DNA of 64,000 nucleotides from a virus. Shown one piece after another: positions 1 through 64,000 of this stretch; the stretch's first letter is position 1, and each line of letters begins with the position of its first letter. Below the pieces are notes generated by a model. That model did not search any database. It worked only from the letters and a program-made list of their open reading frames with translations, and was not told the origin of the DNA. The stretch spans positions 1 to 64,000 of IMG/VR virus record IMGVR_UViG_3300028025_002046; one strand, 5' to 3'. The translations under genes were made by a program, and so were the position numbers.

Positions 1-203
1 CAGCAAAGCCTTCCTCTTTCAACCATATCTTTTCCAGGTGGTCTTTTAGATCTTTCAAACCTGTCTTGAGTTATTGGTGGCTTGTAGTTATCGTAAGCGA
101 TTTTTCTTTTTTTCCAAGCTTCCCATTCTGAACTTGTTCCCATGTATGCCATACCCATGTTATACTGCATAGGCTCTGGTCCTGGTGGTGGCGGCTTTGG
201 CAT
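1..203 (-). CDS. Proline-rich tail-region protein, 3' part missing
   Basis: The reading frame starts with ATG at 203 and runs off the left end, so only about 67 N-terminal residues are seen. The N-terminus is proline/glycine/methionine rich (MPKPPPPGPEP), followed by a basic stretch with WEAWKKRKIAYDNYKPP. It lies directly downstream of the large minor tail gene (1-nt gap), so it is probably the next gene of the tail operon. No family is recognised. Confidence 0.6.
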   Translation of the reverse strand, partial: MPKPPPPGPEPMQYNMGMAYMGTSSEWEAWKKRKIAYDNYKPPITQDRFERSKRPPGKDMVERGRLC

Positions 204-204
204 A

Positions 205-3200
205 TTAGATTACCTCACTTACATAGATTGTCATGTCTGGTCCATTAGATGACTTTGAATATTCTACGTGATAAACAACGTAAGAACTAGCTGTGTCAGA
301 TATGACGTTTTGACTATTAGCATCGTTTGGATCTGACTTTTCCTTATAGTCTATCTTAATCATATCACCAACTTGAATAAGAGAGTTGGCAAAGATTTTT
401 ATACCCATCATTTTCCTAGGTTTCATAATCTTTGAGATGATCCATTCCATCATATTGTTTGCAGAGTCCTGGCTTTGAATATATGGTGCTGCTAACGTAA
501 AGTCTTTCTTTCCGTAAGTAATTCTACTATCTTTAATTTGAGAGAGGGTATTCCCTGCCTCAGTAGCTGCGGACAGCCCATTGGATCCAAATGAAATACT
601 ATTAAAATCACTCTTCTTTTTCATATACTCATCTACCGTTAGGTCGTGGTCGGACTGCTGAGTAAATGTAACGCCCTGAATTCTTAAGTAATTTCCACTA
701 GTGCTATCTAGCACAATTGTCGAATCGCTAGTATTGAATATCATAAACTCTGCACCATAGGCATTAGCAGTAAAACCAGACACAGAGTATCCCTGGAAAG
801 CATTAAAGGTTGGTGATAGTTTTGCGTAAAGTGCAGGATACGCCTTATCATACTTAATGTTAAACATTGCACACTCACGCATGATTGAGCCAAACTCTTC
901 AAAGTATATATCATAGTTTGGAACTCCAGAAAAGCTTATTCCAGACAATGCTGTATCTTTAATCAAACCGCTCATAGAATATTTTCTAAGGCTTCCATTT
1001 AAAGACTCTCTGCTGTTTACACCAAATACCTCGCTAATTGCTGGTGGCGTATCGAATCCTCTTTGCTCTCCCTTATCGTCAAATCTACTCTTAATAGCAT
1101 ATACGTTTTCAAACATGCACTTTGAAGATCCTCTAACAAATAGTGCTATGTTTTGAGTTACTGGCAAAGCCTCTGTGTCTGTTACCTTGGCTACAAACTT
1201 ATCGTTAATATATAGGTAGAACTCTATCTGATTCTTCTTATCCTTTACTTCTCTATACTCTACCGCAATATCGTTAACAGCAGCATTAGGTTCACCTGTC
1301 ATCTTGTATTGACCAGTAAAGCCTCCGTCGTCAACGGTTATTTGGGTTTTTCCTTTCCAAAGAACAATTGGGATTGCATCGGCGGTGCGAGTTTTCCCCT
1401 TTTCTCTTTGAATCTTGTAAAAGAAAACATTGTAGATTTCTGTATCCTTATTATCGCTTGTGTATAAGCTGTCATAGGCGAGTAGGCTGTTGTCTGTTAG
1501 TGCCACTACCTCCATGTAGTATCCCCTGTTTGTCGCTGGATCAACCATAATTCCAAGACCGCCAGAAGATCCAGCCACAGATGTAACATTCTTTAATCCA
1601 GTATCCGCTTTAACGTCTAAGAAATTCATGGCACCTGTAGGATTTTGAGTTCCATCACTACTTCCAAGCTCTCCCACAACTCTCATTCTAGTTCCAAAGT
1701 GTCGGTAAGAGCTTTCTGTTCCCATATTCTTGTGAACATAAGAAACATATTTAAGTGGTTTTTCTGATGTTCCAAATACTGGTCCACTCATTACCAAGGC
1801 AGATGCCTGAACTGTTCCAGTAATAGATATGTCATTCTTATTTAGAACATCTTCTGAAATATTTCTTGAAGACCCGATTGATCTAATTATTCCTGTCACA
1901 TATGGCTTTTTGTCTAGAACTTGTCCAACTGGAACCAGGTCATCAACCACTGTGTCTGGAACTGTTCCGCCAGCAAACAGAAGTTTTGTGTTCATCTGGA
2001 AAGCTTTCTTTGCGGCATCAGTAGTCCATTCTTCTTTAAGACCTGCTGAATGATAGGCGATTGGTGTGGAGAACTGCATACGACCATGCCTAGCAACAGC
2101 AGCCATATTGACATAAGGATTAACCTGATTCATGCTGGCTCTTCTAACAATGGGAACATCTGTATTTGGATAATATGGCTTTGACGTATCTATAGAACCA
2201 TCTTTATTATAATATGGCTCTACAAATATTCGGACCTCTCCTGTTGGATACATTTTTCCACCAAACGGCATTTTGCTAAAATAGTTAGAGTATTCTTCGG
2301 CATCACGAATCCAGAATAGGTTGGATCTTTCTTTTGCGTTAAAGTTTATTTCGCCTGAGATTAGATGTGGCGAGCTTACGGCAAATGTGGTTGAGTTGTA
2401 TATTTCAGTAACTACAGCGTCTGAGACAAAGCATCCAAGACCAGCATCTCCATCGTCTTTAGTAAGCACTTGACCAATGGACATTTTTGATGTTGTTCCA
2501 TAACTAAGAGTTACTGTACTTTGTCCAGCAACAATGGTAGCCTCAAGATTAGTCACTGGCATTGTTGGAATGTTATATCTAACAGCATCATACTTAATAA
2601 CCTCTCCAGCAGAATAGAAATATCCATTGTATCTTGGAAGCCAATATACAGCCTCTCCAAGATCAATGGTGTTATTCTCTATTTCTCCAGTTGTTTTATT
2701 TACTCCTGGTACAGCATTTGTCAAATCTGTCTTTAGTGGGATAGCGGCTAGTGAGTATTTAGACTGAACTCCACCATTATCGTTGAGTGGTCTAACCTGT
2801 TCTTGTGGTGCTACCTCCCAAAGAAGAACAGGCTGATAGTACCAAATCTTTTCTGAGTTTAGCAAGCTTGCTTCCTGTAAGCTTCCATAGCTTCTCTGAA
2901 TATACTTTGTCGAATACTGAATCTTTCCATCGTTAAACGATTCGGAGTTTTCTGAAGATATGTCAACAATATTGGCAGGAAGAACAGGATTCTCACCATT
3001 CAAAATTCTGCTGTTCTTAATGATTCCAGACTGCTCTGAGTCAGCAGATCCTCTGATTGTGATTGTTCCTGCCTGAGATGCTCTTCTTGAGGATAGCATG
3101 TATTCTCTACTCATAACAACGAAGTTATTGTATTCGTCAAAGAACATTGCTGACTGTGTTGATATTGCAAGTGCCTCTAATACCTGGACGATATTCTGAT

Positions 3201-5511
3201 CTGGACCTACAAAGAAGTATGGAATTACTGCCTCTACCTCATCTGGCTCTCTGTAGAATATGTAGTTTGAGAATCCAATTGAGTCTAGCAATGATGCAAC
3301 AGCAAAACTTACGGATGCGTTTGGCACTAAGACTTGAGGAGAGTTTGAAGACTCAAACAAGAAGAATAAATCTCTTAGACTTAGGCTAACAGATCTTTCT
3401 GTATGGTTGGTCTGAGGAAGTCCGTCAATATACATTGTCTTAAGTGGAACGTGATAGCTAATTCCATTATCGTCGTAGATAACGTCGTATATCTTAATCT
3501 GTAGGTTGTTTGATGGTATAGAGTAATTTCTGGTATCTCCAGAATATGTGTTTAGGATGCTGTTCTTGTTGTGAATATTAAAAGCCATGTCGTAGTCAAA
3601 TAGTGATAATGACCCTGTGGATGCCAGCAGTCTTCCAATAGGAAGTCCATCTGTTCCCAGGTCTGCAGAACTCTTATTAATAGAAAAATCTTTTGTCTTA
3701 TCTGACAGGTCAACAACTAGTCTTGGTGACATTTCGATTAGGTCGAATGGTGTGTCGGATGTATTCATTGTGTCAACCACTAAGCGAATTCCGTGAATAT
3801 ACTGAAACTCTCTGTAGATGATGTTGTCGTTTTGGTCGGTATATGATGGGGCAGAGGTTAGGTCCTTTACGTATGCCGTCTTGCTTGATGGTGTTTCTGA
3901 GCCAACATACCAGCCATATTCTGGAATAAAAGAGTAGTAGCCAGCAATTGGGTGATGACCATCTGAATTTTCATTGTCTACGCCATCCCATACATAATAC
4001 TTTCCTACAGAGTTTCCTTCTTTAACTAAATAAGTATACCCAGGAATTGACTCTACAGGCAAGGAGTTAACTGAGGAATACTCTTCTGCAAAGACAATGT
4101 TCATTGCTGATATGTCGTAGTTGCTAGTAGTGTATAGAAGACCATACGAAAACTCTATGTATCCATCGTCACCGATAAGTGCTGGGTTTGTTAAGGATAC
4201 TGCCGTATTCCAGTTATTTTGCTTGTCTAAATACTGAACCCTCCAGACTTTAGGAACTGTTTTATTCTCTAGACCTACAAACGGATCTTTAATATTGCCA
4301 AAAGTTTTATACTCGTCTGTTTCTTTAGCTACGTTTGTCTGCATTTTAACCACAATTCTATTAGCTGGAACATGGTTGTTGTAAACTACGAATGGGGCAG
4401 CATCGTCGATATATTTATTTGTAGCATCAATCTTTGAGATTCCTCGCTCTGCGGTGAAGTCATACAGAGCAACTACTCTACCTATTTTTGAAGCGTAGCT
4501 AGAATCTATCTTTATATTTCTCCACATCTTATCTGCGTATAGTTTATTACTAATCTTAAAATATGTGCTTGTAGAATCTGTAACAATGATTCTGTCAGAG
4601 ATAGACTCTACTGGAATGTTGGTTTCTGTTACAGTTCCGTCTTTGATTGATATTACCTGACCAACACTAAATACGTTTGAGTATCCTGTTAGATATGTAT
4701 ATTTGATGGTTCCAGTTACGCCAGTAATCTTTCCGCCAGATGTGTAGGTTGCGGTGAATGTTGTTGGTGCTTTTACAACAACTGTGGTCTTTGTTGCAGA
4801 TACTACATCTACGTTAGTGAGGTTAAATGCTGATGGGGTAACATTTGTAATTGATACCTGCTGTCCTTCGGTAAAAGTATTGTTTACGGTATAGGTAACT
4901 GTGGTTACCCCAGATGCCGTTACTGCTACTGCACCAGTGATAGTTTCTTCTTTTAGCTCTACGTCAATGCTTGCTACTTCTGCCAGAACATCTGCACCAG
5001 CATTATTGCTTTCTTTTCTAAATGAAGTCCAATACTTAAACTTGTCATCCTTGTCTGCAATATAGTATCTTGGTCTAATGAAAGTATTCTTGTCGTTTTC
5101 TATTCCAGAAATATATCTACCCTGGAACATTGTGAGCTTGTTGATACCTGAGCGTGGTCTAAACTTTTGAAAGCAGTCTTCTAGAGAATAAAGAATGTTT
5201 GTCTTTTGATTCTTAGACAGGAAGGTAATAGGGATACCTGTTTCATTATATCCTCCGTCTGTGATTACGTCAGACTCTGTGAAACCCAAATACTGCTTGT
5301 CTGCTGTAGATATAGTTTCTTCTACAAACTTGTTAGCAATAGTAAAGCCACCCTGTGACGGTCTATTCTTGTAGTTTCCAACAAGTTTGATATTGTCAAA
5401 CATGTTAAGATTCCACTCAGCAATTATTTGAGATTGTGTGTGAATAGTATTTGCAGAGTCTACGTATTCTAATAGTGTCGTTTCACTGCCAACAATGTTG
5501 GTATTAAACAT
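205..5511 (-). CDS. Large minor tail / baseplate protein (1768 aa)
   Basis: This very long protein follows the tape measure and a 209-aa tail protein, the usual place of the tail-tip (Tal-like) hub and adhesin. Residues about 190-275 hold two Ser/Thr/Val-rich beta segments that look Ig-like. About residues 1330-1480 (VGELGSSDGTQNPTG, then YYMEVVAL) resemble a LamG/concanavalin-like sandwich. The C-terminal part (residues about 1660-1768) has regular beta strands ending in a DMTIYVSEVI strand. It overlaps the upstream gene by one base (TAATG-type junction). The tail-tip role is inferred from position and size; no catalytic motif is evident. Confidence 0.75.
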   Translation of the reverse strand: MFNTNIVGSETTLLEYVDSANTIHTQSQIIAEWNLNMFDNIKLVGNYKNRPSQGGFTIANKFVEETISTADKQYLGFTESDVITDGGYNETGIPITFLSKNQKTNILYSLEDCFQKFRPRSGINKLTMFQGRYISGIENDKNTFIRPRYYIADKDDKFKYWTSFRKESNNAGADVLAEVASIDVELKEETITGAVAVTASGVTTVTYTVNNTFTEGQQVSITNVTPSAFNLTNVDVVSATKTTVVVKAPTTFTATYTSGGKITGVTGTIKYTYLTGYSNVFSVGQVISIKDGTVTETNIPVESISDRIIVTDSTSTYFKISNKLYADKMWRNIKIDSSYASKIGRVVALYDFTAERGISKIDATNKYIDDAAPFVVYNNHVPANRIVVKMQTNVAKETDEYKTFGNIKDPFVGLENKTVPKVWRVQYLDKQNNWNTAVSLTNPALIGDDGYIEFSYGLLYTTSNYDISAMNIVFAEEYSSVNSLPVESIPGYTYLVKEGNSVGKYYVWDGVDNENSDGHHPIAGYYSFIPEYGWYVGSETPSSKTAYVKDLTSAPSYTDQNDNIIYREFQYIHGIRLVVDTMNTSDTPFDLIEMSPRLVVDLSDKTKDFSINKSSADLGTDGLPIGRLLASTGSLSLFDYDMAFNIHNKNSILNTYSGDTRNYSIPSNNLQIKIYDVIYDDNGISYHVPLKTMYIDGLPQTNHTERSVSLSLRDLFFLFESSNSPQVLVPNASVSFAVASLLDSIGFSNYIFYREPDEVEAVIPYFFVGPDQNIVQVLEALAISTQSAMFFDEYNNFVVMSREYMLSSRRASQAGTITIRGSADSEQSGIIKNSRILNGENPVLPANIVDISSENSESFNDGKIQYSTKYIQRSYGSLQEASLLNSEKIWYYQPVLLWEVAPQEQVRPLNDNGGVQSKYSLAAIPLKTDLTNAVPGVNKTTGEIENNTIDLGEAVYWLPRYNGYFYSAGEVIKYDAVRYNIPTMPVTNLEATIVAGQSTVTLSYGTTSKMSIGQVLTKDDGDAGLGCFVSDAVVTEIYNSTTFAVSSPHLISGEINFNAKERSNLFWIRDAEEYSNYFSKMPFGGKMYPTGEVRIFVEPYYNKDGSIDTSKPYYPNTDVPIVRRASMNQVNPYVNMAAVARHGRMQFSTPIAYHSAGLKEEWTTDAAKKAFQMNTKLLFAGGTVPDTVVDDLVPVGQVLDKKPYVTGIIRSIGSSRNISEDVLNKNDISITGTVQASALVMSGPVFGTSEKPLKYVSYVHKNMGTESSYRHFGTRMRVVGELGSSDGTQNPTGAMNFLDVKADTGLKNVTSVAGSSGGLGIMVDPATNRGYYMEVVALTDNSLLAYDSLYTSDNKDTEIYNVFFYKIQREKGKTRTADAIPIVLWKGKTQITVDDGGFTGQYKMTGEPNAAVNDIAVEYREVKDKKNQIEFYLYINDKFVAKVTDTEALPVTQNIALFVRGSSKCMFENVYAIKSRFDDKGEQRGFDTPPAISEVFGVNSRESLNGSLRKYSMSGLIKDTALSGISFSGVPNYDIYFEEFGSIMRECAMFNIKYDKAYPALYAKLSPTFNAFQGYSVSGFTANAYGAEFMIFNTSDSTIVLDSTSGNYLRIQGVTFTQQSDHDLTVDEYMKKKSDFNSISFGSNGLSAATEAGNTLSQIKDSRITYGKKDFTLAAPYIQSQDSANNMMEWIISKIMKPRKMMGIKIFANSLIQVGDMIKIDYKEKSDPNDANSQNVISDTASSYVVYHVEYSKSSNGPDMTIYVSEVI

Positions 5512-6140
5512 TATGCCTCTTCCAGCGTAAGGCTAATGTTCCAGAAGTCATAGCTGTTCTGAGTAGTTCCTCCACGCTTTTCAATAGAGTAGTTGAAGTC
5601 AGATATATACATTTCGATTACCTGACTGTATTGCTTCATGTGGGCATAGGATGTAACGTCATCTCCGAATGCTGGATGGTTATCGTATGCCAAGTAAACC
5701 CAGAATGGTCCAATGTGATTATTATACCAATCTAAGATTTCTGCACCTGCAGCACCATTATCTGTTGTGTGTGATAGATATGGAAGCTCTTCTGTTCCTG
5801 CCCCTGGTTTTCCAGTAGAAGAATTGAACGCTGTAGGTCTATTAGATGCCCTTGATGGCAACATGTCCCAAGATACGCTGATGTTTAACTTGTCTGCAAC
5901 ATGGTATGAACGCATACGACCATTAATCATACGCTCACGCTTTTCAATACGGTTGACTTGAAATGCCATTGGAGATCTATTGTCATCTGTCAGAATAATG
6001 AAGTCTTGGTATTCTGTGCCATCTGGAACATATACCTGGGTCTCTCCAAGGGTCTGAAGAGTTCCAGAATTGTCTGCCCAGAGCATTCCTTGCGGACGCT
6101 GGTATTTAATTCTACCATTCATGTAAGCTGCTGAAGCCAT
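5511..6140 (-). CDS. Tail protein, probably distal-tail-like (209 aa)
   Basis: A 209-aa protein lies between the tape measure and the large minor tail protein, overlapping each by one base, so the three are probably translationally coupled. It is beta-rich, with aromatic segments (WDMLPSRASNRP, FWVYLAYDNHPAF) and an acidic C-terminus. Phages commonly place a distal tail protein here, and the size is close. The identity is inferred from position; I recognise no family-specific motif. Confidence 0.6.
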   Translation of the reverse strand: MASAAYMNGRIKYQRPQGMLWADNSGTLQTLGETQVYVPDGTEYQDFIILTDDNRSPMAFQVNRIEKRERMINGRMRSYHVADKLNISVSWDMLPSRASNRPTAFNSSTGKPGAGTEELPYLSHTTDNGAAGAEILDWYNNHIGPFWVYLAYDNHPAFGDDVTSYAHMKQYSQVIEMYISDFNYSIEKRGGTTQNSYDFWNISLTLEEA

Positions 6141-9100
6141 TAGTATCTATTACTCCTTGTTGTCTGGGCATCAATTCTCTGAATTTGAGCCATAACAGTT
6201 CTAGCAATATCATTAGGGTCTGATGCAGAGCTAACGTTTACGCTGATACTGTAACTATTACTATTATACACGGAATCGCCTACGGATGTTTGGCTGTTAG
6301 CTGAAGCACTCTGTAGTGCCTGACCACTGTTAATTGCCTTTAGATTATCTACCCCAAAGTTTTGAACAGCAGAGCGACTCATAACAAATTCACCAGGGGT
6401 AAGCATAGCAGGAATAGTGTCTGTTCCACTAGCATATCCACCAGCATTAAAATAGGAAGGCTTAATCTTAGAAACCATTCCACCATTAGCAAGGGTAGGT
6501 CTTCCTTCGGAATCGAATGTTTGAAATCCCTTAGATCCTAATGGGTTTCTGAAGTCCATTCCTGTCATCTCTTGCAGATAACTTGTTCCAAATAGATAAT
6601 CTGAAATTGCAGCAAACTCTGGACCACCCAATACGCTAAAAGCTCTTCCAAATCTTGAAAATAACTTTGATACTGATTTCCACATATTTGGTGATGTTGG
6701 ATCTATTCCAGGAGCGGCTTCATAGGTTCTTCTTCTTTGAATGTCTTCTAAGAATGATTGTGGAGATGATGACTTTGAGTAACCCCTAGCCTTATCTATT
6801 TCTCCATTTTTTTCTTCATTTCTAATTTTTCTATAGGTTTCAGCCCTCTCCGATCCCCAAAGAATTTCATTCAAGCCTAGGCTTGCCTTGTTCTTACTGT
6901 CAAGGTCTATGTGGTATGTCTTAGAGCCGTCTTTAGCAGTTGAAACCTTTCTAAGTTTTATGACTTGACCTCTAGCAAGTAAGCCGTCCACTACATTTGA
7001 CTCTGGAGAATCTAGCAGAGGGTTCATGTCTAGAATTCCAGGAACATCACTCTTTACATTAAATTTAATTAATGGAGATTTGTTAGATGGATCATAGTAT
7101 CTTCCACCAGTATTAATTGTTCCATCTCTCATACCCTCTACAAAATCTACAAAAGTTCCATTTCCAATATCCGCCTTTTGGTTTGGTGTGGTAATTGACA
7201 GGAACTGGTCAAGAATCGCACTCTGACCAGGCTTTAGCAATGACAGAGCCTTAGCGTCATGTGTATTTGCTACCCTAAGAATGCTAGACCCAGCAGGAAT
7301 GGATAACTTGTTTCTGGATATAAGGTTATCTATTCTTTTTCGAGCCATATCCTGAGTACTATTGTGAAGGGTAAGTGGTCTCTTGATGTACTCCGCCATA
7401 GTCCATTTTTCATCAGCATCTGCGGAACCAGGTCCAACCCTGCCACCATCTGCATACTTTCCAACCATGCCACCCATGGCATAAGCTCCGCTTGCAAATG
7501 GAGACCTGGATTGTCCAGGAAGGTTAGGCATTCCCATACTGCTTGTTCCAAGTAGAGCGTCAGCAAGGAACATTCCTTCTGGACCGCCAATTCTTCCAAG
7601 GGTTCTTAGTAATCCAGAAAGCATACCTCCACGCACTCTACCACTTGGTCCATAAACCTTTGTCTTTATTCCAGAGTTACGCAATTCATTGAAAACATCT
7701 CGTGCGGCATCGTCTGAACTGTGGACACGAATCTTTGCAATTTCGTCTAGAGTAAATCCACCAGGAGTCTGTGTTTCAAAATATCTTGGCTTGTTGTTAA
7801 TAGAATATGCGTTTTCGCCTATCTTGTTTGTGCCAAATCTCATGTTAAGTCTATCCAGAGCTGCTCTCTTAAGAATGTCTGATTTCTTTCCAGATATTGG
7901 CACTGGACCAAAGTTATCTCTTCCAAACAATCCATTTCTAGCATATGTCTCTAGGGTATCGCCAGTATAGAATGTTGATCTATTTTTTACTCTGTTTTTA
8001 GTGATAAGAGATATGTCACCATATCTGTCTAGCTGATCTGAGTTAATATCTGATACTAGGTTAAATCTCTTTCCAGTTTTTCCTCCTAGTGTTCTGTTAA
8101 GGCTTTCCAAAATCTTTGAGTCTGTAACCAATGACCCATACGTTGGTCTTGCTTGTGGTTTAGCTGATTTAGGTATTCCAAGAGCATCTGCCTCCATATT
8201 AAGTCTGGTCCACTTAGCTCTTGAGTTTTCGTTTACATCTTTAAAGTCTTCTCCAGAACCAGTTTCAAATGCGTTCTTGTATCTTCCATCTCCAGCAATC
8301 ATAGACATAAGAGCATCTTGGGTTGTTCTTGCTGCAAGCTTTGTTCTCTTTAGCATTTGTGGTAGAAGTAGGGATGCAGACTTAGATGGCTGTATGAATT
8401 TTTTACGTTCATTATTTCTGAAAGCACGTAGACGTTCTACTATACCACCATCTGCAAAGTGAAGTCTAGTAGAGGTGTTGTTAGAAAGCGTTGGATAGAT
8501 ATGACCATCCATTATTATCTTTTCAATTCTCTTCTGTTCTTTATCTAACTTAATTGGCTTATCAGATAGCAAGCTATCATCTAGTCCAAATGACTTCCAA
8601 ATACTGTCAAAAGCTGCTGGTCCGTATAGAGACTTAATTGATTTTGCAAATGTTTTAGCTTCTTTTTGATCAAGACCATTCCATGGTCCGTATGTTCTAT
8701 TTTGAATAAGTTCTTGCTGTGTAAAGTTGTGTGCTCCTTCGATAGATATAAAGTCTTTTTCTCTATAGTCATTCGCTGGACCCTTGATGAAACTTTCTAA
8801 CTTTCTTCTATTTTGCATAAGAACCTTGTAGTAGACAAAAGCATCTTGTGCCGAGTGGAAGGCATATTTACCTGGACCTATTTCTCTAAATGCATTAGTT
8901 GGCTCATATGAGTCCGTAAAACTATTATAGATAGCACCTGGCAATGCACTTACCTCTTTATAGTTTCCATCATAATTAAAGTAGTCTGGAGTCATGCCCT
9001 CATTGGTTTTAACATTTGGAACATTATAAAATAGTGAAGCTTTATGTTCGCCAAGCCTAAACTTGCTTAGTTTCTTTTTATCGCTTCTATCTACAACAGG

Positions 9101-12100
9101 TCCTGGCAAAAGACCCTGCCTGATTCTATCTGCTCTATCTGCCATCCTAGCATTTCTAGGTACTACCTTGCCACCCTTAGCAAATCTTCTAGCGAATCCA
9201 CCAATACCAAACTTTTCAGCGTGGTTCATTCTGTCAAGGGTATCTACACCAAGAGCCTTTACAGCCTTTGCTCTAATTACATATTCTCCATTAGAAAGCA
9301 TAGCTGGAATATCATCGCTAGTTCCAGTTCCTGGACCCATTACGCTACCGCCTGGACGATAGTGGTTAATCATTCCACCAGTAGCAGCGTTCTTTGGCTT
9401 CTTGTTTACAGCCCAGAAATTAATTTTTGCAATCTGCTCTTCTAGAACTGCAATCTTTCCCTCAAGGTATGAACGTGTTCTTCCTAGTGGGTCGGTAACC
9501 GCATCTAGTTCCATCCGACGTGCTGCATCAAGGTTGTCTCTCTGTCTTTGAATCTGTAAGTTCTGTTCGTTAGCTCTCATTGTTTGTGCTGCACTAGCCG
9601 CTGCACCAATATCACCACGAGATAGAGCATCTGCTAGGTCTAGTTGGTCACGCTGTTGCTGAGAGATCTGATCATTAAGTTCTTGAACTTTATCAAGTGC
9701 TTCAATACGCTTGTCATATTTTTTATTAATTTTTTCTTCTGCAATAGCTATTAGGTCTATTCCTGCCTGATACTTGTCAATCTTTTTATTAGCTGCAGTT
9801 ATTCTTGGATTTTCTCCGTCACCAGGTGGTGGAACTACCTTTTCGGCTGCAGGAATATTTCCTATTAGAGCCTGTAGATCAGCCTCAAGTTTATTTGTTG
9901 GCAAACCAAGAGTTTCTGCTGACTTGATAGCATTTATCAGTGCTAGGACTTTTTCTACGTTTGCTCCGCTTGCAAGTGCCAGAACTCCAGCAAGCTGACC
10001 CCTAACGCTTTTTATTCCAGATATTGTCTTAGCAATTTCTGGGTTAGTTACTGAAAGTTGACGAATTAAAGTTTCAACCAAAAGTGGTCCCTGGTCAGAT
10101 CTACTAACTGTATTAATTAATTCGTTTACTCTATCCTGATATTGAGTCATTGTTATATCTCCACGGTCCAGTGCAGACTCTAGTGCATCAAATGTTGAAG
10201 ATATAGACCCAGACGCAGTGCTTAGGGCATCGGTAAATGCTGGATTATTCTTTAAAAAGTTTTCAATATTGGTGTTTACTTGTTTAAGATATCCTGAATA
10301 CTTGGCAATTGCTGTATCATCTCCAGCAGCCATTGATTCTTCTAGCTTGCCCTGTATGCCGCCCTTGATCTCTAGAAATTGTTTATAGGCATCTTGCATT
10401 CTATATTGTGGCAACATGTCAAGAGCACTTACTGGTGAGATGTTGTCTATTGGTGTAACATTTACTCCAGCAAGCATGGCTTGTTCGTTTGCAACGTATA
10501 GATCTCTAATTATACTGCTTTCAGTATAGGTCTGACTAGAGAATGATTTTAGCATAGCTAGGCTATCCTCAACAGCCTTTTGTGCTGCTTGTCTTCCAAC
10601 ATCTGTAGTTACGTCAACAACGGCAAATTGAAGGTTTATGTCTGTTCTTCCTGCCTCGTCTTGAAGAGCTTTTACAATTACAGAAATCTCATCTTTAGCA
10701 AAATCTTTAGAAAGACCTAATGAAAGATTGCTAATTAGTAGATTTGCATTATCTGTGCTGGCTGTTTTTAGTTCATCAATAATTTCTTTGTAATTCTTTT
10801 TAAAGTCTTCGCTTTTTCTCATCTCTGATGCTGCCATTGACATTGGGTCTGTGATTCCTTGGTCTGCCGTGGCAGTGATAGATGATATATAAGAACTTGT
10901 TGTTGCTTTTCCAAAAAAGTCTCCAAAGAATGATTTATCTTCTTTAGACATATTTGCAGCTTTTGCCTGTGCTTTTATCGACTTGGCTCTTTGTCTTTCA
11001 GCCTCTCCCAGTTTATCAACAACAAAGGCGAGTCCTGTAAGTGCAGTAACAGCAATACCTATACCTGGCAAGAATCTCGCAATCCCCAATGCAAGTTTTG
11101 GAAACATTGAAGCTACTCCAGCAACTTGTGCTCCAATTCCAACCATATTTGCAACATTCTGATCTGGAATAACAGATGCAGCGAGACCACCAGCCATTGC
11201 AATTCCAGTTCCTACTCCAAAACCTCTCATGCCACCGACATACTTGGCAGCTCCTGCGGTACGTCTATTTTGAGAGGCTTTTCCAAATCCAAACAAAGAT
11301 GGCTTCTTGTTCATAGATGCTTTTCTCTCGGCACCCTTAGCCTTTCTAGCCTTTTCATCAATCTTCTTTTGGTCTCTTACTGCCTGAATTTGTTCTTGGG
11401 TAGGGTCAACAGTTCCATAGAGTCTGAGCATGTTGGCTTCTTGTGCCTGGGACTTAGACCTTTTATTTGCAATTGTTGCTCTACGTTTTTCGGCAGCCTG
11501 TGCTTGAATTGCATCATATTCTGCTAGGACACGCTTCTGCTTTACTGTTAGCTTTTTATTAAGCTTTCTTTCTTCTCTTGCTCTAGTTAAATATTCTTTT
11601 GCAGTTTCTTTAGAAGACTTGGCTACTGACTCATCAGCTTGTGCTGTTTCTTTCTTTGCCTTGGTTGAACGCCTTGTTGCTTCTATCTGCTTTTTACCCT
11701 CGGCAACCTCGGTCTGTCTCTGTCCCTGTTTTGATGCTGCAGTCTTTAAGAACTCATCTCGTTCTGACTTCTCAGCATTTGCTAGTTCTCTGGAAACACT
11801 TGAAACTGCCTGATCCTGGTATCTTCTGTTAGATTCTTCTGAGAAAGTATAGCCTCTCTTTGCTATTTCTTCCTGATTATAAAACTTTCCCTTTGCTCTT
11901 CTTTTCAGAATTCTTTGTGCACCAGTGTATTTAAATTTTTCAAGCGGTGTTGTAGCGTTTTCAACAGCAAGCCCCATGATCTTTTCTGCAACTGCTCTTT
12001 GCTTTTGAGTGACAACGTGACCACCCTTAAATATTTTCTTGGCAATGCTGTCAACCTCTTTGGGATCCATGTCCAAAGAGGTTGATATAGTTTGTAGTTT

Positions 12101-14656
12101 TTCTGCGAACTGTGCCTTAACCTTGCCGCCTGTTGAGGAAGCACTTCCGCCCATCTTAAGATCATTAATAGACTTATTAATAACTCCGTAGTCAGCGAAT
12201 AGATTCTTTGGTCTCCAGTTTTTAAACGATCTTGATGCTCCAAATCCAATGTCTCTTGATGTTGTGTCCTCGTTTAGGTGAGAGGCATCGACTCCAAGAT
12301 AATTTTCTCTGATTCTCTGCTTTTTGCTTTGCTCACTATTAAGATCGATTCCCATTTCGGCAGCTAGACTTTCTAGTATTGCAAGCTCTTCATCTCTGCC
12401 CTGCCATTTCATGTCTCTTGACTGTTTCCTAATTGCATCTGGTGCAAACTCTGTCTTGGTCTTTTTCTTTAGCCTTGCACCAAGTGCTCTTTTGCCAACG
12501 CTAAATCCAGGAATATTTCCATCAATAAGTGAGTTTACTAGGTCTGGGTATTTGGCAACATTCTTTGCAGGAATAATGGCTTCTCTATTAGATACTCTAG
12601 CAATAATAGAATCTGAGGTTCCAGTTCCAGGACCACGGATAATTCCACCATTGGCAAATTTCTTTGTAGGTCCTGCTTTACCCTTGCCACCTGTAGCGAC
12701 AGGCATTAATCTTTGAGATGCTAGAACAGCTCTTTCGTATGCTGAGGCAAGCTTGTTTACAGAACCTGCCTCTACATTAAATGTTTGAATAAGTTTTCCA
12801 TGAACCTGGTCAAGAGAGGCGGCAACAGCCTTAGCCTTGATCTGCTCTTCTGTCATGTATCGTGTTTCTTGTCCCAGGATTTCAGACGACGTTTGAACTC
12901 TATTAAACATGCTCTTTAAAGCAGCAAAACCTTTAATAAGGTTGGCAAAGCCGTTGGCTACAAGACCAAAGGTCATTAGCAATACTGGACCTAGACCTGC
13001 AACAATGCTAGTAAATCCAACTATAAATGTTTTTGTTCCATCACTAAGACCATTAAATGCTTTTAGTATACCGTTTACCCAGTCAATAATTGGTGTAACA
13101 AACTTCATAAATGCTTCACCAATTGGTGCTAATTGAGTCTGGAAGTCTTGAATTGCTTTTTGGAACTTGTATAGTGGTGAAGATGATAGCTGTCTAAGTT
13201 CTCGTGCTGCTAGAGCAGCCAACTCTATTGAAGACTTTTGAGCAAGCTGTGCCGTTGTTGCTGCTTGGCTAGAATCACTTGCAACGTTTTTCATCAGAGT
13301 GGAGATACGAGCAAACTGGAACTTGCCGAATAGTTGCTCAATCGCTTTTGCACGGTTTAGAGGATCTAACTTGTCAAGTGCTTTGGCAAACTCTGTTACT
13401 GTTCCACGAACATCTCCCTTGTTTGTTTTAACAATCTTTTCTAAGTTAATACCAAAACCCTGTAGCATTTGTTTTGCTTTACCTGTTGGATTAATCATTG
13501 CTGCAAGACCAGACTTTAGTGCGTTAGCACCTTCGGATGCATTAATGCCACCTTCACGCATAGCGGTTAGGAAGAATGCTAAGTCTTCTACGTCTCCACC
13601 AAGTTGTTTAATAACTGGACCAGCTTTTGGAATAGCGATTGTGAGGTCTTCGATGCTTACTGCTGTCTGGTTTTCTACAGCGTTTAGGAAGTTAATCTTT
13701 TTACCGAGATCTTCTGCTGCTGTTCCAAATGTATCTGTTAGACTAATAGTAGTTTGCAATGCTTGCTGTTGTTCTACCTGACCAAGTACGGCTAGTTTCG
13801 AAGCCTGTTGTACCTGACCAAGAAGGTCTGCACCAGTCTTACCCATTGCTGCAGCCTTAGATGCCATCTCCATGGTATCGCTAACTGCAAGCCCATACTT
13901 TGTAAACTCACCAGCTAGTCTTCTAATACTTTCAGCCATGGCATCTGTGTCTTTAGCACTTGTAGAGAGATCTCCGTATACACGCTTAAAAGAAATTATT
14001 TGCTTTTCCATGTCAGAGAAGGCTTGCATTGCTTTACCAGCAAAAATTCCCAAAGGAATTGTAAAACCAACCATAAGCTGACGACCAGCCCACTGAGTAT
14101 TCTTACCCCAATTGAGCATCTGGGTTGAACCCTGCTTTAGCAGTTGATTGAGAAGTTGCTGCTTCTGTGCAGCAATAGCAGTCTTGGTCTGAAGGTTGTT
14201 CATGTCAAGAGCAAGTGGTCTTACCTGAATAGCCTTCATTGCACCATTGGCATCACGACCTAGTTTAATGTATTGTGTTTGTAAACTCTTTACTCGCTCT
14301 ACCGCAACTTTTTCAATAGTTGCAAATTCTCTAGCAAAACTTCTACCAAATGATTTTGATGCTCCACCTGCATAACGGAAATACTCACCCATTGTGAGCT
14401 TGTTCTTTTCAAGTGCGTTTGTAAAAGACTCTGCAGTTGTTTTTACTGTGGTCATGCTGGCAGCGAATTTGCCAGTCGCATTAATGTTGTCGATTAGTGA
14501 TCTCTGTACCCCAGCAGCCTGTGCTCTTTGGGTTGGACCAAGCCTGGAGAGTTGTGTATGAAGGGCTGACAATTCACTCTGCAGGGCTTTAAGACCTGTC
14601 AGAGCTTTTGATGTGTCAATATTTAAGCCAATATTAGCCTGTACATCATCAGCCAT
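6140..14656 (-). CDS. Tape measure protein with inserted enzyme-like domains (2838 aa)
   Basis: The largest gene in the window follows two tail-chaperone-like genes, as tape measures do. The N-terminal half is helical with a membrane-active region near residues 540-580 and Ala/Lys/Glu-rich coiled coils around 1000-1150. From about residue 667 a linker with GPGTGTSDSI and REAIIPAKN appears; related linkers recur near 1757 (GPGTGTSDDIPAMLSNGEYV) and 2742 (SGTDTIPAMLTPGEFV). Between the later linkers are compact non-coiled segments: about 1875-2065, about 2100-2345 (RPTYGSLV then DRYGDISLITK, resembling DUF3626) and about 2420-2690 (ILRVAN, FLSITT, PESNVVDG, weakly like an ADP-ribosyltransferase fold). 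At the usual 0.15 nm per residue the full length would give a tail near 0.4 micrometre, less if the domains do not contribute. Domain calls are from memory and tentative. Confidence 0.9.
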   Translation of the reverse strand: MADDVQANIGLNIDTSKALTGLKALQSELSALHTQLSRLGPTQRAQAAGVQRSLIDNINATGKFAASMTTVKTTAESFTNALEKNKLTMGEYFRYAGGASKSFGRSFAREFATIEKVAVERVKSLQTQYIKLGRDANGAMKAIQVRPLALDMNNLQTKTAIAAQKQQLLNQLLKQGSTQMLNWGKNTQWAGRQLMVGFTIPLGIFAGKAMQAFSDMEKQIISFKRVYGDLSTSAKDTDAMAESIRRLAGEFTKYGLAVSDTMEMASKAAAMGKTGADLLGQVQQASKLAVLGQVEQQQALQTTISLTDTFGTAAEDLGKKINFLNAVENQTAVSIEDLTIAIPKAGPVIKQLGGDVEDLAFFLTAMREGGINASEGANALKSGLAAMINPTGKAKQMLQGFGINLEKIVKTNKGDVRGTVTEFAKALDKLDPLNRAKAIEQLFGKFQFARISTLMKNVASDSSQAATTAQLAQKSSIELAALAARELRQLSSSPLYKFQKAIQDFQTQLAPIGEAFMKFVTPIIDWVNGILKAFNGLSDGTKTFIVGFTSIVAGLGPVLLMTFGLVANGFANLIKGFAALKSMFNRVQTSSEILGQETRYMTEEQIKAKAVAASLDQVHGKLIQTFNVEAGSVNKLASAYERAVLASQRLMPVATGGKGKAGPTKKFANGGIIRGPGTGTSDSIIARVSNREAIIPAKNVAKYPDLVNSLIDGNIPGFSVGKRALGARLKKKTKTEFAPDAIRKQSRDMKWQGRDEELAILESLAAEMGIDLNSEQSKKQRIRENYLGVDASHLNEDTTSRDIGFGASRSFKNWRPKNLFADYGVINKSINDLKMGGSASSTGGKVKAQFAEKLQTISTSLDMDPKEVDSIAKKIFKGGHVVTQKQRAVAEKIMGLAVENATTPLEKFKYTGAQRILKRRAKGKFYNQEEIAKRGYTFSEESNRRYQDQAVSSVSRELANAEKSERDEFLKTAASKQGQRQTEVAEGKKQIEATRRSTKAKKETAQADESVAKSSKETAKEYLTRAREERKLNKKLTVKQKRVLAEYDAIQAQAAEKRRATIANKRSKSQAQEANMLRLYGTVDPTQEQIQAVRDQKKIDEKARKAKGAERKASMNKKPSLFGFGKASQNRRTAGAAKYVGGMRGFGVGTGIAMAGGLAASVIPDQNVANMVGIGAQVAGVASMFPKLALGIARFLPGIGIAVTALTGLAFVVDKLGEAERQRAKSIKAQAKAANMSKEDKSFFGDFFGKATTSSYISSITATADQGITDPMSMAASEMRKSEDFKKNYKEIIDELKTASTDNANLLISNLSLGLSKDFAKDEISVIVKALQDEAGRTDINLQFAVVDVTTDVGRQAAQKAVEDSLAMLKSFSSQTYTESSIIRDLYVANEQAMLAGVNVTPIDNISPVSALDMLPQYRMQDAYKQFLEIKGGIQGKLEESMAAGDDTAIAKYSGYLKQVNTNIENFLKNNPAFTDALSTASGSISSTFDALESALDRGDITMTQYQDRVNELINTVSRSDQGPLLVETLIRQLSVTNPEIAKTISGIKSVRGQLAGVLALASGANVEKVLALINAIKSAETLGLPTNKLEADLQALIGNIPAAEKVVPPPGDGENPRITAANKKIDKYQAGIDLIAIAEEKINKKYDKRIEALDKVQELNDQISQQQRDQLDLADALSRGDIGAAASAAQTMRANEQNLQIQRQRDNLDAARRMELDAVTDPLGRTRSYLEGKIAVLEEQIAKINFWAVNKKPKNAATGGMINHYRPGGSVMGPGTGTSDDIPAMLSNGEYVIRAKAVKALGVDTLDRMNHAEKFGIGGFARRFAKGGKVVPRNARMADRADRIRQGLLPGPVVDRSDKKKLSKFRLGEHKASLFYNVPNVKTNEGMTPDYFNYDGNYKEVSALPGAIYNSFTDSYEPTNAFREIGPGKYAFHSAQDAFVYYKVLMQNRRKLESFIKGPANDYREKDFISIEGAHNFTQQELIQNRTYGPWNGLDQKEAKTFAKSIKSLYGPAAFDSIWKSFGLDDSLLSDKPIKLDKEQKRIEKIIMDGHIYPTLSNNTSTRLHFADGGIVERLRAFRNNERKKFIQPSKSASLLLPQMLKRTKLAARTTQDALMSMIAGDGRYKNAFETGSGEDFKDVNENSRAKWTRLNMEADALGIPKSAKPQARPTYGSLVTDSKILESLNRTLGGKTGKRFNLVSDINSDQLDRYGDISLITKNRVKNRSTFYTGDTLETYARNGLFGRDNFGPVPISGKKSDILKRAALDRLNMRFGTNKIGENAYSINNKPRYFETQTPGGFTLDEIAKIRVHSSDDAARDVFNELRNSGIKTKVYGPSGRVRGGMLSGLLRTLGRIGGPEGMFLADALLGTSSMGMPNLPGQSRSPFASGAYAMGGMVGKYADGGRVGPGSADADEKWTMAEYIKRPLTLHNSTQDMARKRIDNLISRNKLSIPAGSSILRVANTHDAKALSLLKPGQSAILDQFLSITTPNQKADIGNGTFVDFVEGMRDGTINTGGRYYDPSNKSPLIKFNVKSDVPGILDMNPLLDSPESNVVDGLLARGQVIKLRKVSTAKDGSKTYHIDLDSKNKASLGLNEILWGSERAETYRKIRNEEKNGEIDKARGYSKSSSPQSFLEDIQRRRTYEAAPGIDPTSPNMWKSVSKLFSRFGRAFSVLGGPEFAAISDYLFGTSYLQEMTGMDFRNPLGSKGFQTFDSEGRPTLANGGMVSKIKPSYFNAGGYASGTDTIPAMLTPGEFVMSRSAVQNFGVDNLKAINSGQALQSASANSQTSVGDSVYNSNSYSISVNVSSASDPNDIARTVMAQIQRIDAQTTRSNRY

Positions 14657-14682
14657 TCATAAACACCTCTTTACTTATTTTA

Positions 14683-14997
14683 TTATAGGTTAGGACCTAC
14701 TGAACCAGTCATGTCGATTCCTGAAGCGGCTTCGATAATCTGGTATACGGTTGGGAGGTCTACTAGATCTTCCAATCCCTTTGCATCGACCACTAGGTCT
14801 GGTGCATACTGCTTTAGTGCAATGCCAACACAGTCGATCAACAGGTCCATCGACTTGTCGTTATCTTCTGCTACTGTTGCTAGTCCATCAAACTTCTTCA
14901 TAAATTCACGAAGTAGTGAGATCTTTAGTGGACGAGCTGATAATTCTGTTCCGTTGAGAAGTGTAATCTTCTTCTCTTCATTTACGGTTACTGCCAT
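14683..14997 (-). CDS. Short tail assembly chaperone-like protein (104 aa)
   Basis: An acidic helical 104-aa protein lies immediately upstream of the tape measure. It aligns by eye along its length with the first ~100 residues of the preceding 228-aa gene: RPLKISLLREFMKKF versus APLKIKYLRQFMQKF, and YQIIEAASGIDM versus YKIVDAAAGIKI. It has its own ribosome site (AGGAGGATATC before ATG) and its own extended -10 promoter. It therefore looks like an independently translated copy of the chaperone N-domain rather than a frameshift product. Chaperone function is inferred from position and paralogy. Confidence 0.75.
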   Translation of the reverse strand: MAVTVNEEKKITLLNGTELSARPLKISLLREFMKKFDGLATVAEDNDKSMDLLIDCVGIALKQYAPDLVVDAKGLEDLVDLPTVYQIIEAASGIDMTGSVGPNL

Positions 14998-15022
14998 GAT
15001 ATCCTCCTATAGGTTATAGTTT

Positions 15023-15028
15023 ATTATA
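15023..15028 (-). promoter_or_regulatory. Extended -10 promoter for the short chaperone gene
   Basis: On the minus strand TGG-TATAAT lies about 25 nt upstream of the ATG, with AGGAGG between. No good -35 is seen, so it would depend on the extended -10 TG. Confidence 0.45.
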
Positions 15029-15040
15029 CCATAAATGATT

Positions 15041-15727
15041 TTACCATTTTTCGTAAGATAATCCATTACCAATACCAAAGCCAGCCTTAGCAGCGTTAGC
15101 ACCCTGTAGGGAAACAATGTCATTTGGATCTCCTGTTTGTCCTTTACTGAATACTCTAGCCTTCATTGCTTCCCATGGATTGTCTTCTTCTTTGCCAGAT
15201 TGAGCATCTAGGTCTACCCCCTGGATTGCAGCAAAAAACTTCTTTTCCTGATAATCTAGCTCTCTTTTTGCTTCAAGCGTTGCTGTTAGTTCTGGTAGCG
15301 ATAGCGACATTTCTAGTTCGTCATAGTCTTTCCAGATACCAATAAGAAACGCTTCGGACTCTAGTTTTGCTAAATCAAACTTATCCCAGGTATTGTCGCT
15401 ATTAACAGCTTGTTCTTTTACTGGCTCATCTTTCTTGCTTTCGTCAATCTTGATACCTGCTGCTGCATCTACTATCTTATAGATTGCTTTAATATCAAAG
15501 TTATCTTCTACGTCATCTACAGTTTTAAATGCTGGATGATATTGCTGCATTGCAATCTGTACACACTCAGTTAGTTGTGATATTGCTTCCATGTCGTCCT
15601 CTGACGTTTTTACAGATTGAAACTTTTGCATAAATTGTCTTAGGTATTTAATCTTAAGTGGTGCTAAAACTATCGTAAGACCATCTACTGTGTCTACGTA
15701 TTCTACTTTATATATATTAGTTGCCAT
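15041..15727 (-). CDS. Long tail assembly chaperone-like protein (228 aa)
   Basis: The N-terminal ~100 residues are paralogous to the next gene. The C-terminal half (SQLTECVQIAMQ to the end) adds a charged Glu/Lys/Asp-rich extension ending in ANAAKAGFGIGNGLSYEKW. Long and short forms of a tail chaperone are normally produced by a frameshift in one gene; here two separate genes could supply them. No slippery heptamer was recognised at the end of the shared domain. The ATG is exactly 6 nt after a TATACT -10, so the mRNA is probably leaderless. Confidence 0.75.
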   Translation of the reverse strand: MATNIYKVEYVDTVDGLTIVLAPLKIKYLRQFMQKFQSVKTSEDDMEAISQLTECVQIAMQQYHPAFKTVDDVEDNFDIKAIYKIVDAAAGIKIDESKKDEPVKEQAVNSDNTWDKFDLAKLESEAFLIGIWKDYDELEMSLSLPELTATLEAKRELDYQEKKFFAAIQGVDLDAQSGKEEDNPWEAMKARVFSKGQTGDPNDIVSLQGANAAKAGFGIGNGLSYEKW

Positions 15728-15733
15728 TAGTCT

Positions 15734-15739
15734 AGTATA
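15734..15739 (-). promoter_or_regulatory. Extended -10 promoter, leaderless start
   Basis: The minus strand reads TGT-TATACT, then 6 nt, then ATG of the 228-aa chaperone-like gene. It directly follows the tail-tube terminator, so transcription restarts here. Confidence 0.5.
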
Positions 15740-15740
15740 A

Positions 15741-15771
15741 CAAAAACTACCCCCACCGAAGTGAGGGTAGT
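15741..15771 (-). terminator. Intrinsic terminator after the tail tube gene
   Basis: On the minus strand ACTACCCTCAC-TTCG-GTGGGGGTAGT forms an 11-bp stem (one G-T pair) with a TTCG loop, followed by TTTTTG. It lies between the tail tube stop and the chaperone-like gene, limiting read-through from the highly expressed tube gene. Confidence 0.9.
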
Positions 15772-15794
15772 CTTATCACTGTTTAGTTATTTGG

Positions 15795-16478
15795 TTAGAC
15801 AGCTGTTGGCTTGCCTGGGGCGTTGCTAGATGCGTTGTTTGCACCGTATGTACGGTCAACGATCTTACCGTATGAGCCAGTGTCGTTTGGAAGTAGTCGG
15901 AATGATACCTCAAACATAGTTGCCTCATCACGCTTCGCAGAGATCGTTACGTTCTCAATTGAGAGTGCACGATACGCTACGTAGATACGCTCAATTTCGT
16001 TGCCTGGTTCGCAGTCTCCTGATCCAGGACCAACTGCAACTAGACCACGCTCTACTGGGCACTCGCCTAGCTGACCTGCTGAGATATCTAGAACGTCTTC
16101 TCCGTCGAAAGCTCCTGTAGTAGGAATGCTTGCGTCAGAATCTGGACGTGCGATAGCCAATAGTAGGTTTTCTAGTGTAGCTTCAGCGAAAGCAGTGTTC
16201 AGGTTAACCTGCATACCCTGCTTGTATAGCTTTGCCACGTCAAGAACCTGATCAACTCTAACCTCACCGAAGTCAGGCTGGAACTGAAGCTCTAGACCAT
16301 TCATTGTATAACCAACGTTACGGAAGTCCGCATCGTTTGTTAGTGTGTGCTTGTAACTCTCTGTTGGAGTTGTTGGCGTTGGAAGATCGTCTTCAATCAT
16401 TTCACCACCGTTGAACGTAAATAGAGCAGCTGCACCAACGATAATGTTCTTATTTGAACCACGTGTGTAATTTGCCAT
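15795..16478 (-). CDS. Major tail (tube) protein (227 aa)
   Basis: The 227-aa protein begins MANYTRGSNKNIIVGAAALF and is a compact beta protein with GEVRVDQVLDVAKLYKQG in the middle, as tail tube subunits of long-tailed phages often are. It lies between the tail terminator position and the chaperone-like genes, the conserved spot for the tube gene. It has its own promoter, a strong ribosome site (AGAGGTG) and a terminator, consistent with high expression. A CPVERGLVAVGPGSGDCEP segment with two cysteines is a distinctive insertion. Confidence 0.85.
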   Translation of the reverse strand: MANYTRGSNKNIIVGAAALFTFNGGEMIEDDLPTPTTPTESYKHTLTNDADFRNVGYTMNGLELQFQPDFGEVRVDQVLDVAKLYKQGMQVNLNTAFAEATLENLLLAIARPDSDASIPTTGAFDGEDVLDISAGQLGECPVERGLVAVGPGSGDCEPGNEIERIYVAYRALSIENVTISAKRDEATMFEVSFRLLPNDTGSYGKIVDRTYGANNASSNAPGKPTAV

Positions 16479-16526
16479 TATTTTTCACCTCTTTTCATAA
16501 AATAATGGGTGTGTTTCCTCTTTATA

Positions 16527-16532
16527 AGTATA
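16527..16532 (-). promoter_or_regulatory. Extended -10 promoter for the tail tube gene
   Basis: The minus strand carries TGT-TATACT about 50 nt before the tube ATG, in the only sizeable gap of the connector cluster. No consensus -35 is present. Confidence 0.45.
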
Positions 16533-16546
16533 ACACTCATTTTGAA

Positions 16547-17071
16547 TTAATCTTGATTGACGATGTGGTAGTCAAACTCTACAATCATCTTGTTACCGCC
16601 ATAGGTTCTGGCTGTTCCAAAGTCGATAATATCTCTGACTTCCTGTAGCTGATAAAGCTTAAAATTGTGAAAATAGAAGTTAGGCTCTAGGGTTTCGCCT
16701 TCTACTATAATGGATCCTTTTTCTTTGCACCAAGCATTTAACTCTTCTGCGGTTTCATCTGCTCTGTCCATCAGACGTAGCACCTTTTCGGTAACCTTAA
16801 CCATATTAATAATTGAGTTTTCTGCAGTTGCATAGAAGTAGTAAACAAGTTGCTCGCACTTGATGTGTGGGAAAGGCTTTCTACGCATACGAATAAGTCT
16901 GTCGTATGTACACATTACACCACCTACTGGAAAGTATTCTGTTAAGTCATTAATTGTAGATGGGGTGGTTGGAAAAAATGGCACTGTGCTAAACCCCAGG
17001 TCTTGCAACTGCTCCTGCAGGTATGCGTTTACCCATAGGATTGGCGTATTTAAAATTGATGTTTGACTCAT
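16547..17071 (-). CDS. Probable tail terminator protein (174 aa)
   Basis: A 174-aa protein lies directly upstream of the tail tube gene. It has mixed alpha/beta composition (LWVNAYLQEQLQDLG, YYFYATAENSIINMVKVTEKV, IVEFDYHIVNQD). Size and position match tail terminators that cap the tube and join it to the head. It overlaps the preceding gene by 4 nt. The identity comes from gene order only. Confidence 0.6.
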   Translation of the reverse strand: MSQTSILNTPILWVNAYLQEQLQDLGFSTVPFFPTTPSTINDLTEYFPVGGVMCTYDRLIRMRRKPFPHIKCEQLVYYFYATAENSIINMVKVTEKVLRLMDRADETAEELNAWCKEKGSIIVEGETLEPNFYFHNFKLYQLQEVRDIIDFGTARTYGGNKMIVEFDYHIVNQD

Positions 17072-17748
17072 AGGTCTATCCTTCCTGCGTTACTTATCCA
17101 GCGATACCCTGCCTTGTAGCCAATAGACTTTCCAGCCTTTGAGCCAGTTGACAGGTATCTTTTGAAAAGTGACATATCTTTAATACTATCAGATATTCCA
17201 GTAACTTGCAAGAATGACTGGTTAAAGTATCTGTCAAAGAACATGTTAAATGTTTCTTCGTATCCGTTTTGCACGGCATCTCCACCTGGGTTCTCTATGT
17301 ATACTGGATTCTTTGTAAAAACTTTTTCTCCGTTGTCGTCAAATGCTAGGACGGAAGCCCTCTTGGGTCTAATAACTACTGGGATGCCGTTTTCCATAAT
17401 CCTAGCCTTGTCGTAAAACGGTGTTGACGAACCAGCCTTTACTGAAGAAGATTGTCTGAATGATGAGTTTATGCTAAGACCAGAGCCAGTTGCTGTATAC
17501 TCAATGTCGAATAGTCTTGCATCTGGTGAGCCAGTCTGATACCATTCGTATACGTGATGTAGCTTCTGTGGATCCATTCTGGCATTTAGGTCTATAAAGT
17601 CTTTTAGCATCTCTACTGTAGTCTTACCAATATTATCAATCATTGCTTGCTTACCAGCTTTGGTTCCGTCTAGAAAGCCAATTGAATAGTTTATGACATT
17701 CTTCATTTCATTCATAAACTGCTTGTCGTCAAACTTGATTGTTATCAT
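17068..17748 (-). CDS. Head-tail connector / neck protein (226 aa)
   Basis: A 226-aa basic protein within the connector cluster overlaps both neighbours by 4 nt (ATGA-type junctions). It starts MITIKFDDKQFMNEM and contains HHVYEWYQTG and a proline-rich PVVIRPKRASVLAF segment typical of minor head-tail joining proteins (HK97-gp10-like). Function is inferred from order: capsid, connectors, terminator, tube. Confidence 0.55.
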   Translation of the reverse strand: MITIKFDDKQFMNEMKNVINYSIGFLDGTKAGKQAMIDNIGKTTVEMLKDFIDLNARMDPQKLHHVYEWYQTGSPDARLFDIEYTATGSGLSINSSFRQSSSVKAGSSTPFYDKARIMENGIPVVIRPKRASVLAFDDNGEKVFTKNPVYIENPGGDAVQNGYEETFNMFFDRYFNQSFLQVTGISDSIKDMSLFKRYLSTGSKAGKSIGYKAGYRWISNAGRIDL

Positions 17749-18188
17749 ACATCTACCGCCTGGTTTTCAGATCTACGGATAACAACGTTGTAGTATTCTG
17801 TTCCACCAAACGGACCGACAATCGGAGTGCTAGTTGCAATCTCAAAGATAGTTGACTTACCAGAACGAATTCCTGCAGACTCATTGTAAATACTGTTACC
17901 CTGAGCATCTCTAATGTTTGCCAAGACTACGTTCGTCATTGAGTATGACTCATTTTCTGATTGAGTTAGGTCGTTTCTAACTCTTCCAATAAGAACTGTA
18001 TCGATGCTTATGTTTGCGTTTGTGGTGATATCTTCTTTGTATTTTCTACCTGCTGGTCCGAAGAAACAGGAAATGGTTCTGTCTAGGACCCATTGCTTTT
18101 TAAGATTGCCATAGCCACCAACCTCAACGATTGGATAATAAACGTCTACAAGTAGTGGATAAATAAAGTCTGTTGATTCGCATAGCAT
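17745..18188 (-). CDS. Head-tail connector protein (147 aa)
   Basis: A 147-aa beta-rich protein of the connector cluster, coupled to both neighbours by short overlaps. MLCESTDFIYPLLVDVYYP at the N-terminus and YYNVVIRRSENQAVDV at the C-terminus suggest a small beta barrel like head-tail stoppers. The assignment is positional. Confidence 0.5.
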   Translation of the reverse strand: MLCESTDFIYPLLVDVYYPIVEVGGYGNLKKQWVLDRTISCFFGPAGRKYKEDITTNANISIDTVLIGRVRNDLTQSENESYSMTNVVLANIRDAQGNSIYNESAGIRSGKSTIFEIATSTPIVGPFGGTEYYNVVIRRSENQAVDV

Positions 18189-19342
18189 TATAGAATTCCT
18201 GGCTTGAATACATTACCCTTGTAGTTATCAAGGATTCTGTCTACCATCAAGTTTCCAGTGCCTCCTAAAAATGCTGGTGCGAATTTAATATCGAACTGAT
18301 CGGTATTATATTGAGTAACAAATCTCTTCCAGTATTCATTGCGTCCACACTTTAGGTCGTCAATAAGCATAATTGCTGCTTGCTCTACATCTGGTGGAAC
18401 AGCCTTATAGCCTACGTCAAGAATAAAGGTGTAGTCATACCCATTTGGGAATACGCTTCCTTTTCTGCCATAGAATCCTAGGTCTCCTGCACCAACTGGA
18501 ATTCTTGGGGCAGCACTTTCTAGTCTATTAAATGTTCCTGTTTGTCCACGATAGATTGCTGAGTTATCTAGTGTAATTGCAAATGTTGTGTCCCAGATTC
18601 TTTGTACCGTTCCAAACTCTGTGCCAGGTGTGCTGTATGTGTCAAGTTTGATTTTGAACTCTGTTGAATTTTCTACTGAGTCTACTTTGAAAGTTCCATT
18701 AAGAATTTCTGGTGTAAATCCAGAAAATGTGATGCTGTCTCCTACTGCAAAATTATGTGGGGCAGTTGTCACGATTAGCGTATAGCCACCTGGGTTAGAT
18801 GATGCTGTGTCTGTTACAGAAAGAGCTACATCTTCTCCGTTATAAACAAGAACGTTATTCTCATATGCCTTTAGGACTCTCTTGGCATTATGCCAAATTG
18901 GGAAATAGTCTGTTCCCTGACCTACCTGCATAATTACCTGCTTGTGATTATAGAACCCTTCTCCTGTTGCAGAATCATTGCTAAGATAAGCATCCATCAT
19001 TGCTCTTGCAATAATTTCTAGTCTTTTATATTCTGCAATCTCTGATGCAGTTGTTCCCAACATAGATGGGTCTACATATGGTCTATAGACTGTTAGGTTT
19101 GAATCAATTACAATTTCTCCAAACAAATCTGTGTCATATACCCTGAAAACAAAGTCTCTGTCAAACTGAACCTTTGCTCTTGGTAGAACATATTCTATCG
19201 TAGAACCTACTGAAGACGTTACCTCGGTAGTTTCAAAAGAGTGGTCCACTACATCCTCAACGTAGATTACATACGTGTGGTTAGCCTCTGGTACGTCCCA
19301 GGTGGTTGTAATTGGATATGGTGGTAACCTTAATACTTCCAT
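18188..19342 (-). CDS. Head-to-tail adaptor with inserted Ig-like domain (384 aa)
   Basis: This 384-aa protein is long for an adaptor. The N-terminal ~95 residues form a beta domain (TYVIYVEDVVDHSFETTEV). Residues about 105-150 are helical (RLEIIARAMMDAYLSND). A beta segment near 185-235 (LIVTTAPHNFAVGDSITFSG) resembles an inserted Ig-like/ubiquitin-activating-type sandwich. The C-terminal helices (DVEQAAIMLIDDLKCGRNEYWKRF) resemble gp6-type head-tail adaptors. It overlaps both neighbours by one base. Confidence 0.55.
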   Translation of the reverse strand: MEVLRLPPYPITTTWDVPEANHTYVIYVEDVVDHSFETTEVTSSVGSTIEYVLPRAKVQFDRDFVFRVYDTDLFGEIVIDSNLTVYRPYVDPSMLGTTASEIAEYKRLEIIARAMMDAYLSNDSATGEGFYNHKQVIMQVGQGTDYFPIWHNAKRVLKAYENNVLVYNGEDVALSVTDTASSNPGGYTLIVTTAPHNFAVGDSITFSGFTPEILNGTFKVDSVENSTEFKIKLDTYSTPGTEFGTVQRIWDTTFAITLDNSAIYRGQTGTFNRLESAAPRIPVGAGDLGFYGRKGSVFPNGYDYTFILDVGYKAVPPDVEQAAIMLIDDLKCGRNEYWKRFVTQYNTDQFDIKFAPAFLGGTGNLMVDRILDNYKGNVFKPGIL

Positions 19343-19683
19343 TAGTTGCCGATGGCTCCTCTAATTTCTTCTGGTGTTGCTAATCTAACGTGAATACGCT
19401 TTAGCCACTGATCAGCCTGATCTTTAGGCATAATATTGTATCCTCTTGATACCTTGCCAACACCTTCCCAAGAAGCTGATCTAGTTGAATAGACAGCTAC
19501 CATTCCAAGGTCTTTGGACTCTTCTTTTTTCTTGGCTGTCTTTACAGGCTTTTCCTCTGCGACAACTTCTTCTGTAGAAGCTTCTTCTACCTTTACTTCT
19601 TCTGCGATTTCCTCTACAACGGCTTCTTCAGCGATTTCTGTAGGTACTTCTGCAATGATTTCAAAATCTTCATTAATAGACAT
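19342..19683 (-). CDS. Acidic head-region protein (113 aa)
   Basis: The N-terminal ~50 residues are almost all Glu/Ala/Val (a low-complexity acidic tail), then KPVKTAKKKEE, then a compact C-terminal domain (MVAVYSTRSASWEGVGKV, DQADQWLKRIHVRLATPEE). It lies just after the capsid gene and before the adaptor. It has its own -10 and an AGGAGGATATC ribosome site identical to that of the short chaperone gene. It could be a capsid accessory or connector protein; no family is recognised. Confidence 0.55.
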   Translation of the reverse strand: MSINEDFEIIAEVPTEIAEEAVVEEIAEEVKVEEASTEEVVAEEKPVKTAKKKEESKDLGMVAVYSTRSASWEGVGKVSRGYNIMPKDQADQWLKRIHVRLATPEEIRGAIGN

Positions 19684-19700
19684 GATATCCTCCTTGTCCT

Positions 19701-19706
19701 ATTATA
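19701..19706 (-). promoter_or_regulatory. Extended -10 promoter downstream of the capsid terminator
   Basis: The minus strand has GATG-TATAAT just beyond the capsid terminator, restarting transcription for the connector genes. No clear -35. Confidence 0.45.
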
Positions 19707-19752
19707 CATCATAATTAAAAAGTAAGAGGGCAGGAACTAGTCCTGCCCCCTC
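19707..19752 (-). terminator. Intrinsic terminator after the capsid gene
   Basis: On the minus strand GAGGGGGCAGGA and TCCTGCCCTC pair across a short loop (two extra G bulge out), followed by TTACTTTTTAATT. It sits 22 nt past the capsid stop. Confidence 0.85.
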
Positions 19753-19774
19753 ACGGAGTTTCTCCTTAGAAAGA

Positions 19775-20872
19775 CTACGAAGCCGACTTGGTTGCCCAAG
19801 CGATAGCGTCTTGCTCTTCCCAGTTGATTCCAAAGCGGACGAATACAGTGTATTCAATTGTGTCCTTCTTTGGAACGTAGAAACGGTTGACGGTAATGTC
19901 ACGCTGGAAGCCCCAGATACGGTTCTGTGGGAATGTAAGATCTACATAATCCGCAGGGTAGTAAGGAACTTCTAGCACTGGAATACCTAGTACACGAGTC
20001 TGACGAGCACCACCAACGGTCTGGTCAATTCCTCCTAGGTACGAACCACGAGCAGCCTCAGTCGAACCAATCGAATCCCAAACTGTACCGTTGTTCTTTA
20101 CAATGTTTGCAAAGGTATCGGTTCCAGCGTAGAACTTTAGTCCTGTCTGTAGTGCACGGTAACGACGTGGCAAAGCTAGGATTAGCTTCTGCATGTCGTC
20201 TACGGTCCAATCGGCACCTGCGTCAACAACAGCTTCGTGAGCGAAGTCGTCGTTCTGCACCTTGTCGATGAATCCAGGCATAATACCTAGGAATGCGTCC
20301 TGCGAACCCGATGCACCGTTGATCGCTAGATCTTCAATGTCGTTACCAAAAGCAGTAGTCATAAGACGTACCAAGTGGTCCTCAAGAGCACCTCCTTCAA
20401 TATTGTCCTCTAGTGCTTCTGCTGAGACTTCCCAGTCAAGGCGTAGCTTCTTTGTAGTAAGCTCAACCTTTGAGAATGTCGCACCAGCGTTGGTGAATGA
20501 AGCATCACCTTGGTTTGCTGCACGTACGACACGCTCACCTACGTTAACTTTTTCAAGTTCCATAGTGTTTGCTCGCATAGTCACACGGCGACCGTCATTG
20601 GCGAGAGTAGTTGCATCCCAAACATAGTCGATAAATCGACGAGCTTGCTCAGGACGTAGGATACCAGCACCTTCGTAACGTGGGTTTTCGGTATAAGATG
20701 GGTTAACTGCGTTTGCACCAGTTGTTAGACCTAGGTTTGCATCTCCTGTAGTTTCTCCAAGATACGCAAAGGCTGGGTCAGACACACCACCAATACCACC
20801 TGCGAAAGCTGAACCATCCGCATTTGGATAGGTAGCATTCGAAGGATTGTTTTTCTGAATTTCTTCTGACAT
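19775..20872 (-). CDS. Major capsid protein, HK97-like (365 aa)
   Basis: The size and order (protease/scaffold upstream, connectors downstream) identify the capsid protein. It has an N-terminal arm of low complexity (residues 1-60), a long-helix segment with LRPEQARRFIDYVWDATTL, a beta E-loop-like region (TMELEKVNVGERVVRAANQ) and a C-terminal P-domain with LGIPVLEVPYYP and NRIWGFQRDITVNRFYV. ATG at 20872 is chosen over an in-frame ATG at 20887 because GGAGGTGAACAAT precedes it; the upstream ATG lies within that ribosome site. Confidence 0.85.
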   Translation of the reverse strand: MSEEIQKNNPSNATYPNADGSAFAGGIGGVSDPAFAYLGETTGDANLGLTTGANAVNPSYTENPRYEGAGILRPEQARRFIDYVWDATTLANDGRRVTMRANTMELEKVNVGERVVRAANQGDASFTNAGATFSKVELTTKKLRLDWEVSAEALEDNIEGGALEDHLVRLMTTAFGNDIEDLAINGASGSQDAFLGIMPGFIDKVQNDDFAHEAVVDAGADWTVDDMQKLILALPRRYRALQTGLKFYAGTDTFANIVKNNGTVWDSIGSTEAARGSYLGGIDQTVGGARQTRVLGIPVLEVPYYPADYVDLTFPQNRIWGFQRDITVNRFYVPKKDTIEYTVFVRFGINWEEQDAIAWATKSAS

Positions 20873-20909
20873 ATTGTTCACCTCCATGAATTTTTTTATT
20901 TTGTCTTGC

Positions 20910-21434
20910 CTATTTTAGTAGGTCGGATGTTGTGAGGAAACGTCCACCCCATACTGATTTTTCAACCATTGCTGGTTCCTGAACGATCTCACCGAGATCG
21001 CCAGACTTACGGAAAGCGGTGTCAGCGATTACTGCGTCTACTGACTTTCCAAGATTTGAGAAATCCTTCTCTGCATCTGCAATTTTTGCATCTGTCAGTT
21101 CCTGTGATTTCTTCAGTGCATTGATTTCGTCAACTAGTGACTTAACCATTGCGGTGATTTCGCTAAAGGCTGATGTAACGGCATCCTTCAAGTCAGTAAC
21201 ATCCGTAGATGGAACCTCATCTGACTTCTTTGCCTTCTTCTCTTCCTCTTCGTCTGCTGACGATTCGGTAGCGTCCATTGAACCTTCCTCAACCTGATCT
21301 TCGTCTTCAGGCTTTGCAGCCTTCTCTACGCCATCAAGGGCTGGAGCTTCGATTTCGGCATCTGCCTCTGGAGCGATTTCAACAGCTTCTGCTACTACTT
21401 CATCGGTAGTGGCTTCGATATTATTTTCTGTCAT
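20910..21434 (-). CDS. Internal-start scaffold protein (174 aa, same frame)
   Basis: Within the protease/scaffold gene a perfect AGGAGG lies 5 nt before an in-frame ATG (residue 248 of the full protein). Translation from here would give only the acidic coiled-coil scaffold. This is the arrangement known for lambda C/Nu3. The ribosome site is seen directly; actual use is inferred. Confidence 0.6.
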   Translation of the reverse strand: MTENNIEATTDEVVAEAVEIAPEADAEIEAPALDGVEKAAKPEDEDQVEEGSMDATESSADEEEEKKAKKSDEVPSTDVTDLKDAVTSAFSEITAMVKSLVDEINALKKSQELTDAKIADAEKDFSNLGKSVDAVIADTAFRKSGDLGEIVQEPAMVEKSVWGGRFLTTSDLLK

Positions 21435-22175
21435 ATTATCCTCCTGTGTCATCTTAGCTACGTTAATGCCTTTAGCACTATCCACTAAGAACTTAATCAT
21501 GTCGATCTTGTCATCATCTGACTTCTCAACAAAGCCAATGTTACGCATAACGTTTCCATTGGTTGGTGCAATTTCTGTTTCATTCTTCGAAAGAAGAACT
21601 AGTCCAGAATCCTTGTCGTAAAATACGTTTTCGATTTCTACGTCTACAATGTTGCTGCCATTCTTCTCTACAGATAGAATGCTTGCAAACTGGTTAGCTG
21701 GTGTGTCTACTAGAGATAGTTCTAGTAGGTCATAATCTTTGATAATACGAATGGCTTTTGACATACCCTCGTCGTAGGCATCTTCCCACTTGTTCATTCT
21801 ACCGCCAATTGAAAAGCCTGAGTAAGTTCCATCTAGAACCTTTTCCCATGCATCCTGAGCACCCTTTGAAATGTATGTTGAAACATAAACACCTGAGTAG
21901 AATTTCTTAGTGTCTGGGTCGAAGTATTTATCTTGCTTGAATGCAACCATCTTACCAACAGCAATTGGCTGGTGCATTTCACGAATGTTGCCACGGAATT
22001 TCTCAAAAGCTTTTAGAGATGCTTCTGGTGTAACGATATCGTTTTGCTTGTCAATGTTATCAAGCGTAGCAAAACCAGATACGATTCTGCGTTCCTTATC
22101 GACCTTAGCGAAAGGCATACCTAGACGGACGTTATCGCCGTCGGTTTCAAAATGAGCTTTTGCAATGTTTACCAT
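20910..22175 (-). CDS. Prohead protease fused to scaffolding protein (421 aa)
   Basis: Residues 1-190 resemble XkdF-type prohead serine proteases: FATLDNIDKQNDIVTPEAS, a histidine in MHQPIAVGKMV, a serine in GTYSGFSIGGRM, and LLELSLVDTPAN. Residues about 250-400 are scaffold-like: very acidic (EAPEADAEIEAP, SADEEEEKKAKK), then a coiled coil (FSEITAMVKSLVDEINALKKSQ). The C-terminus MVEKSVWGGRFLTTSDLLK may bind the capsid protein. It is upstream of the capsid gene with a weak -10 (TATAAT near 22183-22188) before it. Confidence 0.8.
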   Translation of the reverse strand: MVNIAKAHFETDGDNVRLGMPFAKVDKERRIVSGFATLDNIDKQNDIVTPEASLKAFEKFRGNIREMHQPIAVGKMVAFKQDKYFDPDTKKFYSGVYVSTYISKGAQDAWEKVLDGTYSGFSIGGRMNKWEDAYDEGMSKAIRIIKDYDLLELSLVDTPANQFASILSVEKNGSNIVDVEIENVFYDKDSGLVLLSKNETEIAPTNGNVMRNIGFVEKSDDDKIDMIKFLVDSAKGINVAKMTQEDNMTENNIEATTDEVVAEAVEIAPEADAEIEAPALDGVEKAAKPEDEDQVEEGSMDATESSADEEEEKKAKKSDEVPSTDVTDLKDAVTSAFSEITAMVKSLVDEINALKKSQELTDAKIADAEKDFSNLGKSVDAVIADTAFRKSGDLGEIVQEPAMVEKSVWGGRFLTTSDLLK

Positions 22176-22232
22176 GGTAATTTAATTATAGACCCTTTTT
22201 ATATAAAACTTGTTATTACATTATAACATAAT

Positions 22233-23834
22233 TTATTGAGAAGATCTACCTTCACCTTTCGGATTTCTTCCAGATGTTGTGGATGTACTGTCAGAGTTGT
22301 TGGCAGTTCTCTCTGCATCTCTGGTTCTACCCTGACGAGTATTGGCAGAAGCATCTGCCGCACCTCGTGCTGTAAGCTCTACAGGCTGGTCTCCACCCTC
22401 AATTTGAGGTAGGTTAATAACTTCACGAGCTTCATTTGGAACCATAATCTTGTTACGAACATAGCGTTCAAGAATCTGTGACTGTGCAACTTCATCTGTA
22501 AGTGTAAGTTCATTGAACTTGAACTCTAGAATATCTGTCTTCTCACGGATGATCTTGTTTAGAATCTTTTCTAGGTTACGCTGTGCTGGACGTGCTACCT
22601 GCTCCTTGAACGTGCGGTCCTGAGCCAGCGATGCTGCGATAGCAGACGACTCAGAGCCGCCTAGCTTTGATAGAGGAACCTGGTGAGCAACTAGAATATC
22701 GTCACGGTTTTGCTTGCGGTATGCTGAGAACGAACCTTCCTGCACACCACTCTCAATCGCTTCCATCTTAAAGTCAACCTTGTTAGTCTCTGAGTCTCCA
22801 GGAAGTGGAATGTAAAGTGTTCTGTGATTCTGTCCCTTAAGACCAGTCTGAAGGAATCTGAATAGTCTATCCTCTGACTCGGTAGATAGTTGAGCACCCT
22901 TTAGGGTAACAACGTAGCGAGGCACAGCCTTGTTCTGGAAGTAGTCAATGTTGTATTGCGATGCAAGCTGGTCACCAAGTAGCGATGGCATTGCGGCAAT
23001 TACGTCAGGCACTCCGTAGAAAGTATTTAGTGGAGAGTATTCCTTGATGTGAATAATCTCATTAGGACGATTATCTACCGTGATTGGGTTCTGGTTGGTA
23101 GCACCAAAGTTGCGGAAGTATGTAACCTTGTTTCCAACAATCTGAACAAAGCCATCGTGTAGGCGACGGACACGCATTGTGGTAGCAGGAATGTGACCAA
23201 CATATCCGATCTCTCCGCTTACAGTTCTACCAACTTCAATGTAGGCGTTTCCTGTTGCGTAGAAGTCTGTGTCAACCTTCTCCATGATGCTAGTAAAGCT
23301 TTCATCCTGGTTTAGGTTTTCTAGCCAGTCACGAAGCTGAATCTTTAGTCTTTCAATACGCTTGCGAGCACGACCTACCGCCTCTGGGTTGTCCGAAGCC
23401 TCTAGCTTTAGCATGGTCTTGTCAGATACAACGAAGTCATATCCTAGACCAACAATGTTCTCAACCTTAGCGTCAATAGCTGCGTGGTTTGCAAAAGATG
23501 TGTCATAGTAGCTTGAAAGTTCGTATAGGTCGTATGGAGGTGTGATAACGTCAAATAGACCATAAGCGTTTCTGTATACTACACCTGGGTTAATTGCTTT
23601 TGACTTTGCATCTCCAGTACCGCTCTGGATTGCGTTAGCAGAGTCCATGTAAGCGTCTGAGTATTCTGCCTTTACTAGGCGAGAAGCACGTCTCTTAAAG
23701 TTTGTGTCAAGACCGTCTAGGTTTCTTAGTTCGTCCCAAGACTTCTTGAATGGATCTGAATTTGCAAAAAGGTTTTCTGACTCTGTTGCATTGTCCCACT
23801 TTACTGGAATTTCCAGTCTAGTAATTTCGCTCAT
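22233..23834 (-). CDS. Portal protein, PBSX/SPP1-like family (533 aa)
   Basis: The dodecameric portal at the capsid vertex. Typical segments: TDFYATGNAYIEVGRTVSGE, IPATTMRVRRLHDGFVQIVG, EIIHIKEYSPLNTFYGVPDV, QNKAVPRYVVTLKGAQLS and DDILVAHQVPLSKLG, matching the PBSX-type portal pattern. A disordered Ser/Thr/Arg-rich C-terminus (about residues 495-533) follows. It precedes the protease gene by about 60 nt and overlaps the upstream gene by one base. Confidence 0.9.
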   Translation of the reverse strand: MSEITRLEIPVKWDNATESENLFANSDPFKKSWDELRNLDGLDTNFKRRASRLVKAEYSDAYMDSANAIQSGTGDAKSKAINPGVVYRNAYGLFDVITPPYDLYELSSYYDTSFANHAAIDAKVENIVGLGYDFVVSDKTMLKLEASDNPEAVGRARKRIERLKIQLRDWLENLNQDESFTSIMEKVDTDFYATGNAYIEVGRTVSGEIGYVGHIPATTMRVRRLHDGFVQIVGNKVTYFRNFGATNQNPITVDNRPNEIIHIKEYSPLNTFYGVPDVIAAMPSLLGDQLASQYNIDYFQNKAVPRYVVTLKGAQLSTESEDRLFRFLQTGLKGQNHRTLYIPLPGDSETNKVDFKMEAIESGVQEGSFSAYRKQNRDDILVAHQVPLSKLGGSESSAIAASLAQDRTFKEQVARPAQRNLEKILNKIIREKTDILEFKFNELTLTDEVAQSQILERYVRNKIMVPNEAREVINLPQIEGGDQPVELTARGAADASANTRQGRTRDAERTANNSDSTSTTSGRNPKGEGRSSQ

Positions 23835-24217
23835 TACTCATCACTTCCATACATGTTGAACGTATTCTTTGCGGCAATCAAAGCACCTAGGTCGTTCTGA
23901 GAAGGGATTAATCCCTGCTTCATTCTATCTAGTTGCTCGCTGTGCTCTTCGTCTGAAATCTTTCTAACATTTGGAAAGAACTCTGCAGTTCCCTCTGGCT
24001 GACCGTAGTATGCTGCAGCCTCTGTTAGCTCTTTAATCTTGGCAGGGTCATTACGCATTGACTCAATATTTAGTGCGTTACCCTCACCATCTGTAAAATA
24101 CTTGCCTGATGGCAATTTCCACACATAAATACCTGCATTTGAGAATGGCTCTTCGACCACTTGGATCTTGGTTTTACCAATTTGACCCTTCATTACTTGT
24201 CCAATGTTTTTATTCAT
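23834..24217 (-). CDS. Unknown protein upstream of portal (127 aa)
   Basis: A 127-aa protein; ATG at 24217 is taken rather than the GTG two codons earlier. It contains a beta segment (IYVWKLPSGKYFTDGEGNALNIE) and helical parts (DPAKIKELTEAAAYYG, EEHSEQLDRMKQG). Because its stop overlaps the portal start, it is probably co-translated with portal and could be a head accessory protein. No family is recognised. Confidence 0.6.
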   Translation of the reverse strand: MNKNIGQVMKGQIGKTKIQVVEEPFSNAGIYVWKLPSGKYFTDGEGNALNIESMRNDPAKIKELTEAAAYYGQPEGTAEFFPNVRKISDEEHSEQLDRMKQGLIPSQNDLGALIAAKNTFNMYGSDE

Positions 24218-24235
24218 AACCACAAGTATACCACA

Positions 24236-27200
24236 TTATCTTGGATCTGCGGTAATTCTATCCCACTTTGTACCAAGATACGTAACATACTGATATTTCT
24301 GGAACCTAAGCACATTAGCGTTCTCATTTGCATCTGAGATTATCTTGTTTGTACCAATATAGATCTTATAGATTTCTGATGGATTGATAGGTGGGATAAC
24401 CTCAGCCTTAAAGTATAGTAGGCTCTTCCAGGTTATTGGATTTGTTTCTGCGTATTCTCTCCAGTCGTATGTGGTAGAGCCTTGCCAAGCCTGATTCCAC
24501 GTTCTCTTAACAATTTGCTGTGTCTGTGCTAGTTCGCTTAACTGATAGTAGGAAAGGTTATTCAATACAAAGTTGTTTCTTATCCTAAAGCTTCCTAGGG
24601 ATCCAGAGAAGTCAAGGAATGGGAAGAATACGAGACCTAGCATTGCCCATTCATCTATGTTTAGTACTGGATACTTAACTGTATTTCCATTTAGGAAGTA
24701 TTCTAGTGATGTGTAATCTACCTCGTCATAAACATCGTCGATCTGGTTGTATACCAGCCTCTTTGCGAATACCTTTGCTCTTGTTTGTGCAGAGTTTACA
24801 GATTCAATGTAGAAAAGTATGTGAGCCGTTCCAGATATGATTTCGAACATTTTCTCTGGTGATCCAGCGGCTGGGAATAATCCAAAATTCCAAAGAGCCG
24901 AAAACTGCAAGGAACTAATGTTGAAGAATGGGTCAATATCTTTATTGATTGGAATCATAATTCCTTTTTCAAATTCGGGGTTATATGGTGAAACCATAGA
25001 TATTCCAGAGTTGCCAGTAAGGTATAGGTATGGAGTGCTTCCTTTATATATTCTAACTGGGTTGTAATTTTTGTAGCCAACCTCATCTCCATACTGAACA
25101 TATGGATGAGCGTACTCTCCAAACCTGCTTCCAATTCCGTTGATCGGAATAGATGCTGAAACAGAGTTATCTTCAAGTGCTCTTGATGCATACTGCAATG
25201 ATCTAATATTTATTGGCTTTACTAATGAATTTGAAATAATTTCAAACAAAAGAGATATTGATAGGTTGTCAAGCGATTCTGTTTCACTAAGGCTGGGCAT
25301 TGTAATGACTGAACCATCGACTACCTCGTAAAGATCTGTCTCCCATTCATTAGTTACATCTACGTTGCCGTTTTTAGAAGCTGCCCTTCTGGTGAAGCCA
25401 GAAAGGTCTCTATGCATTCCCTCGTTCATTCTTTGCAATGAAACATAAGCCCTGACGCTTTCCTTTGAGGTATCTAAAAAGTTTCCGTCTATAATTCTAG
25501 ATTGTGGATAGTTAAAATTAACCTGGATAGTATCTATAGTATTTTTTGCTTCTCCAGAAAAGAACTTTTTGGTAGATAGATATGCCAAAGACATATAATC
25601 TTCCCAATATGAATATGATTTAACATCAAGCAGGGAAACGTCTACAATTCTATTGTGAACTAGCGTGTAGCTTGCGACTTTTTCTCTCAGGGTATCAAAT
25701 ACTGTGTAGTTACCAACTATAATTCCATTTGTCTCGTATTCTGAGTAATCTTTTGCATTTTTTTCTGTTGAAAAGCAGAAAGAGTGTATTCTTCCAGTAT
25801 ATGTATTTGACGCTAGGCTTTCTGTACCAGAATAATCCCCACCCAATAATACCTTGAGGGAATCTGGATTTCCAAAGAATCTTGCGTATTCGCTAGACAA
25901 TGATGCAAGAGTGTTGGCATTAATTCCAACCACAAATTTCTCTGTTTGATATTCCATATTTGTTATATCGAATGGCGTTATCATGTCGGATTCTTCTTCG
26001 CCGTTTTGCTTGAAGACAAGGCTAACAAAATTATTGGATAGTGATGCTTTTATATATTCGTTATTCTCGTTTTGAATCTTGAAAAGTATTTGCTCTTCTT
26101 CTACCTGAGAGCCTCCCTCAAATACTCCAAAGATTAAATCATTTCTTGGAGATACATTTTTAAATGAATCAAATATGAGGTATGAGTTGACATTATCCCA
26201 AGCTGCTGATGGCTTTAGGCAGATAAACTGTTGATCATATAGGTTTGCGTCATAGCATTCATTTAGGACTTCCTGTATGGTATTTGTTGTGCTAGAGACG
26301 TATCTAGGTAGGGTATGATTTGGAGATGATAGCAGATCATTGATTGTTATTACATTGTCAGATATTCCTTGGTCCCATTTTCCGTGATCTGGATATAAAA
26401 AGTTTCTTGCATACTCTGCTGCAGCATAGTCTACGAAGAAAGACTTTCCGTCAAATGCTACGTTTATATCTTGTGGATAGGCTACGGCTTGTCCATAGGT
26501 AAATGTTCTTTTTGCCAAATCCTCTGGCATCATGTATGGGTATAGGGCTACTGCATCTACCTCTAAAGTAGGTAAATCTGCGTAGGCATAGAAACCTAGA
26601 AAGTCCTGAGTCTTAAAGTTTTCATCTGTGGCTTGCGACTCATTGAAGAGTGACGAAGATCTGTCTAGACTTTTACCACCTACGAAAGTTCCATTAATAA
26701 ATAACCTTATGTCTGAATCTGAAATCAGTAGGTGAAGTAGCATTGGCTTAAACCATTCTCCAACGTAGTGAGAAAGAATTACGTTTCCATACCTTACGAT
26801 TAGGTGTGGTCCGTTAACATATATTCCATTATCTGAATTAAGGGGACCGATGATTTTTCTATAGTCATTTGGCGATACCCTGGAGTTGACCCTTAGCCAT
26901 GCCTCAAGTGTCATTGTAGAAGATCTAGAGTTTTCATTCATAAAGCCGTGTGCTGGCACAATTAGAGACGGCTCGTTATTGGCATTAGCAACAAGGATGG
27001 TTGAGTTTGAAGCACCGAATACCATTGGGACTGTTGAGTTTTTTGCTAAGAGTTTTTTATTTTTTATAAGATATAACCCAGAGTCTGCATTATAAGATCT
27101 TCCGTATGCTTGTGCAATAATCGCATCGTCTGCAACTGTAGATATGCCTGAGAGGTCGTAGCTAAGACCATTGACACCAACAGACACCTTGTTAAATTCC

Positions 27201-27754
27201 TCTGATAATCTTCCTACAGATAGTCCGTTCAGGTAGATTACGACATGATCTCCAGATGCCGAGCTTTCGTCGTAAGATATCTCTACCACAATCTTTGCGG
27301 TAATCGCTGATGAGTTAGTAAAAGTTTGAGACACAAAGCCCCACTTAGCAAGAGCCACGGTTGCTGAATCTGAGAATACTGGTGCACTAGAACCAATTTT
27401 ATATCCAACACGAACTCCAGTTATAGAATCAACGCCTGTTCCGTAGATGTGTAGACCGATTGTAAAGTCATCTGCTGCGGTTGTAAATGTAGAGTTGCTT
27501 GTCAGGGTTATTGCTGAGTTGCCGTCTGGGACCGACACCATGTATTTTGATGTGTCTAGAATCATTGATCTTGGAACGTTGTCTGGATCTTGAAGTGAAA
27601 AGGTAGTTCCTATAACTGATGGGGTCCATAAAGAAAAGTTTCTGTCTACCTCTGTAATGTATGACAAATAGTCAATCTTGTCGTCAAGTGTCCATAGTGC
27701 TATCGGCTGGTTAGCATATACCTTTTCTGCATATAGATTGGATGGAGTAGTCAT
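24236..27754 (-). CDS. LamG-like structural protein (1172 aa)
   Basis: The protein starts MTTPSNLYAEKVYANQPIAL followed by WTLDD, a common start for phage proteins carrying concanavalin/LamG sandwiches. Repeated beta segments occur: residues 70-190 (GVRVGYKIGSSAPVFSD, VVIYLNGLSVGRLSE) and residues 270-400 (TLEAWLRVNSRVSPNDYRK, DIRLFINGTFVGGKS, FLGFYAYADLPTLEVDAVALY). Such domains bind glycans or form virion decorations. It is unusual that it lies just upstream of portal rather than with the tail fibres. Confidence 0.65.
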   Translation of the reverse strand: MTTPSNLYAEKVYANQPIALWTLDDKIDYLSYITEVDRNFSLWTPSVIGTTFSLQDPDNVPRSMILDTSKYMVSVPDGNSAITLTSNSTFTTAADDFTIGLHIYGTGVDSITGVRVGYKIGSSAPVFSDSATVALAKWGFVSQTFTNSSAITAKIVVEISYDESSASGDHVVIYLNGLSVGRLSEEFNKVSVGVNGLSYDLSGISTVADDAIIAQAYGRSYNADSGLYLIKNKKLLAKNSTVPMVFGASNSTILVANANNEPSLIVPAHGFMNENSRSSTMTLEAWLRVNSRVSPNDYRKIIGPLNSDNGIYVNGPHLIVRYGNVILSHYVGEWFKPMLLHLLISDSDIRLFINGTFVGGKSLDRSSSLFNESQATDENFKTQDFLGFYAYADLPTLEVDAVALYPYMMPEDLAKRTFTYGQAVAYPQDINVAFDGKSFFVDYAAAEYARNFLYPDHGKWDQGISDNVITINDLLSSPNHTLPRYVSSTTNTIQEVLNECYDANLYDQQFICLKPSAAWDNVNSYLIFDSFKNVSPRNDLIFGVFEGGSQVEEEQILFKIQNENNEYIKASLSNNFVSLVFKQNGEEESDMITPFDITNMEYQTEKFVVGINANTLASLSSEYARFFGNPDSLKVLLGGDYSGTESLASNTYTGRIHSFCFSTEKNAKDYSEYETNGIIVGNYTVFDTLREKVASYTLVHNRIVDVSLLDVKSYSYWEDYMSLAYLSTKKFFSGEAKNTIDTIQVNFNYPQSRIIDGNFLDTSKESVRAYVSLQRMNEGMHRDLSGFTRRAASKNGNVDVTNEWETDLYEVVDGSVITMPSLSETESLDNLSISLLFEIISNSLVKPINIRSLQYASRALEDNSVSASIPINGIGSRFGEYAHPYVQYGDEVGYKNYNPVRIYKGSTPYLYLTGNSGISMVSPYNPEFEKGIMIPINKDIDPFFNISSLQFSALWNFGLFPAAGSPEKMFEIISGTAHILFYIESVNSAQTRAKVFAKRLVYNQIDDVYDEVDYTSLEYFLNGNTVKYPVLNIDEWAMLGLVFFPFLDFSGSLGSFRIRNNFVLNNLSYYQLSELAQTQQIVKRTWNQAWQGSTTYDWREYAETNPITWKSLLYFKAEVIPPINPSEIYKIYIGTNKIISDANENANVLRFQKYQYVTYLGTKWDRITADPR

Positions 27755-27784
27755 TATAACTTATTTTACCATAGATAGACAAAT

Positions 27785-27815
27785 AAAAATGCCCTGCCAG
27801 GTTAACGACAGGGCA
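27785..27815 (-). terminator. Intrinsic terminator after the 71-aa gene
   Basis: On the minus strand TGCCCTG and CAGGGCA pair over a 12-nt loop and are followed by TTTTTATTT. It separates the 71-aa gene from the LamG gene. Confidence 0.9.
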
Positions 27816-27827
27816 CTTAGATTATAA

Positions 27828-28043
27828 TTAAGCGATAGTTGCTAGTTCGTCTTTGTAGATTCCAATAGCTACCTCTAGCATAGCCAGGGCATTCTGAGAT
27901 TGCTGGATTCCGTCTACGTCGTTGACAGTCTCTGCTACCTTCTTGTTTAGACTTACTTGATAAGCCTCTACGCTAAACCCAAGAATCCTGTTTTCCAGGA
28001 CCTCTTTGCGTTGATCTGCTGTAAGCAGTTCTTCAAAATTCAT
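27828..28043 (-). CDS. Small acidic helical protein (71 aa)
   Basis: A 71-aa protein (MNFEELLTADQRKEVLENRI start) made of amphipathic helices. It is its own transcription unit, with a sigma-A promoter and a terminator, back to back with the cell-wall hydrolase gene. No family is recognised. Its isolated strong expression would fit a regulator or a minor virion factor, but this is a guess. Confidence 0.7.
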   Translation of the reverse strand: MNFEELLTADQRKEVLENRILGFSVEAYQVSLNKKVAETVNDVDGIQQSQNALAMLEVAIGIYKDELATIA

Positions 28044-28064
28044 AATTTCTCCAATGTTTATATT

Positions 28065-28093
28065 AGTATAACATATGCCAAAAGACTTGTCAA
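28065..28093 (-). promoter_or_regulatory. Sigma-A promoter for the 71-aa gene
   Basis: Minus strand TTGACA, 17-nt spacer, TATACT. Its -35 overlaps the -35 of the opposite promoter by 5 bp. Confidence 0.8.
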
Positions 28094-28115
28094 ATGGTAT
28101 AAATGATGCTATAAT
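28087..28115 (+). promoter_or_regulatory. Sigma-A promoter for the NlpC/P60 hydrolase
   Basis: TTGTCA, 17 nt, TATAAT with an upstream TG (extended -10). The -35 is shared with the divergent promoter, so both cannot be bound by polymerase at once. Confidence 0.8.
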
Positions 28116-28121
28116 TGTAGA

Positions 28122-28243
28122 ACAACTTCTCCCAAAGAGAAGTTTTTGCTTTACAAGACTCTACTTCATAAAGAATACTGTCTGCCAGAATACCGCCAAG
28201 TTGGTGGTAGAGTAACAACATAAAAAATAAGGAGGTAGCAAAA
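28122..28243 (+). promoter_or_regulatory. Structured leader with an early hairpin
   Basis: The roughly 120-nt 5' leader starts with AACTTCTC-CCAAA-GAGAAGTT (8-bp stem) followed by TTTGCTTT, which looks like an attenuator. A second fold is possible between CTCTAC near 28160 and GTAGAG near 28208, with an inner hairpin ACCGCC-AAGTT-GGTGGT. AAGGAGGT precedes the ATG. No known riboswitch class was recognised. Confidence 0.5.
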
Positions 28244-28795
28244 ATGAATAAAAAATTTGCTGCTGTAGGTCTAGGCTTAGTTCTAGTTCTTACAAACTGT
28301 ACTGGCGTTGGTGCCAGTGCTTCACAACTAAAGACAAATCCTGAAGTTGAAAAATATCAGGTAACACTCACATCTATCTTAATCCCAAGCATTGAAAAAA
28401 CTGTGCTAAACAACAATACCGAAAAGATGACTAGTGTTGTAAAAAAATTAAAGAAGCGTGTCAATAAAACATGGTATGCATTTGGAGGTGAGACTCCAAG
28501 AGGTTGGGACTGCTCAGGTTTAGTGATATGGGTATACAAGCATTTTGGGATTAAACTTTATCACAAAGCATCTTCACAAAAGTATGCAGCCAAGCCTCGT
28601 AAATACGTTGAGTCAAAGGTGAAGGCTGGCGACATTATTGCTTGCTATGGTCCTGTTGGAGTTCATGTTGGAATTGCTTCTGACAGAAAAGGATACATGA
28701 TTCATTCTCCTAGACGTGGAGTAACGACTAAAGAAGATAAGGTTTTAGATTTGTTTTCTAGTTGTACGTATACTAGGTTAATACAAACCGCCTAA
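28244..28795 (+). CDS. Secreted NlpC/P60 peptidoglycan hydrolase (183 aa)
   Basis: The N-terminus is a signal peptide (KK, then VGLGLVLVLTNCTGVGASA). The catalytic domain (residues ~75-183) has the NlpC/P60 pattern: WYAFGGETPRGWDCSGLV with the nucleophilic Cys, a His in GPVGVHVGIA, and an IHSPRRG strand. It is the only rightward gene in the structural region. A signal-bearing hydrolase could act as endolysin exported by the host Sec system, or help exit from or modify the wall early. A possible lipobox (TNC) is not canonical. Confidence 0.85.
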   Translation: MNKKFAAVGLGLVLVLTNCTGVGASASQLKTNPEVEKYQVTLTSILIPSIEKTVLNNNTEKMTSVVKKLKKRVNKTWYAFGGETPRGWDCSGLVIWVYKHFGIKLYHKASSQKYAAKPRKYVESKVKAGDIIACYGPVGVHVGIASDRKGYMIHSPRRGVTTKEDKVLDLFSSCTYTRLIQTA

Positions 28796-28797
28796 AG

Positions 28798-28832
28798 AAA
28801 TGCCCCTGGGGAAACCTGGGGGTATTTTTTAT
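28798..28832. terminator. Bidirectional terminator between hydrolase and fibre gene
   Basis: TGCCCCTGGGGAAACCTGGG region: the CCCC/GGGG arms fold on either strand, and TATTTTTT follows on the + strand. It lies between convergent stops 34 nt apart. Confidence 0.75.
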
Positions 28833-30136
28833 CTTGCTTCTAATGCAGCAAGTCTAGCTTCTAGTAATTCGATCTGAGATTGCTGAGACTTAAGAACTGG
28901 AATAACTGCTGCCACCAAACGATCGTAGGAGATACCCTCAACTTCTCCATCTACGTATGTGACGAATTCTTCTAGTCCAGCCTCTACCAAGTCTTCAGCG
29001 ATAAACCCTGGGTGTCTTATTAGCCCAGTTGCACTGTTTCCATTTTCCACATACTGTGCCTTATCAATCCAAGTTTTTGGAACAAGATTAAGTATTTGAT
29101 TTCCAAGAATCATTGGCTGAGGGTCAATCTTGTACTTACTTGCCGATGTACTTCTATAGATAAGGTTTAGTGTAGCACTTTGATATAGGTTTGCACTTGA
29201 TGAAACAGTAGTGGTTGCTGGAGCAACCCCACCAGAGCTGTATATGATATATGATCCAGCATCATTTAGATATCCTTCTGCTCTTATGTTTCCATCTGTA
29301 GAAATTCCTCCAGATGAGGATAATGATGTTCCATTCGATCCATATCCTCCAGCAATGGTAAGAGACGTAAAGTCTGGGGTTGAGTCAAAGGTCCACTTGC
29401 CGTCTGCAAGGTTGTATGCTGTTCTAACTGCACTTGCAGTGGCAGCCAGAGTTGTGCTTGTGCTGCTAACGCTTGTACTTAACTGAACAATACCTGCAGA
29501 TGTTGTGGTTGCTGCATCGGTTGTTGCTAATGTTTTTCCAGCAGTTGAAGGTATGAGTGTTCCATTAATACTTGTAGCAGTTGCTACGCCAAGAACTGGA
29601 GTAACCAGAGTCGGAGAAGTATCTAGGACAAAGTTACCTGTTCCAGTTTTATCCGATACTGTTGTTCCATTAATCTTAAGCACGTTTCCATCTGCTGTTG
29701 CGGTGTCAAATGTCTTGTTAGTGAATGTTTCTGTTCCTGCACGAGTTGCTAGAAGACCAGTAGTTGGCAGGGTAACGGATGTATTTGCTGTAGAAATAAA
29801 AGTAGTTGTGTATGCTCCAGAGGTAGTTAAGTTTCCACCTAGAGTAATAGTCTTTCCTGTATTTGCAACACCAGTTCCACCATCATCTCCAGAGATAGGA
29901 TTTGTTAGGGATAGTGTTGGAATTGTTACTGTTCCTGTAAAAGTTGGGTTGTTGATTGGTGCCTTTAGGGTGTTTAGGCTGTTAAGATGACCAAGGATTC
30001 CAGTAGTATGTGGATCTGATTCAGTACCTGAGTTAGTTCCATAGTGATATAGCTTGAGGGCTACCTGAATATTAGCTGCATCATCTAGTGATGGGATTAG
30101 TGTTGTGTACGTCGTACTTTCGATATCTACTGGCAT
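28829..30136 (-). CDS. Tail fibre with C-terminal S74 chaperone (435 aa)
   Basis: A beta-helical fibre body rich in Thr/Ser/Gly (ISGDDGGTGVANTGKTITL, SLTIAGGYGSNGTSLSSSGG) precedes an intramolecular chaperone domain at about residues 330-435: ILNLVPKTWIDKA, HPGFIAEDLVEAGLEEFV and ISYDRLVAAVIPVLKSQQS, then a short coiled coil LLEARLAALEAR. This is the Peptidase_S74 pattern that trimerises fibres and self-cleaves. It is paralogous to the C-terminus of the 1289-aa collagen-like fibre. Confidence 0.8.
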   Translation of the reverse strand: MPVDIESTTYTTLIPSLDDAANIQVALKLYHYGTNSGTESDPHTTGILGHLNSLNTLKAPINNPTFTGTVTIPTLSLTNPISGDDGGTGVANTGKTITLGGNLTTSGAYTTTFISTANTSVTLPTTGLLATRAGTETFTNKTFDTATADGNVLKINGTTVSDKTGTGNFVLDTSPTLVTPVLGVATATSINGTLIPSTAGKTLATTDAATTTSAGIVQLSTSVSSTSTTLAATASAVRTAYNLADGKWTFDSTPDFTSLTIAGGYGSNGTSLSSSGGISTDGNIRAEGYLNDAGSYIIYSSGGVAPATTTVSSSANLYQSATLNLIYRSTSASKYKIDPQPMILGNQILNLVPKTWIDKAQYVENGNSATGLIRHPGFIAEDLVEAGLEEFVTYVDGEVEGISYDRLVAAVIPVLKSQQSQIELLEARLAALEAR

Positions 30137-30157
30137 ATCTAAATTATAGCATACTAA

Positions 30158-31207
30158 CTATTTCAATAGTGATGTATAGTGTGCTAGGTTTGCTACTAGC
30201 CTTGGATCATTATTTATCAGAATTGCCTGTTCTGTTTGAGCGATAGCCTCTTCGATATTCCCCAAATTATATTCTGCAATAGCTAGTAAATCGTGTGGCA
30301 AAGCACCCCAGGCGTAATCTTCGCAAAGATAGTCTAGAGGTTTTTCTTTAATGTTTAGAGCAGCCAAGGCATAGTCCTTGCACCATTCCCACTGTTCATT
30401 TTCGTAGTACCATTGGGCAAGCGAAACATAGGACTCTCTTCTGTTTGGATCTTCTGCAATAGCCTGGACAAGATATTGGTCTCCAAGTAAGGGTTGACAC
30501 TTTGCAAGATATCTGTATGCCGCTGCTCTTTCAGCACTCCATCTTGCTGTCGGTAGTTTGAGATAGCGTCTGAACTCTTCCATTGCTTTTTCATTCTGAC
30601 CATAAAAGAAAAGTTCACGAGCGTAGTAATATGCGTTTCTATCATCGTTTGGATCTTCTCTTACAGATAGTTCAAGAAGTGGTAGATATTGTGAGCGTGG
30701 CTTTGAATTGTCTGGGTGATGGTGGATTTCTAGGTCAATCCATTCCTGAACTTCTTGGAGTCTGTCAGTAGTGAGTACTTCGTGAACTGGATGTTTCCAG
30801 CGGTATCCATGACGAGCATGAATCTTGTCTCCACCATACTCTAGACCAGGTGTGCCATCTTTATTCCATGACCAAGTATATTTATAACGAGGACGAGTTG
30901 TCTCTGACTTGATGCCCTCAAGTTTTTCACGCCATCCTGGAACCAGAACTTCGTCCATGTCAAGAGAGATGCAGATATCGATATCCTTTGGTAGGGCTGC
31001 TAGTGATGCGTTACGAGCATCATCAAATCTCCAAGGGCTAATTGAAATTGTAAATACGTCAATGCCTAAGTCCTGAGCAATCTGAACGGTATTATCAGTA
31101 GAACCAGTATCAGCAATAAGTAAATAATCTGCATCCATGGCAGACTTATACCATGATTCTACAAACTGTTCTTCATTAAGTGCGATTGTATAGACCGCAA
31201 TTTTCAT
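30158..31207 (-). CDS. Family 2-like glycosyltransferase with TPR-like repeats (349 aa)
   Basis: Residues 1-190 form a GT-A fold: MKIAVYTIALNEEQFVESW, IADTGSTDNTVQIAQ, then a DMDE metal-binding motif (SLDMDEVLVPGW). Residues ~190-349 are helical hairpins resembling TPRs (AYYYARELFFYGQNEKAMEEF, YNLGNIEEAIAQTEQAI). It is embedded between two fibre genes, 7 nt from the collagen-like gene. It may therefore glycosylate fibre residues or cap host glycans. The substrate is unknown. Confidence 0.8.
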   Translation of the reverse strand: MKIAVYTIALNEEQFVESWYKSAMDADYLLIADTGSTDNTVQIAQDLGIDVFTISISPWRFDDARNASLAALPKDIDICISLDMDEVLVPGWREKLEGIKSETTRPRYKYTWSWNKDGTPGLEYGGDKIHARHGYRWKHPVHEVLTTDRLQEVQEWIDLEIHHHPDNSKPRSQYLPLLELSVREDPNDDRNAYYYARELFFYGQNEKAMEEFRRYLKLPTARWSAERAAAYRYLAKCQPLLGDQYLVQAIAEDPNRRESYVSLAQWYYENEQWEWCKDYALAALNIKEKPLDYLCEDYAWGALPHDLLAIAEYNLGNIEEAIAQTEQAILINNDPRLVANLAHYTSLLK

Positions 31208-31214
31208 GTCTCTC

Positions 31215-34200
31215 CTACTTGTTTTCTAGAGCTTCTAGTCTAGCATAAAGTTCTGAGATTTGTCCAGCCTGGTGTCTGACTACCTGCTGAAGTGCTGATA
31301 CATAAAATTCGTAGTTAATTGTTTCTGGAGTTACGCCATCTTCTCCATATGAAATGTAAGCGTGTAGTCCAGCATCTTCAAGGTCTTCTACAATAAATCC
31401 AGCATGTTTAGGATTTGTGTCTGGCTCTGGATTGTATAGATACTCTACAGGCTCAATAGAAAGAATTTGTTCTGCTGTGTAGGATAGTGGCTCAATTGCT
31501 TTCTTCATTGAGCGGCTAGACGCAACATAGCCAAGTGTATCTGGAGCGGTTGCAGATGTTACATATACTGCACGGTATGAAGATGAAAGTGTATTTCCAT
31601 AAACACCAGAAGCACCGACAGTTCCAGATGGAGTAATTCCAAGACGAGAAGAGCCCTGATATCTAAAGTATGATCCAGCTGTATTGGCTCCGATCAGAAG
31701 GTCTGTGGTATTTCCAGTGGTTCCAATAACTGTTGCTTTATTATCAACGTTATTAATTCTAAGAGTTGTTCCGTCGTAGGACATGGCAGTTAGACCGTTT
31801 ACATATAGTGTGCCTGAAGTATAAATGTTTGACGATACCCTCAGAACTTCTCCAACGCTCACACCGCCAGTTACAACCAGGGCTCCAGTTCCGATAGCAG
31901 ATGCCCCAGTTGCATTTGTGACCGATGTTACACCTGTGACACCCAAAGTTCCTGCAATTGAGGTATTTCCAGATGCAGCGGTAACTACAAACTTATTTGT
32001 ATTAACCTTTAAGTCAGAAGTTACGCCAAGAGTTCCAGCAATACTTGTATTTCCAGTTGTATCAGCTACTGAGAATGCTGTTGAGTCAACAGAGAATCCT
32101 CCGTTCAAAGATACTGCACCTGTGAATGTTTTTGCACCAGCAAAAGTTTGAGTTCCAGTTGTTACTGCACCAGACAAGGTATCACTAGCATCTGTAATTC
32201 CAATTGTTTGAGCACCTGTAGGTCCTGTTACAGTAATTGGTGCTGTTGCACTTGCAATACCTGCAGGTCCCTGTGGACCTGTATCTCCAGTTGCTCCGTC
32301 TAAGCCATTGTCTCCTGGGTCACCCTTTGGACCTGTAATGCCTTGAGGTCCTGTAATGCCTTGAGGTCCTGTGGGTCCCTCTGGTCCTGTAATACCTTGC
32401 GGTCCTGTAGGACCCTGTGCTCCAGTTGGTCCTTGAGGACCTGTAGCACCATCTGCACCGTTAGTTCCATTGGTTCCGTTTGTTCCGTTAGCCCCTGTAG
32501 GTCCTTGTGGACCAGTTGGACCCTGGCTACCTGCAGGTCCTGTCGGTCCAGTAGCTCCATCGGAACCATTAGTTCCATTCGTACCATTAGTTCCAGCAGG
32601 TCCAGTTGGACCAGTAGCACCATTTGAGCCAGAGGCTCCTGTCGGTCCTGTTGGACCTTGAGAACCATTACTTCCTGCAGGACCAGTTGGTCCAGTAGCA
32701 CCTGTAGTTCCAGTTGGACCTGTTGGTCCACTTTGAGGTGACACAAATTCATAGAGACCAGACGTTGCGTTCCAAGATAGAACATATCCATCTTGCTTTC
32801 CAGTCATTGTAACATCGTGGATTTCATAGAGCTCAAATCCGTTTTGAATGTTAACAAAGATCTCACCATTGTTGCTCTGCACACGAGTAACAACACCAAT
32901 AAACACTAAGTGTGCTGGAGCTACTGGCTTATTTGTCAAACCATAAATAAGATTTCCGCTTGTACCTAGCCATACTGGGTCTCCAGCGGCAGCGGTAGAT
33001 GTGTTCAGACCAGCAAGCAAACCTTCTGTAACAACCTTAACAATATCGTTGGTTGCTCCACCAGTTTCAAGAAGACCTAGGGTCTTTGAAGATGTTCCTT
33101 CTGTAGCATTAGATGCTTTAGAAACAATCATGTTGGTTCCGTTTGCAGATGAAACATATACCGCTTGTCCCTTTGCAATTGCTTCACCGAGCTTTACCTC
33201 ATGCTTTACTTGTGTTGCATAGTTATCAATCCAGGTGGTGTTGTAGTCTGTTCCATCTACCTTGGATAAAATCTGTCCTGCTGTACCGCCAGATGCTACA
33301 CCAGCACCAGTAGCTCCTGTTGGACCTGTAGCACCAGGTAGACCAGTTCCAGTTGTCATTAATGCTGCTGAGAAGAATGTTCCCTGACCGCTAGAGCTTC
33401 CGCCCCATCGAAGAGTCTGAGATGTAGTATTTCCTGTGTAGGCAGTGAAATCTACATAGTCTGTGGATCCGTTTAGATATACCAGCTTAGTAGAGTTTTG
33501 GAAAAGTCCTTCATTAGTATTGGTTGGACTTTGGCTGATGGATACGGTGTTGCCATTTTTACGGATTTGGATATTGGTCTGGTTATTAGAAACTGCAGCG
33601 GTAGACCACCAAACTTGAAAAGTAATATTATAGTATCCAGCAATAGTTGGCAAGAACTTTTTGTCGGTAGGGTTCCACCAGCTGTTTGGATCAAAGTCAT
33701 CCACGAAAGGAATTACCGTGTCAGTGTTTGCAGTTACAGTAAGGTCTCCTGTTAAACGACCTTGCGAAACAGCATCAGTAGCAGAAATATTTGCAGACGG
33801 TCCTGTTGGACCTGTAGCACCTGTAGGTCCAGTAGCTCCTGTAGGTCCTGCAACTGTAGATGCCGCACCTGTGGCTCCTGTAGGTCCTGTTGGACCAGTA
33901 TCCCCTATAGAGCCTTGAGCACCTGTAGGTCCAGTTACTCCATCATTTCCAGCAACTCCTTGAGGACCAGTAGGACCCTCGTTTCCTTGGTCGCCTTGAG
34001 GACCTGTTGGTCCCTGTGGTCCAGTATCGCCTTGCGGTCCTGTAGGACCTAAATCTCCTTGTGGACCTGTCGGTCCTGTGTCTCCTTGTGAACCTGTAGG
34101 ACCAGTCTCACCCTGGGGACCTGTTGGTCCTTCGTTTCCTTGTGGTCCTGTAGCTCCATCGTTACCCTGGACTCCCTGATCGCCTTGCGGTCCTGTAGGA

Positions 34201-35084
34201 CCAGTATCCCCAGTAGCACCTGTTGGTCCTATTGGACCAGTATCTCCTGTTAAACCTGTACTTCCTTGAATACCTTCTGGACCTTGTGCTCCAGTTGGTC
34301 CAGTTGCACCAGCATTTCCTTGTGGACCTGTAGGTCCAGTATCACCAGTAGGTCCAGCATCTCCTTGTGGTCCTGTCGGACCTGGCACGGTAGAGTCAGC
34401 ACCAGTTGGACCAGTAGGACCTTGAGGACCTACAATCTGACCTACATCAGTCCAAGATGAGCCATCCCAGACATATAGATTTCCATCGGCATCAACAATG
34501 TATGCGTCTCCGCTTTCGTTTCCAGATGATGGAAGATTTCCTACTGTGGCTACTGAGCCTTTAAAGTTAATTGATGTACCCTGCGGTCCTGTAGGACCCT
34601 GAGAACCTGTTGGTCCAATATCTCCCTGCGGACCTGTAGCCCCTGTAGCACCTACGTTTCCTTGAGGTCCAGTCGGACCCTGAGAACCTTGAGGACCTGT
34701 TGGTCCTGTTTCTCCAGCATTACCCTGGATACCTTGATTACCCTGAGCACCTGTAGCCCCTGTTGGACCAACACTTCCTTGTGATCCTGTAGGACCCTGA
34801 GATCCAGTAGGACCTTGAGCACCAGTAGCACCGTTAGCACCAGTAGCACCTGTTGCTCCAGTAGGACCAGTAACGGTACTTGCAGCTCCTGTTGGTCCTG
34901 TAGGACCAGTGGGTCCTGCTTCTCCAGGAAGACTAGCGTATGGAAGATCTGGATAAAGATTAACGCTGTCACCAAACTTAAACAGATTTGTATCTGTCTC
35001 ATATCCAATTTCACCTTCAGCGAGAATGTATGTAGACTCAGCCCATTCAGCTGCTAATCCTCTGCGGTGTTGAATAATTGCCAT
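31215..35084 (-). CDS. Collagen-like tail fibre with Mtd-N, C1q-like and S74 domains (1289 aa)
   Basis: N-terminal residues ~1-55 ([20 protein letters not shown], then [11 protein letters not shown]) match the Mtd N-terminal/virion-attachment type. Long Gly-X-Y collagen repeats fill about 55-430 and 780-960, interrupted near 165-215 by a non-collagen insert. Residues ~430-580 look like a C1q/TNF jelly roll ([32 protein letters not shown]). The last ~100 residues are an S74 chaperone ([33 protein letters not shown]). The 3' end is followed closely by the glycosyltransferase gene. A flexible host-recognition fibre is inferred. Confidence 0.85.
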
Positions 35085-36223
35085 TAAGGTGTTCCTCCAT
35101 CGATTATCCCATCAATCCTGATGTAGATAAGGTCAAGAATGTCTTCCAGAGCGGCTTCGTCTAAAGATACATCCTTGCTAGTATCATTATACACTATCGG
35201 ACTTGTTGCTGTTAGTATTCCAGAAGATCCAGTAGGACCTGTAGCCCCTGCACTACCTGTAGGACCAGTTGCTCCTCTTGCTCCTGCTGGTCCTGTATCT
35301 CCACGTGGTCCTGTTACACCAGTAGCACCAACTTCACCACGAAGACCCTGGATACCCTGCTCACCTTGGTCTCCTTGTGGTCCTGTAGGACCTGTTGGTC
35401 CTGGGACTGTGCTTGCAGCACCAGTTACACCTCTTGGACCTGTTGGTCCTTGTGGACCTGTCGGACCAGTTGCCCCAAGCTCTCCATTTAATCCTTGTGG
35501 TCCTTGAGGTCCATCATCGCCTTGCGGTCCTTGTGGTCCTGTATCTCCTTGCGGTCCAGGAACTGTGCTATCCAAACCTCTGGGTCCTGTCGAACCAGTA
35601 GGACCAGTTGCTCCGTTAGCCCCTGTGTCGCCCTTAAATCCTTGAGCACCTTGTTCGCCTTGAATACCTCTTGGACCAGTTGGTCCAGTAGTTCCTTGTG
35701 GTCCTTGAGGACCAGTAGCACCTGCTAAACCCCTAGGACCTAAATCTCCTTGAGGACCTTTTAGTCCTTGTGGTCCTGTATCTCCCTTTGGTCCTTGAAC
35801 ACCTTGCTGACCTGCTGGACCTGTAGGTCCGATAGAACCAACATTTCCTTCGGGACCCTGGAGTCCCTGTGGACCAGCATCTCCCTTGTCACCCTTGGGT
35901 CCTGTAGGACCAGTATCTCCGTCAGAGCCTGTTTCTCCTTGAGGTCCTGCGTCACCCTTATCTCCCTTTAATCCTTTTTCTCCAGTTAAGCCTCTAGGTC
36001 CTGTGCTTCCTGTTGGTCCCTGAATACCCTGAATACCCTGCTGACCTTGCGGTCCTGTGGGTCCAGTATTGCCAGGTATTCCTTGAGGACCTTGAGGACC
36101 AGTAGATCCAATAGTAGATATATCACCAGTAAACGGAGCAATTCTAATTACACTTTGTGTAGGCTCAACGCTAACTATTTTTACAATTATGTCTGGCTGT
36201 TCGGGATCGATGTAATTTGTCAT
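35084..36223 (-). CDS. Collagen-like fibre protein (379 aa)
   Basis: A short N-terminal domain (residues 1-36, [18 protein letters not shown]) is followed by about 290 residues of uninterrupted Gly-X-Y repeats rich in GPTGPQG and GPKGDTG. A C-terminal ~45-residue acidic helix domain ([19 protein letters not shown]) follows. It overlaps the larger collagen-like gene by one base, so the two are probably made together and may form a joint fibre. Hydroxylation is not expected in bacteria, so Thr in the Y position probably stabilises the triple helix. Confidence 0.85.
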
Positions 36224-36234
36224 CTAACCCACCA

Positions 36235-37614
36235 CTAATCAGTGAGCCTTAGCCCAGAAAGAATCCACTTATCGGTATCGACCTTGAGAAGAGTTGCTGT
36301 TGAGTTAATTGGCACAATGAATGGAGACTGGTTTAAAGCTGAGTATCCTCCAGACCCCTCGCCAAAAACGTTAGTTGTTTGACCGTCTGCAACAAAAATA
36401 TGCCAAGAACTCTCATCGCTAGTAGCAAATTTGATTTCAGAGCCGATTGGGAAAGCAACGGATGCATTAGTTGGAACAGTAAACTCTGATGCAGTTTCAG
36501 TCAGGTTTGCATAAAGAAGTTTTCCAATGTGGGAAAGTGCTCCAGTTAGGGGGCTTCCATCACTTGCAAGCACTCTTGCGTGGGAACCCTTGCTGGTATT
36601 AACGTAGCCAATAGTTGCAATTTGGTTTTCTGGGTTACTTGAATCTCCTAGATATTCTCCACCGTTGTAAGAACTAATAATTACATCGTGATCACTTGAC
36701 TGAAGGTACAGATCACTTTGATTGTTAAGAATTCCTGTAACAAATAGACCACCCATTGCAGGACCAAGTAAGTATCCGTTTGAGTTAAAGTTCCAATAAT
36801 TGTTCCAGAATGGCTCATAAGTAAAAACATATGAGGCTCCTGCTGTAAAGACTGCTCCTGATGCTGTAACACTTGTCAATCCCTCTGATGGGGAATTACT
36901 GTTTACAGAATCAACAGTGTAATCAGTTCCGTCAACATTCACAACGTAGTCTGTGCTAATGTCTGATGCAGTGGTTGTGAGAAAGGTTGTAGAGCTTGTC
37001 AAATTGTCGTTTACATACGTATTTTCAATTCTTGTTGGTCTTGTAAAAATGCTAACGCTTCTTGCGTCATCTTCAATGTAGACATTGTTTCTTTCGCCAC
37101 CAAGAATAAGGTCAGCGTTTGAATCATCTTGTGTTCCACCAGCACGAATGTGAATGTGGTTTGGATTGGTTGGGTCAATGATTAGGTACTGGTCGTTAGC
37201 ATACAAGTCTGCATCTGGCACTATCTCTATAGTGCTATTTGATTGACCGTCACCAGATGCTGTTCCAGCACCGATAATCTGAACACCGTCAAAAGTAATG
37301 TCTCCAGTAGTGCCTGACTCAATATCGCCAATAGTTGCTACCCTATTGCTGGAGTTAGGTGTCATTTCTGCATCTCCCCAGTTGATGAAAACATTTCCAG
37401 GTCCATCATCGCCAGGGTATAGGATAATGTCTCTAGCAGAACGAAGAGCAAGGTCGTCTTGAGGAGCAGTGATACGAGTAGTACCAGTTCCACTCTTAGT
37501 AATGCTTAGAAGAAGATTGTCGCTAGTATCATTTAGCTCAAAAGGAACTGTAGAACTTACACCTCCGCCAGTACCAGATGGACCAGGCATTGGAACAATT
37601 TTAATAATTGGCAT
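36235..37614 (-). CDS. Fibre/appendage protein (459 aa)
   Basis: The protein starts MPIIKIVPMPGPSGTGGG and continues with beta repeats typical of fibre shafts (NSSNRVATIGDIESGTTGDI, DLILGGERNNVYIEDD, NPENQIATIGYVNTSKG). The C-terminus (residues 350-459) forms a beta sandwich ending in KVDTDKWILSGLRLTD. It has no S74 domain of its own. It overlaps the upstream gene by one base. Confidence 0.65.
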   Translation of the reverse strand: MPIIKIVPMPGPSGTGGGVSSTVPFELNDTSDNLLLSITKSGTGTTRITAPQDDLALRSARDIILYPGDDGPGNVFINWGDAEMTPNSSNRVATIGDIESGTTGDITFDGVQIIGAGTASGDGQSNSTIEIVPDADLYANDQYLIIDPTNPNHIHIRAGGTQDDSNADLILGGERNNVYIEDDARSVSIFTRPTRIENTYVNDNLTSSTTFLTTTASDISTDYVVNVDGTDYTVDSVNSNSPSEGLTSVTASGAVFTAGASYVFTYEPFWNNYWNFNSNGYLLGPAMGGLFVTGILNNQSDLYLQSSDHDVIISSYNGGEYLGDSSNPENQIATIGYVNTSKGSHARVLASDGSPLTGALSHIGKLLYANLTETASEFTVPTNASVAFPIGSEIKFATSDESSWHIFVADGQTTNVFGEGSGGYSALNQSPFIVPINSTATLLKVDTDKWILSGLRLTD

Positions 37615-38003
37615 TATGGACCACCTACTGGAGTAACGTCAGATAGAACTACGATAGTTCCAATAATTGGTGTCCAAATGGTATTCTCGTCGATAGTTAC
37701 TTGAAGGTCGAAAGATAGTTCGGCGGCGACAGCATTGTAGCCAGTTCCCCAAGTAGAAGTAATTTCTGGAGTAGCTACGATATCTACATAGCCAACTCCT
37801 GGTGTAACTACGAGTTCATCAAGAACTTCGCCTTTTGCATTATAGGCACTTGACAAATACGTCCAAGCAGATGTATCATACTTAGTAGTTTCATCGTTTT
37901 GCCAAAACTCAACACGGAGTCCAGCGGTATCACCACGGACAATCTTCCATTTAACTGGAACTGGTTCTGCACCAAAGGATTCGGGGATAGTAGGAATGGT
38001 CAT
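37614..38003 (-). CDS. First gene of the fibre cluster, beta-sandwich protein (129 aa)
   Basis: ATG at 38003 (MTIPTIPESFGAEPVPVKW) is preferred to an upstream in-frame start because the upstream codons fall in the -10 region. The protein looks like an Ig-like sandwich (VKWKIVRGDTAGLRVEFWQN, AAELSFDLQVTIDENTIWTP). It lies at the promoter-proximal end of the leftward cluster and could anchor the fibre complex. TATAAT at 38013-38018 lies just upstream and implies a 3-nt leader. Confidence 0.6.
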   Translation of the reverse strand: MTIPTIPESFGAEPVPVKWKIVRGDTAGLRVEFWQNDETTKYDTSAWTYLSSAYNAKGEVLDELVVTPGVGYVDIVATPEITSTWGTGYNAVAAELSFDLQVTIDENTIWTPIIGTIVVLSDVTPVGGP

Positions 38004-38035
38004 AGTAGTATAATTATACACTAATTGTTTAAATT

Positions 38036-38089
38036 AAAAAGCCAGTATCCAAGGTGGTGGGTATGAGAGAGACGACCCTGGATACTGAC
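38036..38089 (-). ncRNA. Candidate ~55-nt small RNA / leader terminator
   Basis: On the minus strand a perfect 9-bp stem (CAGTATCCA / TGGATACTG) encloses a 27-nt loop rich in CUCUCUC and ends in GCTTTTTAA. An extended -10 (TGT-TATACT) lies 6 nt before the predicted 5' end. The unit therefore has a start, a fold and a terminator. It could be a free small RNA or an attenuator in front of the fibre operon. Expression is unproven. Confidence 0.4.
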
Positions 38090-38095
38090 AAATAT

Positions 38096-38101
38096 AGTAT
38101 A
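38096..38101 (-). promoter_or_regulatory. -10 element of the small RNA candidate
   Basis: Minus strand TGT-TATACT. The -35 region coincides with the two DnaA boxes, so DnaA binding would block it. Confidence 0.4.
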
Positions 38102-38109
38102 ACATAACC

Positions 38110-38130
38110 TGTGGATAAGTCTGTGGATAA
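38110..38130 (-). promoter_or_regulatory. Pair of DnaA boxes, 12-bp spacing
   Basis: Two perfect TGTGGATAA (reverse of TTATCCACA) copies start 12 bp apart, immediately beside an AT-rich tract at the divergent junction. Confidence 0.6.
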
Positions 38131-38249
38131 CTTTATTTTTATTTTTTATTTGACAAAACACCAAAAGTGTGATACCCTCTAAATATTAGGATTTAGGGCT
38201 ATTATTTATATACTATATAGTATTATAATAATAAATAACTAATAAGGGC
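38131..38249. other. AT-rich tract next to DnaA boxes, candidate origin
   Basis: This non-coding stretch is mostly A/T. It includes long T runs after the DnaA boxes and a 14-bp palindrome ATACTATATAGTAT at 38210-38223. It sits exactly where leftward late genes and rightward accessory genes diverge. DnaA boxes plus an easily melted tract suggest a replication origin, but no initiator gene is in the window. Confidence 0.35.
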
Positions 38250-38277
38250 TTGCATTTTATTTAATATATGGTATTAT
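38250..38277 (+). promoter_or_regulatory. Promoter of the HNH gene (leaderless)
   Basis: TTGCAT, 16 nt, TATTAT, then 6 nt to the ATG. Confidence 0.6.
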
Positions 38278-38283
38278 GTATAT

Positions 38284-38733
38284 ATGAAACTATGTAAAGA
38301 TTGTGGTGTGAATGAGAGATACTCTTCACAAAAAACTGGTAAAGTATATTCCTATTGCAAAGCATGTCAGGCTGTTCGTGTAACACAGCATCAGCGTACT
38401 GAAAAAGGTAAAGCCACTTTAAAAAGAAGTTTAAAGAGATATGCTAAAACTGAAAAGGGCAAGGCTGCAATAAGAAGAAGTAACAGAAATCAGAATCGTA
38501 AGAAAAATGGGTTCACTCAAGAAATGTTTAATGATATGCTATTTAACCAGGATTTCAAGTGTGCACTTTGCTATGCTGAAATAAATATTTCTTCTCATGC
38601 TGACCATGATCATAAAACTGGTAAGGCTAGGGCAATCCTATGTCATTCATGTAATACCCTTTTAGGAAGAATAGAGAACAAGGGTTTTGATTGGGTAGAC
38701 AAAGCAAAACTGTACGTTGATAGTTTTAGATAG
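38284..38733 (+). CDS. Endonuclease VII / HNH-type nuclease (149 aa)
   Basis: N-terminal zinc-ribbon-like cysteines (CKDCGVNERY, YCKACQ), a basic middle (KGKATLKRSLKRYAKTEKGK) and a C-terminal recombination endonuclease VII-like core: CALCYAEI, DHDHKTGKARAILCHSCN, LLGRIENKG. The His/Asp/Asn set and two CxxC pairs match the Endonuclease_7/HNH fold. Phage copies are either Holliday-junction resolvases or free-standing homing-type nucleases. Its promoter and leaderless start stand alone at the junction. Confidence 0.85.
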   Translation: MKLCKDCGVNERYSSQKTGKVYSYCKACQAVRVTQHQRTEKGKATLKRSLKRYAKTEKGKAAIRRSNRNQNRKKNGFTQEMFNDMLFNQDFKCALCYAEINISSHADHDHKTGKARAILCHSCNTLLGRIENKGFDWVDKAKLYVDSFR

Positions 38734-38738
38734 ATAAT

Positions 38739-39029
38739 TTACTTTCCAGAACGAGTAATATACTCTACAAAAAGTTTAGTTAAGTTCTCGATTTTTAAAT
38801 CCAGCTTTTCGTGATATTCTTCACCTTTATGATTCTGAGATTTTAAATCTAAGATATCCTGTTCCATTCTGTTTACTTGATCTTTCATTGATTGACCACC
38901 ATTAGGTTTCATTTCATGCTTGATCTCTTCAAAATAGTGTTTGGTTAACCATCTGACTCCTAGAGCCACTGATGTAATAATTGTAATAAGGCTAATAGTG
39001 ATAGCTAAGATAGATTCTACTAATGTCAT
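38739..39029 (-). CDS. Holin-like membrane protein with coiled coil (96 aa)
   Basis: One N-terminal membrane segment (ESILAITISLITIITSVALG) is followed by a charged coiled-coil tail (MKDQVNRMEQDILDLKSQ, KLDLKIENLTKLFVEYI). This layout is common for phage lysis-associated membrane proteins beside small nucleases. An A/T-rich region with TATAAT precedes it. Holin function is inferred. Confidence 0.6.
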   Translation of the reverse strand: MTLVESILAITISLITIITSVALGVRWLTKHYFEEIKHEMKPNGGQSMKDQVNRMEQDILDLKSQNHKGEEYHEKLDLKIENLTKLFVEYITRSGK

Positions 39030-39054
39030 AACATTTATAATTATATATGATATT

Positions 39055-39249
39055 TTAAAATCGGCGGTAAAAAGTTCGACGAAAAAGTTCGCTTTTTAGC
39101 ACGGCGGCGATAATAGAGAACCCCACATCCAATATGCATTTCCAATGCCGCTGGATGAAATAAAAAACATAGCCCAGGAAGCCCCAGAATGCCCCTAGAA
39201 TCGATTGAGATGGTATCCGACGAACTCTACTATGGTCTAAAATGAACAA
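39055..39249 (-). CDS. Possible small membrane protein (64 aa, TTG start)
   Basis: A 64-codon frame with two hydrophobic segments (ILGAFWGFLGYVFYF and ILDVGFSIIAAVL) and a basic C-terminus (SELFRRTFYRRF). Only a TTG start is available and the ribosome site (AAGGG) is poor. Being next to the holin-like gene makes a second lysis membrane protein conceivable. It may equally be a chance frame. Confidence 0.35.
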   Translation of the reverse strand: MFILDHSRVRRIPSQSILGAFWGFLGYVFYFIQRHWKCILDVGFSIIAAVLKSELFRRTFYRRF

Positions 39250-39282
39250 CCCTTATTTTATAAGGATATGGTAGAATAAAAT

Positions 39283-39489
39283 ATGAAAGAAAACGGAGAT
39301 GTTGAGTTCCTGGATCTATTCGATCCGTCTCAACCTAGATCAGATAAAGAGCTTATCGAAGAAAGACTCGCTATCTGCAATCAATGTCCATGGCTTCAGA
39401 AGAATTTGATGAAATGTAGACAATGTGGTTGTTATATGAAGCTAAAATCTACTTTGCGTCAAGCTAAGTGTCCTCTAGGACATTGGTAA
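39283..39489 (+). CDS. Zinc-ribbon phage protein (68 aa)
   Basis: The N-terminal half is acidic (VEFLDLFDPSQPRSDKEL). Residues 30-68 hold CNQCPWL, CRQCGCYMKLKS and CPLGHW, a cysteine pattern found in small zinc proteins of many large phages. A TAGAAT -10 lies 5 nt before the ATG, so the start is close to leaderless. Biochemical function is unknown. Confidence 0.75.
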   Translation: MKENGDVEFLDLFDPSQPRSDKELIEERLAICNQCPWLQKNLMKCRQCGCYMKLKSTLRQAKCPLGHW

Positions 39490-39524
39490 GATACTTTTGC
39501 TTCAATCAAGACAGGCTTTGCCTG

Positions 39525-39553
39525 TTGTATACCGTTCGATTTTATGTTATACT
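39525..39553 (+). promoter_or_regulatory. Sigma-A-like promoter of the HTH gene
   Basis: TTGTAT, 17 nt, TATACT. An inverted repeat ACAGGC-TTT-GCCTGT at 39511-39525 abuts the -35 and could be an operator or the previous gene's terminator. Confidence 0.55.
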
Positions 39554-39582
39554 ATAGTTCTACATATTTAGGAGAGAAATAT

Positions 39583-39759
39583 ATGTCATTTTACGACGAA
39601 AGAGCATATCAGAACAAAGATATCCTCGAAAAGATGTTCCTACAGGGACTTTCATCCAAACAAATTGCAAAACAGTTGCATATTTCGTATAAATTAGTCA
39701 ATCTCTGGCTTGTTAAGCATAATTTAGTCACTCGTAACTCAGAAATGAGTTTTCCATAA
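39583..39759 (+). CDS. Small helix-turn-helix protein (58 aa)
   Basis: ATG at 39583 follows AGGAGAG by 7 nt and is preferred to an upstream in-frame ATG inside the promoter. The core LEKMFLQGLSSKQIAKQLHI, then SYKLVNLWLVKHNL, is a clear HTH similar to homing-endonuclease or MerR/sigma-4 type helices. It is a candidate regulator, perhaps of the nearby promoter arrays. It overlaps the following membrane peptide by one base. Confidence 0.7.
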   Translation: MSFYDERAYQNKDILEKMFLQGLSSKQIAKQLHISYKLVNLWLVKHNLVTRNSEMSFP

Positions 39760-39854
39760 TGCTTAAAAAGATTGGTTGGCTTATTTTGTTATCTTTATGC
39801 TTATTTAGCTTTCAAGCACTGTTCTTTGCTGTCATTTCTACGTTATTTCTGTAA
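39759..39854 (+). CDS. Single-span membrane micropeptide (31 aa)
   Basis: MLKKIGWLILLSLCLFSFQA followed by a hydrophobic end: two lysines and one membrane helix. It starts inside the TAATG of the HTH gene, so it is translationally coupled. Confidence 0.55.
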   Translation: MLKKIGWLILLSLCLFSFQALFFAVISTLFL

Positions 39855-40058
39855 TACCTGGCAAAATAGCAAATCTGAAAAAATTTTTATTTTCCATATT
39901 GGAGAAAATCTGAATATTTTGAATAAGTGTATGATACATACCCTAGGGTAGTGCTACCAGGGTTTCGTAGTGAGCACACATCCCCCTACTACCAGCTAAA
40001 TACAGAGCTTCGATCTGTTATCAATTCGTTACACAAATAAGCGTGTTTGTGCTTGCTA
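39855..40058 (+). other. Non-coding leader region with foldback sequences
   Basis: No gene is seen. The stretch has AT-rich sequence, a TATGAT -10-like site near 39929, and the pairs CCCTAGGG and GGTAGTGCTACC followed by CCAGGG. Together these could fold into an RNA of about 100 nt before the first class II promoter. There is no clear terminator. Confidence 0.3.
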
Positions 40059-40082
40059 AATGTCTGCCTACTACCCTATAAT
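40059..40082 (+). promoter_or_regulatory. Class II promoter 1
   Basis: AATGTCTGCC element, then TATAAT at the fixed spacing. The predicted start 6 nt later is ATAAAGAG. It drives the 57-aa membrane protein. Confidence 0.75.
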
Positions 40083-40109
40083 TAATACATAAAGAGAAAA
40101 GGAAAACAA

Positions 40110-40283
40110 ATGACTAAGGTTCTATCGGTTCTATCACTAATCGCTCACGCAGTAGCATTTCTAGTTGCTGTCTATGTAATGGTTCTAGACAAAGAAGGTA
40201 ACTATGGTTATCTACTTGTTTTGGCAACCTTCGTTACCCTGCCAGTAACCATAATTCTAGTAGCAAACAAACTAAGCAAGTAA
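40110..40283 (+). CDS. Two-span membrane protein (57 aa)
   Basis: Two hydrophobic helices (LSLIAHAVAFLVAVYVMV and YLLVLATFVTLPVTIILVAN) with a short loop DKEGNYG. AAAGGAAAAC before the ATG. It is the first gene of the promoter-rich block and shares its transcript with the next micro-gene. Function unknown. Confidence 0.7.
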   Translation: MTKVLSVLSLIAHAVAFLVAVYVMVLDKEGNYGYLLVLATFVTLPVTIILVANKLSK

Positions 40284-40293
40284 AGGAAAACAA

Positions 40294-40419
40294 ATGAGCA
40301 ATTTCAAACTATACCTATACACCGTTGATGGCGATGCCGTTACCTCAATGATTCACGTTGATGATGTTGAAGAATTCTTGCTTGAACATCCTGATGCCGT
40401 GCTAACTAACCGTAGATAG
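40294..40419 (+). CDS. Micro-protein A, copy 1 (41 aa)
   Basis: MSNFKLYLYTVDGDAVTSMI, then a second half EEFLLEHPDAVLTNR. It is clearly paralogous to the 45-aa gene at 41494 (TIDGDAVVSSIY, EFLKEHPEAVPTN). A compact beta-alpha unit is likely. Ribosome site AAAGGAAAAC. Confidence 0.7.
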   Translation: MSNFKLYLYTVDGDAVTSMIHVDDVEEFLLEHPDAVLTNRR

Positions 40420-40449
40420 TTATCCACAGGATAGCAATAGTTATCCACA
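40420..40449 (+). promoter_or_regulatory. Pair of DnaA boxes, 21-bp spacing
   Basis: Two perfect TTATCCACA, starts 21 bp apart. The first begins one base after the stop codon of the preceding gene. Confidence 0.6.
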
Positions 40450-40452
40450 GGC

Positions 40453-40482
40453 GGTACCCAAAAATAACGGTTTGGTAACGAA
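40453..40482 (+). repeat. 30-bp intergenic repeat, copy 1
   Basis: GGTACCCAAAAATAACGG then TTTGGTAACGAA. Contains two TAACG boxes 11 bp apart. It ends 20 bp before the next AATGTC element. Confidence 0.8.
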
Positions 40483-40501
40483 ACGTGTTATGTGTCGTTA
40501 T

Positions 40502-40525
40502 AATGTCTGCCTATGTGCTTATAAT
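40502..40525 (+). promoter_or_regulatory. Class II promoter 2 (leaderless)
   Basis: AATGTCTGCC, TATAAT, 6 nt, then the ATG of the 49-aa gene at the predicted start. Confidence 0.8.
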
Positions 40526-40531
40526 TGACCT

Positions 40532-40681
40532 ATGAACGAAATCAAATGTGTAGTATGTGAAGACAAAGCAACCGAACTAGCCCTTGATGTTTGGGGAGCA
40601 GACTTAGAGATTTGCGACAAGCAAGAGTGCTATGACGAAATTGCTGATGGTGATTGGATACACACAAAGCCACTGGCATAA
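40532..40681 (+). CDS. Cys-containing small protein (49 aa)
   Basis: MNEIKCVVCEDKATELALDV, then ICDKQECYDEI. A CxxC plus CxxxxC arrangement could bind one zinc. The ATG lies exactly at the predicted transcription start, so no ribosome site is expected. The stop codon overlaps the next class II element. Confidence 0.7.
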   Translation: MNEIKCVVCEDKATELALDVWGADLEICDKQECYDEIADGDWIHTKPLA

Positions 40682-40703
40682 TGTCTGCCCTATCAACTAA
40701 ACT
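40680..40703 (+). promoter_or_regulatory. Class II promoter 3 (weak -10)
   Basis: AATGTCTGCC followed at the usual distance by TAAACT. Confidence 0.6.
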
Positions 40704-40728
40704 AATAACATCTAACAAAGGAAACTAA

Positions 40729-40851
40729 ATGGCTAACTACTCAGTATCAAGATTCAACGAACTAATGCGTATCGCTAAGAGTGATGAGTATATGAGTGAG
40801 AGTGAGTTCAATGAACTAATGGCTATCTTCAAGATTCGTGGGTATCACTAA
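40729..40851 (+). CDS. Micro-protein B, copy 1 (40 aa)
   Basis: MANYSVSRFNELMRIAKSDE, then YMSESEFNELMAIFKIRGYH. Two repeated FNELM helices. Near-identical in length and sequence to the gene at 42806. It overlaps a membrane micropeptide by one base, as its paralog nearly does. Confidence 0.75.
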   Translation: MANYSVSRFNELMRIAKSDEYMSESEFNELMAIFKIRGYH

Positions 40852-40913
40852 TGGTTGAATGGATCATCTACCTATTTGGCTTATGGCTAATAGCGGTTAT
40901 TCTTACTCAGTAA
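40851..40913 (+). CDS. Membrane micropeptide, copy 1 (20 aa)
   Basis: MVEWIIYLFGLWLIAVILTQ: a single membrane helix ending in Gln before the stop. Related short peptides ending NQ occur at 42930 and 46753. It is coupled to the upstream gene by TAATG. Confidence 0.55.
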   Translation: MVEWIIYLFGLWLIAVILTQ

Positions 40914-40941
40914 ACTAATCGGCGTGTCGTCTTGACAAATG

Positions 40942-40955
40942 CCCCCGAAAGGGGG
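40942..40955 (+). terminator. GNRA hairpin (CCCCC-GAAA-GGGGG)
   Basis: A perfect 5-bp GC stem with a GAAA loop, followed by TACC. It has no U-run, so termination would be factor-aided or weak. Preceded by GGCGTGTCG. Confidence 0.5.
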
Positions 40956-40983
40956 TACCAAAAATAACGGTTTGATAACGACA
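40954..40983 (+). repeat. 30-bp intergenic repeat, copy 2
   Basis: GGTACCAAAAATAACGG then TTTGATAACGACAC. It ends about 20 bp before AATGTC. Confidence 0.75.
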
Positions 40984-41001
40984 CTACGATATGACTTGCA
41001 T

Positions 41002-41025
41002 AATGTCTGACCCTGTGCTTATAAT
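41002..41025 (+). promoter_or_regulatory. Class II promoter 4
   Basis: AATGTCTGACCC, TGCT-TATAAT region; predicted start ATAAAGAAAG. Drives the 93-aa gene. Confidence 0.8.
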
Positions 41026-41050
41026 TGAGGTATAAAGAAAGAGGTTCCAA

Positions 41051-41332
41051 ATGACTTACTACAACTACCGCCAAAACAACTCGGGTGGCTCGTTCTCTGA
41101 CCCTGCCCTAAATGTTGTCGTCAAGGCAAATAGCCCTGCTGAGGCAGATGCGATTGCCATCACTAAGGGTATCTACTTTGACCCTGAGTTTGAGATTGAT
41201 TGCGATTGCTGTGGTAACCGCTGGTATCCTGCTACTGAATACACTGCCTCAGATACCATTCCTGCTGTATCAGATTGGGATTGCCAATGGGCTATCTCTG
41301 ATGGTGTGTTTGCTCAGATAGTTGTTGAGTAG
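41051..41332 (+). CDS. Unknown protein (93 aa)
   Basis: A Tyr/Asn-rich N-terminus (MTYYNYRQNNSGG), an alternating beta-helix segment VVVKANSPAEADAIAITKGI, then FEIDCDCCGNRWYPA with a CxCC cluster. The SPAEADAIA helix resembles the EEA-type motif shared by several small proteins here (52210, 52740, 54559). AGAGGTTCC before the ATG. Confidence 0.7.
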   Translation: MTYYNYRQNNSGGSFSDPALNVVVKANSPAEADAIAITKGIYFDPEFEIDCDCCGNRWYPATEYTASDTIPAVSDWDCQWAISDGVFAQIVVE

Positions 41333-41366
41333 GGGAAACCCTACTTGATACACACCTAAAAATGTG

Positions 41367-41396
41367 GGTACCCAAAAATAACGGTTTGATAACGAA
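41367..41396 (+). repeat. 30-bp intergenic repeat, copy 3
   Basis: Same core (GGTACCCAAAAATAACGG) with TTTGATAACGAA. Ends 40 bp before AATGTC. Followed by GGCGTGTCG. Confidence 0.8.
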
Positions 41397-41435
41397 GCTT
41401 AATAAATGTGTAAAATACGGCGTGTCGCTACCTAA

Positions 41436-41459
41436 AATGTCATACCCCCTTGCTATGCT
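41436..41459 (+). promoter_or_regulatory. Class II promoter 5
   Basis: AATGTCATACCCCC, then TATGCT with upstream TGC. Confidence 0.7.
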
Positions 41460-41493
41460 TACAGGGTAAGCAAAAAAGAAAAGGAAATTGAAA

Positions 41494-41631
41494 ATGAAAA
41501 ACGAACTAAAGAAGTGGCAACTATTCGAATACACCATTGACGGAGATGCTGTCGTTTCGTCAATCTACTACCTAGACATTGCGGAATTCCTAAAGGAACA
41601 CCCTGAAGCAGTGCCAACTAACCACCGCTAA
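41494..41631 (+). CDS. Micro-protein A, copy 2 (45 aa)
   Basis: Paralog of the 41-aa gene at 40294: shared IDGDAV, EFLxEHPxAV and TNxR. It has a four-residue longer N-terminus (MKNELKKW). AAAAGGAAATTG ribosome site. Confidence 0.7.
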   Translation: MKNELKKWQLFEYTIDGDAVVSSIYYLDIAEFLKEHPEAVPTNHR

Positions 41632-41649
41632 AAGAAAAGGAAATTGAAA

Positions 41650-41748
41650 TTGATAACACTAACTTTTGAAACTTGGGAAGAATTTGATAACGCTCTAAGC
41701 GGTATCACTAGCCTAGTAATCGCTACTAATCCAGACCCTACTAAATAG
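41650..41748 (+). CDS. Micro-protein with TTG start (32 aa)
   Basis: Frame TTG-ATAACACTAACTTTTG encodes (M)ITLTFETWEEFDNALSGI, then TSLVIATNPDPTK. It has an AAAAGGAAATTGAAA ribosome site identical to the gene before it. Short and TTG-started, so uncertain. Confidence 0.4.
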   Translation: MITLTFETWEEFDNALSGITSLVIATNPDPTK

Positions 41749-41780
41749 TTATCCACAACTACTTATCCACCTGTGGATAA
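41749..41780. promoter_or_regulatory. DnaA boxes including an inverted pair
   Basis: TTATCCACA at 41749, then TTATCCACC-TGTGGATAA at 41763-41780, an 18-bp near-perfect palindrome of two facing boxes. Confidence 0.55.
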
Positions 41781-41784
41781 CTTT

Positions 41785-41814
41785 GGTACCCAAAAATAAC
41801 GTTTTGGTAACAAA
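41785..41814 (+). repeat. 30-bp intergenic repeat, copy 4
   Basis: GGTACCCAAAAATAACG then TTTTGGTAACAAA. Ends 40 bp before AATGTC; GGCGTGTCG lies between. Confidence 0.8.
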
Positions 41815-41853
41815 CTTAAAAAGACCTACGATTTACGGCGTGTCGTTCCCTAA

Positions 41854-41877
41854 AATGTCCTACCCCTATGCTATGCT
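41854..41877 (+). promoter_or_regulatory. Class II promoter 6
   Basis: AATGTCCTACCCC, TATGCT; predicted start ATAAAGAAAA. Confidence 0.7.
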
Positions 41878-41909
41878 GAAAGCATAAAGAAAAAGAAATG
41901 AGAAATCAA

Positions 41910-42044
41910 ATGGCAGTAACAATCAAACTAACCCCTAGCGAATCAAACCTATTCAACTGCGAAATCTGTGGCAACCCTGCCAACAAGATGAAACTAATGA
42001 ACAGCGGTTACTGCCAATACACTTGTGCCAGATGTGCCAAGTAA
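41910..42044 (+). CDS. Zinc-ribbon micro-protein C, copy 1 (44 aa)
   Basis: MAVTIKLTPSESNLFNCEIC, then GNPANKMKLM and CQYTCARCAK. The CEIC...CARC pattern is a minimal zinc ribbon. Paralog of the gene at 43427 (same CxxCGxPA core and spacing). AAAAGAAATGAG before the ATG. Confidence 0.75.
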   Translation: MAVTIKLTPSESNLFNCEICGNPANKMKLMNSGYCQYTCARCAK

Positions 42045-42068
42045 AATGTCATAGCCTACTGATAAACT
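42045..42068 (+). promoter_or_regulatory. Class II promoter 7 (weak -10)
   Basis: AATGTCATAGCC and TAAACT at fixed spacing; starts the RNA carrying the 46-bp repeat and the 87-aa gene. Confidence 0.6.
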
Positions 42069-42089
42069 AAATATATAAACAAAAGGAAA

Positions 42090-42135
42090 TGAGCCTTAGC
42101 AAATAAACGAGTAATCGGTGAGCCTAAGCAAATAA
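42090..42135 (+). repeat. 46-bp repeat, copy 1 (CTTAG/CTAAG)
   Basis: Two TGAGCCTNAGCAAATAA units separated by ACGAGTAATCGG. It differs from the copy at 43809 at only two positions, and those two stay complementary to each other. The first unit follows AAAAGGAA and would encode MSLSK-stop. Confidence 0.85.
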
Positions 42136-42167
42136 GTTCCACTAACAAAAAAAGAAATGAGAAATAA

Positions 42168-42431
42168 ATGAACATCAACGAAATTCGCGAACAAGGTATC
42201 GGTTCAAACTTCAAGGTTATCAACCAAGCAGACGGATACCAAAAGAATAACCGCCTATGGTTTGGTGAGTGTGTTGAGTGTGGTGAGAGAGTAACCAATT
42301 CAAACCTAAAAGGTGTTTGGGTTCACACAATAATCTTAGAGCGTGACGGCTTGTCTACTAGGTCTAGAGATGTTGATTACTGCCCTACCGCTCAAATTCA
42401 GGGTAACCTAGTTCAAGAGATTTCAATCTAG
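42168..42431 (+). CDS. Cys-pair small protein (87 aa)
   Basis: MNINEIREQGIGSNFKVINQ, then LWFGECVECGERVTNSNLKG, WVHTIILERDG. The CVEC pair plus a late Cys (DYCPT) suggests a small metal-binding beta protein. It follows the 46-bp repeat by 32 nt, so that repeat lies in its 5' leader. Confidence 0.7.
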   Translation: MNINEIREQGIGSNFKVINQADGYQKNNRLWFGECVECGERVTNSNLKGVWVHTIILERDGLSTRSRDVDYCPTAQIQGNLVQEISI

Positions 42432-42493
42432 GCAAAAACTTTTTGCGACACGCCAGGGATAACTTGACAAATCGCAAAAATTTTGGTACCCGA

Positions 42494-42509
42494 TCGAACA
42501 CTTGTTCGA
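42494..42509. promoter_or_regulatory. LexA-type SOS box 1
   Basis: TCGAACACTTGTTCGA: perfect TCGAAC/GTTCGA arms with a 4-bp centre, matching the Gram-positive/actinobacterial LexA consensus. It lies just after a GGTACC core and about 50 bp upstream of class II promoter 8. Confidence 0.6.
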
Positions 42510-42559
42510 ATGTAACGATTAGGTTACGGAAGCTCAGAAACACCCCTAAATCTAACTAA

Positions 42560-42583
42560 AATGTCAGACCCCCCTGTTACAAT
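42560..42583 (+). promoter_or_regulatory. Class II promoter 8
   Basis: AATGTCAGACCCCC, TACAAT; predicted start ATAAACGAAAGG. Confidence 0.75.
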
Positions 42584-42608
42584 GAATACATAAACGAAAG
42601 GCAAACTA

Positions 42609-42758
42609 ATGAAAAGAATTCACACAGTAATGGCGTTCCTACCAAACAAGAAGAAGGTTATTGACCTAACCTATGACGCAGACAATTTTACAGTAGAGCA
42701 AGCAATCAAGTCTGTGGAAGACAAGGGCTTGACAGTAATTTCGGTTTACACAAACTAA
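42609..42758 (+). CDS. Small protein (49 aa) downstream of an SOS-type box
   Basis: MKRIHTVMAFLPNKKKVIDL, then FTVEQAIKSVEDKGLTVISVY. A beta-alpha-beta unit. CGAAAGGC before the ATG. If the LexA-type box is functional, this would be damage-induced. Confidence 0.65.
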   Translation: MKRIHTVMAFLPNKKKVIDLTYDADNFTVEQAIKSVEDKGLTVISVYTN

Positions 42759-42782
42759 AATGTCTGACCCTACTGCTAAAAT
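42759..42782 (+). promoter_or_regulatory. Class II promoter 9
   Basis: AATGTCTGACCC, TAAAAT; the element begins on the base after the previous stop codon. Confidence 0.7.
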
Positions 42783-42805
42783 GAAATCAAACGAAAGGAA
42801 GTCAA

Positions 42806-42928
42806 ATGGCTAACTACAATGTTGCGAGATACAACGAACTAATGAGAATTGCTAAGAGCAACGAATTTATGTCTGAAAGCGAATTCAACGAATTGGTTGG
42901 AATAATGAAAATTAGGGGATACCACTAA
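42806..42928 (+). CDS. Micro-protein B, copy 2 (40 aa)
   Basis: MANYNVARYNELMRIAKSNE, then FMSESEFNELVGIMKIRGYH: same length as the copy at 40729 and mostly conservative changes. CGAAAGGAAG ribosome site. Confidence 0.75.
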   Translation: MANYNVARYNELMRIAKSNEFMSESEFNELVGIMKIRGYH

Positions 42929-42929
42929 A

Positions 42930-42989
42930 ATGGAATTCCTATCCCTAGCCCTAATCGCTTTCGCAATCTATCTATTTATCAATCAGTAA
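42930..42989 (+). CDS. Membrane micropeptide, copy 2 (19 aa)
   Basis: MEFLSLALIAFAIYLFINQ: one membrane helix ending NQ. It follows micro-protein B as in the first block. Confidence 0.55.
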   Translation: MEFLSLALIAFAIYLFINQ

Positions 42990-42999
42990 AGGAAATCAA

Positions 43000-43200
43000 A
43001 TGTCTGTAACTATCAAGCGTAATGTAATTCTATCGGTTCTAGCAACCATCTTCTTCTTCGTGGCTAAGTCTGGTCTTGATGAAATGGCTAAGTCTGGTCT
43101 TGACGGCTTGGGAATGTTCCCTTTCCTAATCGGTGGCTTTGGCTTTCTAGGCTTCTCTATCGGTCTGGTTATTCGTCTATGGGGGAATGAGAAAGAGTAG
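43000..43200 (+). CDS. Two-span membrane protein with internal repeat (66 aa)
   Basis: Helix 1 NVILSVLATIFFFVA, then a duplicated hydrophilic unit AKSGLDEMAKSGLDGLG, then helix 2 FLIGGFGFLGFSIGLVIRLW and a charged end. The duplication of MAKSGLD is visible in the DNA (GGCTAAGTCTGGTCTTGA twice). AAAGGAAATC before the ATG. Confidence 0.7.
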   Translation: MSVTIKRNVILSVLATIFFFVAKSGLDEMAKSGLDGLGMFPFLIGGFGFLGFSIGLVIRLWGNEKE

Positions 43201-43203
43201 GAG

Positions 43204-43233
43204 TTATCCACACCCTACCCCAAGTTATCCACA
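43204..43233 (+). promoter_or_regulatory. Pair of DnaA boxes, 21-bp spacing
   Basis: Two perfect TTATCCACA with 21-bp spacing, directly after a stop codon, as at 40420 and 44038. Confidence 0.6.
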
Positions 43234-43245
43234 GGGGGTACCCCC

Positions 43246-43311
43246 CGAACACTTGTTCGAATTTACGTAGCTTACGTAGCTCCCCCCCAGCTTTTTTCGA
43301 ACAAAAGATCG
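43246..43311. promoter_or_regulatory. LexA-type SOS box 2 and degenerate copy
   Basis: CGAACACTTGTTCG at 43246-43259 repeats box 1. A half-degenerate CGAACAAAAGATCG lies at 43298-43311. Between them are two TTACGTAGC direct repeats, and after them TAACG boxes 11 bp apart. Confidence 0.55.
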
Positions 43312-43372
43312 AATGTAACGAATTGGTAACAAAATGCGACACACCCCCTAAAAGCCTATAAAAACTAACTAA

Positions 43373-43396
43373 AATGTCAGACCCCCCTGCTATGCT
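43373..43396 (+). promoter_or_regulatory. Class II promoter 10
   Basis: AATGTCAGACCCCCC, TGC-TATGCT. Confidence 0.7.
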
Positions 43397-43426
43397 TACT
43401 ATGTAAGCAAAAGAAATGAGAAATAA

Positions 43427-43555
43427 ATGAAATACCTACTAAGCCCAGCCGAATCAGCAAAGTTTCCTTGCGACCTTTGTGGCAAGCCAGCAACTAACGC
43501 CTATGTAATGCGTTCAGGATTCGTTCGTTACAATTGTAATCGCTGTGTGTCGTAA
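43427..43555 (+). CDS. Zinc-ribbon micro-protein C, copy 2 (42 aa)
   Basis: MKYLLSPAESAKFPCDLCGK, then PATNAYVMRSGF and YNCNRCVS: paralog of the gene at 41910, same cysteine spacing. Confidence 0.75.
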   Translation: MKYLLSPAESAKFPCDLCGKPATNAYVMRSGFVRYNCNRCVS

Positions 43556-43561
43556 CGCTAA

Positions 43562-43585
43562 AATGTCTTACCCTAATGCTAAAAT
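43562..43585 (+). promoter_or_regulatory. Class II promoter 11
   Basis: AATGTCTTACCC, TAAAAT with upstream TGC. Confidence 0.7.
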
Positions 43586-43616
43586 AAATTATCAAACAAA
43601 AAGAAAGAGCAACTAA

Positions 43617-43796
43617 ATGCCAAAGCCAAGAATGACCAAAGCCGAAAAAGCAATCGTGAAAGCGGTGAACGCAATTGTGTTCGCAAATCCAGAAATCCGT
43701 AATGGCGGAAAATTCCTAGACAGAGCCGCTTTCCAAAAGTTGCCAGACCAGACCCAGAAAATCTATCTGGATTTGGTAATCAACAAAACATTCTAA
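43617..43796 (+). CDS. Basic small protein (59 aa)
   Basis: MPKPRMTKAEKAIVKAVNAI, then a FLDRAAFQKLPDQTQKIYLD helix. Basic N-terminus and helical body could bind nucleic acid. Followed by the second 46-bp repeat. Confidence 0.65.
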   Translation: MPKPRMTKAEKAIVKAVNAIVFANPEIRNGGKFLDRAAFQKLPDQTQKIYLDLVINKTF

Positions 43797-43808
43797 AACC
43801 AAATGGCG

Positions 43809-43854
43809 TGAGCCTGAGCAAATAAACGAGTAATCGGTGAGCCTCAGCAAATAA
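43809..43854 (+). repeat. 46-bp repeat, copy 2 (CTGAG/CTCAG)
   Basis: Identical to the copy at 42090 except that the T and A at the variable sites are G and C here, so the CTNAG arms remain complementary. It lies in the gap before the 53-aa gene. Confidence 0.85.
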
Positions 43855-43875
43855 AGCCCTAACGAAAGGAAAACT

Positions 43876-44037
43876 ATGACAGCCAAAGAAAAAATCGAAT
43901 TGCTTACTCGCAAGCACGAAAGAGGTTTGGTTATCTCTAACCTCTACTCTGCCATTCTCGCCTGTGATGAGGATGCCGATGAATGTGATGTTTGTCTAGG
44001 CTTGAAATACGCAATTCAGCGGATAGAGAAAATGTAG
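43876..44037 (+). CDS. Small acidic helical protein (53 aa)
   Basis: MTAKEKIELLTRKHERGLVI, then CDEDADECDVCLGLKYAIQR. AACGAAAGGAAAAC ribosome site. No class II promoter of its own, so it is expressed with the preceding gene through the 46-bp repeat. Confidence 0.65.
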   Translation: MTAKEKIELLTRKHERGLVISNLYSAILACDEDADECDVCLGLKYAIQRIEKM

Positions 44038-44067
44038 TTATCCACAGGTAACCAAAAGTTATCCACA
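44038..44067 (+). promoter_or_regulatory. Pair of DnaA boxes, 21-bp spacing
   Basis: Two perfect TTATCCACA starting 21 bp apart, first base immediately after the stop codon. Confidence 0.6.
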
Positions 44068-44131
44068 GGGCGTACCCACCCCCCTAGATCATTTACGTAA
44101 CCAATTAAATACCCCCCAGATTATTTCCCAT

Positions 44132-44155
44132 AATGTCCGACCCCCTTGTTATACT
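44132..44155 (+). promoter_or_regulatory. Class II promoter 12 (leaderless)
   Basis: AATGTCCGACCCCC, TATACT, 6 nt, ATG. Confidence 0.8.
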
Positions 44156-44161
44156 TATCGT

Positions 44162-44305
44162 ATGAACGATAAGACGACTTGCTACCACTGCCAGAAGAAC
44201 AACACCTACGCTTTGGCTACCCTAAAAAATGGCAATGTTATGCGTGTGTGTAACCTATGCTCATTTTACCTTGACGACCTAATCACCAACCTAGTAATTC
44301 TCTAA
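44162..44305 (+). CDS. Zinc-ribbon small protein (47 aa)
   Basis: MNDKTTCYHCQKNNTYALAT, then RVCNLCSFYLDDLI: CxxC...CxxC. Begins at the predicted transcription start. Confidence 0.75.
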   Translation: MNDKTTCYHCQKNNTYALATLKNGNVMRVCNLCSFYLDDLITNLVIL

Positions 44306-44320
44306 GAAAGGAAAATCCCT

Positions 44321-44383
44321 ATGGATGACGACTATGTAGAATATGATGAGTGCTATGAAGAGCCAGGTGACTTCTTTTCATAG
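44321..44383 (+). CDS. Acidic micropeptide (20 aa)
   Basis: MDDDYVEYDECYEEPGDFFS; 9 of 20 residues are Asp or Glu. AAAGGAAAATC precedes the ATG. It ends at the following hairpin. Small, hence moderate confidence. Confidence 0.5.
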   Translation: MDDDYVEYDECYEEPGDFFS

Positions 44384-44385
44384 CA

Positions 44386-44419
44386 CCACCCTTCGGGGGG
44401 TACCCCCAGCTCCGCTGGG
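44386..44419 (+). terminator. Tandem GC hairpins with GGTACC core
   Basis: CCACCC-TTCG-GGGGGT, overlapping GGGGGTACCCCC, then CAGC-TCC-GCTG. No U-run. TTTACG follows. Confidence 0.55.
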
Positions 44420-44439
44420 TCGTTTACGTTAAGAAGTAT

Positions 44440-44463
44440 AATGTCTGACCCCCCTGCTATACT
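44440..44463 (+). promoter_or_regulatory. Class II promoter 13
   Basis: AATGTCTGACCCCCC, TGC-TATACT; an in-frame ATG lies at the predicted start. Confidence 0.8.
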
Positions 44464-44469
44464 TGAGGT

Positions 44470-44661
44470 ATGAATTCACGAAAGGCTAACTCTATGACCA
44501 CTCCTAACCCTAACCCTAATGTCGTTGGCTATGTCTGCGTTTACTGCCAGAAACTCTACCTGCCAGAAGAAACCATCTGCCTAGATTGTAACGAGTATGA
44601 CGGAATGGTGGCTCTAACCAAGAACATCTTGGCTATGTTTGCTGACCCTGTTGTTTCATAA
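44470..44661 (+). CDS. Zinc-ribbon protein with two possible starts (63 or 55 aa)
   Basis: The ATG at 44470 coincides with the predicted +1 (leaderless, 63 aa). An in-frame ATG at 44494 follows the usual CGAAAGG leader (55 aa). The protein has VCVYCQKLYLPEETICLDCN, a CxxC...CxxC ribbon with an acidic linker. Conservation of the leader suggests the shorter form is the original one. Confidence 0.7.
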   Translation: MNSRKANSMTTPNPNPNVVGYVCVYCQKLYLPEETICLDCNEYDGMVALTKNILAMFADPVVS

Positions 44662-44683
44662 TGTCTGTGGCTACTGCTAAACT
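44660..44683 (+). promoter_or_regulatory. Class II promoter 14 (weak)
   Basis: AATGTCTGTGGC with TAAACT; begins within the previous stop codon. Confidence 0.6.
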
Positions 44684-44716
44684 TACCCTATAAACCCTAT
44701 CGAAAGGCTATCCCCT

Positions 44717-44812
44717 ATGTGCGATTGCGAAGACCGTCCTTGCTGTGGCTGCTACTCTATGGCTGACCTATACTCCAACTCTGGAGACCCCTATGACCCT
44801 AACAACTGGTAG
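44717..44812 (+). CDS. Cysteine-rich micropeptide (31 aa)
   Basis: MCDCEDRPCCGCYSMADLYS, then NSGDPYDPNNW: five cysteines in the first 12 residues. CGAAAGGC ribosome site 11 nt upstream. Could bind a metal cluster. Confidence 0.55.
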   Translation: MCDCEDRPCCGCYSMADLYSNSGDPYDPNNW

Positions 44813-44869
44813 GTAACTACCCCCCCTGGGGGGTACCCCCAGATCTAGCTCTTTTACGTTAAGAACTAT

Positions 44870-44893
44870 AATGTCCTACCCCCAATGTATAAT
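44870..44893 (+). promoter_or_regulatory. Class II promoter 15
   Basis: AATGTCCTACCCCC, TG-TATAAT; predicted start ATCAACGAAAGG. Confidence 0.8.
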
Positions 44894-44917
44894 TGTATTA
44901 TCAACGAAAGGTAAACT

Positions 44918-45184
44918 ATGTTAGAAATCGCATTTGGAATGAAGCAGGTTCAGAAGAACTCAACCGAGAACCCTATGGTCGCTATGATGGCTCTGGAACT
45001 GGAAGACACTCGCAACAACCTAAGCGAAGATGAGTTTTTAGAGTTTCTTGCTAAGTTTGCTCTCTCTATCTCTGCTATGGCTATCTCTCAAACTGTTCAG
45101 TTGTGTCTTGATGAAACCACGCAAGATGAGTTGGAGAAAACCATTTTGGAACTAATGGAAATGGAAGATTTAGGTAAGGAGTAA
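44918..45184 (+). CDS. Helical acidic protein (88 aa)
   Basis: MLEIAFGMKQVQKNSTENPM, then EDTRNNLSEDEFLEFLAKFA and QDELEKTILELMEMEDLGKE. Almost entirely alpha-helical, no cysteine pairs. Own class II promoter and downstream hairpin. Unknown. Confidence 0.7.
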   Translation: MLEIAFGMKQVQKNSTENPMVAMMALELEDTRNNLSEDEFLEFLAKFALSISAMAISQTVQLCLDETTQDELEKTILELMEMEDLGKE

Positions 45185-45191
45185 TCTCCTA

Positions 45192-45227
45192 CCCCCGAAA
45201 GGGGGTACGCCCAGCTCCGCAGGGCTG
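45192..45227 (+). terminator. GNRA hairpin with second GC hairpin
   Basis: CCCCC-GAAA-GGGGG, TAC, then a GCCCAGC/GCAGGGC foldback, then TTTACG. Confidence 0.55.
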
Positions 45228-45269
45228 GTTTACGTAGCTAATTAAAAAGCTCCCAAACCTTTTTGCTAA

Positions 45270-45293
45270 AATGTCAGACCCCCTTGCTATAAT
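45270..45293 (+). promoter_or_regulatory. Class II promoter 16
   Basis: AATGTCAGACCCCC, TGC-TATAAT. Confidence 0.8.
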
Positions 45294-45323
45294 TGTATTA
45301 TCAACCAAAAGAAATGAGAAATA

Positions 45324-45524
45324 ATGAACGACACTCCGCTAGTAATCCGCTCTAATGAAGTTGTAAACAACCTACGAGATGAGAAACTAAACTACGACAC
45401 CTCCTACGCAAAAGCGTTTGGTGCTTGCTGGGGAGTAATGACCGACGAGCAACGACTAATCGTTTTGGAATACTCGCAACGCCAAGCAATAATTATCAAC
45501 ACACTAGGAGAAGAAATAAACTAA
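45324..45524 (+). CDS. Unknown small protein (66 aa)
   Basis: MNDTPLVIRSNEVVNNLRDE, then YAKAFGACWGVMTDEQRLIV. AAAGAAATGAG precedes the ATG. It overlaps the next gene by one base (TAATG), so the two are coupled. Confidence 0.7.
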   Translation: MNDTPLVIRSNEVVNNLRDEKLNYDTSYAKAFGACWGVMTDEQRLIVLEYSQRQAIIINTLGEEIN

Positions 45525-45703
45525 TGATGACACGCAAAGACTATGTAGCAACCGCAGAAATTCTAAATTCTTATGTTCACAATTTAGACGCTCCAATTTT
45601 TGATTGCCTAGTTCAAGATTTTGTGGCTATGTTCGCAGAAGATAACGACCGCTTTCTAATTGATAAGTTTGAAGACGCTTGTTGGGGAACGGCTAGGGAG
45701 TAA
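45524..45703 (+). CDS. Acidic helical protein (59 aa)
   Basis: MMTRKDYVATAEILNSYVHN, then FVAMFAEDNDRFLIDKFEDA. The LIDKFEDACW end resembles phage proteins of the MTRKDFxxxA type common in actinophages. Start chosen at the TAATG junction (two adjacent ATGs). Confidence 0.7.
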   Translation: MMTRKDYVATAEILNSYVHNLDAPIFDCLVQDFVAMFAEDNDRFLIDKFEDACWGTARE

Positions 45704-45782
45704 TCCCTGCTCCCCTGGGGGTACGCCCCCACCCCTAGCTCGTTTACGTAACGCATTAAATTTACCCTAGATTTATTCCTAA

Positions 45783-45806
45783 AATGTCTTACCCCTGATG
45801 TATAAT
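45783..45806 (+). promoter_or_regulatory. Class II promoter 17 (leaderless)
   Basis: AATGTCTTACCCC, TG-TATAAT, 6 nt, ATG. Confidence 0.8.
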
Positions 45807-45812
45807 AAAACT

Positions 45813-45983
45813 ATGAAGAAAAAGAAACCACCACTAGGCAAGGTCGCCAACGCTACTCGCAAGGCTCACGCCAAGGAATTGTTCCAGAGCCTTTTACTCA
45901 ACAAGCACTTAGTCGTTACCCCTGCCAACCGCAAGGGTTCACGACAGAGCAACAACCAAAAAGCAATTAGGGAGAGTTACTAA
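45813..45983 (+). CDS. Highly basic small protein (56 aa)
   Basis: MKKKKPPLGKVANATRKAHA, then KELFQSLLLNKHLVVTPANR. A longer in-frame start would lie inside the -10 box, so the leaderless ATG is used. Likely binds nucleic acid or ribosomes by charge; unproven. Confidence 0.7.
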   Translation: MKKKKPPLGKVANATRKAHAKELFQSLLLNKHLVVTPANRKGSRQSNNQKAIRESY

Positions 45984-46117
45984 TGGATGAACTATTTATT
46001 GTAATCAACGACAAGGGATACGCTGTTGAGATGTGTCTTACCGAGCAAGAAGCGTTAGAGTGGATTGCTAAATTTGGTAACAAAAACTATTCTATCGATT
46101 TGGATGTGGTGTGCTAA
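45983..46117 (+). CDS. Small EQEA-helix protein (44 aa)
   Basis: MDELFIVINDKGYAVEMCLT, then EQEALEWIAKFGNKNYSIDL. Beta hairpin plus helix, like the gene after it. TAATG junctions on both sides. Confidence 0.65.
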   Translation: MDELFIVINDKGYAVEMCLTEQEALEWIAKFGNKNYSIDLDVVC

Positions 46118-46239
46118 TGAAAGTTTATGTAGTTATTGAGACTTGTTGTATGCACTTTTGTGGAGTATACAAGGACAAGGCTGAGGCTGATGCCTATGCC
46201 GAAGAGAATGACTATTCCGTCTATGAGTATGACCTTTAG
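46117..46239 (+). CDS. Small KAEA-helix protein (40 aa)
   Basis: MKVYVVIETCCMHFCGVYKD, then KAEADAYAEENDYSVYEYDL. Same beta-beta-helix-beta plan as the preceding gene, with three cysteines. Coupled by TAATG. Confidence 0.65.
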   Translation: MKVYVVIETCCMHFCGVYKDKAEADAYAEENDYSVYEYDL

Positions 46240-46261
46240 TGTCATACCCTCACGCTATAAT
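46238..46261 (+). promoter_or_regulatory. Class II promoter 18
   Basis: AGTGTCATACCC (one base off), TATAAT. Confidence 0.75.
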
Positions 46262-46288
46262 TGAAACACCCTAACGAAAGAGAAACTA

Positions 46289-46756
46289 ATGAAAGCAATT
46301 ATCGAATCTAACTGTGTTTGTGAACCAGACGAAGAAAACCCTGAAAGCCTAAATTGCTACGGTGACTGCTGGGAATGGCAGAAAGAAGACGTTCAGTGGA
46401 TTATCGGTGAATGGGCAACTAAGAATGAAGTAGCCGAAGGACAGCCAATTCTAATTACTGGCACAAACATGAACTGGAACCATGTTTCAGGCTGGGCAAC
46501 CGCAACACCAGAAACCATTCTCGATAAACTAACCTTGAACGGTGATTTTAGTTTAGAGTTTGACTTTGACCCTGATGAAAATACTTTCAATGTTGTTCGT
46601 CGTTCTCACGATGAAATGGGAGCGTTGTTTACTTTTGTAATCATGGAGCCATGCAACCAGTGTGGAGTAGGAATTCCACGAGAGATTTATAACGAAGAAC
46701 TAGGCATGTGTCTTGAATGTTCAAATGCTTACTTCAACCATGAGGATGAAGAATGA
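46289..46756 (+). CDS. Unknown Cys/Asp-rich protein (155 aa)
   Basis: N-terminal cysteines (CVCEPDEENPESLNCYGDCW), a beta middle (DGDFSLEFDFDPDENTFNVV analogue near residues 95-115) and a C-terminal ribbon CNQCGVGIPREIY ... CLECSNAYF. CGAAAGAG ribosome site. It overlaps the next micropeptide by 4 nt. Confidence 0.7.
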   Translation: MKAIIESNCVCEPDEENPESLNCYGDCWEWQKEDVQWIIGEWATKNEVAEGQPILITGTNMNWNHVSGWATATPETILDKLTLNGDFSLEFDFDPDENTFNVVRRSHDEMGALFTFVIMEPCNQCGVGIPREIYNEELGMCLECSNAYFNHEDEE

Positions 46757-46812
46757 TAGAGTTTGGAGTTATCCTAATAGCGATAGGTTTGGTTATCCTA
46801 CTGAATCAGTAG
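46753..46812 (+). CDS. Membrane micropeptide, copy 3 (19 aa)
   Basis: MIEFGVILIAIGLVILLNQ: one membrane helix ending NQ like the copies at 40851 and 42930. ATGA overlap with the upstream gene. Confidence 0.55.
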   Translation: MIEFGVILIAIGLVILLNQ

Positions 46813-46816
46813 ATAC

Positions 46817-46833
46817 CCCCCGAAAGGGGGTAC
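46817..46833 (+). terminator. GNRA hairpin (CCCCC-GAAA-GGGGG)
   Basis: Perfect 5-bp GC stem then TACG; no U-run. TTTACGTA follows before the next promoter. Confidence 0.5.
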
Positions 46834-46864
46834 GCCCTATCGATCAGCTGCTTTACGTAGCCAT

Positions 46865-46888
46865 AATGTCAGACCCTAAATGTATAAT
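46865..46888 (+). promoter_or_regulatory. Class II promoter 19
   Basis: AATGTCAGACCC, TG-TATAAT; predicted start ATCAAAGAAAAGG. Confidence 0.8.
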
Positions 46889-46912
46889 GGTATTATCAAA
46901 GAAAAGGAAACT

Positions 46913-47632
46913 ATGTCACTCATTCGCTCTAAAGACCGTAAAGTTGCTAACCAAGTAAACAAGGCTGGCAGTCAGGCTTCAATGGCTAACACTTTTGGAT
47001 TACCTAGTGGCAAGGCTTTTTCCTGCCCTGGGGCTACCTCGGTTTGTGAGACTATTTGTTACGCTGGCAAACTTGAAAAGGTATTCAAGGGTGTTCGCAA
47101 TGTTTTGGTATCTAACTATGAGCAACTACTGGCAACCGATACTCTAGGCATGATTGCTTTGATTGACGAAATGATTCAAGACTTCAAGCAGGAATGTGAA
47201 AAGCGTAATGCCGATAAGTTATTCCGTATTCACTGGGACGGAGACTTCTTTAGCGAGGACTACACTAGAGCATGGAATTTTGTTATCCGCCTAAACCCTG
47301 ATGTTCAATTCTGGGCTTACACTCGTTCAGACTTTGCTGTTCCAATTCTAATTGACATTCCTAACCTAGCCCTATACTTCTCTGCTGATTCTGCTAACAA
47401 GACTTTGGCATGGGAACTAAAGCGTAAGTATGGTGTGAAACTTGCTTACCTCGCCAAAGACTTTGCTACAGGCAAGAGTGACTTCAATGAGCAACAGGAA
47501 AAGTCTGCTGTTCCCTGCCCTGAAAACAACAAGAAGATTCCAATGATTAGCGAAAAGGGCAGTGCTTGCGTGATGTGTTCGCAGTGTGTGTTTGCTCGCA
47601 ATGACATTCTGTTTAGTGCTACTAAAAAGTAG
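46913..47632 (+). CDS. GP88-family-like protein with conserved cysteines (239 aa)
   Basis: ATG at 46913 follows AAAAGGAAAC; longer frames run into the promoter. Near residue 38 CPGATSVCETICYAG gives a C-x6-C-x3-C cluster, and residues ~200-225 add CPENNKK and CVMCSQCVFA. The middle has HWDGDFFSEDY and WAYTRSD. It resembles Pfam GP88 (phage gene product 88) proteins, which also look like a TIM-barrel Fe-S enzyme. Radical-SAM-like chemistry is conceivable but the cysteine spacing is not the standard C-x3-C-x2-C. Confidence 0.75.
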   Translation: MSLIRSKDRKVANQVNKAGSQASMANTFGLPSGKAFSCPGATSVCETICYAGKLEKVFKGVRNVLVSNYEQLLATDTLGMIALIDEMIQDFKQECEKRNADKLFRIHWDGDFFSEDYTRAWNFVIRLNPDVQFWAYTRSDFAVPILIDIPNLALYFSADSANKTLAWELKRKYGVKLAYLAKDFATGKSDFNEQQEKSAVPCPENNKKIPMISEKGSACVMCSQCVFARNDILFSATKK

Positions 47633-47683
47633 TGCTAGGCAGGGTACCCCCCACCCCATAGCTGCTTTACGTTACGATGCTAA

Positions 47684-47707
47684 AATGTCCTACCCCCCCT
47701 GTATAAT
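47684..47707 (+). promoter_or_regulatory. Class II promoter 20
   Basis: AATGTCCTACCCCCC, TG-TATAAT. No gene starts directly behind it; see the candidate RNA. Confidence 0.75.
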
Positions 47708-47712
47708 ATATA

Positions 47713-47794
47713 CATAAGCAGGAAACGCAGCCCCCAAACAGAAAAAAATAATTGAACAAGTTTGAAAAATGTGCTTGACAATCTCCTGCTTATG
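47713..47794 (+). ncRNA. Candidate short RNA bounded by an 11-bp inverted repeat
   Basis: CATAAGCAGGA at 47713 and TCCTGCTTATG ending 47794 are perfect complements 60 nt apart. The predicted start of promoter 20 lies in the first arm. No ORF with a ribosome site is between them. A second, sigma-A promoter overlaps the right arm. The unit could be a small RNA, or a leader that folds to block read-through. Confidence 0.45.
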
Positions 47795-47803
47795 CCTTAT
47801 AAT
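47775..47803 (+). promoter_or_regulatory. Sigma-A promoter
   Basis: Perfect TTGACA, 17 nt, TATAAT; predicted start ATAAGCAAAA. Confidence 0.9.
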
Positions 47804-47852
47804 AGATACATAAGCAAAAATGTTTATGTAAACCGAATAGAAAGAAGCAAAA

Positions 47853-47999
47853 ATGACCGAAGTTACTGTTGGCTCACAGTTCGCAACCCAGAAGTCTGGC
47901 GTTGTTGGTATTGTTCAGGAAGTTGTAATCAACAAGAACGGCTCTCAGCGTGTTCGCCTTGATGTAAACGGAACTGACCGCTGGACTACTGTAAAGTAA
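47853..47999 (+). CDS. Small beta protein (48 aa)
   Basis: MTEVTVGSQFATQKSGVVGI, then VQEVVINKNGSQRVRLDVNG. SH3-like small barrel, resembling KOW/translation-type folds. AGAAAG(AA)GC ribosome region. It has the strongest sigma-A promoter of the block, so probably abundant early. Confidence 0.7.
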   Translation: MTEVTVGSQFATQKSGVVGIVQEVVINKNGSQRVRLDVNGTDRWTTVK

Positions 48000-48108
48000 T
48001 TCACCAATCCTGAGTATGATTTCAAACTGCTCACAACATTGTAAATAGGTTCGTTATCCATAATTGTGGCTCGTAGAGATAACCAATAAGCACCCACTCC
48101 CTATCTAT
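48000..48108 (+). other. Non-coding gap
   Basis: About 110 nt before promoter 21 with no hairpin of note and no supported gene; a longer in-frame extension of the next gene passes through it but would include the promoter. Confidence 0.4.
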
Positions 48109-48132
48109 AATGTCTTACCCCCACGCTATAAT
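48109..48132 (+). promoter_or_regulatory. Class II promoter 21
   Basis: AATGTCTTACCCCC, TATAAT. Confidence 0.8.
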
Positions 48133-48162
48133 AGAGTTACAACCCAAACAAAGGAAGATAAA

Positions 48163-48600
48163 ATGGCAAGAGCCGTATCAGTAAAAATCCCAACTATCAA
48201 AGTCATTGAGATGATTGAGAACAAGTTGGCAGAGATGAACAAGGTAGTCAAGGAATACCCTGCCCTACTAGCAACCTACAACAAGGCTAACAAGGAATAC
48301 ACCAAAGCCCTTGCTGAGTTGGTTGGCAAGAACTCTAACAAGATTGTTGCTTATCGTGATTTCGATTGGACTAGCGACCAGATTGCTCTGTCTAGCGACT
48401 ATCGTGGCTCTGCCCAGATTTATGTTGGCAAGGGTCTAACAAGCAAGATTGGCGACAAGCCAGAAAAGCCAGAAGACCCAGACAACTACACTTTCAAGCA
48501 GAACTTAGAGCAGTTGGAAAAGACCTTGAAGTTGCTTCGTATGACCGAACAGGAAAGCGTTTCTGCCTCAACCTACAACTCTGTCTTAGACCTAATCTAA
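48163..48600 (+). CDS. Coiled-coil protein (145 aa)
   Basis: MARAVSVKIPTIKVIEMIEN, a long helix (MNKVVKEYPALLATYNKANK), a short beta part (QIALSSDYRGSAQIYVGKG) and a second helix (KQNLEQLEKTLKLLRMTEQE). Start set by AAAGGAAGAT. The following 3' region is highly structured. Confidence 0.7.
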   Translation: MARAVSVKIPTIKVIEMIENKLAEMNKVVKEYPALLATYNKANKEYTKALAELVGKNSNKIVAYRDFDWTSDQIALSSDYRGSAQIYVGKGLTSKIGDKPEKPEDPDNYTFKQNLEQLEKTLKLLRMTEQESVSASTYNSVLDLI

Positions 48601-48606
48601 GATAAG

Positions 48607-48707
48607 CACCTAAGCAAGTGTCTAAAAGGCTTAGTAAACACCTTACTCTCTGTTGCTCGCAAGGGTATTCATAATAAGGTTTTTATACACCTAAGCAAGT
48701 GTCTAAA
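48607..48707 (+). repeat. Two 20-bp direct repeats forming alternative stems
   Basis: CACCTAAGCAAGTGTCTAAA occurs at 48607 and 48688. Downstream of the first, GCTTAG pairs with CTAAGC; downstream of the second, TGCTTA pairs with TAAGCA. Both give 6-bp hairpins. Confidence 0.7.
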
Positions 48708-48715
48708 CTGCTTAC

Positions 48716-48762
48716 AATCCCCCTGTGAAGTATCTGGATAGATACTGGTTAGCAGGGGGATT
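48716..48762 (+). ncRNA. Bipartite hairpin RNA element
   Basis: A perfect 10-bp outer stem (AATCCCCCTG / CAGGGGGATT), an asymmetric internal loop (3 and 6 nt), then a perfect 7-bp inner stem (AGTATCT / AGATACT) with GGAT loop. It has no U-run. It is too regular for chance; it could be a terminator of unusual form, a 3' stabiliser or a separate RNA. Confidence 0.6.
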
Positions 48763-48818
48763 CTTGCTACCCCAGGAGCTGGGGGTACCCCCCCTACCCA
48801 CTAAGCCCTTTACGTTAT

Positions 48819-48842
48819 AATGTCTTACCCCCCTGTTATAAT
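48819..48842 (+). promoter_or_regulatory. Class II promoter 22
   Basis: AATGTCTTACCCCCC, TGT-TATAAT. Confidence 0.8.
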
Positions 48843-48869
48843 TGACCTATCACAAAGAAAAGGAAAACT

Positions 48870-49097
48870 ATGAAACACGAAACAACCCTTTACACCTACA
48901 CCAACAAAGCCTATGTTACTGAGTATGGCGATTTCGCAGCCGAAGGCTCTTGCCTTACTTTTGATTCTTCACTACTCTCTAACTCACAATGGCAGTTAGT
49001 AGATGAGTTGCCAGATTCACAAAAGTTTGAGTATGTCTTGGCTATCCTTGACGGAGAAGAAGATGTTATTCGTGAGATTGAAAGCGAGAATAAATAA
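48870..49097 (+). CDS. Unknown small protein (75 aa)
   Basis: MKHETTLYTYTNKAYVTEYG, then LTFDSSLLSNSQWQLVDELP and YVLAILDGEEDVIREIESEN. Starts a four-gene coupled run. Confidence 0.7.
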   Translation: MKHETTLYTYTNKAYVTEYGDFAAEGSCLTFDSSLLSNSQWQLVDELPDSQKFEYVLAILDGEEDVIREIESENK

Positions 49098-49192
49098 TGT
49101 TTGATGATGTAATCGCTATGGACATAGTGGAACAACTAACCGAAGAACAACTAGACCAACTAATCGCAATACTAGAAGGAGCAGGTTACTAA
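49097..49192 (+). CDS. Acidic helical micro-protein (31 aa)
   Basis: MFDDVIAMDIVEQLTEEQLD, then QLIAILEGAGY. TAATG junctions on both sides support translation. Confidence 0.6.
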   Translation: MFDDVIAMDIVEQLTEEQLDQLIAILEGAGY

Positions 49193-49338
49193 TGTTTATT
49201 CCAAACTTAGCAATACTACTAGACGAAATCAAACAGGCAGAGAAATCTTCCAAACTTGAAGGTGTTGTGTCTTACGCTAGTGGCTATGAAGATGGCTTGC
49301 GTATGGCATTAGACATTTTGGAAGGAAGGGTAGAGTAA
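49192..49338 (+). CDS. Small helical protein (48 aa)
   Basis: MFIPNLAILLDEIKQAEKSS, then GYEDGLRMALDILEGRVE. Coupled to both neighbours by TAATG. Confidence 0.65.
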   Translation: MFIPNLAILLDEIKQAEKSSKLEGVVSYASGYEDGLRMALDILEGRVE

Positions 49339-49508
49339 TGGAAAAGATTACTGTTAGTCTTAGGTTTGAATACTACCCTGAAGAAGACCACGCAGAATTG
49401 TTTGAAGACATGACTGAAGATGAAATGATTCGCTATGCTAAAGAAATGGCTTGTGAAGATATAGTCAGTGGAGATGTTTGGGAATGGCTAGAAGTTTCGG
49501 TAGAGTAA
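49338..49508 (+). CDS. Small acidic protein (56 aa)
   Basis: MEKITVSLRFEYYPEEDHAE, then MTEDEMIRYAKEMACEDIVS. A beta strand, an acidic loop, then a helix. Last gene of the run; class II promoter 23 starts right after its stop. Confidence 0.65.
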   Translation: MEKITVSLRFEYYPEEDHAELFEDMTEDEMIRYAKEMACEDIVSGDVWEWLEVSVE

Positions 49509-49532
49509 AATGTCAGACCCTACCAGTATAAT
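49509..49532 (+). promoter_or_regulatory. Class II promoter 23
   Basis: AATGTCAGACCC, TATAAT; predicted start ATCAACGAAAGG. Confidence 0.8.
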
Positions 49533-49558
49533 TAGACTATCAACGAAAGGAAACACTA

Positions 49559-50050
49559 ATGGGAACTCGTAATCTAACTAAGGTAATTGACAAAGACGGA
49601 GTAACTAAGGTTGCTCAATACGGACAATGGGACGGCTACCCTAGCGGACAGGGTATCAACGCTCTTCTACACGCCTACAATCACAGGCAGATTGAAAGCA
49701 AGTTGCCTAGACTACACTTTCTAACCGACAGCGAGATTGAGAACATCAACTCACTACTATCGGCAAGCGGACAGCCAATTAGCGAAGTCTATCCTACCCT
49801 ATCTCGTGATACCTGTGCGGACATTCTAGGCTATGTCGCTTGGTCTAATGATGTATTCCTAGTGGATAGTAGCGACTTTGAGAATGACGAATTGTTTTGT
49901 GAAGCAGTTTACACGCTAGACTTTCAAAAGAAAAAGTTTATCTCTACTTATGGTGGACACACCTTAGAGTTTGAGTTGGACGACCTACCAGAACCGAAAG
50001 AGTTTTTGGCAGATTGGGCGTATGAACTAAATCCTGGTGTGGTGGGCTAA
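49559..50050 (+). CDS. Conserved GTRNLT-type phage protein (163 aa)
   Basis: The N-terminus MGTRNLTKVIDKDGVTKVAQ, then YGQWDGYPSGQGINAL is a widely shared signature of small phage proteins of unknown function. Further on, ISTYGGHTLEFELDDLPEP. CGAAAGGAAAC before the ATG. The fold may be Ntn-hydrolase-like, as the exposed N-terminus is conserved, but no activity is known to me. Confidence 0.75.
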   Translation: MGTRNLTKVIDKDGVTKVAQYGQWDGYPSGQGINALLHAYNHRQIESKLPRLHFLTDSEIENINSLLSASGQPISEVYPTLSRDTCADILGYVAWSNDVFLVDSSDFENDELFCEAVYTLDFQKKKFISTYGGHTLEFELDDLPEPKEFLADWAYELNPGVVG

Positions 50051-50053
50051 CGC

Positions 50054-50074
50054 TCACCCCTAGGGGGTACCGCC
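50054..50074 (+). terminator. GC hairpin with GGTACC core
   Basis: ACCCC-TA-GGGGGTACC; a short stem, no U-run, followed by TTTACG. Confidence 0.4.
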
Positions 50075-50099
50075 CAAGATCCAAGCTGTTTACGACTAT

Positions 50100-50123
50100 A
50101 ATGTCAGACCCCCAATGTATAAT
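50100..50123 (+). promoter_or_regulatory. Class II promoter 24
   Basis: AATGTCAGACCCCC, TG-TATAAT; predicted start ATCAACGAAAGG. Confidence 0.8.
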
Positions 50124-50147
50124 GGAACTATCAACGAAAGGGAAACA

Positions 50148-50309
50148 ATGAGCGAGTATGTAGCAGTAGACATTTATGACCGTATGGAGGCTAACGCCAA
50201 CGACCTTGGTGGTAGCGTTGAGGAAGACCTAGCAGAGATTCTTGCGTCTGGTGACCTAAGTGCTTTTGAAGACTACTTTGGCGACACAGACCCATTTGAA
50301 TTCCTATAA
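50148..50309 (+). CDS. Acidic helical protein (53 aa)
   Basis: MSEYVAVDIYDRMEANANDL, then EEDLAEILASGDLSAFEDYF. The DDxxEILASGDLxAFED end matches that of the 96-aa gene at 56212 (DDIFMEGDLEAFEDPEE), so the two share a C-terminal motif. Start set by the CGAAAGGGAAAC site. Confidence 0.7.
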   Translation: MSEYVAVDIYDRMEANANDLGGSVEEDLAEILASGDLSAFEDYFGDTDPFEFL

Positions 50310-50331
50310 TGTCCTACCCCACCTGTATAAT
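50308..50331 (+). promoter_or_regulatory. Class II promoter 25
   Basis: AATGTCCTACCCC, TG-TATAAT; predicted start ATCAACGAAAGG. Overlaps the previous stop. Confidence 0.8.
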
Positions 50332-50355
50332 AGAAACATCAACGAAAGGTAAAGA

Positions 50356-50835
50356 ATGAACGAGAATGAAAACACAGATAACATTGGCAATTTTGGTGAG
50401 TATAATGCTGTTCCTGTTGAACCAATAGTCCACCCTTCCCTAGCAAAATTGTATGACGAGATTGCTGACCTAAAAGAAAAGTTGGTTCACTCAACTACCA
50501 TTGCGAGCGAAGCACAAACTCGTTTGCGTGAACAGCAGAGCGAGTATCGTGAGAACGAGGGCAAACTTCAAGACATTCTAATTGAAGCACTTGGAGATGA
50601 AGAAATTGACAAAGATGTAGCAGACAAGATTGCCGAACTCTATGGTCTTGACCTACGCAAGGTATTCTCTATCAACATTCAGGTTGTTGTAAATGTTGAA
50701 GTGTCTGCTCCTGTTGGAACTGACCCTAGCGACATTGTAGATAATGTTGGCTTTGGCTATGGCGGTATCACCTACTCTGGTATTGGTGATTTGGAAAGCG
50801 ACCATTGGGAAATTGACGACTGGGAAGAAGTGTAG
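50356..50835 (+). CDS. Coiled-coil protein (159 aa)
   Basis: Residues 25-75 are a coiled coil (SLAKLYDEIADLKEKLVHST ... RLREQQSEYRENEGKL). Residues 100-159 form a beta domain (FSINIQVVVNVEVSAPVG, GDLESDHWEIDDWEEV). The beta domain resembles small phage single-strand-binding-like accessory proteins only loosely. Unknown. Confidence 0.65.
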   Translation: MNENENTDNIGNFGEYNAVPVEPIVHPSLAKLYDEIADLKEKLVHSTTIASEAQTRLREQQSEYRENEGKLQDILIEALGDEEIDKDVADKIAELYGLDLRKVFSINIQVVVNVEVSAPVGTDPSDIVDNVGFGYGGITYSGIGDLESDHWEIDDWEEV

Positions 50836-50974
50836 GGTAAACCTTTCCCCTACCAGTGCTGGGTATCACTATAAACTACCCCCACATGGGCGTACCCCTC
50901 CCTGCCCCAAGATCCATTTACGATAGCTTTAAGAAATCTCCAGAAAATTCCCCAAAACTTTTTGCTAAATAGTA

Positions 50975-51003
50975 TTGACAAACAGAGTGTTTGCCTGTAT
51001 AAT
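50975..51003 (+). promoter_or_regulatory. Sigma-A promoter of the DUF932 gene
   Basis: TTGACA, 17 nt, TATAAT. A TTACGATAGC box (50918) and TTCCCC (50948) lie upstream. Confidence 0.9.
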
Positions 51004-51045
51004 TAGACTATACACAAATCAACCACTAACAGAAAGAGAACCCCT

Positions 51046-52062
51046 ATGGCTCACGAACTAGAACAAGGCGAGAATGGCGAAGTTGCTTTTGCTTCGCTAC
51101 GCCAACCTGCTTGGCACAATCTAGGCACTGTCTTTGAAGAGCAGGTCAATACAGCAGAGATGCTGAAACTTGCTCACCTTGATAATTGGAATGTTCGTCT
51201 TGAAGATGTAACCATTCCAGAAAACTTTGAGAGCGACAAAAACTATTCGTTCGTTACTCGCACTAACCCTTTTGATAACACCAAGAATGATGTTCTCGGC
51301 GTTGTCGGTGAGCGTTATGTTCCCCTACAAAACGAAGACCTATTTTCGTTTGGCGACAACCTGCTAGACGGCGGTGGTCGTTGGGAAACCGCTGGCTCAA
51401 TCAAGGGTGGTCGTCAGGTGTTCGGCTCTATCGCTTTGGCTGATAGCATTACCCTAGACCCTAATGGTCGTGCTGATAAGATTGATAACTATCTTCTAAT
51501 CAACACTTCTCACGACGGAAGCATTGCTATTCAGGCAAGTATCACGCCTGTTCGTGTTGTATGTGCTAACACTCTCAACCTTGCTCTATCTTCATTCAAG
51601 GGCAAGAAAGCAGCGAAGCAGACTTTCAAAATCCGCCACACTTCAACTGCCGAAGGTAAAATCGCAGTTGCTCGTGAAGCACTAGGTCTTGCCAAGACTT
51701 ACCTAGACGAGTTTTCTCTTATGGCTAACGCTATGATTGAAAAGGAAATCACTAAGGCTGACTTTGATAAGATTGTCGCTCTTGCTTACCCTGCTCCTGA
51801 AAAAGACGCTAAGGGTTCATTCAAGAAATACGACAGCAAGATTGACCTGCTAAACGACATTTATGTTGGGCAATTCAATGACACCATTTCTGGAACTGCT
51901 TGGGGAGCATACAACGCTCTAACCGAACGCCTAGACTGGTATCGCTCTGCTCGTGGTGGAAGCAACGAGAGTATCTACGCTTCTGCTTCTGGCTTTGACC
52001 CTGTAATCAACGCAGAGAAGAACCGCTTGATGAAGATTGTTCAACAGGTTGTAATGGCGTAA
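51046..52062 (+). CDS. DUF932 (phage/plasmid-like) protein (338 aa)
   Basis: Full-length member of the DUF932 / TIGR03299 family: FASLRQPAWHNLGTVFEE near the N-terminus, VVGERYVPLQNEDLFSFGDN, GGRQVFGSIALAD, ITPVRVVCANTLNLALS and an ending with DWYRSARGG. These proteins are common on phages and plasmids and are suspected to take part in DNA metabolism or defence evasion; no activity is established to my knowledge. It is the largest gene of the accessory block. Confidence 0.9.
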   Translation: MAHELEQGENGEVAFASLRQPAWHNLGTVFEEQVNTAEMLKLAHLDNWNVRLEDVTIPENFESDKNYSFVTRTNPFDNTKNDVLGVVGERYVPLQNEDLFSFGDNLLDGGGRWETAGSIKGGRQVFGSIALADSITLDPNGRADKIDNYLLINTSHDGSIAIQASITPVRVVCANTLNLALSSFKGKKAAKQTFKIRHTSTAEGKIAVAREALGLAKTYLDEFSLMANAMIEKEITKADFDKIVALAYPAPEKDAKGSFKKYDSKIDLLNDIYVGQFNDTISGTAWGAYNALTERLDWYRSARGGSNESIYASASGFDPVINAEKNRLMKIVQQVVMA

Positions 52063-52156
52063 GCCATTCTCCCTTGCTCCTGGCAGTAAAATGTCAGGGG
52101 TATAGGGGGTACCCAGCTATCGATCTTATTTACGACACACCTTACGATATCCCTAT

Positions 52157-52180
52157 AATGTCATACCCTACCCTTATAAT
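52157..52180 (+). promoter_or_regulatory. Class II promoter 26
   Basis: AATGTCATACCC, TATAAT; predicted start ATAACCCG. Confidence 0.8.
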
Positions 52181-52209
52181 AGATACATAACCCGAAGAAA
52201 GGAAAAGCA

Positions 52210-52395
52210 ATGCCTAAATACCAAATAGAAATGATGATTGAATTCTCTGGTGAGATTGAAGCAGACAACGAAGAACACGCAGAACAACTTGCTTGGACGA
52301 GTTGGGGAGATACAATGGATAGCCCTATCGTTTATGACGGTGTTTATTCAATTGAAGTAGAAGCAGTAGACGAAGAAGAAGACGAGGAAGACTAA
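52210..52395 (+). CDS. EEHAE-family small protein (61 aa)
   Basis: MPKYQIEMMIEFSGEIEADN, then EEHAEQLAWTSWGD and an acidic tail EAVDEEEDEED. The strand-ADN-EEHAE-helix plan recurs at 52740 and 54559, suggesting gene duplication. Coupled to the next gene by TAATG. Confidence 0.7.
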   Translation: MPKYQIEMMIEFSGEIEADNEEHAEQLAWTSWGDTMDSPIVYDGVYSIEVEAVDEEEDEED

Positions 52396-52640
52396 TGGGA
52401 GCAAGAATAAATCCAGACGACATTCAGTTTCGTAAAGACGCTGACTACTATATGGACCCTATCGGTCTAGCAGTCATCCTTATTGAAGAGATGATTGACT
52501 GGGGTATTGAACGAGACCGAATGATTGTTGAGAAACTACCAGAAGAACACATTTGGTATTTTGATGGTCTACTCCGTCGAACAGAAACTATCCTAGACAG
52601 ACTAGGTGTAGAGAACATTCCAGTAGTAGGTGATTGCTAA
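52395..52640 (+). CDS. Unknown small protein (81 aa)
   Basis: MGARINPDDIQFRKDADYYM, then VILIEEMIDWGIERDRMIVE and IWYFDGLLRRTETILDRLG. Mostly helical. TAATG couplings at both ends. Confidence 0.7.
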   Translation: MGARINPDDIQFRKDADYYMDPIGLAVILIEEMIDWGIERDRMIVEKLPEEHIWYFDGLLRRTETILDRLGVENIPVVGDC

Positions 52641-52726
52641 TGAGTGATTGTATTGAGAATGATAACGGACGTTGTATGTTCTGTGGTGCTATAATGTCTG
52701 ACCCTACCGCTATAATTGAAGCCTAA
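52640..52726 (+). CDS. Micro-protein overlapping a promoter (28 aa)
   Basis: MSDCIENDNGRCMFCGAIMS, then DPTAIIEA. CxxxxxxxCxxC could hold zinc. The last 11 codons are the class II promoter of the next gene read in frame. Supported by the TAATG junction. Confidence 0.5.
   Translation: MSDCIENDNGRCMFCGAIMSDPTAIIEA
52693..52716 (+). promoter_or_regulatory. Class II promoter 27
   Basis: AATGTCTGACCC, TATAAT; lies inside the 28-aa reading frame. Confidence 0.8.
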
Positions 52727-52739
52727 CCAAAGGAGAACA

Positions 52740-52913
52740 ATGTCTAAAACCTATCAAGTAGAATACAATGCTGTCTATTGGGTAACTGCCAATAGCGAAG
52801 AAGAAGCAATTGAGTTGGCTATTGAAGAACACGAACAAATGCCTAATGGCGATTGGGAAGCAATGATAGACCCTTATGACAGCGACAACTTCAACACACT
52901 AGGAGAGAAATGA
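52740..52913 (+). CDS. EEEA-family small protein (57 aa)
   Basis: MSKTYQVEYNAVYWVTANSE, then EEAIELAIEEHEQMPNGDW. Paralogous plan to 52210 and 54559. AAAGGAGAAC before the ATG. ATGA overlap with the next gene. Confidence 0.7.
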   Translation: MSKTYQVEYNAVYWVTANSEEEAIELAIEEHEQMPNGDWEAMIDPYDSDNFNTLGEK

Positions 52914-53065
52914 CACAACTAGAAAGCCTACTAGAAGAAAAGGCAGAACTGCTTCAAGACTTTGAAGATGTAAAGAATATGCTAAGTGATTCAGGACACG
53001 ACCTATTCCTAAACAGGATAGATATGCTTGACAGTATGATTGAGATTGAGTTGAACAATGCCTAA
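52910..53065 (+). CDS. Helical acidic protein (51 aa)
   Basis: MTQLESLLEEKAELLQDFED, then VKNMLSDSGHDLFLNRIDML. Coiled coil. Its end overlaps the next gene by 8 nt. Confidence 0.65.
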   Translation: MTQLESLLEEKAELLQDFEDVKNMLSDSGHDLFLNRIDMLDSMIEIELNNA

Positions 53066-53228
53066 TTACATTATTGTTGCTACTAGAAAACAAGAGTTTG
53101 AGATTGATGCTGTTGATTTTCCAGATGAACAGGCTGCCCTTGCTTCTTTGGATAATTGGATTGCTGATGACTTTGAAGCATTTGCTATTCAGGCAACTTG
53201 GGATTTTGAGGTGTTAGCAAATGACTAG
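53058..53228 (+). CDS. Small protein of the DEQAA type (56 aa)
   Basis: MPNYIIVATRKQEFEIDAVD, then FPDEQAALASLDNWIADDFE. Beta-beta-helix plan like other short genes here. Overlaps the next gene by 8 nt. Confidence 0.65.
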   Translation: MPNYIIVATRKQEFEIDAVDFPDEQAALASLDNWIADDFEAFAIQATWDFEVLAND

Positions 53229-53319
53229 ACCTGCTTGTGCTTGGTGTGGTATGGATGAAATGGATGAGTATGCCTCATTCAACGGTAAAGATATTTGTAT
53301 AGATTGTGCAGGAGAATAA
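53221..53319 (+). CDS. Zinc-ribbon micro-protein (32 aa)
   Basis: MTRPACAWCGMDEMDEYASF, then NGKDICIDCAGE: CAWC...CIDC, a minimal ribbon. Coupled by TAATG. Confidence 0.65.
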   Translation: MTRPACAWCGMDEMDEYASFNGKDICIDCAGE

Positions 53320-53459
53320 TGAGTTATAGCACTTGTAGAGAATGTCTTGAAGACTACCTAGATGAAGACCTAAATGATTTTATGGTTTGTTATGTATGTG
53401 ACCACGAATGTGACGAAACCTGTAATAATCCCTGTAATGTAAAGGAAGCAAATGAGTAA
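53319..53459 (+). CDS. Cysteine-rich small protein (46 aa)
   Basis: MSYSTCRECLEDYLDEDLND, then FMVCYVCDHECDETCNNPCN: eight cysteines in CxxC/CxxxC pairs, probably two zinc sites. Overlaps the following gene by 8 nt. Confidence 0.65.
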   Translation: MSYSTCRECLEDYLDEDLNDFMVCYVCDHECDETCNNPCNVKEANE

Positions 53460-53643
53460 AAAGATAAACATCAAATTTGAATTGAACTATGATTTGGAAG
53501 ACCTACGCTTTATGGTGGGGGAAGACTTTCCAGAAGAACAATTTCGTGAACGAGTAATTGAATATGCTTTCCACGACCTACACGAAATGTTGCGTAGCGA
53601 TAGCGTAGATGCTTGGGCAGATGTGGAAGAAATCAATGAGTAA
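53452..53643 (+). CDS. Small acidic protein (63 aa)
   Basis: MSKKINIKFELNYDLEDLRF, then FPEEQFRERVIEYAFHDLHE. Beta-alpha, acidic end. Overlaps both neighbours by 8 nt. Confidence 0.7.
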   Translation: MSKKINIKFELNYDLEDLRFMVGEDFPEEQFRERVIEYAFHDLHEMLRSDSVDAWADVEEINE

Positions 53644-53833
53644 CGCTATGGGAGAAATCACAGTAGGCGAAGCGTATGAAGAAGGTTTCTATGATGCTAG
53701 GGCAAGTGTATTAGAACTAATAGATGAGTGGTATACGGAGTATAAATCAAGTTTAGACTTGCTACCCTTGCCAGTTGCGATTGGCTTTTTGAAACAGGCT
53801 ATCTTAGATGCCGATGTTTTAGATATGGAGTAA
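53636..53833 (+). CDS. Helical protein (65 aa)
   Basis: MSNAMGEITVGEAYEEGFYD, then ARASVLELIDEWYTEYKSSL. The GEAYEEGFxDARASVLELI helix occurs in many phage small proteins. The start is chosen at the 8-nt overlap rather than a longer frame inside the previous gene. Confidence 0.65.
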   Translation: MSNAMGEITVGEAYEEGFYDARASVLELIDEWYTEYKSSLDLLPLPVAIGFLKQAILDADVLDME

Positions 53834-53836
53834 CAT

Positions 53837-53852
53837 CCACCCGAAAGGGTGG
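53837..53852 (+). terminator. GNRA hairpin (CCACCC-GAAA-GGGTGG)
   Basis: Perfect 6-bp stem with GAAA loop, then GTACCCCC; ends the long coupled run. A TTACGA box (53893) and TTTTCCC follow. Confidence 0.6.
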
Positions 53853-53949
53853 GTACCCCCAGTTAACATAATATAGTTAAACTAAATAATTAATTACGAA
53901 AGCGGATTAAGATCCCCGAAATCTTTTCCCAGAAATTTAGCTTTTGCTA

Positions 53950-53978
53950 TTGACAAATGAGGCGTTATGCCTTATACT
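53950..53978 (+). promoter_or_regulatory. Sigma-A promoter
   Basis: TTGACA, 17 nt, TATACT. Confidence 0.85.
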
Positions 53979-54006
53979 TGTAATACAACCCAAAAGAAAG
54001 AGAACA

Positions 54007-54519
54007 ATGCATACCCTACAATACATTGCAATTCAATCAGAAGATAAAGAGAGTGCAGCCAACACAGTAAAGAACCTACTAGAAGAAGAACTAAATCCTG
54101 GTTCGTCTTGGTATGACTGGTTCGTTGTAGGTGGAGGTCGCTTTGCTCCTAATCCAGAAGACCAGTATGATGACACCCATGAGACTGTTATCTCCTATGC
54201 AGATACCCCTGACATTTTTGATGAGAAAGTTGGAGACTGTATGAAATCCAAAGGTCGTGAGTATCAGGAACTCTATACAGATTACAAACTAAATAAAGAA
54301 GAAATAGAGAAGACCTTTGAGGCTTGGAATGGCAACATGGAATTCTCTATGGCTCTCTATCCACTACGGAAGATGTTGGACATTGTTCAAGGACATTGGG
54401 ATTACACATCTCGTGTATACGACATTACCAATTGGTCTACCAATACCCACCACATGAACAGAAGTCTAGCAGACGGAAACAAAAATTGGTTCCTTGTGCC
54501 TGTTGACTTTCACTTCTAA
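54007..54519 (+). CDS. Conserved phage protein of unknown function (170 aa)
   Basis: Start ATG follows AAAGAGAAC; a longer frame passes through the promoter. Features: MHTLQYIAIQSEDKESAANT, WYDWFVVGGGRFAPNP, LYPLRKMLDIVQGHWD, WFLVPVDFHF. The WxDWFxxGGGR motif recurs in small phage proteins. A ferredoxin-like fold is possible. Confidence 0.7.
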   Translation: MHTLQYIAIQSEDKESAANTVKNLLEEELNPGSSWYDWFVVGGGRFAPNPEDQYDDTHETVISYADTPDIFDEKVGDCMKSKGREYQELYTDYKLNKEEIEKTFEAWNGNMEFSMALYPLRKMLDIVQGHWDYTSRVYDITNWSTNTHHMNRSLADGNKNWFLVPVDFHF

Positions 54520-54531
54520 ACCTGCTATACT
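54503..54531 (+). promoter_or_regulatory. Sigma-A promoter overlapping a gene end
   Basis: TTGACT, 17 nt, TATACT; the -35 lies in the last codons of the previous gene. Confidence 0.65.
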
Positions 54532-54558
54532 TATACTCCCACAAACAAAGGAAACGAA

Positions 54559-54759
54559 ATGGCTACATTTGAAGTCACTGTGACTTATCACTTCGACACA
54601 ACTTACGAAGTCGAAGCAGACAACTATGAACACGCAGAATACAAAGCCCTAGAAGAAGCAACCGAATGGAAGCCTTACTCATCTGAAAAGGGATACACCG
54701 AAGACTGGTATCAGGTAGAAGTTGAGCCAGCCCTGATTAGCGGAGAGATTGAAGACTAA
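54559..54759 (+). CDS. EHAE-family small protein (66 aa)
   Basis: MATFEVTVTYHFDTTYEVEA, then DNYEHAEYKALEEATEWKPY. Closest relative within the window is 52210. AAAGGAAAC before the ATG. Coupled to the next gene. Confidence 0.7.
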   Translation: MATFEVTVTYHFDTTYEVEADNYEHAEYKALEEATEWKPYSSEKGYTEDWYQVEVEPALISGEIED

Positions 54760-55184
54760 TGATATTAGTAGACAATTGGGTAGACACCTACAAGCCAATC
54801 AAGAATGAGAATAACGACTGGGGTGGAACCTACTCTGCCTTTGAAACCTATGGAACAGAACTAGACTTCGTATGGTCTAAGCCTAACAATCTTGTTTGGA
54901 CTGAGATTGACGGTGACGAGGGTAGTTACATTATCGCTGGCAAGCACATTGTAAATCGCCTACAATACTTTGTATGCGAAGTGCCTTGGGAAGATGAGAA
55001 CCTTATGGTCGCTATCTCTGTTGAGCAAGAGTGTGAACTCTGTGGCGGAACAGGCGAGCAACCACTTGGAGAAGATGAAGTAGAAGACTGCGACACCTGT
55101 GGTGGTCGTGGCTACTGGCAGGTCTATCCAGACACTATGGAAGAACTAGAAGCACTAATCGGGAAAGAGAGAGCAAATGGCTAA
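54759..55184 (+). CDS. Protein with DnaJ-type zinc cluster (141 aa)
   Basis: Residues ~95-125 contain CELCGGTGEQPLGEDEVEDC, then DTCGGRGYW: two CxxCxGxG motifs as in the DnaJ zinc finger. The N-terminal ~90 residues are a beta domain (FVWSKPNNLVWTEIDGDEGS). No J-domain is present. It could bind metal or unfolded protein; function unknown. Confidence 0.7.
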   Translation: MILVDNWVDTYKPIKNENNDWGGTYSAFETYGTELDFVWSKPNNLVWTEIDGDEGSYIIAGKHIVNRLQYFVCEVPWEDENLMVAISVEQECELCGGTGEQPLGEDEVEDCDTCGGRGYWQVYPDTMEELEALIGKERANG

Positions 55185-55368
55185 ATACGTCAAGCACCTA
55201 AGCAACGAAGAACTAATGGCAAGAATAGCAGATGACCTAGTTAGTATGCATAATGATACTGGTATTCATCTTGGATACTGGGAGACGGCTATGGAACTTG
55301 TAGAACGTTTTTACCACGTAAATGTTGAAGTAATCGTAGGAGAGAAGAAGAACTATGAAAGCGTTTGA
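55177..55368 (+). CDS. Small helical protein (63 aa)
   Basis: MAKYVKHLSNEELMARIADD, then LGYWETAMELVERFYHVNVE. Overlaps its neighbours by 8 and 14 nt. Confidence 0.65.
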   Translation: MAKYVKHLSNEELMARIADDLVSMHNDTGIHLGYWETAMELVERFYHVNVEVIVGEKKNYESV

Positions 55369-55549
55369 GAACCTTGCCTTTGACAGGGAGAACTTTGAGA
55401 GTTGGGTAGATGAAAGTCTACAGACCAGGCTTACTGATGAGCAGTGGGAGCGTGTCAAGGATGAACTTGACGGACGTGTAGAGAACTACTTGGACCAGAT
55501 GATTTACGACGTTGTGCTAGAGTTTAGGGAGGGAGCCTTCGATGAATAA
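55355..55549 (+). CDS. Small acidic helical protein (64 aa)
   Basis: MKAFENLAFDRENFESWVDE, then TDEQWERVKDELDGRVENYL. The LTDEQWxxVKxELDGR helix is common in actinophage small genes. Confidence 0.65.
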   Translation: MKAFENLAFDRENFESWVDESLQTRLTDEQWERVKDELDGRVENYLDQMIYDVVLEFREGAFDE

Positions 55550-55868
55550 GGACTGGGACCTAAACATCTTCTTCAAAGAAGTATGGGATGAGAACGTAGA
55601 AGAGTATGTGCTTGAAGATGTGTTGACTATCAATCCTGTAGTCTACATGTATGACAGTAATGGTTCTAATAATCATTATTCAGATATCATCTGGACCACT
55701 ACCTTTGCAGAAGCACGTTACCTACGGAGCCAGTATCCAGAGAAAGAATACGGCTACGACTGGACTGACACCATTAGCAACTTCATAGAGATTGCACCAC
55801 CTAGGCTGAAGTCTCTAGCCATGGCATTACCCAGTGCCTACGATTACAAGATAGACTTGGTGGGTTGA
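55542..55868 (+). CDS. Unknown protein (108 aa)
   Basis: MNKDWDLNIFFKEVWDENVE, then IIWTTTFAEARYLRSQYPEK. Aromatic and acidic, no motif recognised. Overlaps the upstream gene by 8 nt. Confidence 0.65.
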   Translation: MNKDWDLNIFFKEVWDENVEEYVLEDVLTINPVVYMYDSNGSNNHYSDIIWTTTFAEARYLRSQYPEKEYGYDWTDTISNFIEIAPPRLKSLAMALPSAYDYKIDLVG

Positions 55869-55879
55869 GACTACTCCTC

Positions 55880-55967
55880 ATCAGGATACGCTAAGGGGTT
55901 GGCGTATTCGGTGGTAGGTTGAGAGACGTTATTTCCTTTCACTCTTGACCTACCACCACAATTTTGG
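55880..55967 (+). promoter_or_regulatory. Two inverted repeats over a promoter
   Basis: ATACGC/GCGTAT (10-nt gap) at 55887-55908 and GGTGGTAGGT/ACCTACCACC at 55910-55958. The second right arm covers the -35 and spacer of the next promoter, so it may be an operator or a terminator stem. Confidence 0.45.
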
Positions 55968-55973
55968 TATAAT
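55945..55973 (+). promoter_or_regulatory. Sigma-A promoter
   Basis: TTGACC, 17 nt, TATAAT. Confidence 0.8.
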
Positions 55974-56001
55974 AGAAGTTACAACTAAATACGGAGAACA
56001 A

Positions 56002-56196
56002 ATGACAAACGACGAAAACAAAGTAGCAGACAAGATTGGAAAACTTGTATCAGACCTAACATTAGACATTGAGCAGGTAGGACTTTACATTGGACGACAA
56101 CCGAATGTAATTCTAAATAGATTAGAAATCATTACCGAGACAGCACGAGAAGAAAAGGAAGACCTACATTTGACCATTGACAATGATTGGCGGTAG
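56002..56196 (+). CDS. Small acidic helical protein (64 aa)
   Basis: MTNDENKVADKIGKLVSDLT, then EQVGLYIGRQPNVILNRLEI. Start chosen by ACGGAGAAC; a longer frame would begin in the operator region. Unknown. Confidence 0.65.
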   Translation: MTNDENKVADKIGKLVSDLTLDIEQVGLYIGRQPNVILNRLEIITETAREEKEDLHLTIDNDWR

Positions 56197-56205
56197 GTGT
56201 ATAAT
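56177..56205 (+). promoter_or_regulatory. Sigma-A promoter (leaderless)
   Basis: TTGACA, 17 nt, TATAAT, 6 nt, ATG. The -35 lies within the end of the previous gene. Confidence 0.85.
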
Positions 56206-56211
56206 AGAACT

Positions 56212-56502
56212 ATGAACGAAACCACTATAGATAACAAATGTAACATCCTAGCAGAACTATGGATGGACTACCGAGATGATGTAAACTTTGATGACTTCAT
56301 CAACTACGCTGACTTAGGTTTGCCATTGGCATACGCTATCAGTAATGAGATAGTCAAACTTACTCCACAGGCAGAGAAGTTTATCACGGAGGCTTTTGAT
56401 TTGCTAGTAGCAAGTATGGGTCTAGAAGATACAGGCTTTGAAACTCTGGATGACATTTTCATGGAAGGCGATTTAGAAGCTTTCGAAGATCCAGAAGAGT
56501 AA
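56212..56502 (+). CDS. Acidic helical protein (96 aa)
   Basis: MNETTIDNKCNILAELWMDY, then AISNEIVKLTPQAEKFITEA. Ends in a LDDIFMEGDLEAFEDPEE motif shared with the gene at 50148. Last rightward gene before the junction. Confidence 0.7.
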   Translation: MNETTIDNKCNILAELWMDYRDDVNFDDFINYADLGLPLAYAISNEIVKLTPQAEKFITEAFDLLVASMGLEDTGFETLDDIFMEGDLEAFEDPEE

Positions 56503-56510
56503 CCAGTGGA

Positions 56511-56538
56511 TCCCCTGCAAAGGGGAGACCTGGGGTAC
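56511..56538 (+). terminator. GC hairpin at the end of the rightward block
   Basis: TCCCC-TGCAAA-GGGGA followed by CCTGGGGTACC. No U-run. Confidence 0.55.
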
Positions 56539-57057
56539 CACATCTTATTCAATTTGTCAATAGCCAATTTATCCAATATAAAAAAGTATTACGATAGCTT
56601 CAAATTTTCCCCATATTCTTTATATATATCACTATCAAAATAGATTACGATAGATCATATATTTTCCCATATTCATGTATCAGCCTATATAGTGTATATA
56701 CCTATAGGGATATTACGATAACCTTTAGCTACCCCCGAAGGGCTGGCAGAGCCAGGGTATTACGAATGATAAGCAAAATCCCCTATATAAGATACAACAC
56801 CATATCGTTTGATATTGATTGATTATCTTTATTTATTTAAAAAAACATTACGATATTCGTTTATTTTTCCCCAAAATTGATATATTATTGAGAATAATTA
56901 TCATTAAGAATATACTTGACAAATGTGGATATATGTGCTAGGGGATAGGGGGCTATGGGAAAATGATTACGAGGCTTAAGATACATGAGCTCTATTACAC
57001 ATATATATTTCCCAAATCCATCTTATTGAGAATGAGTATCAACAACAGTAAGATCTT
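56539..57057. other. Non-coding AT-rich junction with TTACGA boxes and Fur-like palindromes
   Basis: No supported gene in about 0.5 kb. TTACGA occurs at 56589, 56645, 56713, 56760, 56848 and 56967, most followed 12-25 nt later by TTCCCC, TTTCCC or CCCC. Fur-type 7-1-7 palindromes TGAGAATAATTATCA (56889) and TGAGAATGAGTATCA (57027) lie at its right side. It separates rightward from leftward genes, so it may hold a control region or origin. Confidence 0.6.
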
Positions 57058-57078
57058 TGTGGATAACTCTGTGGATAA
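57058..57078 (-). promoter_or_regulatory. Pair of DnaA boxes, 12-bp spacing
   Basis: TGTGGATAA at 57058 and 57070, the same orientation and spacing as at 38110, at the other end of the accessory block. Confidence 0.55.
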
Positions 57079-57119
57079 AACCTATCCAAAATAGCCTTTA
57101 AAGGGGGTATAGAGAGACT

Positions 57120-57272
57120 TTAATCTGTCTCTGAATGTTCTGGGGTATCGAATATTTGCTGTATCAGATAGGCTTGCAAAAGATCTTTTCCTAATACATC
57201 CCTATACTCTCCAGCTACATTTATTAGATATGTGGCATCAGGGAATATGATGTATTTGCTTTTATTAGCCAT
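57120..57272 (-). CDS. Unknown small protein (50 aa)
   Basis: MANKSKYIIFPDATYLINVA, then YRDVLGKDLLQAYLIQQIFD. AAGGAGAAACAC before the ATG. No family recognised. Last leftward gene before the junction. Confidence 0.65.
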   Translation of the reverse strand: MANKSKYIIFPDATYLINVAGEYRDVLGKDLLQAYLIQQIFDTPEHSETD

Positions 57273-57309
57273 GTGTTTCTCCTTATAGGTTTATTATGTT
57301 ATATAGGTA

Positions 57310-57399
57310 TTACGAAGCTTCTTCGTTGTTCCCCGAAATTTCTAGATCCAAGATCTCTTCCATAGCAGTCTCTAAAGACTTAGGAATAATCTCACTCAT
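57310..57399 (-). CDS. Acidic micro-protein (29 aa)
   Basis: MSEIIPKSLETAMEEILDLE, then ISGNNEEAS. ATGA overlap with the upstream gene supports translation. Its 3' end contains a TTACGA...TTCCCC pair. Confidence 0.55.
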   Translation of the reverse strand: MSEIIPKSLETAMEEILDLEISGNNEEAS

Positions 57400-57590
57400 A
57401 GCACGTTCACATCATTGACTAGGAAGATAATCTCTTCGGCTGTATCTTTGTCTAGCATAGTGTTAGCTATACGAGCAAAACGTTCTCTCTCCTGTTTACG
57501 AACGTTGTCTGCAAACTCTTTAACTGCATCAACATCTTCTTTAGTGGTGCTATTGTCTAGCACTAACATTCCGTGTTCAAAAACAATCAT
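57396..57590 (-). CDS. Small helical protein (64 aa)
   Basis: MIVFEHGMLVLDNSTTKEDV, then VRKQERERFARIANTMLDKD. The RKQERERF(A/I)xI helix is a frequent element of actinophage small proteins. Coupled by TAATG/ATGA junctions. Confidence 0.7.
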   Translation of the reverse strand: MIVFEHGMLVLDNSTTKEDVDAVKEFADNVRKQERERFARIANTMLDKDTAEEIIFLVNDVNVL

Positions 57591-57826
57591 TAGAAAGGAT
57601 TGTCCCCATGCTCAAAGGTGTGGTCCTTGAGAGTCTTGGCTTCGTCAATAGCAGCCTGTAGGATTACGATGGCACTCTGTGCTTCTTCTAGAGTTAGCTC
57701 TACAGTTGTCCAAGTGCTAGTCTGGTGGTTTGATACGACTAGGTTTACCATAGGAACATTATCACTCCAGCTCTTGAAGCCGTCTGCCATAAATGCTGTG
57801 TATTCTTTTGTTATTCTATTAGTCAT
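57590..57826 (-). CDS. Unknown small protein (78 aa)
   Basis: MTNRITKEYTAFMADGFKSW, then LVVSNHQTSTWTTVELTLEE, then a helix AQSAIVILQAAIDEAK. Beta-plus-helix. AAGGAGC site. Confidence 0.7.
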   Translation of the reverse strand: MTNRITKEYTAFMADGFKSWSDNVPMVNLVVSNHQTSTWTTVELTLEEAQSAIVILQAAIDEAKTLKDHTFEHGDNPF

Positions 57827-57835
57827 TGTTGCTCC

Positions 57836-57958
57836 TTATTTTCTGTATTTGTTGTTTTCAATAGCGTGAATTGTGTATAGCAATATGCCTACCGCCACTA
57901 TAAACGGTGACAGGATAATACCTATGCATAATGCCATGAATACTATACCCTCAAACAT
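57836..57958 (-). CDS. Single-span membrane protein (40 aa)
   Basis: MFEGIVFMALCIGIILSPFI, then VAVGILLYTIHAIENNKYRK. One long hydrophobic segment and a basic tail. Overlaps the upstream membrane gene by 8 nt. Confidence 0.65.
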   Translation of the reverse strand: MFEGIVFMALCIGIILSPFIVAVGILLYTIHAIENNKYRK

Positions 57959-58061
57959 CGTTACGATCCTCTGTCCTTTTTGCCAGATCGATTAGCCATG
58001 CCAGCAGGAATGTTACTCCAAGACATACTACGCAGAGTAGTCCCAATGCAAGTTCTACCAT
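57951..58061 (-). CDS. Single-span membrane protein (36 aa)
   Basis: MVELALGLLCVVCLGVTFLL, then AWLIDLAKRTEDRNDV. Paired with the 40-aa membrane gene; together they could form a small membrane complex. Confidence 0.65.
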   Translation of the reverse strand: MVELALGLLCVVCLGVTFLLAWLIDLAKRTEDRNDV

Positions 58062-58231
58062 TTAACTTTAATCTTTCCCTCGTTTACGAATGTGCTGTGT
58101 GCTTGCTCCATAAAAGCTTTCTTGGCTAATGCCTTTAGCTGTGCCTTAGTCCAGTGGCTAAGTTTATCTTCGTCGGAATCAATCTCTAATTCAACAACGT
58201 TCTTAAGAACGATCTTAACTGTTCTTGTCAT
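58055..58231 (-). CDS. Small helical protein (58 aa)
   Basis: MTRTVKIVLKNVVELEIDSD, then KLSHWTKAQLKALAKKAFME. ATG at 58231 preferred to a TTG nine codons earlier. It overlaps the preceding gene by 17 nt and the next by 7. Confidence 0.65.
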   Translation of the reverse strand: MTRTVKIVLKNVVELEIDSDEDKLSHWTKAQLKALAKKAFMEQAHSTFVNEGKIKVKW

Positions 58232-58412
58232 CGAATACCGTTGGGTCAACGAACTCAAGGATGGCTACCACTGCCTGTAGCTGGTGTCTAGCCTGTTTAC
58301 GATATCGCCATTTACCATACTTCTCGTAGGTCTCTAGCTGGTTTCCTACACTTAGTAGAAAGTCTGCAATGCGTTCTCTTTCGGCTTTTACGCCATCTTC
58401 ATATGTTTTCAT
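58215..58412 (-). CDS. Small protein, leaderless (65 aa)
   Basis: MKTYEDGVKAERERIADFLL, then YGKWRYRKQARHQLQAVVAI. Transcript predicted to start on the ATG: minus-strand TTGACA, 17 nt, TATAAT, 6 nt, ATG. Contains the (K/R)xERERI helix also seen in the 64-aa gene. Confidence 0.75.
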   Translation of the reverse strand: MKTYEDGVKAERERIADFLLSVGNQLETYEKYGKWRYRKQARHQLQAVVAILEFVDPTVFDDKNS

Positions 58413-58418
58413 AATACA

Positions 58419-58447
58419 ATTATATCCTATGCTGCTTGTTTTGTCAA
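58419..58447 (-). promoter_or_regulatory. Sigma-A promoter (leaderless)
   Basis: Perfect TTGACA, 17 nt, TATAAT; the -35 is in the end of the upstream gene. Confidence 0.9.
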
Positions 58448-58924
58448 TAGTGGTTTGTGTGTTACCCAGAAATACTGGCAGGTATCGCAACATGGTTCGT
58501 TGTGCTTACTGCCTACTGCTTCGATAAAGTGTGAGTAGTAGATTGGATCTTTACGATGCAGGTTAGCCTTGTGGGTGGTGGTAACTCGCTTCATTACGAT
58601 GCTGTTCTCATACCACTCTGGTAGCTCGGTTCCCCAATACTTTCCCTCGGTAGCAACAAGAGCATTAATATTAGCAAGGTTCTTGTCAGTCTTAATGCCA
58701 CGGACATTTGCTTGCTTAACCATAGCCATGGTGTAGTTAAGTAAAGTAAACTCGGAGCCACGCCACATCTTAACAGCTGGGTGGTTACGCCATCCTGCAC
58801 GTGGGTCTGGATTGGATAAGACTTTAAGAATCTGGTAACATTCCAGGATCTGCTTGTTAAGTCGTTTGTTGTCTAGGGCTAGAGCAGAGTTCTCAAAATC
58901 TGCATATGGGAGAAAGGTTTGCAT
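58427..58924 (-). CDS. Pyrimidine dimer DNA glycosylase-like protein (165 aa)
   Basis: MQTFLPYADFENSALALDNK, then RLNKQILECYQILKVL, GWRNHPAVKMWRGSEFTLLNYTMAM pieces match the Pyr_excise / MSMEG-type family, which includes phage T4 endonuclease V-like repair enzymes and many actinophage copies. The N-terminal Thr (after Met removal: QT) and conserved Arg/His/Trp positions fit. A CDTC pair near the C-terminus (NEPCCDTCQYFW) is an extra metal-like site. UV-damage repair is likely. Confidence 0.75.
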   Translation of the reverse strand: MQTFLPYADFENSALALDNKRLNKQILECYQILKVLSNPDPRAGWRNHPAVKMWRGSEFTLLNYTMAMVKQANVRGIKTDKNLANINALVATEGKYWGTELPEWYENSIVMKRVTTTHKANLHRKDPIYYSHFIEAVGSKHNEPCCDTCQYFWVTHKPLLTKQAA

Positions 58925-58957
58925 ACGTTCCTATCGTTTAATGGACCTTATATATCT

Positions 58958-58986
58958 ATTATACAGGATGCTCGCTTGCTTGTCAA
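58958..58986 (-). promoter_or_regulatory. Sigma-A promoter
   Basis: Minus strand TTGACA, 17 nt, TATAAT. Confidence 0.9.
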
Positions 58987-59028
58987 GCGTTTGTTCCTCT
59001 ATTTACCGCCGAGTTTTTACGCCGAGCT

Positions 59029-59337
59029 TTATTCAGCGTTTGCAATATCTCTAAATCGCTTTGGTGGATGTGCGTAGATATCTACCTGCTCAAATGGTGT
59101 CAGATAGGTAGTTGCATATTCTCCAGCAACTTCGTTGTAGAAGACTTTCTTCTGTGCTCTAGCCATGGCTACAACCTCTAGGTCTATTTCCAGGGCTTGC
59201 TTCTCAGCCAACTTTAGAACATATTCTACTGCTAGATCTTCATCTAACTCAGTAGTCACATCCCAGATAGCCCCAATTGTCTTTCGGTCTTTGTCTTGAA
59301 ACATAACGGAATATTCGACTGCGTATCTAATGTTCAT
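59029..59337 (-). CDS. Unknown protein (102 aa)
   Basis: MNIRYAVEYSVMFQDKDRKT, then IWDVTTELDEDLAVEYVLKL, KKVFYNEVAGEYATTYL. Alpha/beta, no motif recognised. 4-nt overlap with the next upstream gene. Confidence 0.65.
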   Translation of the reverse strand: MNIRYAVEYSVMFQDKDRKTIGAIWDVTTELDEDLAVEYVLKLAEKQALEIDLEVVAMARAQKKVFYNEVAGEYATTYLTPFEQVDIYAHPPKRFRDIANAE

Positions 59338-59525
59338 AGGTTCTTCCTTATTCTTCTCTTGGCTAATCTAAGCTTCTTTAGGGTAGCCTTATCTTTGGTT
59401 TTCTTTTCAACATCCTCTATGATGGTCATCACACGGATATACTCTTCCAGGATACCTCGCTGATGTTGGTATTCGTCATCACTTAGCCAAGTATCTCTAA
59501 GTGTTTTAAGCAAGGTTTGATCCAC
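59334..59525 (-). CDS. Basic helical protein (63 aa, GTG start)
   Basis: DQTLLKTLRDTWLSDDEYQH, then IEDVEKKTKDKATLKKLRLA. GTG start within the 3' end of the upstream gene. Coiled coil and a basic C-terminus (LRLAKRRIRKNL). Confidence 0.55.
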   Translation of the reverse strand: MDQTLLKTLRDTWLSDDEYQHQRGILEEYIRVMTIIEDVEKKTKDKATLKKLRLAKRRIRKNL

Positions 59526-59676
59526 GATTATAACCTGCTAAATATCCTGCCTTGTATGCTAGGATCTCGTCTTTGGTTGTGTCATGGTCTAGAGTTAGAA
59601 TCCACTCCAGCATATCTTTAACAGCCTTCTTTTTAAGTCTGTCAAGACTGCGTTTGACTTCTTTATTATTCTTCAT
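59506..59676 (-). CDS. Basic small protein (56 aa)
   Basis: MKNNKEVKRSLDRLKKKAVK, then DMLEWILTLDHDTTKDEILA. Overlaps upstream by 11 nt. Helical; the end YKAGYLAGYNRG resembles the AYKxGYxDG tails of small phage proteins. Confidence 0.6.
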   Translation of the reverse strand: MKNNKEVKRSLDRLKKKAVKDMLEWILTLDHDTTKDEILAYKAGYLAGYNRGSNLA

Positions 59677-59923
59677 TAGTTGCTTCTCTCATCCATGTAT
59701 CCATAAACTTAGCAATCTGCTTAGTTCCTAGGGTTAAAGCTTCTTGTTTCTTTTCTGCTGATAGTTCAGACAGGAATAGATCTAGAGCAAGATGTGCTTG
59801 CTGTGCCATATCTTCTCGTGCCATCATAATAGGCATTACTTTGCTTGCTGGTAGTTCATTGAACCTGGTCAATACCGCCGAGAATTCCTCAGTCTTAATC
59901 TCTACTAGAGTTGGAATATGCAT
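59666..59923 (-). CDS. Helical protein (85 aa)
   Basis: MHIPTLVEIKTEEFSAVLTR, then KVMPIMMAREDMAQQAHLAL and KFMDTWMREATNEE. Methionine-rich helices. Transcribed from a sigma-A promoter with GATAAGGAGC leader. Confidence 0.7.
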   Translation of the reverse strand: MHIPTLVEIKTEEFSAVLTRFNELPASKVMPIMMAREDMAQQAHLALDLFLSELSAEKKQEALTLGTKQIAKFMDTWMREATNEE

Positions 59924-59948
59924 TGCTGCTCCTTATCGTTATATGTCT

Positions 59949-59977
59949 ATTATACAGGATTAGCCTGTGTTTGTCAA
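59949..59977 (-). promoter_or_regulatory. Sigma-A promoter
   Basis: Minus strand TTGACA, 17 nt, TATAAT. Confidence 0.9.
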
Positions 59978-59985
59978 TGGTGTGC

Positions 59986-59991
59986 TACAAT
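59986..59991 (+). promoter_or_regulatory. Extended -10 promoter (leaderless)
   Basis: TGC-TACAAT, 6 nt, ATG; back to back with the leftward promoter. Confidence 0.5.
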
Positions 59992-59997
59992 ATTCCT

Positions 59998-60108
59998 ATG
60001 GCTAAGAAAACTGCATCTACTCGCAACTCTGAGCGTCAGAATGGTAAGGCTTTTAAGAAACACCCTAAAAAGTTTGATCCAATTAGGAGACGCTTAGTAG
60101 CTGCCTAA
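59998..60108 (+). CDS. Very basic small protein (36 aa)
   Basis: MAKKTASTRNSERQNGKAFK, then KHPKKFDPIRRRLVAA. About one third Lys/Arg. Leaderless start. It overlaps the stop of a convergent membrane micropeptide. Could bind RNA/ribosome; function unknown. Confidence 0.6.
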   Translation: MAKKTASTRNSERQNGKAFKKHPKKFDPIRRRLVAA

Positions 60109-60185
60109 TCCTCATCGGAACCTATTGCTGCCACTACTATTAGTCCAGCAATTATAAATAATGCCGTAAATATTGTCTCAATCAT
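60105..60185 (-). CDS. Membrane micropeptide (26 aa)
   Basis: MIETIFTALFIIAGLIVVAA, then IGSDED. One membrane helix with an acidic tail. Directly behind a perfect sigma-A promoter with leaderless spacing, which makes translation likely. Confidence 0.65.
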   Translation of the reverse strand: MIETIFTALFIIAGLIVVAAIGSDED

Positions 60186-60191
60186 TATCTA

Positions 60192-60220
60192 ATTATACCA
60201 ATCTATCGGTCTTTTGTCAA
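60192..60220 (-). promoter_or_regulatory. Sigma-A promoter (leaderless)
   Basis: Minus strand TTGACA, 17 nt, TATAAT, 6 nt, ATG of the 26-aa gene. Confidence 0.9.
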
Positions 60221-60227
60221 TAGGCAT

Positions 60228-60233
60228 TATAAT
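60228..60233 (+). promoter_or_regulatory. -10 element (leaderless)
   Basis: TATAAT, 6 nt, ATG of the 70-aa gene; no -35 seen. The region is shared with the divergent promoter. Confidence 0.5.
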
Positions 60234-60239
60234 ATTTAT

Positions 60240-60452
60240 ATGGAGAACATTGAAGAAATTGAGTCTAAGGTTGACGAACTCTTTCAGAAGTCTGAAGATC
60301 TTAACTCTGAAATCTATACCCTCGGAGCCATGGCTGAACGCATTGCTTTCTTTGAACACCTAAGAGAACTCATCCACGAGAAGGAATCTGAGAATGATGA
60401 AACTGCAGCGATGGTTCTAGGCTGGGCTTACGAACGTCTAGCAGAAGACTAG
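60240..60452 (+). CDS. Acidic coiled-coil protein (70 aa)
   Basis: MENIEEIESKVDELFQKSED, then LNSEIYTLGAMAERIAFFEH, ETAAMVLGWAYERL. Leaderless. It converges with the glycosyltransferase gene and overlaps its stop by 4 nt. Confidence 0.7.
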   Translation: MENIEEIESKVDELFQKSEDLNSEIYTLGAMAERIAFFEHLRELIHEKESENDETAAMVLGWAYERLAED

Positions 60453-61882
60453 AAGGGTAGCTTAGTGCTTTGCACTAGGTTCATTATTCTGGTTGGCTCA
60501 GAGGTTCTGTTGTAGTATGTGGCAAGTTTCCTGTTATTTTCATAATTGATATCTCCCCTTTTAGCCTGATGTTCGTGATAGAACGCAAAGACTAAGCCTT
60601 CGTGCCTAACATAACTAGTTTTGTTAATGACTTCGTGGACTCTACGCATTGCGGTATCTTCAAATCCCCACCCCTTAAATTTCTCATCATTGCCACCGAT
60701 CTTCCACCATGCGGTAGGCGTAAAGACATTCACACCAGAACACGCTCCTGGAATTAGTTCGTAGCTAACGTTCTTAAAGCTAACGCCCTTCTCAACCTGC
60801 TCAATGCTTTGCTCTGTAAAGGCACGATATTCAGTGTATGGATTGTGCATCAGGTCATCAAGGAAGGCAGCAGAGATAGACTCTTGTAGTGGCTCTATCT
60901 GTGGGATAGTGTCTGCATCATTAATGATTACAACGTCACATCCGTCAGCCTCTGCCATCCTTACCCCATCATTACGAGAGCCAGACATGCTCCAGACCTC
61001 TCCAGCCCTGTCTGCTGTGTAAATCTTTGCATCTGGCAGGTTTTCTTTATACCATGATACAACCTTGTTAAAGCCAGCTACACGGCTTGGCTGTTCTCTC
61101 CAAGGTATTACGACACCAACCTTTATGTCACCGCATGGGTTGGGTAGGTGCTGTGGAAGACTATTTAGAAGAGCATTGTCCCTAATGCCAATGTGAGTAA
61201 TGTATCCGTCATAGATATTCTTTGACCACCACCCAGCAACATTCTTATTAGACTTATTATAGATATACTTTCCAAACTCATTTTCGTGATCGTTTGGATT
61301 AAAGTTTAAATAGTTTTCGTTAGTGTATTCTTTCTTAAATACTGCTGGGTTATGTGACCAGAAGTAGAATTCACCACGCCATTCATACCAGGAATCGTTA
61401 CCAAGACTATTGATCTTATAGGTTGTATTTGGTAGTCCAATGTGATACCCCAGCAAGCTACCAGCCTTTAGGTCTAGGTCGTGGCTATCCCACTGCCAAA
61501 TGGTTCTTGGAATACGCATCTGAACAATGTTCGGGCTCTTGTCTAGAACATCCATAATTGGATCAATGTTTAGTGGTCTAAATAACATCCAGTCTTCTTC
61601 AATAGACAGAACGTGGTCCACGTCAAGTGTCTGGATGTGGTCGAATATCTTTTGAACTGCGGCTGGCTGACCCATTGGCTTATCGCCAACTGCAACTATC
61701 TCAAACCTATTTCCAAAAGCATACTTAAGCCATCTGCGATATTTATCATTACCAGAATCATCAAAGATAATCTGATACTTTGGCTTGCTTTCTAGGTTAG
61801 CCTCCCAAGATGCAATGGTTCGTTCTAAGTATCCTTTACGACCATTACCTAAAATTACGAAACAAAATTCTTTGTCTGACAT
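60449..61882 (-). CDS. Double-domain glycosyltransferase (477 aa)
   Basis: Residues 1-230 form a GT-A domain: FCFVILGNGRKGYLERTIAS, IIFDDSGNDKYRRW, HVLSIEEDWMLFRP (an EED in place of DxD). Residues 250-477 form a second GT2/GT7-like domain: GVVIPWREQPSRVAGFNKVV, IINDADTIPQ (DAD motif), then GGNDEKFKGWGFEDTAMRR, the GGxDExFxGWGxED signature of the galactosyltransferase C-terminal family. Two linked sites could add a disaccharide to DNA bases, virion proteins or host glycans. The acceptor is unknown. Confidence 0.8.
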   Translation of the reverse strand: MSDKEFCFVILGNGRKGYLERTIASWEANLESKPKYQIIFDDSGNDKYRRWLKYAFGNRFEIVAVGDKPMGQPAAVQKIFDHIQTLDVDHVLSIEEDWMLFRPLNIDPIMDVLDKSPNIVQMRIPRTIWQWDSHDLDLKAGSLLGYHIGLPNTTYKINSLGNDSWYEWRGEFYFWSHNPAVFKKEYTNENYLNFNPNDHENEFGKYIYNKSNKNVAGWWSKNIYDGYITHIGIRDNALLNSLPQHLPNPCGDIKVGVVIPWREQPSRVAGFNKVVSWYKENLPDAKIYTADRAGEVWSMSGSRNDGVRMAEADGCDVVIINDADTIPQIEPLQESISAAFLDDLMHNPYTEYRAFTEQSIEQVEKGVSFKNVSYELIPGACSGVNVFTPTAWWKIGGNDEKFKGWGFEDTAMRRVHEVINKTSYVRHEGLVFAFYHEHQAKRGDINYENNRKLATYYNRTSEPTRIMNLVQSTKLPF

Positions 61883-61904
61883 TTATATCCTATCTATCTA
61901 TAAT

Positions 61905-61910
61905 ATTATA
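61905..61910 (-). promoter_or_regulatory. -10 element between tRNA and glycosyltransferase
   Basis: Minus strand TATAAT about 25 nt before the ATG, right after the tRNA 3' end; no clear -35. Confidence 0.35.
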
Positions 61911-61913
61911 ACA

Positions 61914-61989
61914 TGGTCCCCCCAGCAGGAATCGAACCTGCGACCAAGAGATTAGAAGGCTCTTGCTCTATCCACTGAGCTATGGAGGG
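61914..61989 (-). tRNA. tRNA-Arg (anticodon UCU)
   Basis: On the minus strand: acceptor CCCTCCA / TGGGGGG (with one T-G pair), D arm GCTC-AGTGGATA-GAGC, anticodon loop CTTCTAA with anticodon TCT, T arm GCAGG-TTCGATT-CCTGC and encoded ACCA, 76 nt in all. The last anticodon-stem pair is C-T, a mismatch. It reads AGA codons, which are common in the phage genes here. Confidence 0.95.
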
Positions 61990-61996
61990 TATTTGA

Positions 61997-62539
61997 CTAA
62001 TGACTAGCTAAATAATTAACAGTAGCCTGTAGGTCATCTAGGCTTCCCTTGTTAAGAATGATCTGGTCGAAGAAGAATCCGTCTAGGGCTGTCTCAGAAG
62101 AGTGCCTATTGATTGGTGTTCCTCCTGGCTTCTCTACTCTCCACATGTCACCGCCAGTATCCTTGATTGCCTGATACTCATTAGGGTATCTAACATCTGT
62201 TATTACTACCTTGTCATGCTTTGCAGCAGTTGCCATAGCCTTGTCTACCCAGAAGTTTTCTCCCCATAGGTTACGACCAACCTCAGTTCCAAAACGCTGT
62301 AGTAGTCCACGAGTCTCTGGAGAGTCAACCTTTACGAACTCCCACCCCATCTTGTCCACAAGCCACTGAAGCCTAACGCCCTGTAGCTCTGGAATATCGT
62401 TAATTTTTGGGTTGAGAGCATACAGTGCTTCACGAATTGGGTCAGCAAATGCCACCCTAGTAAAGCCATGATGCTCAACAAGATAATTAGCGATAGTATC
62501 TTTGCCACTCTGGGCATACCCACTTAGTCCAATAATCAT
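61997..62539 (-). CDS. Deoxynucleoside monophosphate kinase (180 aa)
   Basis: P-loop GLSGYAQSGKDTIANYL at residues 4-20, then HHGFTRVAFADPIREALYAL (substrate-binding region), LLQRFGTEVGRNLWGENFWV and VVITDVRYPNEYQAIKDTGG. This is the phage dNMP kinase family (T4 gp1-like), which phosphorylates dTMP, dGMP and modified dCMP. It overlaps the methyltransferase gene by 4 nt. With ThyX it supports dNTP supply. Confidence 0.85.
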   Translation of the reverse strand: MIIGLSGYAQSGKDTIANYLVEHHGFTRVAFADPIREALYALNPKINDIPELQGVRLQWLVDKMGWEFVKVDSPETRGLLQRFGTEVGRNLWGENFWVDKAMATAAKHDKVVITDVRYPNEYQAIKDTGGDMWRVEKPGGTPINRHSSETALDGFFFDQIILNKGSLDDLQATVNYLASH

Positions 62540-63060
62540 TCTTCTTCTTTCTTAAATGTAGCCCAGAATACCCCAACCACATCATAGGAGTAATACTTTT
62601 CAATATGGCTAAAGGTTTTAATAACCTCTAGTGTGCTCCAGTCATCTTTAACATGCTCTTCGTATGGATTACCGTGCTCATGTCCTTGTGGGTAGTGAAT
62701 GATTGGAATAGATATCAATGCATGTTTGGCTTGCTTAGATACCTTCTCCCACAGAGCTAGGGCATCCTCCTTTGACATATGTTCTAGAACATCTCCAAAG
62801 ATAACCAAGTCATAGTCCCAGTCTTCCCATTCCCTAGCATCAATCTTAAATAGATTGTCATACTTGTTTGTAAGATCGAACTCCTCAACGTATGGTTCCC
62901 ATGCTTCAATGCCGTCGAACTTATCCATCTGGATATTCTTTTCTTTCAGGATTACCGAGTAGGTTCCTGCTCCGACACCAACATCTAGAATAGTCTTAAT
63001 GTTGTGGTCTACAATCCATTTTGCAGATAGGTCTTTACCCTCGTATGAACTTCCTGGCAT
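62536..63060 (-). CDS. Class I SAM methyltransferase (174 aa)
   Basis: Motif I ILDVGVGAGTYSVIL, an acidic strand end DGIEAWEPYVEEF and motif IV DLVIFGDVLEHMSKEDALAL. Typical of small methyltransferases that modify small molecules, sugars or RNA; no target recognition domain for DNA is seen. It overlaps the stop of thyX by one base and the kinase start by 4 nt. Confidence 0.8.
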   Translation of the reverse strand: MPGSSYEGKDLSAKWIVDHNIKTILDVGVGAGTYSVILKEKNIQMDKFDGIEAWEPYVEEFDLTNKYDNLFKIDAREWEDWDYDLVIFGDVLEHMSKEDALALWEKVSKQAKHALISIPIIHYPQGHEHGNPYEEHVKDDWSTLEVIKTFSHIEKYYSYDVVGVFWATFKKEEE

Positions 63061-63749
63061 TAGTTATGCAAAGCCTTAAAGGTCTCTGGAAAAGCCCCAT
63101 GTGATAAGTCTTTTACAGCCATAGCGTAGTCCTGTATCTCTTTCTGGGCATCGTGCTCTAGTCTCTGGTCAAGGAATGTCATAACGCCCTGTAGCGATAC
63201 CGTCCAACGCCAACGAACATACATACCATATGCAGGTAGGAATAGGCGAGCAATCTCTGGTGCTACGTTATCGTCCATAGCCTCATGGTATAGGTCAGTA
63301 GTTAACTTAACAATCTCTTTTAGCTTGTTTGTGTAATGACTACCAAGACTAAAATGGATAGGCTCTCCACTACCCTGCTTGCTGTTCTCTGGCTTACTAC
63401 GCCAGTTAGAAGCACTAGGAATATAGAACTCTTCGTCCTCGGTAATGTAACGGCGTGAACTTTCGTTCCAGCCATTCTGGTCGTCTACGTGTGTAGAGCC
63501 TACCGCATACTTCCACCACTGCCTTGCGACAAATAGTGGGGCATATACCTCAAAGGTGAGTGCTGCATGGCGGAAAGGACTAGTATGTCCTTCACGGATA
63601 AGGAAGTTAAGAAGTTTTCCATCTTTAGGTCCAAACTCTTCTACTTCTTTATCGTAAGATACACGAGCAGCGTTAACAATTGATAGATCGCTACCAAGCG
63701 TATCCACAAGTCTGACATAGCCTTTATCAAGAACATCGACCTTATTCAT
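63060..63749 (-). CDS. thyX: Flavin-dependent thymidylate synthase
   Basis: Makes dTMP from dUMP using FAD and methylenetetrahydrofolate. The ThyX signature region shows REGHTSPFRHAALTFEVYAP, then FVARQWWKYAVGS and NGWNESSRRY (the usual RHR-x7-S is changed to ARQWWKYAVGS here, while SSRRY is kept). ATG at 63749 overlaps the stop of the GroES-like gene (GATGAATAA), preferred over a TTG seven codons earlier; length 229 aa is typical. Confidence 0.9.
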   Translation of the reverse strand: MNKVDVLDKGYVRLVDTLGSDLSIVNAARVSYDKEVEEFGPKDGKLLNFLIREGHTSPFRHAALTFEVYAPLFVARQWWKYAVGSTHVDDQNGWNESSRRYITEDEEFYIPSASNWRSKPENSKQGSGEPIHFSLGSHYTNKLKEIVKLTTDLYHEAMDDNVAPEIARLFLPAYGMYVRWRWTVSLQGVMTFLDQRLEHDAQKEIQDYAMAVKDLSHGAFPETFKALHN

Positions 63750-64000
63750 CGGTATCTTCAATGACTGCAATTAGATCCTTGGTAAAGATAATGTCGTAGT
63801 CCTTACCCTCGTGCTCTACCTTTTGAGTAGCGTATGGATTAAAAGCAACCTTGTCGCCTACCTTAACATCCATCTCTGCACGTTCACCGCTTGGAAGGAC
63901 ACGTCCTAGACCTACGGCTACGACGACACCAATGTTGTTAGCGGATTCTTGAATAGCAGACAGGACTAATCCCGATGCTGATTTCTTTTCTTCTTCTTTT
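63742..64000 (-). CDS. GroES-like co-chaperonin, 5' end missing
   Basis: The 3' part of a GroES family gene; the start is beyond the window. Visible features: KKSASGLVLSAI (mobile-loop side), NNIGVVVAVGLGRVLPSGER, MDVKVGDKVAFNPYA, and an IIFTKDLIAVIED end. About 85 residues are present, close to the whole domain. Phages such as T4 carry their own co-chaperonin to fold the capsid protein with host GroEL. Confidence 0.8.
   Translation of the reverse strand, partial: KEEEKKSASGLVLSAIQESANNIGVVVAVGLGRVLPSGERAEMDVKVGDKVAFNPYATQKVEHEGKDYDIIFTKDLIAVIEDTDE

What the first reader, a model, noticed from the sequence alone, without database searches (positions are those of the whole stretch)
6140..9400. 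Tape measure with toxin- or enzyme-like inserted domains
In the last third of the 2838-aa tape measure three compact segments sit between repeated Gly-rich linkers (GPGTGTSDDIPAML type). One (about 2100-2345) recalls DUF3626 (RPTYGSL, RYGDISLI), and another (about 2420-2690) has an R, S-x-T and ES-containing layout like ADP-ribosyltransferases. The first (about 1875-2065) also looks globular. Tape measures are ejected into the cell, so these could be delivered effectors.
Basis: inference. Interest (0 to 1): 0.68.

Follow-up and report, generated by a model that had tools for sequence, protein, structure and literature searches.

The report
Phage tape measure carrying enzyme cassettes
The protein that sets the tail length of this virus of (probably freshwater) bacteria carries swappable enzyme-like modules between repeated linkers; one is built like an ADP-ribosyltransferase, the kind of enzyme pathogens inject into cells, which suggests that the phage delivers enzymes into its host through its tail.

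Summary
The 2838-aa tape measure protein (TMP; 6140-14656, minus strand) has full linkers at aa 671-714, 1773-1811 and 2742-2776. About 930 aa lie between the last two, holding three segments (D1, D2, D3).

D2 (aa 2076-2345), called DUF3626-like, is the ART. A 22-sequence alignment gave an AlphaFold2 model (pLDDT 78.9, pTM 0.77). Its best PDB matches are the ADP-ribosyltransferase SopF (E 2.6e-6, probability 1.00), then DarT enzymes. The family profile hits only SopF among 177,635 PDB sequences, weakly (E 0.005). Window D2 alone scores below the Pfam threshold for DUF3626; two bridging phage relatives pass it.

D2 relatives occur in about 20 other phage TMPs, directly after the first linker. 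Several are exact linker-D2-linker units; in the window D2 has moved to the C-terminal slot. Other TMPs hold different enzyme-like inserts (HAD phosphatase, GNAT-, nucleotidyltransferase-, kinase- and PARP-like).

D3 as an ART is not supported, and D1 and D3 have no detectable relatives. Best reading: a TMP-borne array of delivered effector cassettes. Activity, delivery and target are inferred, not shown.

The parts
6140..14656 (-). Tape measure protein ORF, 2838 aa
   Evidence: Pfam PhageMin_Tail 2.3e-25 at aa 253-444; PHROG tape-measure families
12515..12646 (-). Linker 1 (aa 671-714), end of the conserved TMP core; D2 relatives sit directly behind this linker in other phages
   Evidence: linker HMM E 1.8e-13; same position in most related TMPs
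12923..13033 (-). Membrane-helix-like stretch (aa 542-578)
   Evidence: hydropathy 1.96
11000..11095 (-). Membrane-helix-like stretch (aa 1188-1219)
   Evidence: hydropathy 2.09
9413..9793 (-). Conserved segment (aa 1622-1748; treated as coiled coil) that marks the end of the tape proper
   Evidence: found in most related TMPs
9224..9340 (-). Linker 2 (aa 1773-1811), start of the cassette array
   Evidence: HMM E 2.1e-15
9149..9211 (-). Joint FGIGGFARRFAKGGKVVPRNA (aa 1816-1836) in front of D1
   Evidence: repeats in front of D3; same joint GGKVxPRNAxxADxA twice in the L090 TMP
8465..9163 (-). D1 (aa 1832-2064), orphan segment of unknown function
   Evidence: no relatives in any search
7622..8431 (-). 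D2 (aa 2076-2345), DUF3626/SopF-type ADP-ribosyltransferase-fold domain
8138..8140 (-). Codon of Tyr2173 of the invariant RPTYG motif of D2
   Evidence: present in 22 of 22 aligned sequences
7775..7777 (-). Codon of Glu2294 of Y-F-E-T-Q, candidate catalytic glutamate of D2 (role inferred)
   Evidence: present in all 20 aligned sequences that cover the column
7541..7606 (-). Trailer RTLGRIGGPEGMFLADALLGTS (aa 2351-2372) behind D2
   Evidence: repeats behind D3; ungapped score 48, best of 20 shuffles 47
7421..7483 (-). Joint YAMGGMVGKYADGGRVGPGSA (aa 2392-2412) between D2 and D3
   Evidence: repeat of aa 1816-1836, score 47
6707..7435 (-). D3 (aa 2408-2650), orphan segment; ART reading not supported
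   Evidence: no relatives
6581..6646 (-). Trailer RAFSVLGGPEFAAISDYLFGTS (aa 2671-2692) behind D3
6329..6433 (-). Linker 3 (aa 2742-2776), followed by the conserved C-terminal tail
   Evidence: HMM E 4e-15; conserved in relatives

Best explanation
The region is an array of effector cassettes carried at the C-terminal end of a phage tape measure protein. Shown (sequence and model): the linkers, the modular and mobile nature of D2, and the ART fold of D2 (DUF3626/SopF family). Inferred: the tape measure is stored in the tail tube and leaves with the DNA; D2 reaches the host cytoplasm, refolds and transfers ADP-ribose from NAD to a host target (protein more likely, nucleic acid possible) early in infection, as T4 Alt does from the head. 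D1 and D3 are probably further cassettes of the same array, of unknown activity. Related phages exchange such cassettes at the linkers, so each carries its own set of enzymes.
For: D2 model pLDDT 78.9, pTM 0.77. Foldseek PDB ranks 1-2 are SopF 7dn9/7dn8 (E 2.6e-6, 5.4e-6, probability 1.00) and ranks 3-10 are DarT ARTs (E 4e-3 to 0.1; probability 0.77 to 1.00), with Tpt1, OspC3 and classical ART toxins below. The D2 profile has one hit in the PDB sequences, 7dn8 chain C, E 0.005, colinear over 212 positions. Bridging phage cassettes L167 and L177 pass the DUF3626 cut-off (27.7 and 28.6 against 27), and true bacterial DUF3626 proteins align along D2. Arg-Pro-x-Tyr-Gly and Glu219 of D2 are invariant. 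The D2 family is under purifying selection (dN about 0.04-0.29 against dS about 0.2-1.45). Every phage D2 relative fetched by its own search lies in a TMP, behind linker 1, and several are exact linker-D2-linker units; window D2 is in the other slot. Related TMPs carry other enzyme-like inserts, and TMPs 93.9% identical in the core differ by 1222 aa of inserts (L010 against L016). Literature: SopF contains DUF3626 (PMC6682159) and is an ADP-ribosyltransferase (PMC10333799); tape measure proteins act at the inner membrane during injection (PMC13190303); TMP-related effectors with variable C-termini exist in bacterial contractile systems (PMC13277306).
Against: Nothing shows that D2 is enzymatically active, that it leaves the virion or that it reaches the cytoplasm; a folded ART domain must be unfolded or tightly packed in a tail tube. 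Window D2 alone is below the Pfam cut-off, and the PDB profile hit is weak (E 0.005). The structural alignment to SopF has TM-scores of only 0.41-0.49 and rmsd 8-9.5, so fold membership rests on the Foldseek probability, the sequence profile and the DUF3626 link rather than on a tight superposition. D1 and D3 have no assigned function. No immunity or target gene was identified.
Confidence: 0.66

Rival explanations
1. D2 keeps the ART fold but is a structural or binding module of the tail tip and no longer an enzyme.
For: It sits in a structural protein; the match to SopF is remote (16% identity); the residue-level NAD site was not verified.
Against: The glutamate and the RPxYG motif are invariant from bacterial DUF3626 to window D2; purifying selection; related TMPs lack the domain altogether, so it is dispensable for tail building.
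Confidence: 0.17
2. D2 is an active ART that modifies DNA or RNA, DarT-like, rather than protein.
For: DarT enzymes are the next Foldseek matches after SopF (E 4.1e-3, probability up to 1.00).
Against: SopF, a protein-modifying enzyme, is the clearly better match and the only sequence-profile match.
Confidence: 0.2
3. The cassettes act in the producing cell or during assembly (for example on tail proteins or against superinfecting phages), not after ejection.
For: Late structural gene; no delivery data.
Against: Fusion to the one tail protein that is ejected; varied enzyme types in related TMPs; virion-delivered ARTs such as T4 Alt are known (PMC5512222).
Confidence: 0.12
4. D1 and D3 are only spacers or tape filler, and just D2 is a functional insert.
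For: No homologues or folds for D1 and D3.
Against: D3 is followed by a trailer like that of D2 and preceded by a joint like that of D1; the joint before D1 also precedes metallopeptidase-like and GNAT-like segments in L090.
Confidence: 0.25

Closest known systems
DUF3626 (PF12294), with SopF of Salmonella as its characterised ART
   Same: Colinear motifs RYxxxFET, RPxYG, R[YF]G, GD, YxEx; top structural match; two phage relatives pass the Pfam cut-off.
   Different: Here a cassette inside a phage tape measure, not a free or type III-secreted protein; window D2 itself is below the cut-off; target and any activator are unknown.
T4 Alt and MuF-VIP2 ART fusions (virion-borne phage ARTs)
   Same: ART carried in or predicted in the virion; Alt is injected and modifies host RNA polymerase (PMC5512222); MuF-VIP2 fusions in actinophages (PMC7302621).
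   Different: Those travel in the head or portal region; D2 is in the tail tape measure and of a different ART family.
Polyvalent proteins (Iyer et al. 2017, PMC5512222)
   Same: Many unlike enzyme domains in one injected polypeptide, including ART and peptidase domains.
   Different: That paper contains neither 'tape' nor DUF3626; here the backbone is the tape measure and the units are bracketed by a dedicated linker.
Sle1/Tme TMP-related effectors of contractile injection systems (PMC13277306)
   Same: Tape-measure-like carrier with exchangeable functional C-termini.
   Different: Bacterial nanomachines, with helix-rich functional domains in Sle1; here true phages with several enzyme-like cassettes per protein.
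Mycobacteriophage TM4 tape measure with peptidoglycan hydrolase motif (Piuri and Hatfull 2006, cited in PMC13277306)
   Same: Enzymatic motif within a phage TMP.
   Different: That one acts on the cell wall for entry, not on host cytoplasmic targets.

Membership tests
Phage tail tape measure protein | TMP core homology, very long late structural ORF next to other tail genes | tested here: met
   (minor tail protein downstream)
DUF3626 (PF12294) | Score above the Pfam gathering cut-off | tested here: not met
   Window D2 alone 21.5 bits against 27; relatives L167 27.7 and L177 28.6 pass. Called a divergent relative, not a full member.
DUF3626 (PF12294) | Conserved motifs colinear with true members | tested here: met
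   Alignment with L181, L183 and L184
ADP-ribosyltransferase superfamily | ART fold | tested here: met
   AF2 model and Foldseek: SopF, DarT and Tpt1 as top matches
ADP-ribosyltransferase superfamily | Catalytic Glu at the third motif | tested here: inconclusive
   Glu invariant in 20 of 20; superposition on a catalytic Glu not done
ADP-ribosyltransferase superfamily | NAD-dependent transferase activity | not testable with these tools
   needs biochemistry
   No profile similarity; no model, since no homologues exist for an alignment
Polyvalent proteins | Several unlike enzymatic domains in one injected polypeptide | tested here: inconclusive
   Domain mix seen in relatives such as L103 (HAD 8.4e-11, GNAT 2.8e-3, PARP-like); in the window only D2 is assigned; injection not tested

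The most novel reading that the evidence does not exclude
Tape measure proteins of a large group of environmental, probably actinobacterial, phages are general delivery platforms: a conserved linker brackets interchangeable enzyme cassettes (at least two ART families, kinase-like, HAD phosphatase, GNAT-like, nucleotidyltransferase-like, zincin-like) that are swapped between phages and injected as first-wave host-takeover or anti-defence effectors.
Probability: 0.55. Interest if true: 0.86.

Novelty: new variant of a known kind. Interest (0 to 1): 0.74.

Why it matters
Virion-delivered phage enzymes are known from heads (T4 Alt, polyvalent proteins) and TMP-like effectors from bacterial contractile systems. 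A modular effector array inside true phage tape measures would add a second, tail-borne delivery route. It would explain why TMP length varies by more than 1000 aa between phages with near-identical TMP cores and supply a large pool of new host-targeting enzymes. The linker gives a simple handle for finding cassettes and, in laboratory phages, for testing delivery of cargo through a tail. It also places the SopF type of ART in phages.

Tried and rejected
(1) D1, D2 and D3 as single queries against viral contigs, phage and plasmid records: nothing (D1 was not run against plasmids). (2) DNA similarity of the region to known phages: only a 78-base match in one phage. (3) First AlphaFold2 run on D2 with 7 sequences: pLDDT 39, discarded. 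(4) Genome-wide peptide scan with a 2-sequence D2 alignment: no relatives; replaced by a two-motif DNA pattern that fetched true DUF3626 proteins, of which L182 was a chance match. (5) D3 as an ART, and D1 or D3 as relatives of the PARP-like cassettes: no profile support. (6) D1 as a NADAR-like domain (my own first impression): no support in Pfam. (7) D1 or D3 relatives elsewhere in 42 virus records (the window's own and related ones): none. (8) NCBIfam: no helpful match. (9) Chance or misassembly: rejected, since the same linker and D2 family recur in many independent metagenome contigs.

Full report
What was checked. The window is 64 kb of a 94,588-bp IMG/VR virus record. ORF 6140-14656 on the minus strand encodes 2838 aa without a break and is a tape measure protein: PhageMin_Tail 2.3e-25 and PHROG tape-measure families down to 9.4e-103. 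It lies among tail and head genes: minor tail protein 208-5511, head protease, portal. The best cultured matches to its core are Streptomyces phages, at about 32% identity, so an actinobacterial host is likely (inference).

Linkers. The Gly-rich motif is a defined module. An HMM built from relatives finds it three times in the window and only in this ORF: aa 671-714, 1773-1811, 2742-2776. Among 90 complete distinct related TMPs, 57 have two linkers, typically one behind the core and one near the C-terminus; 22 have three and one has four. The region between the conserved coiled-coil-like segment and the last linker measures 15 to 1407 aa in 41 TMPs. The window has 1000 aa there, the third longest, while its tape region is about as short as that of the compact relative L010 (912 against 915 aa). 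The extra length is therefore the array in question. Inside it, shorter joints separate D1, D2 and D3, and a 22-aa trailer with GGPE and GTS is shared behind D2 and D3 (score 48, best of 20 shuffles 47; suggestive only).

D2 is an ART-fold domain. Pfam gives DUF3626 at 1.4e-4, below the curated cut-off. Searches with D2 profiles brought homologues from about 20 other phage TMPs. Two of them, L167 and L177, pass the DUF3626 cut-off. A two-motif DNA pattern taken from the family fetched three standalone bacterial DUF3626 proteins (Pfam 2.7e-87 to 1.5e-124). All align with window D2 along its length. Arg-Pro-x-Tyr-Gly is present in 22 of 22 sequences, and Glu219 of D2 (TMP residue 2294) in all 20 that cover it. 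With this alignment AlphaFold2 gave pLDDT 78.9 and pTM 0.77. Foldseek against the PDB ranks SopF first (7dn9 with NAD and 7dn8; E 2.6e-6 and 5.4e-6; probability 1.00), then eight DarT rows, tRNA 2'-phosphotransferase, OspC3 and classical ART toxins. TM-scores are moderate (0.41-0.49). The sequence profile of the family finds exactly one chain in the PDB, 7dn8 chain C, at E 0.005 over 212 colinear positions. SopF contains DUF3626 at residues 178-338 (PMC6682159) and is an ADP-ribosyltransferase with an I-Y-E triad (PMC10333799).

D2 is a mobile cassette. In every phage relative that its own searches fetched, D2 lies in a TMP directly behind linker 1 (where the contig reaches that far). In L130/L192, L193, L196, L197, L201 and L082/L198 a second linker follows at once or within about 25 aa, so linker-D2-linker is a discrete unit. 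In the window the domain sits instead in the C-terminal array. Pairs within the family show dN well below dS (0.036 against 0.31; 0.154 against 1.22). Outside TMPs, a more distant DUF3626-like protein lies next to the portal gene of lake actinophage DSL-LC01, another place from which phages deliver proteins (inference).

Other cassettes. Related TMPs carry different enzyme-like inserts in the same two slots: HAD acid phosphatase (L103 8.4e-11 and L016 1.1e-6, both above cut-off; L033 and L038 just below), GNAT (L090, L103, about 2e-3, below cut-off), nucleotidyltransferase (L003 by motif, L196 0.025), kinase-like segments (L008, L016, L029, L025, L103; motif and weak Pfam), HExxH-like segments (L090; and HENSH in L025, weaker), and a second, PARP-like family with H, GxGxY and GYxGY motifs in L016, L029, L092, L100 and L103. 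A PDB profile search with that family touches PARP13 only weakly (E 0.26), so this assignment is by motif. L010 and L016 share 93.9% of the core but differ by 1222 aa: L016 has kinase-like, HAD and PARP-like inserts that L010 lacks. The tape core can thus do without them.

D1 and D3. Neither has a relative in any collection reached. D3 does not align with either ART-like family. The joint before D1, GGKVxPRNAxxADxA, recurs twice in L090, in front of its metallopeptidase-like and GNAT-like segments, which makes D1 likely to be a cassette too (inference).

How it probably works. Established: tape measure proteins fill the tail tube, leave it on infection and act at the inner membrane (PMC13190303, PMC13277306). 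Inferred: the array leaves with the TMP, D2 folds in the cytoplasm and uses NAD to modify a host target, as head-borne T4 Alt does (PMC5512222). Protein is more likely than nucleic acid because SopF is the better match, but DarT keeps the other option open. Anti-defence or takeover are the natural purposes; no data here choose between them.

Comparison and novelty. Virion-injected ARTs, polyvalent proteins and TMP-related effectors of contractile systems are known. The polyvalent-protein paper mentions neither tape measures nor DUF3626, and no paper surfaced in the open-access library searches that describes phage TMPs as linker-bracketed enzyme arrays. Most subscription papers and preprints were not searched. 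Verdict: a new variant of a known kind, with a broader claim worth testing.

Noticed in passing
L084 1841-2380 (also L082 51-617, L200): A separate small acidic gene about 4.4 kb upstream of the TMP begins with the same linker motif (NDVIPAVLADGEAVIPA), so the linker may be a docking or assembly signal, not just a joint.
   Followed up: no
L207 5254-6654 (OQ999401, actinophage DSL-LC01): A DUF3626-like protein annotated 'cytoplasmic protein' lies directly behind the portal gene, a possible head-borne counterpart of D2.
   Followed up: partly
Mycobacterium phage D29, SWU1 and relatives, about 1.55-2.1 kb: Weak similarity of the L177 D2-like domain to gene 2 hypothetical proteins (E 7e-5 to 4e-2); could be ARTs.
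   Followed up: no
L092, L100, L016, L029, L103 TMP inserts: A second, PARP-like family (H, GxGxY, GYxGYxHGD) shared among TMP inserts at different positions.
   Followed up: partly
L008, L016, L033, L038, L040, L103, L118 TMP inserts: A widespread kinase-like insert family of about 300 aa without a significant Pfam match.
   Followed up: no
window 31218-35084 and 35087-36223 (-): Collagen-repeat fibre proteins (Pfam 7.3e-61 and 4.6e-47); the first also has an Mtd N-terminal domain and a Peptidase_S74 chaperone.
   Followed up: no
window 14686-14997 and 15044-15727 (-): Two adjacent genes in front of the TMP share the same PHROG domain (phrog_10504), a tandem duplication at the place of the tail assembly chaperones.
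   Followed up: no
window 24239-27754 (-): 1172-aa protein without Pfam or PHROG match near the portal gene; it reads like a lectin-type adhesin.
   Followed up: no
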